A DNA stretch of 33,947 nt from Dehalococcoidia bacterium (lineage in GTDB: Bacteria; Chloroflexota; Dehalococcoidia; SZUA-161; SpSt-899), in NCBI GenBank assembly GCA_023271215.1, contig JALPYG010000006.1, forward strand, positions 1 to 33,947, read 5' to 3'. The notes beneath the pieces are model-generated. The model had not been told where the DNA came from, made no database searches, and worked only from the letters and a program-made list of their open reading frames with translations. The position numbers and the translations under genes were made by a program. This document shows positions 1 to 33,947 of this stretch, piece after piece. Positions within the stretch are counted from its first letter, which is position 1. The number at the start of each line of letters is the position of its first letter.

Positions 1-903
1 CTAAGCCGCCCTCCTCAATAATATTTTCCCCACCTTGCCGGTTTCCCAGGCCACCAGGACCTGGGCCGCGATAAAGATCGAGCTGTAGGTCCCTGATACT
101 ACCCCGACCATCAGAACGACGATGAAGCTGCGAATGGCTTCTCCGACGATGAGGTAAATGGCCGCCAAAACTATCAGGGTGGTCAGGCTGGTATTCAGGG
201 AGCGACTCAAGCTCTCCATCAGGCTGTTGTTCACCACGGTCTCAAAACTCTGGCGGGCCCCTTTGCCCAGATTCTCCCGGATACGGTCGAAGACCACGAT
301 GGTGTCGTTCACGCTGTAACCGATAACTGCCAGAATAGCGGTGATGAACATCAGGTTGATCTCCAGATGCAGAACTTCTCCCAGGATGGCGAAAACCGCC
401 ATTACGATCAGAATGTCGTGCACCAGGGCGATGATGGCGCAGGTGCCGTAGCGGAATGGGTTCGGCAGCTTACGGAAGGCCCAGGAGATGTAAATCAGGA
501 TGCCGATGGCCCCTACCACCACGGCGATGGCGGCACCCCTGGCTCTCTCCCTGGCGATGTCCCCGGAGATAAACTCGTAGCTGGGTTTACCGGTCAAGCC
601 TAAGCCTTCAAAGGCCTTCATTATCTCCTGCTCCTCTCCTTCCTCCAGCTCCCTTGTCCGAATGATGAAGCCGGCCTCTCCCTCAATGCTCTGTATGGTG
701 ATATCATGGTGACCGAGTTCGGCCAGCTTCTGGCGTAGAACGGTCAGAGTGACAGGGCGATCAAACTCCACGGTCATCATCGTGCCGCCGGTGAAATCAA
801 TGCCCAGAGGGGGACCAAGCACTGCAAGAAGCACCACCCCAGAGACGATCACCACCAGTGAGAGCAGAGAGAACCGGGATCCCTTGCCTACGAAATCAAA
901 CAT
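1..903 (-). CDS. secF: Protein translocase subunit SecF
   Basis: 300 aa ORF. Contains the SecF pattern GIDFTGGTMMTVEF and the conserved membrane segment IGYSVNDTIVVFDRIREN. Lies 1 bp downstream of secD on the same strand. Confidence 0.96.
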   Translation of the reverse strand: MFDFVGKGSRFSLLSLVVIVSGVVLLAVLGPPLGIDFTGGTMMTVEFDRPVTLTVLRQKLAELGHHDITIQSIEGEAGFIIRTRELEEGEEQEIMKAFEGLGLTGKPSYEFISGDIARERARGAAIAVVVGAIGILIYISWAFRKLPNPFRYGTCAIIALVHDILIVMAVFAILGEVLHLEINLMFITAILAVIGYSVNDTIVVFDRIRENLGKGARQSFETVVNNSLMESLSRSLNTSLTTLIVLAAIYLIVGEAIRSFIVVLMVGVVSGTYSSIFIAAQVLVAWETGKVGKILLRRAA

Positions 904-904
904 C

Positions 905-2287
905 TCAACGACCCTCCCGGAGAAGTGAAGATTTGCTTACCGGAACAAAGAGCGAGAGCTTGCTCACCGCTCCGGTGCGCCCGGTCAAGCGCAGGAAAGT
1001 CCTGGTGATCACCATGGCGGAGAACATGCTGATAGCAACGCCAATAGACAGCGTCACCGCAAAGCCCCTTACCGGCGGGACACCCAGTACCATTCCCATC
1101 CAGAAAAGGATGCCGCAGATGATGAAGGTGGAGAAGTTGCTGTCCCGGATGGCAGGCCAGGCACGGTTAAAGCCGACCTCTGTCGCCGCTCGCAGCGTCC
1201 GTCCCATTCGTATCTCCTCCTTCATTCGCTCAAAGATCAGCACGTTAGCATCAACGGCCATTCCAATGGAAAGAATGAACCCGGCGATCCCGGCCAGGGT
1301 CAACGTTACCGGTATCAGTTGGAAGGTGGCCATCACCAGTGCTACATAGGTGAGCAGGGCAAGGCCGGCCATCGCTCCCGGCAGACGGTAGTAGAGAACC
1401 ATGAAGAGGATCACCAGTGCAAGACCGATAATGCCGGCCATCATGCTCCAGTCAATGAACTCAGCGCCAAGGGCGGGGCTGATAGTTTTCTCAGTCAGGC
1501 GCTCCAGGGGGACAGGCATGCGCCCGGCATTGAGCAGGGTAGCTAAGCGGCGCGCTTCTTCCAGGTCCATTCCGGTGATGACTCCTCTTTCTTCGATGAT
1601 AGCGCGAACTATGGGGGCGGAGAGCACCTCATCGCCCAGAAAGATACCCAGAGGACTTCCGATAAGGCGGGCGGTGATCTGCTCGGATAGCGTGGCCCCC
1701 ACCTCATTCCATTCAAAGGCGATCTCCGGTAAACCGGCCCCATCGAGAACAACGACAACGTCTCCCTCGAAATACCTGCTGGTTAGCTCTTTCACCTCAC
1801 CATTAACCTCAGCGGTAGCCGGGATAGCTATAAACTCACCCAGACCCTTCTCAACCCGAGTCCAAGTCAAAACCCCATCAGCATCAGGGCGAAGACCGAA
1901 GTCACCACCCTCATAAGGCTGGAACTCTTTGAATGCAATCAACGCCGTTTTCCCGATTAACCGCGTAGCCTCTTCGATCTCCTCGATGCCGGGGATCTCA
2001 ACCAGAAGCCGGTTCTTGCCCACCCGCTCAATGCGCGGCTCTAATACGCCGAAGCCATCGATTCGTCTTTCGATGACCGCAATGACCCCTCTCATCGCCT
2101 CATCGGGATTCTCTACCCCGGACAAATCGGCTTCAAAGACCAGGTGAGCCCCACCCTTGAGGTCCAACCCCAGCCGCATTTCCTCTCGGTCGAGGGCGCT
2201 GCCCAGAGGCGGCCAGAGCAGAAAGGTCACCGCAAAGGCCACCAGAATAATTATCGCTGAAAGGGCCAGTTTATCTCTTAGTCGCAT
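905..2287 (-). CDS. secD: Protein translocase subunit SecD
   Basis: ORF track 905..2299. Contains LGLDLKGGAHLVFEAD and the GMAVDANVLIFERMKEE motif. ATG at 2287 (MRLRDKL) has upstream ggagg at reasonable spacing and is preferred over the TTG at 2299. Confidence 0.95.
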   Translation of the reverse strand: MRLRDKLALSAIIILVAFAVTFLLWPPLGSALDREEMRLGLDLKGGAHLVFEADLSGVENPDEAMRGVIAVIERRIDGFGVLEPRIERVGKNRLLVEIPGIEEIEEATRLIGKTALIAFKEFQPYEGGDFGLRPDADGVLTWTRVEKGLGEFIAIPATAEVNGEVKELTSRYFEGDVVVVLDGAGLPEIAFEWNEVGATLSEQITARLIGSPLGIFLGDEVLSAPIVRAIIEERGVITGMDLEEARRLATLLNAGRMPVPLERLTEKTISPALGAEFIDWSMMAGIIGLALVILFMVLYYRLPGAMAGLALLTYVALVMATFQLIPVTLTLAGIAGFILSIGMAVDANVLIFERMKEEIRMGRTLRAATEVGFNRAWPAIRDSNFSTFIICGILFWMGMVLGVPPVRGFAVTLSIGVAISMFSAMVITRTFLRLTGRTGAVSKLSLFVPVSKSSLLREGR

Positions 2288-3833
2288 CGTTCTTGCCAAC
2301 CTCCTTTCTCACGAAGTCCAGCGCCTCTTCTTTCGTTGCTATCTCGCCTGAGGCCTGGGCCTCCCTTACGGTCTCCAGAATCACGCCTATTTTGGGGCCA
2401 GGCGCCAGCCCAAATTTGTCGATCAGGTCGTGGCCGTCTATGAGCTTAGGTGGCGAAAGGGTGGTCTCCTCCTCGAACCACCTGGCGAGCACGTACCGGG
2501 TCACCTCGACGTGTTTCTGCCAGCCCTCCATCTCGAGTGCCGGTCCGCGGGTCACCAGGTGATCGGCCAGGCTCAGGAATAGTGTATCGATACCTACGTC
2601 GGCGGTGTCGCGGAAGTAGCGGTAGATAGCGCGTCGCGTCGGCATCTCCTCGCCATTGCTCAGATGCCCCGGACGCAGGTGTTGCTCGATCATCCTGGTG
2701 ACCATCCTTCTTTCCCGCGAGCTGAAGCGGAGCCGCTCCATGATAGAGTCAGTTGTGCTCGCCCCTTGTTGGGAGTGTCCCAGAAACCGCATCCGTCCGT
2801 TTTCGTCTATTCGTTTGGTCTGTGGCTTGGCCACGTCGTGAAGCAGGGCAGCCAGCTTGATTAACCCTCTCCGGGTTCGGCCGCCGGCCACCTCTTGGCC
2901 GAAATGATCCGCCAGATCGAGAGAGAAGGTGAGGGAATCGAGCAAATCGCCTTCCCGGGTTAGCGCTACCAGCAGGCGCTCTACGGCAGCGACCGCCTCC
3001 ATGGAGTGGTCGAAGACGTTCCAGTAGTGCTCTTTGGGCTGCTCCACACCTTTGGAGGCCGCAAGCTCAGGGAGAATGAGATCGAGAAGTCCGAGTTGGT
3101 CGAGGTAGCGCAGGGAATCGGCTGCTCTACCGGTCTCCATGATGCGGCCCAGCTCATCCCCAACCCTCTCTCCGCTGACACCCTTAATGAGTTCCCGGTC
3201 GCGTTCGATAATCGCTTCAGTTTCAGTATCGATGGAGAAGTCAAGCTCCGCAGCCAGTCGGAACGCCCGCAGAAGCCGCCCTGGATCATCGATGAAGGCG
3301 GAGTTACCGGCGATTCTAATGAGCCTTCGTTCGAGATCAGCAAGGCCGTCCAACGGGTCGATGAGCCGTGGGGTCGATAGTTGATGGTTGATAGTTGATA
3401 GTTCCCCACCCCCCGACTGCCAGCTGCCAACTGTAAACTGCAAACTGTCTACTGGTATAGCGATGGCATCGATTGTGAAGTCACGTTTCGCCAGGTCCTC
3501 CTCGATAGTGCCCCTCGTGGTGGCGAAATCGAGATACCATCGCTCCTCGTGTCGCAAGAGGGCTACTCTGGCCACCTGGTGTATCTCGTCGAGCAGCACG
3601 AACTTGGCATCGAAGGCATCGGCCACCTGTCTGGCAAGGCCTACAGCGTCACCGGCGACGGTGAGGTCGATATCGTGGCTCGCCCGGCCCAACAGACTGT
3701 CTCTGATGTATCCACCGACGAGATGGCACCCGATCTCCTGCGGGGAAAGGAATGCTCGCAGGCGGGCTAGAATCGCCGCCGCTTCTGCCCCGGCAAATAT
3801 GCCGGTGTTTGACTGCATGCTGGTAATTACCAT
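2271..3833 (-). CDS. CCA tRNA nucleotidyltransferase / polyA polymerase family protein with HD domain
   Basis: 520 aa. Contains LVGGYIRDSLLGRASHDIDLTV (nucleotidyltransferase head), RDFTIDAIAI, RLLRAFRLAAELDF and an HD region (LAALLHDVAKPQT). Carries an in-frame low-complexity insertion (see findings). Confidence 0.9.
   Translation of the reverse strand: MVITSMQSNTGIFAGAEAAAILARLRAFLSPQEIGCHLVGGYIRDSLLGRASHDIDLTVAGDAVGLARQVADAFDAKFVLLDEIHQVARVALLRHEERWYLDFATTRGTIEEDLAKRDFTIDAIAIPVDSLQFTVGSWQSGGGELSTINHQLSTPRLIDPLDGLADLERRLIRIAGNSAFIDDPGRLLRAFRLAAELDFSIDTETEAIIERDRELIKGVSGERVGDELGRIMETGRAADSLRYLDQLGLLDLILPELAASKGVEQPKEHYWNVFDHSMEAVAAVERLLVALTREGDLLDSLTFSLDLADHFGQEVAGGRTRRGLIKLAALLHDVAKPQTKRIDENGRMRFLGHSQQGASTTDSIMERLRFSSRERRMVTRMIEQHLRPGHLSNGEEMPTRRAIYRYFRDTADVGIDTLFLSLADHLVTRGPALEMEGWQKHVEVTRYVLARWFEEETTLSPPKLIDGHDLIDKFGLAPGPKIGVILETVREAQASGEIATKEEALDFVRKEVGKNDATKR
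3375..3455. repeat. Low-complexity repeat insertion inside the CCA nucleotidyltransferase gene
   Basis: Iterated gatagttgatggttgatagttgatagtt followed by ctgccagctgccaactgtaaactgcaaactgtctactgg. It encodes DSLQFTVGSWQSGGGELSTINHQLSTP between DAIAIPV and RLIDPLDGLADLERRLIRIAG. Confidence 0.75.
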
Positions 3834-3911
3834 GTCTACTTAGATTCTACGTTGGGGGTAGCGGTTTGTCAAGGAGAATATCTTCGGAGCAAAGTTGTTT
3901 TGCTTAGGGGC

Positions 3912-3941
3912 TTGACAAATGGTGGGGGAATGTGGTAGAGT
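3912..3941 (+). promoter_or_regulatory. Putative sigma70-type promoter of mraZ-rsmH
   Basis: TTGACA (3912-3917), 18 bp spacer, TAGAGT (3936-3941). Located 30 bp upstream of the mraZ start codon. Confidence 0.6.
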
Positions 3942-3960
3942 ATGGGTTAAAGTGGGGGAA
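3923..3960 (+). promoter_or_regulatory. Putative MraZ-binding boxes (four TGG[G/T] repeats at 10-bp period)
   Basis: TGGGGGAATG-TGGTAGAGTA-TGGGTTAAAG-TGGGGGAA. TGG starts at 3923, 3933, 3943 and 3953, immediately upstream of mraZ and overlapping the promoter. Confidence 0.75.
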
Positions 3961-3971
3961 TATTACAACTC

Positions 3972-4397
3972 ATGATCCTGGGCGAGTACGAGCACCGGAT
4001 TGACAGGAAAGGTCGAGTAGCCATCCCGGCCAAGCTTCGCAAGGCATTCCAGGAGGGGCTGGTGCTTACACGTGGAGTTGACGGGTGTATGCTGGCCTAT
4101 CCTTTGGCGGAGTGGCAGCGAATCTGCGAGAGCTTCGCCGACCTTCCGACGACGCGAGATAAGAACAGAAGGCTCATTCGGATCACCTTCGCCAGTGCTT
4201 TCAGCGCCGAACTCGATGGGCAGGGCCGTGTAGCACTTCCTTTGCCCCTGAGGGAATATGCCCGGATCAAAGAGGTGGTCGTCATGGCGGGAGGCAATAA
4301 GTACCTCGAGATCTGGAGCAAGGAATCCTGGGAGAAGGAAAAGCTGCTCATGGAGGAACAAGCCTGGCAGATTGCGGAGGGGATGGAGTTGCGTTAA
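3972..4397 (+). CDS. mraZ: Transcriptional regulator MraZ
   Basis: 141 aa. Contains [20 protein letters not shown] and a second copy of the AbrB-like repeat ([19 protein letters not shown]). Directly upstream of rsmH. Confidence 0.95.
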
Positions 4398-5326
4398 TGG
4401 AACAATACCACGTGCCAGTGATGCTCAAGGAAACTGTCGAGGCACTCCAGGTTCAGCCTGGGGGACGCTACATCGATTGCACCGTGGGCCAGGGGGGGCA
4501 TGCTGCCGCGATCCTCGAGTGGAGCTCCCCCGGGGGACAACTGCTGGGGCTCGATGCCGATCCGCAGGCGATAAAGACCGCCCAGTTCACGCTTCGAGAG
4601 TACGGGAAATCCGTCCTTCTTATTAACGAAAACTTCGGCCGTTTGGAGAAGGTCGCCTCTGAGCATAACTTCCGTCCCGTCCACGGTGTACTATTTGATC
4701 TAGGTCTCTCCTCCCTTCAGCTTGTCGACGAAGAGCGGGGATTTAGCTTTCGGCGGGATGGCCCGCTGGATATGCGATTTGGTCCCGACCAGGAGCTCAC
4801 CGCGGCGGAGATCGTCAATGATTTTCCAGAGGACGAGCTAGCCAGGCTTATCTGGAGTTACGGCGAGGAGCGGAAAAGTCGCCGGATTGCAAGATGCATC
4901 GTGGAAAGCCGTCCGGTGACAACCACTCTGGAGCTTGCCGGAATCGTGGCGAAGGCAGTAAACGGAGAGAGGGGGAGAATACATCCGGCAACCAGGACTT
5001 TTCAGGCGCTGCGCATCGCGGTAAATCGTGAGGTGGAGAACCTCATGCTGGCGCTGGAACAGGCAGTTAATCTGCTTGGATTTGGAGGAAGACTGGTGGT
5101 CATCAGCTTCCATTCTCTCGAGGATCGGCCGGTCAAAGAGCTTCTGAGCCGTGAGGCGAGGAGGTGCATCTGTCCCCCCGAAACGCCGGTATGCACTTGC
5201 AGGCATACTCCTCGGCTGCGATTGGTAAGCAAGGGGGTTATCCGGCCCACATCGGAAGAAATCGAGGCGAATCCGCGCAGCCGGAGCGCCAAACTGAGGG
5301 TCGCTGAGCGCATCGGCCAGGTCTAG
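4397..5326 (+). CDS. rsmH: 16S rRNA (cytosine(1402)-N(4))-methyltransferase RsmH
   Basis: 309 aa. Contains [59 protein letters not shown] and [12 protein letters not shown]. Confidence 0.97.
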
Positions 5327-5356
5327 TTTACATAGTCTGAATGGAAAGGAGGTATC

Positions 5357-6208
5357 ATGGCAGGGAATGGCAAACCAGGGAGCGGTCCCGAGACGAAAAA
5401 GATTAAGCTCTATGTGGTGGAGGAACAGGAAATATTATGCCAGGCCTATAAATCAACGTTCTTATTGGAGCCTGCTATTGACATAGTGGGGATAGTCGAC
5501 GGGAGAGATGGCGAAGCTATTGTGAGTGCCTTGACGGCGCTGAACCCGGACGTTGTGCTCCTGGGCACAAAGATGCTTCAGTCAGATATCATCGAGAAAT
5601 TGGAGGTTATTAGACGGCACCACCCTGATGTGGGGATTATTCTTCTGGCTGCACTTTATGATGTTAAAGGTATGAAGCAATTGAGGGCGTTTTTCAGGAG
5701 AAGCTCAAAAGGGTGCGCTTTTCTATTGAAACACTCGATAGACCGGACGGAACAACTGGTGGGCGTTATCCGTGCGGTTGCTGAGGGCCGGGTTATCATT
5801 GATCCCCTAGTTCAGGAGGGCTTGTTCGGTGTAAGTGATGCCAGGATTGGCCACCTCAATGCCCTTACTCATCGAGAAGTGGCTTTGAGCCGCACGGGTG
5901 ATGCGAGGACCACTTTTCTCAAGGGACTTACCCGGCGGGAACTGGAGGTCTTAAGCTGGATGGCAAAGGAACTGAAGAATACCGCTATCGCCGAGGTTCT
6001 CTGTGTTGATCCAAGGACGGTCAAATGCCACATAAACTCGATCTACAGCAAAGTGGGAAGGTTTGATTCCAAGCACCCGCGGATTAGAGCCATAATGCTC
6101 TACCTGAAGGCGATCGGGCAGTTGCCAGGTGATGAGAGCCGCAGGGAAGGGCCGATGCCATTTTCTGATCGCCACAGAATTGAGCATAGCAATCTATGTC
6201 TTTCATAG
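5357..6208 (+). CDS. Response-regulator-like protein with degenerate receiver and LuxR-type HTH
   Basis: 283 aa. REC-like N-terminus (IKLYVVEEQEILCQAY...NPDVVLLGTKML...FLLKHS) and C-terminal LuxR HTH (LTRRELEVLSWMAKELKNTAIAEVLCVDPRTVKCHINSIYSKVG). The residue expected to be the phospho-acceptor Asp is Gly. Confidence 0.82.
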   Translation: MAGNGKPGSGPETKKIKLYVVEEQEILCQAYKSTFLLEPAIDIVGIVDGRDGEAIVSALTALNPDVVLLGTKMLQSDIIEKLEVIRRHHPDVGIILLAALYDVKGMKQLRAFFRRSSKGCAFLLKHSIDRTEQLVGVIRAVAEGRVIIDPLVQEGLFGVSDARIGHLNALTHREVALSRTGDARTTFLKGLTRRELEVLSWMAKELKNTAIAEVLCVDPRTVKCHINSIYSKVGRFDSKHPRIRAIMLYLKAIGQLPGDESRREGPMPFSDRHRIEHSNLCLS

Positions 6209-6320
6209 TTGCGTTGAACTTGTAAGGAAAGGAGGTGAGAAGTAAGAAATAAAAGAATCTATGTCTTTCATAGTTGCGTTGAACTTGTAAGGAAAGGAGG
6301 TGAGAAGTAAGAAATAAAAG
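6191..6320. repeat. Perfect 65-bp tandem duplication (6191-6255 and 6256-6320)
   Basis: aatctatgtctttcatagttgcgttgaacttgtaaggaaaggaggtgagaagtaagaaataaaag occurs twice, head to tail and identical. The first copy contains the stop codon of the LuxR-type gene. Confidence 0.97.
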
Positions 6321-6374
6321 GCCGGGTTTTACTCTGATCAGGGGCGCGAATTTCGAAAAGAAGGGGGGAATTTA

Positions 6375-7607
6375 ATGGCAAAGACTTTTGCTTCTATAGA
6401 TGTCGGCACGAGCAAAGTTTCCAGCATTGTGGCCAATCTTGGTGACGGAGGCACCATCCAGATCTTGGGGGTAGGCGTTGTGCCATCTGGAGGGGTTCAT
6501 AAGGGTCTGGTGGTCAACATTGACGAAGCCAAGGAGGCGATTCGGGAATCAGTGATGAGAGCGGAGCGCACCAGTGGACTGAGGATAGAATCAGCATATG
6601 TCGGGGTGACGGGAAGGCACATCAGCTCGCTCAATAGCCGTGGCGTAGTTGCGACTACCCGTAGCGACAAGCGAGTGACCGCCGACGATCTCGACCGGGT
6701 GCTTGAATCCGCTCGCAGCATAACCATCCCCAGCGATCGCAGGCTCCTCCACGTCATACCACGTCACTACACCCTCGACGGGCAGGTTACGGTTAAAGAG
6801 CCGGTGGGGATGCATAGCTTCAGGCTGGATGTGGAGACGCACATTGTTACCGTTTCTGCGGCATCGGTCCAGAATCTGATCAAGAGCATTCGCGGCGTCG
6901 GTGTGGAGATAGACAATCTCGTTCTCAGTCCACTGGCTGCTGGTGAGACGGTGTTGAGCGCGGATGAGAGGAACGCCGGTGTAATCTTGGCAGATATTGG
7001 CGCTGGAACAACCGATGTGGCGATCTTCAAAGAAGGGTGTGTCTGGCATTCGGCCATTTTGCCGGTAGGCGGTTACCAGGTGACCAGGGATATTGCCATC
7101 GGGCTGGGAATCCCTAACGAGCTAGCCGAAGAGATGAAGAGGAAGTACGGCAATCTCATGACCACCAACGATGTGGGGGCCGAGCATAGCGAGCTGGACG
7201 TGGGGAACCGGCACACCGTCTCCTACCGAGAGCTCAATGACATCATAAGGGTGCGAGTGGAGGAGGTACTGCAATTAGTTATGATGGAGATACCGCGCGG
7301 GGAATGGGATGTGCTGGCACCGGCTGGCCTGGTCCTGACCGGTGGCACCGCCAACATCCCGGGCATAGATCTTCTGGCGCGAGAGGTGCTGGATATGCAG
7401 CATGTTCGCGTGGGCGTGCCTGGCGACATAACCGGCATTGCAGATACCCTTCATGATCCTGCCTCCGCTACCAGCGTGGGCCTTCTCTTCTGGGGTGCAA
7501 ATCATGAGAGCGACGACGAATGGCGGATGGAGGAACTCAGGCCGGGCGTAATTGGCACCCTTAAGAACAGTGTGCTATCCGCAAGGAGATTCCTCAGGGG
7601 GCGATAG
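6375..7607 (+). CDS. ftsA: Cell division protein FtsA
   Basis: 410 aa actin-like ATPase. Contains ASIDVGTSKVSSIVANLG, GVILADIGAGTTDVAIFKEG and VLTGGTANIPGID. Immediately upstream of ftsZ. Confidence 0.95.
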   Translation: MAKTFASIDVGTSKVSSIVANLGDGGTIQILGVGVVPSGGVHKGLVVNIDEAKEAIRESVMRAERTSGLRIESAYVGVTGRHISSLNSRGVVATTRSDKRVTADDLDRVLESARSITIPSDRRLLHVIPRHYTLDGQVTVKEPVGMHSFRLDVETHIVTVSAASVQNLIKSIRGVGVEIDNLVLSPLAAGETVLSADERNAGVILADIGAGTTDVAIFKEGCVWHSAILPVGGYQVTRDIAIGLGIPNELAEEMKRKYGNLMTTNDVGAEHSELDVGNRHTVSYRELNDIIRVRVEEVLQLVMMEIPRGEWDVLAPAGLVLTGGTANIPGIDLLAREVLDMQHVRVGVPGDITGIADTLHDPASATSVGLLFWGANHESDDEWRMEELRPGVIGTLKNSVLSARRFLRGR

Positions 7608-7645
7608 AAAAGGCACAAATCTCGTAATCTAGAAAGGAGGAAATC

Positions 7646-8773
7646 ATGGGGAAGACTGACTTTGCCAGTTATCAAGCGAGGATTAGAGTTGTCGGAGTGG
7701 GGGGAGGAGGATGCAATGCCGTAAATCGCATGATTCGGAAGAATGCCCAGGGAGTCGAATTCATCGCGGTAAACACCGATGCTCAGGACCTTGACGTGTC
7801 AGAAGCCGCAAAGAAACTTCAGATAGGAGCGAAGCTGACCAAGGGGTTGGGCGTTGGTGGGGACCAGGAACTGGGCCGGAAAGCGGCGGAGGAAAGCCGT
7901 GAGGAACTGGCTGATGCGATCGCTGATACCGACTTGCTGTTTGTCACCGCTGGTATGGGAGGCGGCACCGGCACCGGCGTGGCACCGGTGATTGCTGAGC
8001 TTGGCAAAGAAGCCAAGGCGCTCACCATCGGGATCGTCACCAGGCCGTTCACCTTCGAGGGATCGGTGCGCCGCAATAAGGCCGAGGAGGGGATAGTCAA
8101 CCTTATAGCGCATGTAGACACCCTGATCGTCATTCCCAATGACCGCTTGCTCAGCATCTGCGATTACCGAGTATCGGTGGATGATGCCTTTACAATGGCC
8201 GACGAGATACTGCGAAACGGCGTCCAGTCCATCTCGGAGTTGATCACCGTCCCTGGCCTGATCAACCTTGACTTTGCCGATGTGAAGACGATAATGAGTG
8301 GCGCCGGTCAGGCGTGGATGGCTATCGGTAAAGGCAGCGGCCCGAACCGGGCCCCCGATGCCGCCCGGACAGCTATAACCAGTCCATTGCTCGACGTGAC
8401 CATCGCTGGGGCGACAGGGGTACTCTTGAATGTCACCGGCGGCAACAGCCTGACGATCTCTGAGGTTCATGAAGCGGCTGAGATCATCAAGAACGCTGTT
8501 GATCCCAAAGCGAACATAATCTTCGGGGTGGCACACGACCCTGGCATGAATGACGATATCAGAATCACCCTCATCGCTACCGGATTCCCTGGGGGAAAAC
8601 AGGCCACGGCACAAAACGAAGAGACAATGCGCCAGGAGCTAGCCGATCTGAAGGAAGAGGACAAGCTGGATACGCCTACTTTCCTGCGTCGTCCGCTTCC
8701 ACCTCGGAGGCAGCAGGCGGTAGCCTTCCCTTCCAGGGCGATTCCTGCGCACTATGAGCCTGTGGTGAAATAA
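7646..8773 (+). CDS. ftsZ: Cell division protein FtsZ
   Basis: 375 aa. Contains VVGVGGGGCNAVNRM, tubulin signature GMGGGTGTGVAPVIAE and RPFTFEGSVRRNKAEEGI. C-terminus DTPTFLRR. Confidence 0.98.
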   Translation: MGKTDFASYQARIRVVGVGGGGCNAVNRMIRKNAQGVEFIAVNTDAQDLDVSEAAKKLQIGAKLTKGLGVGGDQELGRKAAEESREELADAIADTDLLFVTAGMGGGTGTGVAPVIAELGKEAKALTIGIVTRPFTFEGSVRRNKAEEGIVNLIAHVDTLIVIPNDRLLSICDYRVSVDDAFTMADEILRNGVQSISELITVPGLINLDFADVKTIMSGAGQAWMAIGKGSGPNRAPDAARTAITSPLLDVTIAGATGVLLNVTGGNSLTISEVHEAAEIIKNAVDPKANIIFGVAHDPGMNDDIRITLIATGFPGGKQATAQNEETMRQELADLKEEDKLDTPTFLRRPLPPRRQQAVAFPSRAIPAHYEPVVK

Positions 8774-8886
8774 AGTAAGCTTACATAGTGGAAATTCTGA
8801 GTGTAGCCTGATTGCAGTTACGCATTGATGCCTTAATCTCTGAAGTGGGAGGGGAGGCAAGAGGAGGGGTTTGGGTTCTGCTTCAG

Positions 8887-9888
8887 CTAAGGTGGTTGCC
8901 CTACCCCGGGCAGCCGTCCTCGGGAGAGCACCTCGCTCTCCGTGATCTCTACGGCGGAGTAAGGGTCAATCTCGCCGTTCTCAACCTGCCCCAACAACGA
9001 TCTCAACCTCTCATTCTCACTCATCAATAGCGAAAGACGGTTTCTGAGCCGGTGCTCGACTGCATGGAGGAACTCCTCCTTCCTCTGTTGCCGTCGCCGG
9101 CGCAAAAGCTCCCCGCTGGATTCTAGAAATTCCTGATGCCTCTTCGCTTCCCGGTAAAGCTCTCCGATCCCTACATCGTTTATCGCTTGCGTGGCCAGAA
9201 TAGGTGGTTGCCATTGATTCATCCTGGGGCTTAACATTAACATCGATTCGAGTTCCACCACCAATCTGTCCGCCCCCGGCCGGTCGGCCTTATTGACCAC
9301 AAAGATATCGGCGATCTCCATAAGTCCGGCCTTCATGGTCTGGATGGCATCTCCAGCTTCGGGCACCAGGGCCACCAGGGTAGTGTCCACGGTCTCCATG
9401 ATATCGAGTTCAGTCTGCCCCACCCCCACCGTTTCCACGAAGATGATGTCCTTGCCGAAGGCGTCCAGGAGTTTCATCACGTTTCGAGTGGTTGTGGGGA
9501 GACCACCGCGACTGCCCCGGGTCGCCATACTGCGGATAAAGACTCCCGGATCGAGGTAATGCTGCTGCATCCTGATGCGGTCGCCCAGCACTGCCCCTCC
9601 AGAGAAGGGACTGGTAGGATCTACCGCTATGATTCCTACGGAGAGCCCTTTGCTTCTGGCCACAGCGGTCAGCCTATCGACCAGTGTGCTTTTGCCTCCG
9701 CCGGGGGGTCCGGTGATACCTATGGAATAAGCCCTTCCCAGGCGAGGATAGATGCCCTTCATGATCTCGGTTACCGCTGGATATCCCCGCTCCACCAGAC
9801 TGATGAGGCGAGATAAAGGCTGCAGCGCCCCGCTTAGCATCCTCTCTACCAGTTCCACGTAACCCTCATTCCGTTCGGGTAAGTTCAA
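8887..9888 (-). CDS. MeaB/ArgK-family G3E-like GTPase (methylmalonyl-CoA mutase chaperone family)
   Basis: Contains YSIGITGPPGGGKSTLVDRLT, IAVDPTSPFSGGAVLGDRIRM, FIRSMATRGSRGGL and VNKADRPGADR. The ORF-track start at 10038 reads through the tRNA, so a TTG near 9888 (LNLPERNEGYVELVERML) is more plausible. The exact start is uncertain. Confidence 0.88.
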   Translation of the reverse strand: MNLPERNEGYVELVERMLSGALQPLSRLISLVERGYPAVTEIMKGIYPRLGRAYSIGITGPPGGGKSTLVDRLTAVARSKGLSVGIIAVDPTSPFSGGAVLGDRIRMQQHYLDPGVFIRSMATRGSRGGLPTTTRNVMKLLDAFGKDIIFVETVGVGQTELDIMETVDTTLVALVPEAGDAIQTMKAGLMEIADIFVVNKADRPGADRLVVELESMLMLSPRMNQWQPPILATQAINDVGIGELYREAKRHQEFLESSGELLRRRRQQRKEEFLHAVEHRLRNRLSLLMSENERLRSLLGQVENGEIDPYSAVEITESEVLSRGRLPGVGQPP

Positions 9889-9926
9889 AATGACCCTTTC
9901 CTTTTTTGCCCGGCAATCAAAGTAAA

Positions 9927-10001
<75 letters not shown>

Positions 10002-10091
10002 TATTATGTATTATATCCCGTCGTGCTGGTTGTAGCAATAGTAATAGGGGTCAGGTCTTGTTTCTTGCATCTCTTGCTGTCCCCAGAGAAA

Positions 10092-10628
10092 CTAGTCCAC
10101 GTCGGGCTGGATCAGACCGTAGGTCCCGCCCTTACGACGGTACAACACGTTGAACCGGCCACTGGCATCATCGAAGAAGACGAAGAAGTCGTGCCCCAGC
10201 AGCTCCATTTGCTCCATTGCTTCATCGGGTGACATCGCCTTCACCGGGAAGCGTTTGATCCTGAGCAGCGTGCCTTCCTGCTGTTGGTCTGCAACCAGTT
10301 CTCCCTTTGAGGCCACCAGACGCCGCTTTCTTCCCTGGAGCCTTTCCTTGTACCGGCTGATCTGGCGGGTCATCATGTTGGTCGCGGCATCAACGGCGGA
10401 GAAGATATCAGCCCCTCGCTCTTCGCCCCTGAGGAAGGTACCCCGACAATCAAGGGTCATTTCCACTACATACTGATTTCCTTGTGATCTGGACCGTTCC
10501 TCAGATATCTCCACCTTGGTCTCCGTGATGTTACTGAGGTGGCGATCGAATTTGTCAACCTTTCTAGCGATATACTCCCTGGACTTTTCAGGGACCTCGA
10601 TATTCTTACCTCTGATCACTAAGTTCAT
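10092..10628 (-). CDS. hpf: Ribosome hibernation promoting factor (long HPF / RaiA family)
   Basis: 178 aa. Contains MNLVIRGKNIEVPEKSREYIARKVDKFDRHLSNI and the C-terminal dimerisation region (IKRFPVKAMSPDEAMEQMELLGHDFFVFFDDASGRFNVLYRRKGGTYGLIQP). Confidence 0.95.
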   Translation of the reverse strand: MNLVIRGKNIEVPEKSREYIARKVDKFDRHLSNITETKVEISEERSRSQGNQYVVEMTLDCRGTFLRGEERGADIFSAVDAATNMMTRQISRYKERLQGRKRRLVASKGELVADQQQEGTLLRIKRFPVKAMSPDEAMEQMELLGHDFFVFFDDASGRFNVLYRRKGGTYGLIQPDVD

Positions 10629-10731
10629 TTCATCCTCCTATTTTACGGCATAGGAATCTCAGAATTTTCTATGCTTCGTAAAGAGGCGAAGCCCCTTGAA
10701 AACCCCAGGACATAACCGCTTCAGGGGGTTT

Positions 10732-10750
10732 CAGGGGGAGAATCCCCCTG
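10732..10750. repeat. Short perfect hairpin between comF and hpf
   Basis: CAGGGGGA-gaa-TCCCCCTG, 8-bp stem with 3-nt loop, within a CCCCCTGAAACCCCCTG-rich segment just after the comF stop. Confidence 0.6.
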
Positions 10751-10756
10751 GCGGTC

Positions 10757-11470
10757 TTATTGCTCTCTTGAAAAGGTCAATCCCCAAACCGAGGCCGCCC
10801 CGGCCTCTTTCAAGGCGAGGGCACAGGCATTCAGAGTGGCGCCGGTGGTACATACGTCGTCGACCAAAAGTACGCCTTTGCCCTGACAGACCTGATTCTT
10901 ACATCGGAAAGCTCCCTGAACATTGCTGCGCCGGGCCTCAGCCCCCAGGGAGACCTGAGAGGGCGTGTTTCTCAGTCGAACGAGTGATCCGGAGGCTGTT
11001 GGCAAGTCGATCAGGTGGCTCAATTCTTCTGCCAGCAAGTCGGATTGATTATATCCTCGCTGACGCACTCGTTTCGAGTGCAGGGGAACGGCTACCAGGA
11101 TGTCGGTGGGCAGGGGGTTGGATTCCAGATATTCGGCCATAAGTTTCGCCAGTGGTCGGGCCAGGGCTTTTAGATTCCGATACTTCAGGTGGTGCACTGC
11201 GTCGCGTGCCATCCCCCGGTGCAAAAAAAGCGAACGGACGCCATCGATGGCAGGTGGCGAATTAAGGCAGTTGGGGCAGAGTCTTCCCCCGCTGAAGGGA
11301 ACCGCACAACACTCGCAGTACGGTGGAGTGAGGCTGGGAAGCAGGTTGAGGCACGATCGGCAGAGAAACTCGCCTTCCGCACCACACCCGATGCATCGTC
11401 GAGGAAAAATGAGATCGAGAAGCAGATCTCTTGATTGTCTGAGTGCCGTCTGCAAAGTGATAGCTTGCAT
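10757..11470 (-). CDS. comF: ComF family phosphoribosyltransferase-like protein
   Basis: 237 aa. N-terminal Cys cluster (CIGCGAEGEFLCRSCL...CECC...CPNC) and PRPP-binding motif GVLLVDDVCTTGATLNACALAL. Confidence 0.93.
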   Translation of the reverse strand: MQAITLQTALRQSRDLLLDLIFPRRCIGCGAEGEFLCRSCLNLLPSLTPPYCECCAVPFSGGRLCPNCLNSPPAIDGVRSLFLHRGMARDAVHHLKYRNLKALARPLAKLMAEYLESNPLPTDILVAVPLHSKRVRQRGYNQSDLLAEELSHLIDLPTASGSLVRLRNTPSQVSLGAEARRSNVQGAFRCKNQVCQGKGVLLVDDVCTTGATLNACALALKEAGAASVWGLTFSREQ

Positions 11471-12412
11471 TCAACCGATATGCGCCGCGCCGATAAGCTC
11501 CTCAAGGTTCCTGATTCCCACTCTTGCCATGAATTGTTCTATGCCTTGCTGGATGCTGAGCAGGGCCTGGGGATCGGTGAACGTAGCTGTTCCTACCTGA
11601 ATGGCGCTGGCACCAGCCATGATGAATTCGAGGGCATCGTTGCCCGAGGCGATTCCCCCACATCCGATGATTGGCACCTTAACTTCGTGAGCCACCTTGT
11701 ACACCAGGTAAAGGGCGAGAGGCTTGATTGCCGGACCCGAAAGCCCCCCTGAGATATTGCCCAGCGCAGGGCGGCGGCTCATGGTATCGATGGCCATGCC
11801 TTTGAAGGTATTGGCAATCGTTAGAGAATCAGCGCCGGCGTCGGCAACGGCGCGAGCGATTTCAACGATGTCGGTGACATTTGGGGTGAGCTTGACGATA
11901 ACCGGCAGACCGGTTCGAGTCCTGACCACCGAGATCACTTCAGCCGCCATCCGGGGACTTGTTCCAAACTCCATTCCTCCGGATGCCAGATTAGGGCAAC
12001 TGATGTTCACCTCTATTCCTCTGATGCCCTCCACCCCGTCCAGCAGCGTCGCCAGTCGGGCGTACTCCTCGACGCTCTCTCCGGCGATGTTTACGATCAC
12101 CGGAACCTGCCACTCCGCCCAGAGCGGCGCTTTATCCTGGATCAGGGCTTCCAGTCCGATGTTCTCCAACCCAATTGAATTCAGTAAGCCAGCGGTGGTT
12201 TCAACCAGGCGCGGCTGGGGATTACCCTCGCGCGGCCACAAGGTGATCCCTTTTGAGACTATAGCTCCCAGCCTCTGGATGTCAATGATCCCGGCATATT
12301 CGGTCCCGTAGCCGAAGGTGCCGGAGGCAGCCATCACCGGGCTGGATAAGAGGAGCCCCCTCTCATTCTGAGGTGCCAGTTGCACCGAGAGATTCAGATT
12401 GCAGGTGTCCAT
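11471..12412 (-). CDS. pyrD: Dihydroorotate dehydrogenase (class 1B type)
   Basis: ORF track 11471..12490. Likely start MDTCNLNLSVQL at 12412. Contains PVMAASGTFGYGTEYAGI, VNISCPNLASGGMEFG, PVIVKLTPNVTDI and IIGCGGIASGNDALEFIMAGASAIQVGTA. Confidence 0.93.
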   Translation of the reverse strand: MDTCNLNLSVQLAPQNERGLLLSSPVMAASGTFGYGTEYAGIIDIQRLGAIVSKGITLWPREGNPQPRLVETTAGLLNSIGLENIGLEALIQDKAPLWAEWQVPVIVNIAGESVEEYARLATLLDGVEGIRGIEVNISCPNLASGGMEFGTSPRMAAEVISVVRTRTGLPVIVKLTPNVTDIVEIARAVADAGADSLTIANTFKGMAIDTMSRRPALGNISGGLSGPAIKPLALYLVYKVAHEVKVPIIGCGGIASGNDALEFIMAGASAIQVGTATFTDPQALLSIQQGIEQFMARVGIRNLEELIGAAHIG

Positions 12413-12452
12413 TATATTCCTGGCGTTCAATGTCCTGACTACTGACCAATGA

Positions 12453-13310
12453 CTACAGCGTACTATACGTCTCCTGCAAAAGCAGAGCATCCCCTTCTAG
12501 ATTGGGGCTCTCACAAACGACCATCCCTCTGGCATCGTGGTCCCGCAGTGCCTGAAGAAGCTCCACATATTGAAAATCTGAGTCCCTTAGATCGAGATGC
12601 TTTCTCTCGCCCTTGTCGCCATACTCGATTCCCGAAACGTGGAGGTGCAGATTATCCAGGCCCTTCCTCCCCAGCTTCTCTCCCACTTGATCCAGGACCC
12701 AGGAAAAATCCCTGTAGCAATTGAATTTACCCGTCCGGGCATGCAGGTGCGCAAAATCAATGCAGGGCGCTACGCCATCTATCTCGGCGCTAAGCCTTAG
12801 TATCTCGTTCAAAGTGCCGAACTGACTTCCCTTCCCGGTGGTCTCGGGCCGGATCCAGACCCTTTTCCTTTCCTTATCCAGTTGTTCTATTATCTCGGCA
12901 AGGTGCCTCTTCACTCTCTCGTAGACCTCATCCGGGGGGCGTTTCATGTAAAAGGCGGCGTGGAACACGATTCCCTCTCCCCCAAACGCGGAGGTGATGC
13001 AGGCAGTCTGGAGGATTCTCTGCCGGCTGGCGACAACCTTCTCCTCCTCCTGGGAATTCAGGTTTATGAAATAGGGGGCGTGAGCGGTCAATCTTACATC
13101 CTGTTTTCGGGCCACCTCGCCGACCGGCAGGGCGCTACTATTGCTCATCCTGACCCCCTGCACGAACTCCACCTCCATGCAGCCGAGGCCAAGCTCGTGA
13201 ATACGCATCACGCCAGCCTGGGTAGTCTGCGACTTAGAACTATGCGGGATGCCTGCGGTGCCGAAGAGCAGGGTGTTTTCGATCCTCTTTCGATTTCCGG
13301 TTCTCAGCAT
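12453..13310 (-). CDS. AP endonuclease family 2 / endonuclease IV-like TIM barrel protein
   Basis: 285 aa. Contains LTAHAPYFINLNSQEEEK, RVWIRPETTGKGSQFGTLNEIL, CIDFAHLHARTG and LHLHVSGIEYGDKGERKHLDL, which resemble metal-binding motifs of endonuclease IV. Confidence 0.82.
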   Translation of the reverse strand: MLRTGNRKRIENTLLFGTAGIPHSSKSQTTQAGVMRIHELGLGCMEVEFVQGVRMSNSSALPVGEVARKQDVRLTAHAPYFINLNSQEEEKVVASRQRILQTACITSAFGGEGIVFHAAFYMKRPPDEVYERVKRHLAEIIEQLDKERKRVWIRPETTGKGSQFGTLNEILRLSAEIDGVAPCIDFAHLHARTGKFNCYRDFSWVLDQVGEKLGRKGLDNLHLHVSGIEYGDKGERKHLDLRDSDFQYVELLQALRDHDARGMVVCESPNLEGDALLLQETYSTL

Positions 13311-13350
13311 AATCCTTTCTTTGGCCTTTCATAACGAATTCTCACCATGC

Positions 13351-13716
13351 TCATTCGGAGGCATTGTTCGTCCTCAGATTCTCCGCACCGTTGATATATA
13401 CATGAACAATCTCGCCGGCATCCTTTTCGGTATTGAATAGGATCAGGATGCGGAGGCATTGTGGCAGGCTCTCAGGGACATGCATCTCGTGGCCGCAAAG
13501 CAGGGCCACCTGCGTCCACCCCATTCGCCGAGCGGCTAATGCCGGGAACTCAGCGGTGAGGTCCGGAGTGGTGGTGAAGAAAGCGCAAGCGATCTCCTCC
13601 ACTTTGATCTCGTTGGCCTGGATCATTTTCTCCAGGAGTTCTTTGGTTGCCTGTAGTATCGATTCCCTGGTGTTTTCCTCGACCGTGGTTGCCCCACGGA
13701 CGCCGCGACAGCGCAT
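13351..13716 (-). CDS. aroH: Chorismate mutase, AroH class
   Basis: 121 aa. Contains MRCRGVRGATTVEENTRESILQATKELLEKMI, ACAFFTTTPDLTAEFPALAARRMGW and HVYINGAENLR. Confidence 0.92.
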   Translation of the reverse strand: MRCRGVRGATTVEENTRESILQATKELLEKMIQANEIKVEEIACAFFTTTPDLTAEFPALAARRMGWTQVALLCGHEMHVPESLPQCLRILILFNTEKDAGEIVHVYINGAENLRTNNASE

Positions 13717-13742
13717 AGGCTTGGTTCCTTTCCTACTAATAC

Positions 13743-13852
13743 GTAACTATTCAGCCACAGAGCTCACCTAAGGCGGACAGAGCACAATTTAGCGTGTAGG
13801 GGGGTACGGAGACTACCCGCTACTCGTTTCTCTATGAACTCTGTAGCTATCA
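13743..13852. repeat. Mosaic intergenic repeat, copy A
   Basis: Left end gtaactattca + gccacagagctcac, internal tttagcgtgtagg, right end gaactctgtagct (imperfect inverse of the left end). Related to copy B at 24906-25019. Confidence 0.6.
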
Positions 13853-13990
13853 ATCACTGGCTGAGTGATCACTATAATACTATCATTTAACGGAGGCGCT
13901 GGCAAGCGCCAATTGATGAGGGAGGCTACGGGCCAATGATAAGCGCGTATACTCCCACTATTAACCGCCAAAATGGAGAAAACAAAAGTG

Positions 13991-14019
13991 TTGACGAAAG
14001 TACATAAATGTGTTATAGT
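13991..14019 (+). promoter_or_regulatory. Putative promoter of the accessory cluster
   Basis: TTGACG (13991-13996), 17 bp, TATAGT (14014-14019). Located upstream of the ATG at 14038, which is preceded by agggagaatag. Confidence 0.6.
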
Positions 14020-14037
14020 TACAAAGGGAGAATAGAG

Positions 14038-14559
14038 ATGTATCTCATAGTAGCTAAGTACTCTGATGATGCCGAGAGGAAGAGGATAGACTATCTGTTC
14101 GAGAAGTGGAGAGAGAGGATAAAGATAACTAAACCAGAGGGCATGGTCGTTCTGCTGGATGGTGTGGAGGAAAGGGGTCTTGCCGAGATACTTGAAGACC
14201 TCCTCTCCAGAGTGCAAGAGGATAAAATAACCCTCTACAAACTTGAGCATGTTACCACACAGATCGAAAAGAATGAAAAAGAGCTTCGGGCAAGCATCAG
14301 CGGCGACGAAAAAACTATCGGCCGGCTGCTCAATTTCCTTCTGGCCAGGTATAAAGGGGTACTCAAGAGGGAGTCCCCGCAACTCCGGGAAAAGGTCTAC
14401 GAGGTCTACACCAGGAAAGGAATGGCAGAGGTATCCCTGAGGCTTAAGGAAAGCCCCGGCAAGGTAGACATCCGGGTAAGGATAGCCGGGTATGGGGAGG
14501 TGGTGGATTTGCTCCACAACAAGCTCGGTGAGGAGATGAAATACCTCGAGGAGGCGTAA
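14038..14559 (+). CDS. Uncharacterised protein, first gene of the accessory cluster
   Basis: ORF track 14008..14559. ATG 14038 (MYLIVAKYSDDAERK) lies downstream of the predicted -10 and has an RBS. No family recognised. Confidence 0.8.
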   Translation: MYLIVAKYSDDAERKRIDYLFEKWRERIKITKPEGMVVLLDGVEERGLAEILEDLLSRVQEDKITLYKLEHVTTQIEKNEKELRASISGDEKTIGRLLNFLLARYKGVLKRESPQLREKVYEVYTRKGMAEVSLRLKESPGKVDIRVRIAGYGEVVDLLHNKLGEEMKYLEEA

Positions 14560-14560
14560 A

Positions 14561-16459
14561 ATGCGCAGTGAAGTTGACTGGAAAAATCTGGAGGAGATTA
14601 TCAAGCCGGTAGATAGAGTGCTGGACTATGACCTGGAAAGGCTCCGCCGCACTGACGAGGTGAAAAGGATCGGGCTCTGGAACGAGATAGAAAGCAGCCT
14701 TAACTCCTTCGAAGAGGAGTTGTCTCCGACCGTGCCTCGCGACCTGAAGCAGCATTACCTCAGTAAGTTCACCCTGGCCAGGCTTCTCCTCGCCGCCGCT
14801 TCCCACATCAGCGACGAGCGCAGCATTATGATGACGTCCTCCTTCAACGAGAAAGAAATCGCTCTCCTGCAGGACTTTGAAAGATACAATGTCTTCGATA
14901 TCCTGAGCGCGGACGAAATCAGGGAGCGGATAGCCCGGCGAGATGAGCTTTTTACCCTGGTAAGGGAAATCTACGAGAAGCAATACACCGACCTCGATGG
15001 CTTGCTCGATGCCGTGGAAGTCCAGCGGGACCTGAAGCTAGCCTTCAAGAGAAGATATGAAAAGAGGCTGGAGAATATCAAAGAGGGGGTTAAGGCCTAT
15101 GTTGGTAAATATGGCCCGGTGTTCATGGTGCGGCAGATCGAGGAAAAGGTCTGGGAGAAAGTGAAGGAGTCCGAGAGGGAAAGGGAGAGGGTCTCCGCCG
15201 AGATACGAAGGCGGCTGGAGGAATTGGCTGGACGACTCAAGCCGTTACAAAGTGCGGAGGAGGCAAACCAGGCGCTAAAGGAGAAGTTACTCGCCTTTGA
15301 GAGAGCCATACTCGAGGGCTCCTCCCCCGACCTAACCCCCCTTCAGTCCGAAAAGGAGAGGCTGTTCCAGAGCTTTCTCGATCTTGAAAAGGAAATCTCC
15401 GCGCAGGTTGAAGGAATGACCCGGGAGAGAGAAGGGCTCGAGGAGAGGGAAGCGGAACTGGAGAGGCTGGCGGAGGGATACCGTCAGCAGGCGGAGGAGG
15501 AGAGAGAACGTGTGATCCAAAGTGAGCTGGGCGAGCTGGAGAAAATCCGCTCTGAACTTGTCTCACAAGAGCAGTCTCTCCAGGATGAAAAGAGGTCGCT
15601 GGAGGCCGGGAGAGAGGAAATGGAGGAAAGGCTGCGGCAGCTTCGTGAGGTTGCTGAGGGGAGGTACTTGCGCTGGCTTGCCGCCGAGGATGCCCGCCTG
15701 GCCGAGCTGAATTTCCTCTCTCGTTTTGAGGAGAAGATGCACCAGTTCCCCCTGAAGGTCTTCTCTCCAATTGAGAACAAGACCTTCACCGTAAGTTCCT
15801 GGGAAGAAGGCTCTCACCGGCGAATGAGCGAGGCAGAAACCGGCCCGAGCAAGCCTTCAAACGAGAGCTCGCGGTATGTAGTAAGCGAGCGGAAGTACAA
15901 AATCTTTGGCCCGAAATTGCCCCGGGTGATCATCGAGGCCATCTCGCTGAGCCACCTTCGCGAGTTCGATGAATGGGGCTTCGATGTGCGCCCGGCTAAT
16001 CTGGGGGATTTTCTCGGAGTTATCACCCGGCATATAAAGAGCGCCGAAATCGGCCGGCGCCTTCACATCCTTGGCCTTGCCTCCCCCACCGGCTGGGATA
16101 AGAGGGTAACAAGTGAGATAGCCTCTGATTCCTTTGCCCGCAACTATCTCAGCCGCTATGTTTCTGTTTGCCTGGCTGATTCTATCACCGGAGAGGTCTT
16201 TTACAATCCCCTGGACAAACGAATTGCCAATTTTATAGACCATTTCAAGCCCGAATTCAAGGTGGAGACGATAGCTCGTCTGAAGAGAGCGGTGGTGGAG
16301 GAACTGGGGCTTAAGGGCTTTGTTGCCTTTGAGGAATTTGCGAAGGTAGTCGGCGAGCCAAGAAACATGGTACTTAAGGCCTTCTACGACCTTGAAAAGG
16401 AGGTCCATGGTGCGGTAAGATTTATAAAAGATGTCGGGCTTGTGCTGGAAGAAAAATAA
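14561..16459 (+). CDS. Uncharacterised 632 aa protein with long central coiled coil
   Basis: Starts 1 bp after the preceding gene. Long charged heptad-like segment (about residues 190-370) followed by a globular C-terminal region ending in a possible winged-helix (VETIARLKRAVVEELGLKGFVAFEEFAKVVGEPRNMVLKAFYDLEKEV). Confidence 0.85.
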   Translation: MRSEVDWKNLEEIIKPVDRVLDYDLERLRRTDEVKRIGLWNEIESSLNSFEEELSPTVPRDLKQHYLSKFTLARLLLAAASHISDERSIMMTSSFNEKEIALLQDFERYNVFDILSADEIRERIARRDELFTLVREIYEKQYTDLDGLLDAVEVQRDLKLAFKRRYEKRLENIKEGVKAYVGKYGPVFMVRQIEEKVWEKVKESERERERVSAEIRRRLEELAGRLKPLQSAEEANQALKEKLLAFERAILEGSSPDLTPLQSEKERLFQSFLDLEKEISAQVEGMTREREGLEEREAELERLAEGYRQQAEEERERVIQSELGELEKIRSELVSQEQSLQDEKRSLEAGREEMEERLRQLREVAEGRYLRWLAAEDARLAELNFLSRFEEKMHQFPLKVFSPIENKTFTVSSWEEGSHRRMSEAETGPSKPSNESSRYVVSERKYKIFGPKLPRVIIEAISLSHLREFDEWGFDVRPANLGDFLGVITRHIKSAEIGRRLHILGLASPTGWDKRVTSEIASDSFARNYLSRYVSVCLADSITGEVFYNPLDKRIANFIDHFKPEFKVETIARLKRAVVEELGLKGFVAFEEFAKVVGEPRNMVLKAFYDLEKEVHGAVRFIKDVGLVLEEK

Positions 16460-16475
16460 AAAAGGAGGTAAAGCA

Positions 16476-17075
16476 ATGGGGGTAAGAGAATTGATGGAGA
16501 AGATCAGGGGGAATCCCCTGGAGAAGATGAAGGCTCGCGAGCTGAGGGAGGAGGAGATTCGGCTCAAGAACCAGCTTGAGCGGGTGAGGAAGGGAATTGA
16601 TGACAACGAGAAGGAGAAGAAGAAGAAATTCCGCGAGGGGATCGGGGCCGATCTCTTCAAGAAGCGAATGCTGGTCCAGGAGATAGGGGCTCTCGACATG
16701 GAAGCCAAGTTGAAGCTGAGAACTTTCACCACCGCCCACCGCCAGCTCCGGTTCGTGAAGAACTTTCTCATCGTGAAGAACTACGAGCAGCAGCTTAAGG
16801 ATGTAGGGCTCTGGAAGAAGCTCACCGCTATCCCCCAGGCAAACCTGGAGGGCTTCCTCATCAGGATCAGCCTCGACGGGAAAGAGTTTGACGAGGTTCT
16901 TAATGAACTGAACAAGCCCTTTGAGATGGATGTGGCCGAAATCGGGGAAGAGATGGCGGAGGAGGAGAAAAAGATGCTGGAGAGTTGGGCGCAGGTAGAA
17001 GCGGGAGCCCTGGAACCGGAGAAGGCGGAGAGCGAGCTCTCCATAGACCGCGAGCTACAGGAAGAAGAAATATAG
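16476..17075 (+). CDS. Small helical protein, paralog of the 23125 gene; candidate ESCRT-III-like
   Basis: 199 aa from ATG 16476 with RBS aaaggaggt. Shares NPxEKxxxxxLxExExxLK and (F/L)LIVKxxxxxLxxxGxWxxLxxxxxxxLExxLIxxxL with the 193 aa protein at 23125. Confidence 0.75.
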   Translation: MGVRELMEKIRGNPLEKMKARELREEEIRLKNQLERVRKGIDDNEKEKKKKFREGIGADLFKKRMLVQEIGALDMEAKLKLRTFTTAHRQLRFVKNFLIVKNYEQQLKDVGLWKKLTAIPQANLEGFLIRISLDGKEFDEVLNELNKPFEMDVAEIGEEMAEEEKKMLESWAQVEAGALEPEKAESELSIDRELQEEEI

Positions 17076-17090
17076 TATCGGGCAAAAAAT

Positions 17091-17263
17091 AACCGCACTA
17101 TGTCATTGCTCGCCCCGTTAGATATGAAAAATCTAACAGGGCCAGGAGCGTAGCGACGAAGCAATCTCAAGGTAGGATGGGATAAATTGCTTCTCGCGGA
17201 GCCTGTGCTGAGGAACGAAGTGCTCGCAATGACAGGGAAAATTGTGCAACGATTTATGCGGTT
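17091..17263. repeat. REP/MITE-like palindromic intergenic element
   Basis: Nested inverted repeats: AACCGCA (17091) / TGCGGTT (17257), TGTCATTGC (17101) / GCAATGACA (17226), gcaat/attgc inner pair, plus internal GTTAGATatgaaaaATCTAAC. Confidence 0.85.
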
Positions 17264-17343
17264 AACTGCAAATGACTATAGCTTCACATATTTGGGGTGG
17301 GGAATTTACATTCCCAACTAGCAAAAAGGGGAAAGGAGTGAGC

Positions 17344-17607
17344 ATGCTTACAGAATATATAGATAAAGCCATGAGCAAAGCACAATATGAGAAGTTAGAA
17401 GATGGCACCTACTACGGCAAGATCCCGCAGTGCCTGGGTACCATTGCCTTTGGCAAAACACTTTATGAGTGTCAAAATGAGCTGAAGTCGGTTTTGGAAG
17501 GCTGGCTAATAGTCAAGATAAGGCACGACGATCCTCTACCTGTGATTGATGGTTTTGACCTGAATAAAGGAATACCCACTCTAAAGGAAACTGTAGTCCA
17601 TGGCTAG
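17344..17607 (+). CDS. HicB-family antitoxin
   Basis: MLTEYIDKAMSKAQYEKLEDGTYYGKIPQCLGTIAFGKTLYECQNELKSVLEGWLIVKI. HicB-like fold pattern, overlapping the downstream HicA-like gene. Confidence 0.85.
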   Translation: MLTEYIDKAMSKAQYEKLEDGTYYGKIPQCLGTIAFGKTLYECQNELKSVLEGWLIVKIRHDDPLPVIDGFDLNKGIPTLKETVVHG

Positions 17608-17830
17608 ATGGGCACCTTGTAAGAGGCGAGTCTTTATAGGGAAATTGAGGAGACTGGGTTTTGATCCACCTGAACCAGGAGGACGCCACTTCTATATGCG
17701 ATATGGGACATACACTCTGCCTATTCCTAACAATTCTGAATTCTCCGTGCCGCAACTTAAAATTCTCCTTGGAGAAGTGGAGCATGCCTTAGGCAGAGAA
17801 ATCTCTTTACAAGAATGGCAAGGTTTGTGA
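17600..17830 (+). CDS. HicA-family toxin
   Basis: KRRVFIGKLRRLGFDPPEPGGRHFYMRYGTYTLPIPNNSEFSVPQLKILLGEV matches the HicA pattern (GGxH, then a short beta hairpin and helix). Confidence 0.85.
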   Translation: MARWAPCKRRVFIGKLRRLGFDPPEPGGRHFYMRYGTYTLPIPNNSEFSVPQLKILLGEVEHALGREISLQEWQGL

Positions 17831-17847
17831 TTGTCTTACAGAAGGAT

Positions 17848-17985
17848 GGGAGGAGGGGTTTGAGACGATTGAACTCTGCCGGAAGGGGGATGTCCTGCTC
17901 ACTCGTCTCCTCGAAGGGCTCGCCGTTCCTCTCTCGGAGGTCCTTTGAATGTAACCCACGGCGAGGGATTCAAGAATAGGGGGGC
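17848..17985 (+). pseudogene. Duplicated 3' remnant of the Uma2-family gene
   Basis: Nearly identical to 19268-19405 (ggaggggtttgagacgattgaactctgccggaagggggatgtcctgctcactcgtctcctcgaagggctcgccgttcctctctcggaggtc). No 5' part of the gene is present. Confidence 0.88.
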
Positions 17986-18025
17986 ATTTGACAGGATTTA
18001 GGACTAGTTAAAGGAGGGAAATTCC

Positions 18026-18214
18026 ATGAACATATCAAAGTCAAAATTAGAAGCTCTTGTCACAGAACTTCCAGATGAGGCTAATGTTGAAGAGGTTATG
18101 TATCGCCTCTATCTTCTTCAAAAAATAGAGGCAGGTGAATCAGCAATTCAGAAAGGGGAAACTCTTTCACACCAGGATGCAATGGGAAGGTTATCAAACA
18201 AGTGGCAGAAATAA
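18026..18214 (+). CDS. Small antitoxin of a ParE/RelE-type pair
   Basis: 62 aa with RBS aaaggaggg, overlapping by 13 bp the downstream ParE-like toxin gene. Confidence 0.7.
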   Translation: MNISKSKLEALVTELPDEANVEEVMYRLYLLQKIEAGESAIQKGETLSHQDAMGRLSNKWQK

Positions 18215-18501
18215 TCTGGAGTGAAGAGGCCACCTCAGACTTGGAGGATATATACGACTACATTGCGCGCGATTCACCCTGGTACGCTCGCCAGCAAGTA
18301 GAACGTATCGGCAATGTTGCTCAAGGATTACGCCAATCTCCTGAATCAGGCCGTCATCTTCCTGAGTTTCCTCGGCTACCCCACCGGGAGGTGATAGTTG
18401 GAAATTATCGGGTTCTTTACCGTTACGATTCAAAGAATAATGTTGTAAATATAGTATCTGTAGTTCACGGAGCCCGGTTATTAACAAAACCATATGATTA
18501 A
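18202..18501 (+). CDS. ParE/RelE-superfamily toxin
   Basis: 99 aa from GTG. IIWSEEATSDLEDIYDYIARDSPWYARQQVERI...GRHLPEFPRLPHREVIVGNYRVLYRYDSKNNVVNIVSVVHGAR is typical ParE. Confidence 0.92.
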   Translation: MAEIIWSEEATSDLEDIYDYIARDSPWYARQQVERIGNVAQGLRQSPESGRHLPEFPRLPHREVIVGNYRVLYRYDSKNNVVNIVSVVHGARLLTKPYD

Positions 18502-18541
18502 GATAAAAAGCCATCAACCAACAAACCAAAAGGAGGGAGCA

Positions 18542-18762
18542 ATGGAAATAGCACCTGGAGTAGAGGTCAATGAAAAATCCGTTTTGGAAAGCCGGTTGTA
18601 AAAGGAACCAGAGTTCCAGTCGAGTTGATACTTGGAAAGCTGGCTGGGGGGATGGGGTTTCAAGAAGTCATGAGGGAATACGAGATTACGCTTGAGGATA
18701 TACTTGCTGCTCTGGATTATGCCTCAAAAGTCGTGGGACAAGAGCAGATAAAGGTTTACTGA
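18542..18762 (+). pseudogene. Frameshifted DUF433-family antitoxin
   Basis: ATG frame reads MEIAPGVEVNEKSVLESRL*. After a -1 correction at the aaaaa run it reads (I)RFGKPVVKGTRVPVELILGKLAGGMGFQEVMREYEITLEDILAALDYASKVVGQEQIKVY*. Confidence 0.85.
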
Positions 18763-18819
18763 GCAGAATGACAACTATCGTCATAGATTTAAGCAGCCTG
18801 GATAACGGAGGTGATCTCG

Positions 18820-19368
18820 ATGGCGGAAGTAGGAATCAAATTTACCGTGGAGGACTACAAGAACCTCCCCGAATCGGAGACCAAACGCTATGAACTTCTA
18901 GGAGGAGAACTGGTTATGGTTCCGTCACCAAGTGAAGCCCATCAGTCCATCTCAAGGAATTTACTATTCCTGCTCTGGAAGTTCGTTCGAGACAATGCCC
19001 TCGGAGTTGTTTACCATGCTCCCTTCGATATCGTCTTCAGCGAGGAGGATATAGCCCAGCCGGACCTTATCTACATCTCGAATGAGAGGAGAGGAATCAT
19101 CACCCCTGATGACGTTCGGGGTGCTCCCGATCTGGTGATCGAAATCCTCTCGCCCTCGACGGCAGGAAGAGACCGGACCTACAAGAAGACGCTTTACGCC
19201 CGACATGGAGTTAAAGAATACTGGATCGTTGACCCGCAGGAGAAGACGGTGGAGGTAATGTCTCTCGGGGAGGAGGGGTTTGAGACGATTGAACTCTGCC
19301 GGAAGGGGGATGTCCTGCTCACTCGTCTCCTCGAAGGGCTCGCCGTTCCTCTCTCGGAGGTCTTTTGA
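18820..19368 (+). CDS. Uma2-family (DUF820) putative restriction-endonuclease-fold protein
   Basis: YKNLPESETKRYELLGGELVMVPSPSEAHQSISRNL...DIAQPDLIYISNER...GAPDLVIEILSPSTAGRDRTYKKTLYARHGVKEYWIVDPQEKTVEV. Confidence 0.93.
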   Translation: MAEVGIKFTVEDYKNLPESETKRYELLGGELVMVPSPSEAHQSISRNLLFLLWKFVRDNALGVVYHAPFDIVFSEEDIAQPDLIYISNERRGIITPDDVRGAPDLVIEILSPSTAGRDRTYKKTLYARHGVKEYWIVDPQEKTVEVMSLGEEGFETIELCRKGDVLLTRLLEGLAVPLSEVF

Positions 19369-19462
19369 ATCTAACCCACAGCGAGGCATTCAAAAATAGC
19401 GGGTGTCATTTGACGGCATTACTTCGAAACGATCGCAAAAGTATTATACGAGGAGGGGGTCA

Positions 19463-22400
19463 ATGTCCAAAGTGAAAGTTCTAGCTACTGTGCTGGCAGT
19501 GATAGTCCTCCTGCCCCTCCCCACCGCCGCCTTTGCCCAGTCGATCCCTCCCGCCGTCTTTTATGGCACGGCGTATGTGGATAATGTGCCAGTCGCCGGA
19601 GCGACCGTTTCCGGCTGGATAGATGGGGTGAATGTGGCCGAAACCACCACTGCGGGTGATGGGAGCTATTACCTCAAAGTTGAGGGTAATTTCCATGGCA
19701 AGACCGTCTTCTTCAAGGTAGCCGGCTACGATGCTCTTGAAACTGCCACCTGGGAGATAGGGAGGATCGTTTTGCTGGATCTCCATGCCACCACAGGTCC
19801 TACCCCACCTGACACCGACGGCGACAACGTGCCCGATAGTAAGGACTTATTCCCAAACTACGACGCCTACCTGCTAGTAGCGATAAAGTACTTCAAGGAG
19901 ACAAAAGCGGCAGACCTGATCGGGTACGGTGACCCTTACTTCATCATCGACGTAGATGGGGACAGATGGATGAGCAGCAAACCCGCTTTCGGCGACGTTG
20001 CCAGTGCTACGGACCCTTACTCAGTGACGGTGAATATTGCTGACGACCAAAGGTGGCTTGATATTCACATAGAGGCGTGGGACTATGACGGCGGCTGGAC
20101 AGCCGACGAGCAATACGACATTAGCGAAGACCCAGATTCTATTGTGCTGTCGGCAAAGCTAGATGTCCTGGAATTGATGGGCGAGGGGCTTAGCATCACC
20201 AGTGACGGAGCTAAGGACGGTGGTCTCCGAGGACCGCAAGCGAAAATTATCATACTTCTGCAGGTTCATCCGATTGATACCTGGATTCCTTATACTCCTT
20301 CCCCAGATGCACTGCAGATCGAAATTATCCCCGCCGAGGTTTTGCCAGGTCCACGGCAGGCTAAAGTCACTTTTTCCCCTGGGCTGGGTGTAGAAGTTAA
20401 GGACTGGGGCTCGATTAAAAGAGAAGGAAACGTCTTCTCTGTGGATGCAGTTATTCAACAGTATACGGGCATCGTAATACTGCTGCCTCACGAACCCGAA
20501 ACGCACATCTATGAATTAGGGATAATTCAACCTGGCGACTACAAATTCAGATTCTATGCCAACGGGAATTTTGTAAAGGAAGAGCCTTTCGTGGTTGACC
20601 CAGGAACGGGTTCATTACTCATCACCTCCGAGCCCCCAGGGGCGGAGGTCTATCTTGACGACGACTTCCGCGGGCGCGCGCCTCTAATCATAGAAGAACT
20701 GGAGCCCGGTTCTTACGAGTTAGAGGTTACCCTTGAAGGGTATGAAGACTGGGAGAAAAGGGTTGTGGTAAAAGCTGGCAAGATTACTTCTGTATTGGCT
20801 GAATTGACAGCCTTGCCACCACCTCACCCCGCTGAGTTCACCACGACTGACCTGACGATAACCCCTGAAGAGGTCTTTACCGGGGAGGAGGTAATCATCA
20901 GCGCCATGGTCGCCAACATCGGTGAGCTTGCCGGCACGCACCAGGTAATCCTGAAGATCGATGATGTGGTAGAGGCTAGCGAGGAAGTAACCCTCGATGG
21001 CGGTGCCAGCCGGAAGGTGGCCTTTACCGTAACCAGGGACGTTGCCGCAAGCTACAGCGTAGATGTTGGTGGCCTCATGGGGACATTTGTAGTCCGAGCA
21101 GTACCGCCACCTCCTCCGCCTCCTTCACCCGGCGTTACCGATATAACTGACGTTATCACCCCTGATGGGGTATTTATTGATGACGTTATTGCTGAGTCTT
21201 TCGACGGGTTAGTCCATCTCACCATAGATCAAGGCACTATTGGTCTGATCAACGGAAAGCCCCTTGCTGAGATAGTAATGGTGGAGATGCAAGCCCCACC
21301 ACCCCCACCTGAGGATACCGAGATTATCGGGTTAGTCTATGACGCTGGGCCTGACGGAGCTACCTTCAACCCACCAACAACCCTTACCTTTACTTATGAC
21401 CCCGCCCTTATACCTGAGGGAGTTGCTGAAGAGAACTTGGTTATCGCCTTGTTGGACATTGACGCTGGTGAGTGGGTTGAGCTAGTTTCCATTGTTGACC
21501 CGGTGGCCAACATAATAACCACTCAGGTAAGCCACTTCACAGCTTTCACTATCCTGGCCCCATTACCGATGCCAGCACCAACTCCCCTGATACCGCCAGG
21601 ACTCCTGCTACCGCTAATTGGAACCTTAATCGCTGGTGCTCTGGCCCTCTTCGCGGTGATGATGGTGAGGAGAAAACCAAAGAAGAAAACCCCACCCGAG
21701 CACCCTGAAGACGAGGTTCCGCCCAGGGGAGATGAACCCCCGCCCTACTTCCCGGAGAAGCTTCTTCCCTTTTACGACCCGATAAGGCTTCTGGGGCGGG
21801 GAGGATTTGCCCGGGTGTTCGAGGTGATAAGAAAAAAAGACGGGCTTGGAGTTGCCCTTAAAGTCCCTCTCGACCCCGAAGACCCCGCCATCAAGGAGTC
21901 CTTCCGGGGGGAAATGGGGAACTGGCAGAGGCTGAAACATGGGAACATCATCCAACTTCGTGAGTTTGCAACGGTGCCTCTTCCTTTCCTGGAGATGGAG
22001 CTTGGCGAAGAGAGTCTGGAGCGGCTCAAGAAACCCCTTGAGCCTGATAAAGCGGCCCGGCTGATCTTCGAGGTGGGAAGGGGATTGGAATATGCCCACC
22101 GGCAGAGCGTCGTTCACCGGGACCTCAAGCCCTCAAACATTCTCCTTAAGGAAGGAATCCCTAAAATCTCCGACTGGGGCCTGAGCCGGGTGAAAACCGA
22201 GAGCCGCACCAGCTCAAGCAAGTCCCTCTCCCCTCCTTACTCCGCGCCGGAGCAACACTCCCCCAGGAAATTCGGCGGGGTGGATGAGCGCACCGACATC
22301 TTCCAGTTGGGTATCGTTCTATACGAGCTGGCTACGGGAAAACTCCCCTTTGAAGGTGCGGAATACTTTGAGATAGTCTCAGCCATCCAGCTTGAAGAGC

Positions 22401-23011
22401 CGGTAGTTCCTTCAATTCCCAATCCGGAAGCCTCCCGCCTCGAGCCGGTTATCCTCAAATGCCTTCGGAAGGAGAAGGAAGAGAGATACCAGAGCGTCCG
22501 GGAACTGCGGAAGGACCTGGCCGATTTCCTGCGGCGGGAATACGGGATTAAGCTCACTCTAAGCCGTGACTCCCAGAATTTCAAAGCGGCCGTCGGCCAC
22601 AGCGCCGACCTGGCCCTAATTTCTGCTGAGCAGGGGGACTTTCGGGACATGGAAAGACGCCTCAAGGAAGTTGAGGAGCTTGCCCGACACGGCTTTCCGG
22701 AGAAGCTGGCCGCCTCAGTCCTTCACTCCATGGAAGCCATCTTTGATCTCCAGAGGCTTTGTTACGAGGAAAGAGAAAAACGGGTGCGGTATGGCGAGGT
22801 GAAGCAGCAATATAAGGTCCTTTGCGAATTCCTCTCCTCGGCGAAGTTTGACGAGGAGGTAGAGAGCGACCCGGACCTCGGCGGGATTTTCAAGCACTTT
22901 GATCTGCTTTACGAGGAGGATGACCTGCTGGATTACGAGGGGGTAGAAAGACTCAAATTCTTCTGCTCCAAGCTTATCAAGAAATGGCAGGCATTTTTCC
23001 TTCGCCGGTGA
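19463..23011 (+). CDS. Receptor-type Ser/Thr protein kinase with multi-domain ectodomain (PEGA, CARDB-like) and one TM segment
   Basis: ATG 19463 with RBS aggaggggg. Signal peptide VKVLATVLAVIVLLPLPTAAFAQ. PEGA domain (GSLLITSEPPGAEVYLDDDFRGRAPLIIEELEPGSYELEVTLEGYEDWEKRV). TM LLLPLIGTLIAGALALFAVMMVRRKPKKK. Kinase motifs LLGRGGFARVFEV, VALKVP, VVHRDLKPSNILL, ISDWGLSRV, SAPEQ. Confidence 0.9.
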   Translation: MSKVKVLATVLAVIVLLPLPTAAFAQSIPPAVFYGTAYVDNVPVAGATVSGWIDGVNVAETTTAGDGSYYLKVEGNFHGKTVFFKVAGYDALETATWEIGRIVLLDLHATTGPTPPDTDGDNVPDSKDLFPNYDAYLLVAIKYFKETKAADLIGYGDPYFIIDVDGDRWMSSKPAFGDVASATDPYSVTVNIADDQRWLDIHIEAWDYDGGWTADEQYDISEDPDSIVLSAKLDVLELMGEGLSITSDGAKDGGLRGPQAKIIILLQVHPIDTWIPYTPSPDALQIEIIPAEVLPGPRQAKVTFSPGLGVEVKDWGSIKREGNVFSVDAVIQQYTGIVILLPHEPETHIYELGIIQPGDYKFRFYANGNFVKEEPFVVDPGTGSLLITSEPPGAEVYLDDDFRGRAPLIIEELEPGSYELEVTLEGYEDWEKRVVVKAGKITSVLAELTALPPPHPAEFTTTDLTITPEEVFTGEEVIISAMVANIGELAGTHQVILKIDDVVEASEEVTLDGGASRKVAFTVTRDVAASYSVDVGGLMGTFVVRAVPPPPPPPSPGVTDITDVITPDGVFIDDVIAESFDGLVHLTIDQGTIGLINGKPLAEIVMVEMQAPPPPPEDTEIIGLVYDAGPDGATFNPPTTLTFTYDPALIPEGVAEENLVIALLDIDAGEWVELVSIVDPVANIITTQVSHFTAFTILAPLPMPAPTPLIPPGLLLPLIGTLIAGALALFAVMMVRRKPKKKTPPEHPEDEVPPRGDEPPPYFPEKLLPFYDPIRLLGRGGFARVFEVIRKKDGLGVALKVPLDPEDPAIKESFRGEMGNWQRLKHGNIIQLREFATVPLPFLEMELGEESLERLKKPLEPDKAARLIFEVGRGLEYAHRQSVVHRDLKPSNILLKEGIPKISDWGLSRVKTESRTSSSKSLSPPYSAPEQHSPRKFGGVDERTDIFQLGIVLYELATGKLPFEGAEYFEIVSAIQLEEPVVPSIPNPEASRLEPVILKCLRKEKEERYQSVRELRKDLADFLRREYGIKLTLSRDSQNFKAAVGHSADLALISAEQGDFRDMERRLKEVEELARHGFPEKLAASVLHSMEAIFDLQRLCYEEREKRVRYGEVKQQYKVLCEFLSSAKFDEEVESDPDLGGIFKHFDLLYEEDDLLDYEGVERLKFFCSKLIKKWQAFFLRR

Positions 23012-23124
23012 GAAGGGAGAGGTCGCTGGGCGAGTTCTTAGCCTCGTCCTGAAGCGGCCTCAAAGGGTTGCGCTACGGATTCATGACGGATAATCTGGGA
23101 CAAATTCTTATGAGGAGGTAAACT

Positions 23125-23706
23125 GTGGCTTTGCTGAGTATCTTTCGTAAGAACCCGATCGAGAAGCTGAGCCGGGACAAGTTGAAGGAGATGGAACTCC
23201 GGCTGAAGGTGAAGTCGGGGAAGCTCACGGCGGAGGTAGCCGAGATAGAGGCGCAGGTGCAGCAGCTCTTCCAGAAGAGTAAGGAGGCCAAAAGCCGGCT
23301 GGAGGAGATTAGCCTGGCCAATCGCATAAAGACCCTGGCCCAGAAGAAGGACATGAAAGGGGCCGCCCACGCCGACCTGGAGAAGGAGATCCGGGCAGTG
23401 AGCAACCTGCTGATAGTCAAAGAGCATCAGGCCGACCTCCAGGCCGCCGGTGTCTGGGAACCGCTGCAGAAAGTTGCTCCGGAGGAACTTGAGAAATACC
23501 TCATTGAGATGAAGCTGAAGGCTGAAGACCGCCAGGGAACGGTGAGAATGGCCACCGACCTCACCTCCTCCATGCTCAAGCCGGCTGTTGAGCATGAGGA
23601 AGGGCTGGAGGACATCCTGGCGGTGATGCGGGAGGTGAGGGAAGGCAAACTCGAGCCCGAAGATGCCGGGAAGATGGTGACTGAGGAAAAAGAGCAGGAG
23701 GAATAA
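23125..23706 (+). CDS. Small helical protein, candidate ESCRT-III-like; paralog of the 16476 gene
   Basis: 193 aa from GTG with RBS gaggaggt. MALLSIFRKNPIEKLSRDKLKEMELRL followed by an all-helical charged body. Adjacent to MIT-AAA ATPase. Confidence 0.75.
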   Translation: MALLSIFRKNPIEKLSRDKLKEMELRLKVKSGKLTAEVAEIEAQVQQLFQKSKEAKSRLEEISLANRIKTLAQKKDMKGAAHADLEKEIRAVSNLLIVKEHQADLQAAGVWEPLQKVAPEELEKYLIEMKLKAEDRQGTVRMATDLTSSMLKPAVEHEEGLEDILAVMREVREGKLEPEDAGKMVTEEKEQEE

Positions 23707-23707
23707 G

Positions 23708-24871
23708 ATGCCAGTAGACCTCAGCGGCCCACTGCGAAGCGAGTTTGAGAAGGCCAGAGAAGCCTATGAGAAGGCCCGGGGAGAGGGGAATTCACAGCGG
23801 GCGTCGGAGCAGGCAGCTAAATGTGCCCGCCTCCTGCGTCTCCTGGCCGACAATATCCCCCATGAGCACCGCTTCTATTTGGACAAGTCAAAGAAATGGG
23901 AAGACCTGGCCCGGTCTATAAAGGAGAAGGGGCTCAGGGAACCCCGTGAGCCGGAAGGGGATGTGAGGCCCCCTGGGCTGGAATTCAGGGACTACATCGA
24001 GGGCCTTATATCAATCTCTGAGGTCACCTGGGCGGATATCGGAGGACTGGAGGAACCCAAGAGGCTGCTTCAGGAGACGGTGGTCATCGCCGCCATGAAA
24101 AGGCCGGAGGCCATCAAGCCCTGGACCGGGATCCTCCTCTACGGCCCTCCGGGGACGGGGAAAACCCTGCTGGCAGCGGCCGCTGCCGGAAGCCTGAAGG
24201 CCACCTTCTTCAACATCTCGGCGGACAAGGTCCTCTCGAAATACTTCGGCGAGTCCTCTCGCCTTATCGCCGCCCTTTATGAGGTTGCCCTGGAGAGGTC
24301 CCCGGCGATAGTCTTCATTGATGAGATGGACGCTCTGACCCTCTCCCGGGGAGGAGATTCAAACGAGGCCTCCCGGCGGACCCTATCCACCCTGCTTTCT
24401 CAGATTGACGGATTCAAGAGCAAGAAGTCCCAGCGCCTGGTGCTCACCCTGGCCGCTACCAACACGCCCTGGGACATGGACACCGCTGCCCTGAGCCGTT
24501 TCTCTCGCCGGATTCACATCCCCCTCCCCGGCGCCGGGGACGCCGTGAAGATCGTAAAGCTAAACACCAGCGGACTGGACACTTCACAGGTCGACCTCAA
24601 CTCCGTTGCCCGGGAGTGCCACGCAGGGCTTTTCTCCGGCAGAGAGATAGCTTATCTCTGTCAGGAAGCAGTGTGGAACATGATACGACAGGAGAACCCC
24701 AATCTGGCTCAGCTCTCCCCCCTTTCCTTCGACGAACTACGCGGCAAGACCCTCAAGACAAGAGCATTGAAGAACTCCGATTTTCACGCCGCTCTGGGGA
24801 AGATCAAGCCGCCACTCAGCCAGGCGAGGCTGGCAAAATACAGCCAATGGGCCAGTGATTTTGGCGGGTAG
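23708..24871 (+). CDS. Vps4/katanin-type AAA ATPase with MIT-like N-terminal region (AAA-1)
   Basis: 387 aa. Helical N-terminus, then VTWADIGGLEEPKRLLQETVV, Walker A GPPGTGKTLLA, pore region DKVLSKYFGESS, Walker B IVFIDEMDAL, ALSRFSRRIHIPLPG, C-terminal LSQARLAKYSQWASDFGG. Confidence 0.9.
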   Translation: MPVDLSGPLRSEFEKAREAYEKARGEGNSQRASEQAAKCARLLRLLADNIPHEHRFYLDKSKKWEDLARSIKEKGLREPREPEGDVRPPGLEFRDYIEGLISISEVTWADIGGLEEPKRLLQETVVIAAMKRPEAIKPWTGILLYGPPGTGKTLLAAAAAGSLKATFFNISADKVLSKYFGESSRLIAALYEVALERSPAIVFIDEMDALTLSRGGDSNEASRRTLSTLLSQIDGFKSKKSQRLVLTLAATNTPWDMDTAALSRFSRRIHIPLPGAGDAVKIVKLNTSGLDTSQVDLNSVARECHAGLFSGREIAYLCQEAVWNMIRQENPNLAQLSPLSFDELRGKTLKTRALKNSDFHAALGKIKPPLSQARLAKYSQWASDFGG

Positions 24872-24905
24872 CATGAGGTTCCCCTGTTAATTTATCCCTT
24901 CCCAG

Positions 24906-25019
24906 TTTAGCGTGTAGCGCATAGCGTGTAGGGAGTAGGGAGGATACACGCTACCTACTACCCCTTACACCCTACCTGGTTCTTTGTGGGCTCTGTGGCT
25001 AGACCGGGTGAATAGTTAC
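24906..25019. repeat. Mosaic intergenic repeat, copy B
   Basis: tttagcgtgtag (24906-24917), TAGCGTGTA/TACACGCTA inverted repeat (24922-24930 / 24945-24953), gtgggctctgtggct (24986-25000), tgaatagttac (25009-25019). The last two are inverse of copy A's left end. Confidence 0.6.
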
Positions 25020-25040
25020 CTTATGAGAAAGGAGGAATCC

Positions 25041-25640
25041 ATGCCGGGATTTTTCGAGAGAAGACACCAGACGAAGGAGATCGAAAGGGAGGTCAAGTTC
25101 AAACAGGGGCTGTCCCGTGTGCGTAACTACGTGCAGAAGTGCAACCAGGCTCAGAAAAGGTACTGGGAGCTGGGCAAGCGGGCACTCAAGCTTGGGGATA
25201 GGCAGCAGTTTGAAAACATCGTCAAAGCCTATCTCCGCACAGGGGAGATGGTCAACCGCTGGGAGCGCTATTCGGTGGCAATGGAGACGATCTCATTGCA
25301 ACGAGACCAGGTCAAGGCCACCGGTACATTCGCCGAGTCTATGAAAGCCCTGAGTGCCTCCATGATGGCCGGTGCCAAACCGGAGGATATTACTAAAATG
25401 CAGATGGACCTTGAGCAAGCCTTGACCAGGGCCGAGACGCTGGATGAAACCCTGTCCGCCATCATGGATAGCACCAGCGACACCATTTTCTCTGCAGAGG
25501 GTCTGTCTGAGGAGTCTTTGCAAGAGGTAGAGGCCGCGATGAAGGGCGAGGCAGCGCATGAAGAGGGGCAAGCCCTGGACGACCGGATTGCTGCCGGGCT
25601 GCGCCGCATCGAGGAAGAGATGAGGAAGGAAATGAAATGA
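25041..25640 (+). CDS. Snf7/ESCRT-III-like protein
   Basis: 199 aa from ATG 25041 with RBS aaaggagg. Short hydrophobic/basic N-terminus (MPGFFERRHQTKEIERE) and a helical hairpin. ALKLGDRQQFENIVKAYLRTGEMVNRWERYSVAMETISLQRDQVKATGTFAESMKALSASM then PEDITKMQMDLEQALTRAETLDETLSAIMD follows the Snf7 helix pattern. Acidic linker and MIM1-like tail DDRIAAGLRRIE. Confidence 0.72.
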   Translation: MPGFFERRHQTKEIEREVKFKQGLSRVRNYVQKCNQAQKRYWELGKRALKLGDRQQFENIVKAYLRTGEMVNRWERYSVAMETISLQRDQVKATGTFAESMKALSASMMAGAKPEDITKMQMDLEQALTRAETLDETLSAIMDSTSDTIFSAEGLSEESLQEVEAAMKGEAAHEEGQALDDRIAAGLRRIEEEMRKEMK

Positions 25641-25641
25641 G

Positions 25642-26751
25642 ATGAGATTTGCATTGGAGAAGAGTGCCGAACACTTAGAAAATGGCCTTAAGCTGGAACA
25701 GGACGGAGACCTCAAGGGAGCTAGATACAACCTTCTCAAGGCCGGCGAGTTCTTGTTCAAGGCAGCGGAGAAATCCGAACTCTCTCTCAAGGCAAAGCGC
25801 ATCGAGCGGGCAGAGAGCATCCTGAAGCGGGCTGAGGCCATAGGTCAGATGCTGGCCGGGAGATCCACATCGCGAGTGGTTCCCCAGGCTGAGAGTGCTG
25901 AGTCGGCGCCGGAGTGGATGATCGTTGAGAAGCCAAACCTGAGATTGAGCGATGTGGCAGGCCTGGAGGAAGTCAAGGAGCAGATCAGGATACGGATGAT
26001 CTATCCCTTCACTCATCCTGAGCAGGCCAGGCGCTTCGGGATAAAGAAAGGGGGCGGCATCCTGCTTTACGGCCCTCCAGGGACGGGGAAGACCATGCTG
26101 GCCAGGGCCGTGGCCGGGGAGATCGATGCGGCCTTTTTCACTGTCAAGCCCTCAGAGATTATGAGCAAGTGGGTTGGCGAGGCGGAGCAGAACATCGCCA
26201 GACTGTTCTCCGAGGCCAGGAAGCATGAGAGGGCAGTGATCTTCATCGACGAAGTGGAGTCGCTAATTCCCAGGCGCAGGGATAGTCATTCCACGGTGAT
26301 GCAGCGGGTGGTGCCCCAGATCCTCTCCGAGATGGAGGGGTTTGCCAGCGGCAGGGAGGGTGAAAAGGCGCTGCTTTTTATGGGGGCCACCAATGAACCC
26401 TGGGCGATGGACGAAGCGGTGCTCCGGCCGGGACGCTTCGATGAAAGGGTGTATGTTCCTCTTCCCAACTTCGATGCCCGGCTTGAGATCTTGCATTTTC
26501 ATTTGAAGGATAAGCCCCTTTCGCCGGACATCTCTCTGGAGGAAATTGCTCAAATGCTGGAAGGCTACAGCGGGGCTGACATCCGCCGCATCGGTGAGAA
26601 AGCCTGCGACATCCCCTTCGTCGAGTCCGTCAGAACCGGCGAGGAACGGGATGTGCAAAGGCAAGACCTGTTGAGCGTGATGCAGCAGGTGAAGCCTTCG
26701 GTTTCGGCAAAGGCGTTGGAGAAATTTCAGAGGTTTTGCTTTGGAAGATAG
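25642..26751 (+). CDS. Vps4-like AAA ATPase with MIT-like N-terminal domain (AAA-2)
   Basis: 369 aa, adjacent to the Snf7-like gene. MIT-like ALEKSAEHLENGLKLEQDGDLKGARYNLLKAGEFLFKAAEKSELSLKAKRIERAESILKRAEAI, then LSDVAGLEEVKEQIRIRMIYP, GPPGTGKTMLAR, SEIMSKWVGEAEQNI, VIFIDEVESLIPRR, RPGRFDERVYVPLPN. Confidence 0.92.
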   Translation: MRFALEKSAEHLENGLKLEQDGDLKGARYNLLKAGEFLFKAAEKSELSLKAKRIERAESILKRAEAIGQMLAGRSTSRVVPQAESAESAPEWMIVEKPNLRLSDVAGLEEVKEQIRIRMIYPFTHPEQARRFGIKKGGGILLYGPPGTGKTMLARAVAGEIDAAFFTVKPSEIMSKWVGEAEQNIARLFSEARKHERAVIFIDEVESLIPRRRDSHSTVMQRVVPQILSEMEGFASGREGEKALLFMGATNEPWAMDEAVLRPGRFDERVYVPLPNFDARLEILHFHLKDKPLSPDISLEEIAQMLEGYSGADIRRIGEKACDIPFVESVRTGEERDVQRQDLLSVMQQVKPSVSAKALEKFQRFCFGR

Positions 26752-26808
26752 ATAAGACTCATTACTCTGGGGAAAGTGCTAAGATTATAAAAACGGGAGG
26801 TAAGAGAA

Positions 26809-27042
26809 ATGCAGGGTATGGAACTTATAGCACACGTAGAACAGAAGCCAGAGGTGCTCTGTGGGAAGCCAGTGATAAAAGGCACCAGAATTTCAGTGGA
26901 ACTGATATTAGAGCGGCTGGCGAACGGGGCAAGCTTTGAACAACTCACAGGGGATTACGACATCTCTGAAGAGGATGTAACAGCAGCCCTCTTATACGCC
27001 AGGCAGGTGCTATCGGAGGAGGAAATACTTGAGACTGTCTGA
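26809..27042 (+). CDS. DUF433-family antitoxin
   Basis: 77 aa. VEQKPEVLCGKPVIKGTRISVELILERLANGASFEQLTGDYDISEEDVTAALLYAR. Overlaps the start of the downstream ORF, as in DUF433-DUF5615 pairs. Confidence 0.92.
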   Translation: MQGMELIAHVEQKPEVLCGKPVIKGTRISVELILERLANGASFEQLTGDYDISEEDVTAALLYARQVLSEEEILETV

Positions 27043-28525
27043 GAAGTTGAAGCTCCTGGCAGACGAGAATGTCCCCCGGCCTCTGGTTCATTTGCTGAGG
27101 TCAAGAGATATTGACACCAGATGGGTGAGGGAAATCGAGAGAGGGATGTCAGATGAAGCGGTGGTGGGGATTCAGATCATGGAGGAGGCTGAGGCGATAT
27201 TGAATAAGGGAGAGTTCTATCCGGCCAAAGAGAATTATCGCAGAGCTCAGGAGCATTTTGAGAATCTCCGTGACTTCGCCGTTGAGCACCGATTGGAGAG
27301 GGAGAAAAGCGAGATTGACAACTTGATAGAGGATTGCACCGCAAACATCAGGGTATGCACCGACTCATTGTTGGGCAGACAAAGAGTGGCCACAGCCAGG
27401 GTGAGGAAGGTGGATGATCTGAGAAAAGGGATCAGGGTGAAAACAGGGGTAAAGCGCCCGGGTGAAGATAAGTTGAGCAAGCTTGAAAAGGCTTATCCCT
27501 CGATAAGATATCTGGACTCCGGCGGCTTTGGAGAGGTATACTGGGCTCAAACCCGGGAGGGACAAACGATCGCCCTAAAAGTCCTCCGGGAACCCGAAAG
27601 ACATGAGGAAACGTACTTCAAGGAATTAGCGATATGGAGAAACCTCGTCCACCGCAATATCGTCAAATTACTGCGCCCAAAATACCATCCCATGCCCCTT
27701 TTTGAGATGGAATACGTGGATGGAGGCGACCTCAGCAGCCTGCTTAAAGAAAGCGCCCCCTTTTCCCCGGAGAGAGCCTGCCGGATAGCCTTTGACATTG
27801 GCAGAGGCCTCGAGTGCGCTCACTTGTCAAATGCTGTTCACGGCGACCTCAAGCCGCGCAACATACTCCTTACGATGACGGAAGAGGTGAAAATAAGCGA
27901 TTGGGGGCTAGGGAAGGTTGCCACCAGTTCCAGCAGGGGCGTGGGCTATACGCCGGGCTATGCTTCCCCGGAGCAAATTCAGAAAGTGGCGATTGACAAA
28001 AAATCAGATGTGTACCAGATCGGGGTGGTATTCTACGAGATGTTGACCGGCGATAACCCCTTTGATCATGGTTCGCGTGAGGAGAAAGATGAAAAGGTGT
28101 TGACCCTTGTTCCGCAGGAGCCCAGCAAGCACAATCCCAGGATTAAACCGCTTGATGATTTGGTCATGAGCTGTCTCGAAAAGGAATCCGGAAACAGGCC
28201 GGGGATACGGGAATTCAGAGAGGCTTTGAGCGGATATGTAAAGGAGAACTACGGCATTCTACTCAAAGTAACGGGGCAACCCAGAGATAAGTTAGGCATC
28301 CTGTGCCGGAATGCCATGTTTGCGGCCAAGCTAAATGACCACAAAGAGTGTGTGGCGGCCCTTAAGGACTTGAGGTCTCTCCTGAGCGAGAATGAACTAA
28401 AGGACATAGTGCGGAATTTGATGTACGCCACGGAACTCAGGCAGAAAGAGGAATTGGAGATAACAGACGAGGTCCTCAATGAAATTGACGGTGTGCTGAG
28501 GCAGGTGGAATATGGACAATCTTGA
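27029..28525 (+). CDS. Ser/Thr protein kinase with N-terminal DUF5615 (PIN-like) fragment and MIT-like region
   Basis: Reads from TTG: LKLLADENVPRPLVHLLRSRDIDTRWVREIERGMSDEAVVG (DUF5615 start), then QIMEEAEAILNKGEFYPAKENYRRAQEHFENLRDFAVEHRLEREKSEIDNLIED (MIT/TPR-like), then kinase LDSGGFGEVYWA, IALKVL, AVHGDLKPRNILL, ISDWGLGKV, ASPEQ. Internal ATG at 27179 is an alternative kinase start. Confidence 0.85.
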   Translation: MRLSEKLKLLADENVPRPLVHLLRSRDIDTRWVREIERGMSDEAVVGIQIMEEAEAILNKGEFYPAKENYRRAQEHFENLRDFAVEHRLEREKSEIDNLIEDCTANIRVCTDSLLGRQRVATARVRKVDDLRKGIRVKTGVKRPGEDKLSKLEKAYPSIRYLDSGGFGEVYWAQTREGQTIALKVLREPERHEETYFKELAIWRNLVHRNIVKLLRPKYHPMPLFEMEYVDGGDLSSLLKESAPFSPERACRIAFDIGRGLECAHLSNAVHGDLKPRNILLTMTEEVKISDWGLGKVATSSSRGVGYTPGYASPEQIQKVAIDKKSDVYQIGVVFYEMLTGDNPFDHGSREEKDEKVLTLVPQEPSKHNPRIKPLDDLVMSCLEKESGNRPGIREFREALSGYVKENYGILLKVTGQPRDKLGILCRNAMFAAKLNDHKECVAALKDLRSLLSENELKDIVRNLMYATELRQKEELEITDEVLNEIDGVLRQVEYGQS

Positions 28526-29246
28526 GATATGCTGCAAAACTGATATGGGAAGAAAAAAAAGCGCCAACGAGGATAGCCTGCTCGTCGTGAAGTTGGGCGA
28601 GGTTTATCTCCTGGCAGTCGCCGATGGACTGGGGGGACACGCTGCAGGCGAAGTCGCCAGCAGACTGGCTTTGATAGAGATCGAGGAATTCCTGAAGACA
28701 AACCTGGCTGAAGGGAACCTCCGGGACGCAATGCAGGGAGCCATTGCCAAGGCAAACCGTGAGATTTGTTTGCTCTCAAAAGAAAACCCCGCTTATGCGG
28801 GTATGGGCACCACACTGGTCGCCGCCCTTGTTTTTGATAACCGGGCGCTCATAGCCAACATTGGCGATAGCCGGGCGTATCTTATAGGAAACGGAATAAG
28901 GCAGATAACGAGGGATCACTCACTGGTTCAAGAACTGGTTGATAGGGAAGTGATCGCTGCGGAAGAAGCCTTCGACCATCCACAGAGGAACATCGTCACC
29001 AGGACGCTCGGTATGGAAAGCGAGGTCTCTCCTGATTTCTATGATGAGGAGCTTTCGGGAAGGCTTCTGCTCCTCTGCTCAGATGGTCTGAGTGATTTGC
29101 TGAGAGACCAGGAGATTTTAGAAACCGTAGTTGCTTCCCCAAACCTGGATGAAGCTTGCACCAGGCTAATCAACCGGGTGAATGAGAAGGGCGGGAAGGA
29201 CAACATCACCGTCGTTTTGGCCAGAGAGGATGGGTTGGATGTCTGA
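28512..29246 (+). CDS. PP2C-family Ser/Thr protein phosphatase
   Basis: 244 aa. TDMGRKKSANEDSLLV, LLAVADGLGGHAAGEVAS, ANIGDSRAYLIG, LLLLCSDGLSDLL and KGGKDNITVVLAR. Start overlaps the end of the kinase gene. Confidence 0.95.
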   Translation: MDNLEICCKTDMGRKKSANEDSLLVVKLGEVYLLAVADGLGGHAAGEVASRLALIEIEEFLKTNLAEGNLRDAMQGAIAKANREICLLSKENPAYAGMGTTLVAALVFDNRALIANIGDSRAYLIGNGIRQITRDHSLVQELVDREVIAAEEAFDHPQRNIVTRTLGMESEVSPDFYDEELSGRLLLLCSDGLSDLLRDQEILETVVASPNLDEACTRLINRVNEKGGKDNITVVLAREDGLDV

Positions 29247-29287
29247 TAGAATGTTAGCGATCAAGAGCGGCATCTGAGGAGGTCTCT

Positions 29288-30616
29288 ATGATTGCCGGGC
29301 AACAGAAACGGGCTGTCAATCGTCTGGAATCGAGGAAGCTGATGCGCCCTCTGGTGGATAAGATGTACATCGAGGGGGTACAGGCAGCATTGGAGGGAAA
29401 GCCGGTTGCCTGGTGCATGTTCAACTGGTGGAAGGGCGACCCCATCCTGCGGGCTATGGAGGTGACTCCAGTTTATCCAGAGAACTACGGCACGGTGTGT
29501 GCCGCCGTGGGCGCCGCTCAAGAGTATCTGGGTATAAGCGACGCCGAAGGTTTTCCCACGCACTTATGTGGCTACGGCAGGAATTGCCTCGGATACGCCG
29601 CCAAGATGGTAGACGAGGGACAGGTGCCATCCCAGGCGCCCATCGGAGGGATGGCCAAACCAACCTTGATGATGGGCTCTTCCGGCCTGTGCGATGCTCG
29701 CTACAAGTGGTTCCAGGCGCTGAGGCGCTACTGGGACGTGCCCGTCTGGGTGCTGGAGTTCCCCCACCCCGGCCCCAATGAGATATTCTTGGAAGGAACC
29801 ATTGATAATAGTGTCAGGTACATGGCGGCCGAGCTGAAGGAGTTTGTAAACTTCCTGGAGCGCCTCCTGGGAAAGAAAATGGACTGGGATAGGCTGCGCG
29901 AGCTTCTGAATAATCAAGAGCAAGTGCTGCAGGTGTGGTGGGAGACAAATGAGCTGCGCAAGGCCATCCCCGGCCCGATGCACGCGCGGGATTTCTGGAC
30001 CATCATGGCGCCGTGCCTCTACGGGGCCACGGAAAAAGAATCGCTGGAGGGCTACAAGAGGGTATTCCAGGAGGTCAGGGCCAGGGTGGATGCCGGCATC
30101 GGCGCCGTCGCCCAGGAGAGATACCGGCTGATGTTTGCCGAACTCCCCCCGTGGCATAGCCTGGGATTCTTCGACAAGCTTGCCGAAAGGGGATGGAACT
30201 TCGTGATCGAGAGTATGGGCTACCACCCACCACCACCCCTTGAGCTAGGGGGGAGCAACGATCCCCTGGAGCGCATCGCTCGCTGGACCCTGTGGTTCTT
30301 CGTCTCTTCTTCTCTGCACGCCAGGAAACGTGACTATCCGCTGGTTGCCGGGGCTCAGCCCTACCTCACCTGGGCACGGGAATACAAACTGGATGGCTTG
30401 CTCCTTCATCCGCTGCTCACTTGTCGCACCGGCACCTTCTGGCTCGGTCGTACCACGAATGTGCTCCGCGATCAGATGGACGTTCCCTCGCTCATTGTCG
30501 AGGGGGACATAGTGGATCTCACGGTATTCGACGAATCCAGGGCCCTGAGTCAGGCGACGGCCTTTGAAGAAACTATGGAACACTATCGGGAGGTCAGAAA
30601 GAAACGGGGGGTTTGA
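29288..30616 (+). CDS. 2-hydroxyacyl-CoA dehydratase-family subunit (HgdB/BcrC-like)
   Basis: 442 aa. GYGRNCLGYAAKM, MMGSSGLCDARYKWFQAL, LTCRTGTFWLG and the C-terminal LIVEGDIVDLTVFDESRA typical of the family. Confidence 0.88.
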   Translation: MIAGQQKRAVNRLESRKLMRPLVDKMYIEGVQAALEGKPVAWCMFNWWKGDPILRAMEVTPVYPENYGTVCAAVGAAQEYLGISDAEGFPTHLCGYGRNCLGYAAKMVDEGQVPSQAPIGGMAKPTLMMGSSGLCDARYKWFQALRRYWDVPVWVLEFPHPGPNEIFLEGTIDNSVRYMAAELKEFVNFLERLLGKKMDWDRLRELLNNQEQVLQVWWETNELRKAIPGPMHARDFWTIMAPCLYGATEKESLEGYKRVFQEVRARVDAGIGAVAQERYRLMFAELPPWHSLGFFDKLAERGWNFVIESMGYHPPPPLELGGSNDPLERIARWTLWFFVSSSLHARKRDYPLVAGAQPYLTWAREYKLDGLLLHPLLTCRTGTFWLGRTTNVLRDQMDVPSLIVEGDIVDLTVFDESRALSQATAFEETMEHYREVRKKRGV

Positions 30617-30656
30617 TTGGTGACGGCGGGGAGTCCGGTTGATAAGGAGAGCACGG

Positions 30657-31820
30657 ATGATACAGGCGAGCGCTAAAGGGTTAGACCATGCCAGGCAGGT
30701 GTGTCGCAATCGGGAGGCTGCGGCTCGCCAATCAAAGGCTGAGGGAAGGAAGCTTATGGGCTACCTTTGCTCCTACCCTCCCCTGGAGATGATTACCGCC
30801 GTGGATTTCGTTCCCTTCAGGCTTCTAGGCGACGTGGCTGAGCCCGTAACCAGGGCCGATGCCTACCTCGCCTCCATAATCTGTCCCTTCCTGCGCAGCG
30901 CCCTGGACCTGGGACTCAAGGAAAGGTATGATTTCCTCGATGGATTTCTCGGAACACATGTCTGCGACTGCGGCGAAAAGTTCTGCCACCTGTGGAACTA
31001 CTACTTGCCGTCCCAATACCACCACTTCATAGATATACCTCACCTGGTTCACGAGGCATCCTTTGATTTTCTCAAGGGGGGACTGGAGCTGTTTCAAAGC
31101 ACTCTGGAGGACTACGCCGGCTGGCCGATGAGCCGGGAAAGACTCAAGGACGAGATAAGGGCCCATAACCAGCAGAGGGCACTGGTGAGGGAGCTGTATG
31201 AGCTGCGTCAAGTAGATCCCCCTCTTCTCTCAGGGGCTGAGAATCTGGAGATAATGGTGGCTCTGATGAGCATCCCCATTGAGGATGGGTGTGAGCTTCT
31301 ACGAGAGGTAATCGCCGAGGTCAAAGAGCGCCAGGACGGGCCGCAGAAGAAGGCAGCACGGCTGCTTCTGTGGGGCAGCCCGCTAACAGACGCCGGCCTC
31401 ATCGAGCTGATCGAGGGCCTGGATGGCAACGTCGTTATGGACGATATCTGTATCGGATCCAGACATTTCTGGCCCGACGTGGAACTTACCGAGGACCCGC
31501 TCGACGGGATAGCGCGTCGCTATCTGGCAGAACTCAAATGCCCCCGCACCTTCAGGGAGACCACGGAGTCCTATGCGAAGGACCAGGAGGTCAGGTTTGG
31601 CTACCTTGGCGACTACGCCAGGGACTGGAGCGTCAACGGCGTTATCATGCAGTCGGTCAGATACTGCGATACGCACGGCTATGAAGTCCCCGCGCTGAAG
31701 GATTACCTTGATGGAATTGGGCTGCCAAATCTGTACCTCGAGCACGAATACACCATGATAGCCCTCGCTCCGCTGAGAACCAGGGTGCAAGCCTTTCTGG
31801 AGATGATGGAGTGCAGTTGA
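30657..31820 (+). CDS. 2-hydroxyacyl-CoA dehydratase-family subunit (second)
   Basis: ORF track 30639..31820. ATG 30657 has aaggag upstream. LMGYLCSYPPLEMITAVDFVPFRLLGD, CDCGEKFCHLWNYYLPSQYHHFIDIPH and LLLWGSPLTDAGLIELIEGLDGNVVMDDICIGSRHFW. Confidence 0.9.
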   Translation: MIQASAKGLDHARQVCRNREAAARQSKAEGRKLMGYLCSYPPLEMITAVDFVPFRLLGDVAEPVTRADAYLASIICPFLRSALDLGLKERYDFLDGFLGTHVCDCGEKFCHLWNYYLPSQYHHFIDIPHLVHEASFDFLKGGLELFQSTLEDYAGWPMSRERLKDEIRAHNQQRALVRELYELRQVDPPLLSGAENLEIMVALMSIPIEDGCELLREVIAEVKERQDGPQKKAARLLLWGSPLTDAGLIELIEGLDGNVVMDDICIGSRHFWPDVELTEDPLDGIARRYLAELKCPRTFRETTESYAKDQEVRFGYLGDYARDWSVNGVIMQSVRYCDTHGYEVPALKDYLDGIGLPNLYLEHEYTMIALAPLRTRVQAFLEMMECS

Positions 31821-31846
31821 CTTTTGCGTAAGGCCGGAGGAACATC

Positions 31847-32761
31847 ATGTCAAGAAAATATCCGTTCACCCCTATCCTCGGCTGGTCGGTCAGCCGCTAT
31901 GAGAAGTTCGACCGGTGCAAGAGGTGGTACTATTACGATTATTATGCCAGGAAGCATGATAAAGATGTTTCGCCGCAAGATCTGGCGTTTCTGAGGTCGC
32001 TGACCAGCGCATCCCTGGAAATCGGCAATGCGGTGCACGATACCATCGCTACGCTGCTTCGTCGGCTGAAAAGAAAAACCTCCCCAATAGATACCGAAAA
32101 GGTCTTGAACTATAGTTCTTCCCAGGTGGATCGGGCAATAGAGGGCAAGAATTTCCTGGAGGTCTACTACGGGCAGCGAGAGACAATCGATGCCGCTGAT
32201 CTCAAAGACAGGGTCGGAAGCTGTCTGAAAAACTTCTTCGGGAGCCGGTGGTACGAATGGCTGACCGGAGAGGCCATTCCGGGTAGGAGTAGTTGGATCA
32301 TCGAACCAGAGGACTACGGGGAGCTGCGCATCAATGGGCTGAAGGCGTATTGTAAGGCGGATTTCCTCTTCCCCATCACTGAAGGCAATCTATGCATACT
32401 GGATTGGAAAACCGGCAAGGCCGATCGAGAGAGGCACCGGCGGCAGATGATGGGATATGTTCTGTATGCCAGGGACATCTTCAAGGTCGCTGCGGATGAG
32501 GTGAAGGCGGTCATCGTTTATCTGGACGAGCCCAACGAAGAGCTGGAAAGCAGCTTCAGCGGGAGTGAGCTGGACGAGTTCGCCGGGCAGATTGCCAAAG
32601 AGACCGAGGAGATGTACCGGTACTGTGAGAATGTAGAGGAGAATATCCCCAGGCCCAAGAGCTTCTTCCCGAAGCAGGCAGGGCGGCTTTGCGCCTACTG
32701 CAACTACAGGGAGCTCTGCGAGAGTGAGCCGGAGGAAAAGAGGGCAGTGACATGTCCCTGA
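31847..32761 (+). CDS. PD-(D/E)XK nuclease superfamily protein (RecB/Cas4-like, putative Fe-S cluster)
   Basis: 304 aa. [37 protein letters not shown]...[10 protein letters not shown], and C-terminal [13 protein letters not shown]. Confidence 0.88.
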
Positions 32762-33947
32762 TCGTACAGAAGTATGGTGGCAGCTCGGTTGCTGACGCCG
32801 ACAGGATCAAGAATGTTGCTCGACGCGTGATTCGTGCCAGGGAGCAAGGGAATCAAGTGGTGGTAGTGGTTTCCGCCATGGGCAGGACCACTGATGAGCT
32901 GATCGAACTGGCCCGTCAGGTCGCCGAGAAGCCTGATGCTCGGGAGCTGGACCACTTGCTTTCCACCGGTGAGGTGGTGTCCTGCACCTTGCTCACTATG
33001 GCTCTGCGCTCGATGGGACAAAAAGCAATCAGCCTCACCGGCGCCCAGGCGGGAATCCGAACCGACTCGACTTACAGCAGAGCCCGGATCACCGGCATCT
33101 CCCCCAAGCGTATCAGCCGAGAGCTTGAAAAAGGCCGAATTGTGGTCGTTGCCGGGTTCCAGGGGGTCAACGATGAGCTGGACGTAACCACCCTGGGACG
33201 CGGGGGATCCGATACTACGGCGGTGGCTCTGGCAATAAGCCTTGCCGCGGACAGGTGCGAGATATACACCGATGTCGAAGGCGTTTTCACCACTGATCCC
33301 CGGCTTGTCCCTCAGGCGCGAAAGCTGGAAGAGATCGGCTATGAGGAGATGCTGGAGATGGCATCCGTCGGGGCCAGGGTGCTGCACTCCCGGGCGGTGG
33401 AGCTCGGTTGGGCCTACGGGATGCCCATCCTGGTGGCGTCCTCATTTAACGATGATCCGGGCACTCTTATTCACGGAGGCGTTCCTATGGAAATCACCAA
33501 CAAGGTAAGCGGGATTGCCCATGATTCCGATGTGGCCAAGGTGACGGTGATCGGTGTACCCGATAGGCCGGGGATCGCCAGTGCCATCTTTGAGCCATTA
33601 GCCAGGGCAAATATCAGCGTGGATACCATCGTCCAGAATGCCGGTATCAACCGGATTACCGACCTCACGTTCACCGTGGCAAAGAGCGACCTGAGCAAAG
33701 CCATGGAAGTGATCAGGCCGGTGGCCGAGTCGATTGGGGCCCGGGATTGCGCCAGCGATACGACGCTTGGCAAGGTGAGCATCGTTGGGGCGGGAATGCA
33801 GACTGCCCCTGGCTATGCCGCCAGGATGTTCAAGACCCTTTCCGAGGAAGGCATCAACATCGAGTTGATCACTACCTCGGAGATCAGGATCACCTGCATC
33901 ATCGATGGGGAAAAGGTTCCCCAGGCTGTTCAAGCCCTTCACCGGGC
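32752..33947 (+). CDS. lysC: Aspartate kinase, truncated by the window end
   Basis: ATG 32752 overlaps the preceding gene. The translation begins [26 protein letters not shown] and continues to [13 protein letters not shown], an [15 protein letters not shown] motif and ACT-like repeats. Open at the right edge, hence absent from the ORF track. Confidence 0.95.

Follow-up and report, generated by a model that had tools for sequence, protein, structure and literature searches.

The window analysed is a 33,947-nucleotide stretch of chromosomal DNA from a Dehalococcoidia (Chloroflexota) bacterium, obtained as a MAG that is 68% complete; its contig also bears secDF, rsmH, ftsA, ftsZ and aroH. The ten genes of the cluster under study occupy positions 14038–29246, all on the + strand. 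The original prediction had named these ten genes, in this order and orientation, and its inventory held with three refinements: an interruption by toxin-antitoxin-type genes, the start of a receptor kinase and a DUF5615 remnant. The interrupting genes (17344..19368, + strand), identified using Pfam as UPF0150-like, ParE and Uma2, split the cluster at ~17.1–19.4 kb and lie outside the system. The best match to the cluster is Thermococcus peptonophilus plasmid NZ_CP014751.1, in which eight genes are homologous and the order is nearly kept. They encode a 172-aa protein, a 607-aa coiled-coil/winged-helix (wH) protein, two helical proteins of ~200 aa, a Ser/Thr kinase, a Vps4-type ATPase, a PP2C and a Snf7-like protein.

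The two leading genes had been called novel; both have archaeal homologues. The 173-aa product of the first (14038..14559) shows 28% full-length identity to the 172-aa protein of T. peptonophilus and 27% to a 174-aa protein of Halomicrobium, each of which likewise sits upstream of a 600-aa protein. From position, homology and the published description of archaeal loci (PMC10936438) it is inferred to be the counterpart of arCOG08177, which in archaea possesses a Cas2-like N-terminus and a TBP-like domain (PMC10936438). The second gene (14561..16459) specifies a 632-aa protein with a helical/coiled-coil N-terminal part, a globular centre and an apparent C-terminal winged helix. Using tblastn against 72,556 plasmids, its matches were in archaea only (Halarchaeum, 4e-21; Halomicrobium, 9e-19; Thermococcus, 2e-14), and its C-terminal half is common to a 427-aa gene product of G448, a genome of another family. 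We regard it as the counterpart of archaeal arCOG09748 (ESCRT-II-like wH). Both arCOG numbers are inferred from architecture and gene order.

Two of the three small helical proteins belong to a family designated A2. Protein A (199 aa; 16476..17075), a candidate filament subunit paired with the ATPase AAA-1, shows 51% identity to a T. peptonophilus 198-aa protein (E=2e-52), its sole plasmid match; its N-terminal half is basic and its C-terminal half acidic. Protein B (193 aa; 23125..23706) is 40% identical to a T. peptonophilus 201-aa protein, and its homologues adjoin AAA-1 in G448 and in Chlorohelix. Neither A2 protein matched Snf7 in Pfam, profile-profile comparison with Snf7 (hhalign) returned a probability of 1%, and no profile-profile link was found between the A2 family and the Snf7-like family described below. 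The A2 proteins constitute a separate conserved archaeal/bacterial helical family that has not been shown to be ESCRT-III.

The membrane receptor Ser/Thr kinase (19403..23011; start probably at ~19463) was identified by Pfam and hydropathy. It contains hydrophobic segments at residues 19–49 (N-terminal TM or signal) and 728–757 (TM), external PEGA and CARDB (Ig-like) domains ahead of the kinase domain, and a helical C-terminus; its kinase part is 51% identical to the kinase of the T. peptonophilus ESCRT locus. The second Ser/Thr kinase (27029..28525) was likewise recognised by Pfam and is cytosolic, hydropathy indicating no TM. It carries a DUF5615 remnant at the N-terminus, then a helical region and the kinase domain, shows 35% identity to the T. 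peptonophilus kinase and has a longer, 751-aa homologue in genome G002; its N-terminus has probably been rearranged. The last gene (28512..29246) specifies a Stp1-type PP2C phosphatase (NCBIfam NF033484, 264 bits, over the cut-off) with 48% identity to the T. peptonophilus PP2C across 159 aa.

The Snf7-like protein and the AAA ATPases

The third small protein (199 aa; 25041..25640) is a member of the Snf7 family, as shown by profile; that it polymerises and binds membranes is inferred. Against PF03357 it gave E=5.1e-6 and 26.7 bits, just under the cut-off of 27.3 (27.5 bits in the genome scan), while an 82% identical orthologue passed the cut-off (1.1e-7, 32.1 bits). Six of the seven members of its family match PF03357, and its Thermococcus homologue also matches Snf7. 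No match to PspA_IM30 was found for this protein at E up to 1. The AF2 model (pLDDT 84) places helices at residues 5–51, 54–108, 114–151, 157–167 and 177–198, which fits the ESCRT-III layout of a long helix 1–2 hairpin followed by shorter helices 3–5. Charge is distributed +8 / +2 / -13, the N-terminal half being basic and the C-terminal half acidic, as in ESCRT-III. Foldseek returned nothing at E<0.001; CHMP1B (prob 0.92) and CdvB (0.95) ranked among BAR domains, an elongated helical query being uninformative in this respect. A search of the PDB with profiles of the Snf7-like family picked out CdvB, weakly, and an early search with the A1 profile gave weak CdvB and flagellin matches only. Twenty residues from its end the protein carries a MIM1-like motif, DDRIAAGLRRI, in which the canonical MIM1 Arg is replaced by Gly. 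Such a tail occurs in each of the six Snf7 proteins whose genes accompany AAA-2 and in neither of the two that lack this partner; the motif was defined post hoc, once the sequences had been inspected.

Directly downstream lies AAA-2 (25642..26751), a Vps4-like ATPase with an N-terminal MIT domain (residues 2–71), as predicted by the AF2 model. The model is a three-helix bundle (pLDDT 90) that superimposes on Vps4 MIT structures with an rmsd of 1.0–1.5 A, and the MIT domains of Vps4 and MITD1 make up most of the top Foldseek matches (TM 0.73–0.80). A paralogue of AAA-2 scored 3.5e-4 against PF04212, under the cut-off. The CdvC profile matched AAA-2 over nearly its full length, MIT region included, with 233 bits, against at most 178 for Cdc48s; AAA-2 and its orthologues score 223–257 bits, spanning MIT and AAA. 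AAA-1 (23708..24871) shows 54.5% full-length identity to the T. peptonophilus ATPase (7e-118). Its N-terminus is unmatched by Pfam MIT, and its MIT-like character rests solely on an hhalign match to the AAA-2 MIT profile (84% probability, E 7.6e-6). Both ATPases exceed the Vps4_C (PF09336) cut-off of 21.3, with 25.8 bits for AAA-1 and 22.5 bits for AAA-2.

In a tree of AAA domains, with PDB chains as references for Vps4, spastin, katanin, PAN and CdvC, AAA-1 and AAA-2 grouped with Vps4/spastin/katanin/CdvC and away from Cdc48/PAN/FtsH (support 99/94; 93/94 with other sampling). Both are thereby shown to be members of the Vps4-type family, and the tree and the CdvC profile reject a Cdc48, PAN or FtsH identity; Cdc48 headed the raw phmmer output because two domains were summed. 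AAA-1 clusters with Thermococcus (97/87) and haloarchaeal homologues, the published archaeal Vps4 set not having been included. A single bacterial AAA-1 clade was not rejected by the AU test (p=0.078), and transfer from archaea to bacteria is therefore no more than a possibility.

The original prediction had taken all three small proteins for candidate ESCRT-III, both AAA proteins for MIT-bearing members of the Vps4 clade rather than Cdc48/proteasomal ATPases, and the whole for an ESCRT-III–Vps4 pair in a bacterium with its own kinases and phosphatase. The last claim is supported by the Snf7 profile, the MIT fold, the AAA tree and the gene neighbourhood, and the clade assignment held in the trees for both ATPases. 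The MIT claim held for AAA-2 by AF2 and Foldseek; for AAA-1 it has only a profile match behind it. The ESCRT-III claim held in part, only the 25041–25640 protein being demonstrated as Snf7-related. The prediction had also said what would refute it, and its core inference survived those checks that were run. The phospho-control it proposed is inferred from gene content, as is membrane activity.

Distribution and genomic setting

Within the genus, the pair of Snf7-like and AAA-2 genes was found in four genomes; it is intact also in another family (G448:C259). On a closed plasmid of Chlorohelix a Snf7-like gene occurs with the AAA-1 module, adjoined by FHA and kinase genes. A single-sequence search of 60 relatives overlooked more distant copies, which alignments recovered; in the relatives searched by alignment, the system is missing from most Chloroflexota. 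The conservation of the neighbourhood, proposed earlier as a check, is strong: related Chloroflexota genomes also contain the gene set, and an archaeal plasmid carries it with the gene order almost unchanged, so that the cluster is far beyond chance.

On the contig the cluster lies ~5 kb from ftsZ. In a congener (G003) an 18-kb stretch is missing at the equivalent site; no AAA-1 module turned up in its genome, which is incomplete and retains another Snf7–Vps4 pair. Orthologues of the flanks were found in two family members (G006 and G007). Because ftsA and ftsZ are on the contig, and these 18 kb are absent from the congener at that site, the cluster is likely to be an accessory chromosomal locus of the Dehalococcoidia lineage and not a divisional one. 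Its tetranucleotide correlation with the Thermococcus plasmid (r 0.86, against 0.64 for the left flank) is no proof, since coding content common to both confounds it.

Relation to known systems and rival explanations

The analysis shows to which families the Snf7-like protein and both ATPases belong, that AAA-2 has an MIT domain, that pairing and gene order are conserved, and that the cluster is homologous to the archaeal locus. The cluster is probably a copy, in a bacterium, of the 'Main'-type ESCRT of archaea, with a second ESCRT-III/Vps4 pair added; there are no biochemical data, and polymerisation, membrane action and phospho-control are inferred. Archaeal Main loci contain Vps4, ESCRT-III, a wH coiled-coil protein, a small leading protein, STK and STP (Makarova et al., mBio 2024, PMC10936438). 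With these the window shares, through Thermococcus and haloarchaeal homology, the Vps4, ESCRT-III, arCOG09748 and arCOG08177 gene types, together with an STP and a membrane STK bearing Ig-like repeats, both encoded within the cluster. Particular to the window are the bacterial host, an MIT-bearing AAA-2 coupled to a Snf7-like gene, a second kinase, the large PEGA/CARDB ectodomain of the receptor kinase and the toxin-antitoxin insertion. The CdvB/CdvC system of TACK cell division shares the MIT and AAA architecture of CdvC with AAA-2 and a weak CdvB link with the Snf7-like family; the window differs in that no cdvA is seen in it, the wH is on a separate protein, kinases and a phosphatase are present, and the host retains FtsZ. 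Bacterial PspA/Vipp1 are similar at the superfamily level, as helical ESCRT-III-type proteins in a bacterium, but have no dedicated MIT-Vps4 partner, whereas the window pair has one and matches the Snf7 profile rather than PspA_IM30. Vps4-type AAA proteins are also known in bacteria, attributed to archaeal transfer, where an unrelated TPR/6TM gene stands in place of snf7 (Ravi et al. 2024, PMC11237479); in contrast, the window encodes Snf7 and Vps4 side by side.

In the proposed mechanism the envelope-spanning receptor kinase, together with the cytosolic kinase, would sense the state of the membrane or envelope, and the kinases would phosphorylate either the subunits of the filament or the adaptor that bears the winged helix. 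Polymers of the Snf7-like protein, which might or might not include the two A2 proteins, would form on the cytoplasmic side of the cell membrane. Vps4-like hexamers of AAA-1 and AAA-2 would then grip subunit tails through MIT–MIM contacts and extract subunits, driving constriction, budding or repair, and the PP2C would reset the system. The system is inferred to act in forming vesicles, in sorting or in repair, and not in division.

Four other explanations were weighed. The one that retains some, if little, plausibility is that the ESCRT ancestry is real and the function has shifted to a kinase-gated protein-remodelling or signalling/conflict machine off membranes. The many kinases, the patchy presence, the toxin-antitoxin genes inside, the FHA and kinase genes that adjoin the system in Chlorohelix and the lack of recognisable ESCRT-III character in two of the three helical proteins favour it; against it, MIT and MIM1-like tail are kept in co-encoded pairs, the ESCRT-III charge asymmetry is conserved, and the archaeal counterparts are interpreted as vesicle/sorting systems (PMC10936438). 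Cell division as the main role, as with CdvABC in TACK archaea, is very improbable. It could draw on the proximity of ftsZ, with ftsA and rsmH on the contig, and on CdvC being a close relative of AAA-2, but FtsZ and FtsA are present and G003 is without the locus at this site, subject to the caveat of its second pair and incompleteness.

The remaining two can be almost wholly discounted. That the contig, or the cluster alone, is archaeal DNA which entered the bacterial MAG through mis-binning or mis-assembly is suggested by the incompleteness of the MAG and by the confounded tetranucleotide resemblance. It is rejected on the bacterial genes of the contig, the flank orthologues in G006 and G007, and a complete plasmid from Chlorohelix, an enrichment-grown Chloroflexota organism, that bears both the Snf7-like gene and the AAA-1 module; the occurrence of the pair in four genus genomes and G448 also speaks against it. 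A home-grown system, in which a PspA/Vipp1-type protein and a Cdc48-type ATPase converged on an ESCRT-like organisation, can appeal to the common ancestry of PspA and ESCRT-III (PMC8281802) and to AAA ATPases adjoining some bacterial PspA genes (PMC11237479). It is already contradicted by the Snf7 match without PspA_IM30, by AAA domains that fall with Vps4/katanin and not bacterial Cdc48, and by the remaining components, which match archaeal ESCRT-locus proteins.

With the archaeal-type ESCRT reading preferred, the earlier claim that this composition was undescribed holds in part: the kind of system is already known, Main-clade loci with STK and STP having been reported in archaea (PMC10936438), and its presence in Bacteria with a second Snf7–MIT-ATPase pair is new in the literature searched. 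The literature confines the ESCRT system to archaea and eukaryotes, which is contradicted by a bacterial Snf7–MIT-Vps4 pair accompanied by the other parts of the archaeal system; this bears on arguments that use ESCRT as a marker of the archaeal ancestry of eukaryotes and provides a bacterial setting for asking the function of the poorly understood Main-type ESCRT of archaea. A bolder reading, for and against which we would give equal weight, is that a working, phospho-regulated ESCRT of archaeal type, complete and extended by an MIT–MIM1-coupled second pair, performs membrane budding or repair in Chloroflexota apparently lacking MurA-dependent murein. No MurA match over the cut-off was obtained in eight Dehalococcoidia genomes, and a murein wall therefore need not oppose budding, which also favours the preferred reading. 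Were this reading true, ESCRT-III/Vps4 would exist in all three domains of life and would owe part of its spread to plasmids. Both archaeal and bacterial copies occur on plasmids, and the system is therefore able to move between domains.

Snf7-like protein and Vps4-like ATPases

In the window, the Snf7-like gene (25041–25640) adjoins the MIT-AAA gene specifying AAA-2 (25642–26751). The 199 amino acid product of the former matches Pfam Snf7 (E 5e-6, 26.7 bits, cut-off 27.3; 27.5 bits in a genome scan), its 82% identical orthologue does so above the cut-off (1.1e-7, 32.1 bits), and six of the seven family members match this profile; the original prediction of a Snf7 relative held for this protein. 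No match to PspA_IM30 was obtained in a profile search. In the AlphaFold2 model (pLDDT 84), three shorter helices accompany the expected long helical hairpin. Foldseek gives no clear verdict on this model, which is perhaps unsurprising for an elongated helical protein. When the PDB (177,635 sequences) was scanned, CdvB was the first of three weak matches with one profile and the sole match with the last.

Vps4_C is present above cut-off in both AAA-1 (23708–24871) and AAA-2. The N-terminus of AAA-2 is predicted to form a three-helix bundle (pLDDT 90). Human VPS4B, VPS4A and MITD1 and yeast Vps4 supply the MIT domains that match it most closely in structure, archaeal Vps4 MIT is also among the top matches, and the best of these superpose at 1.0–1.5 Å. 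The AAA-1 N-terminus matches the AAA-2 MIT profile (84%). A CdvC model over MIT and AAA gives 223–257 bits for AAA-2 and its orthologues versus ≤178 bits for bacterial Cdc48. In maximum-likelihood trees, both window ATPases and a third paralogue join Vps4, katanin, spastin and CdvC (99/94; 93/94 in the other tree), and Cdc48, PAN and FtsH lie outside this group. The MIT fold, as modelled for AAA-2, and the Vps4/katanin affinity of both AAA domains had been proposed, and both held.

A third Vps4-clade AAA (418 aa) lies with an A2-type helical protein (209 aa) at a further locus in the congener G002 (L011, contig C129, 2753–9048), followed by genes for a transglutaminase/CDC48_N protein and a zinc-ribbon SPFH (band-7) protein. 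Archaeal ESCRT loci also contain SPFH proteins (Makarova et al., mBio 2024; PMC10936438).

Adjacent Snf7-like and MIT-AAA genes recur at a second locus of the same genome (PP2C-Snf7-Vps4), in each of the congeners G001, G002 and G003, and in G448, a 94%-complete genome of another family, where they adjoin on contig C259 and are split by an insertion on C5. The AAA-1 module (A2 helical proteins and AAA-1) is also found on G448 contig C70, with a homolog of the 632 amino acid gene (14561–16459), and on a complete plasmid of Candidatus Chlorohelix allophototropha, which has a Snf7-like gene beside FHA genes. Of 294 genomes from the class, 5 were found to have the system, as were 2 of 400 from the phylum; other bacterial phyla were covered by a single stringent pattern scan only. 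A MIM1-like motif, [DE]xxIxxG[LI]xx[IV], ends each of the six Snf7-like proteins whose genes accompany AAA-2 and is missing from the two whose genes do not (Chlorohelix, Thermococcus). Since the motif was defined post hoc and the six sequences are kin, this association is merely suggestive.

On the Chlorohelix plasmid (NZ_CP128401.1; L082/L078), many Ser/Thr kinases, FHA and beta-propeller proteins surround the Snf7-like gene and the A2-AAA-1 module, possibly an enlarged ESCRT/kinase region in this enrichment-culture phototroph.

Archaeal counterparts and possible transfer

Archaeal sampling was limited to plasmids, as part of a search of 72,556 plasmids in all. Matches to the 632 amino acid protein were confined to haloarchaea and Thermococcus, and those to the Snf7-like protein to Chlorohelix and Thermococcus. 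Thermococcus gave the sole match to the 199 amino acid A2 protein (16476–17075; 51% identity, 2e-52) and the best to AAA-1 (54.5% identity full-length, 7e-118). The locus on the T. peptonophilus plasmid NZ_CP014751.1 reads 172 aa, 607 aa, 198 aa, 201 aa, kinase, AAA, PP2C, Snf7-like, and all eight genes have window homologues. Its composition is that of the archaeal Main ESCRT system: Vps4, ESCRT-III, arCOG09748 (helical, coiled coil, globular, wH), arCOG08177, a membrane STK with Ig-like repeats and STP (PMC10936438). The arCOG numbers for the window and Thermococcus genes are inferred, without an arCOG search. Vps4-like ATPases have been reported in bacteria, but there snf7 is displaced (Ravi et al. 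2024; PMC11237479), whereas here it lies beside the MIT-AAA gene. No account of a Snf7-Vps4 pair in Chloroflexota was found in the open full-text literature searched, subscription papers and preprints being outside its scope.

In the AAA-1 tree the window and G448 proteins are sister to Thermococcus (97/87), with haloarchaea next and Chlorohelix outside. This topology suggests transfer between archaea and Chloroflexota, repeated or with later loss, but a single bacterial clade is not rejected by the AU test (p=0.078).

Genomic setting and putative function

The predicted co-oriented + strand cluster held, its genes being present as described, with one refinement. It is broken at 17.1–19.4 kb, between the 199 amino acid A2 gene and the receptor kinase (19403–23011), by toxin-antitoxin-type genes identified with Pfam (17344–19368: UPF0150-like, a short ORF without Pfam match, ParE and Uma2). 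The 3' end of Uma2 is nearly duplicated at ~17.84–17.95 kb.

The contig is bacterial: it carries secDF, a CCA-adding-type tRNA nucleotidyltransferase, rsmH, ftsA, ftsZ, DHODH and AroH, its nearest named records are Dehalococcoidia/Chloroflexi MAGs, and a left-flank gene has 72–95% identical orthologues in other genus and family members. In the congener G003 the chromosome joins window 13742 to 31852 via 115 bp (L099, contig C13, 1883–1997), with 98% identity beyond; the 18-kb cluster-bearing stretch (13743–31851) is therefore present or absent between close relatives within the genus. The junction holds 32 bp matching 29230–29261, a remnant which hints at loss.

Cell division is unlikely to be the main role, because ftsA and ftsZ are encoded on the same contig and the congener G003 has no copy of the locus at the corresponding position. 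The archaeal Main systems have been read as vesicle or sorting machines (PMC10936438). No MurA scored above cut-off in eight Dehalococcoidia genomes (G000, G001–G004, the same-family G006 and G007, and G448; best 111 bits, cut-off 393), despite the presence of ftsZ, ftsA and rsmH, and the ~110-bit matches are probably EPSP synthase; Chlorohelix, in contrast, has one MurA. Budding, itself inferred, may therefore not be opposed by a murein wall in these Dehalococcoidia. Control by phosphorylation is inferred, without functional data, from the presence of PP2C (28512–29246) and of the kinases, one of which has a PEGA/CARDB ectodomain.

The second kinase gene (27029–28525) opens with a DUF5615 fragment (27029–27170), where its 751 amino acid homologue in G002 (L010, 6296–8551) has a long helical N-terminus, and so looks N-terminally rearranged. 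An HgdB/BcrC-type 2-hydroxyacyl-CoA dehydratase/double-cubane reductase subunit pair (29288–31820) separates the cluster from a PD-(D/E)XK gene and is likewise absent from the G003 site.
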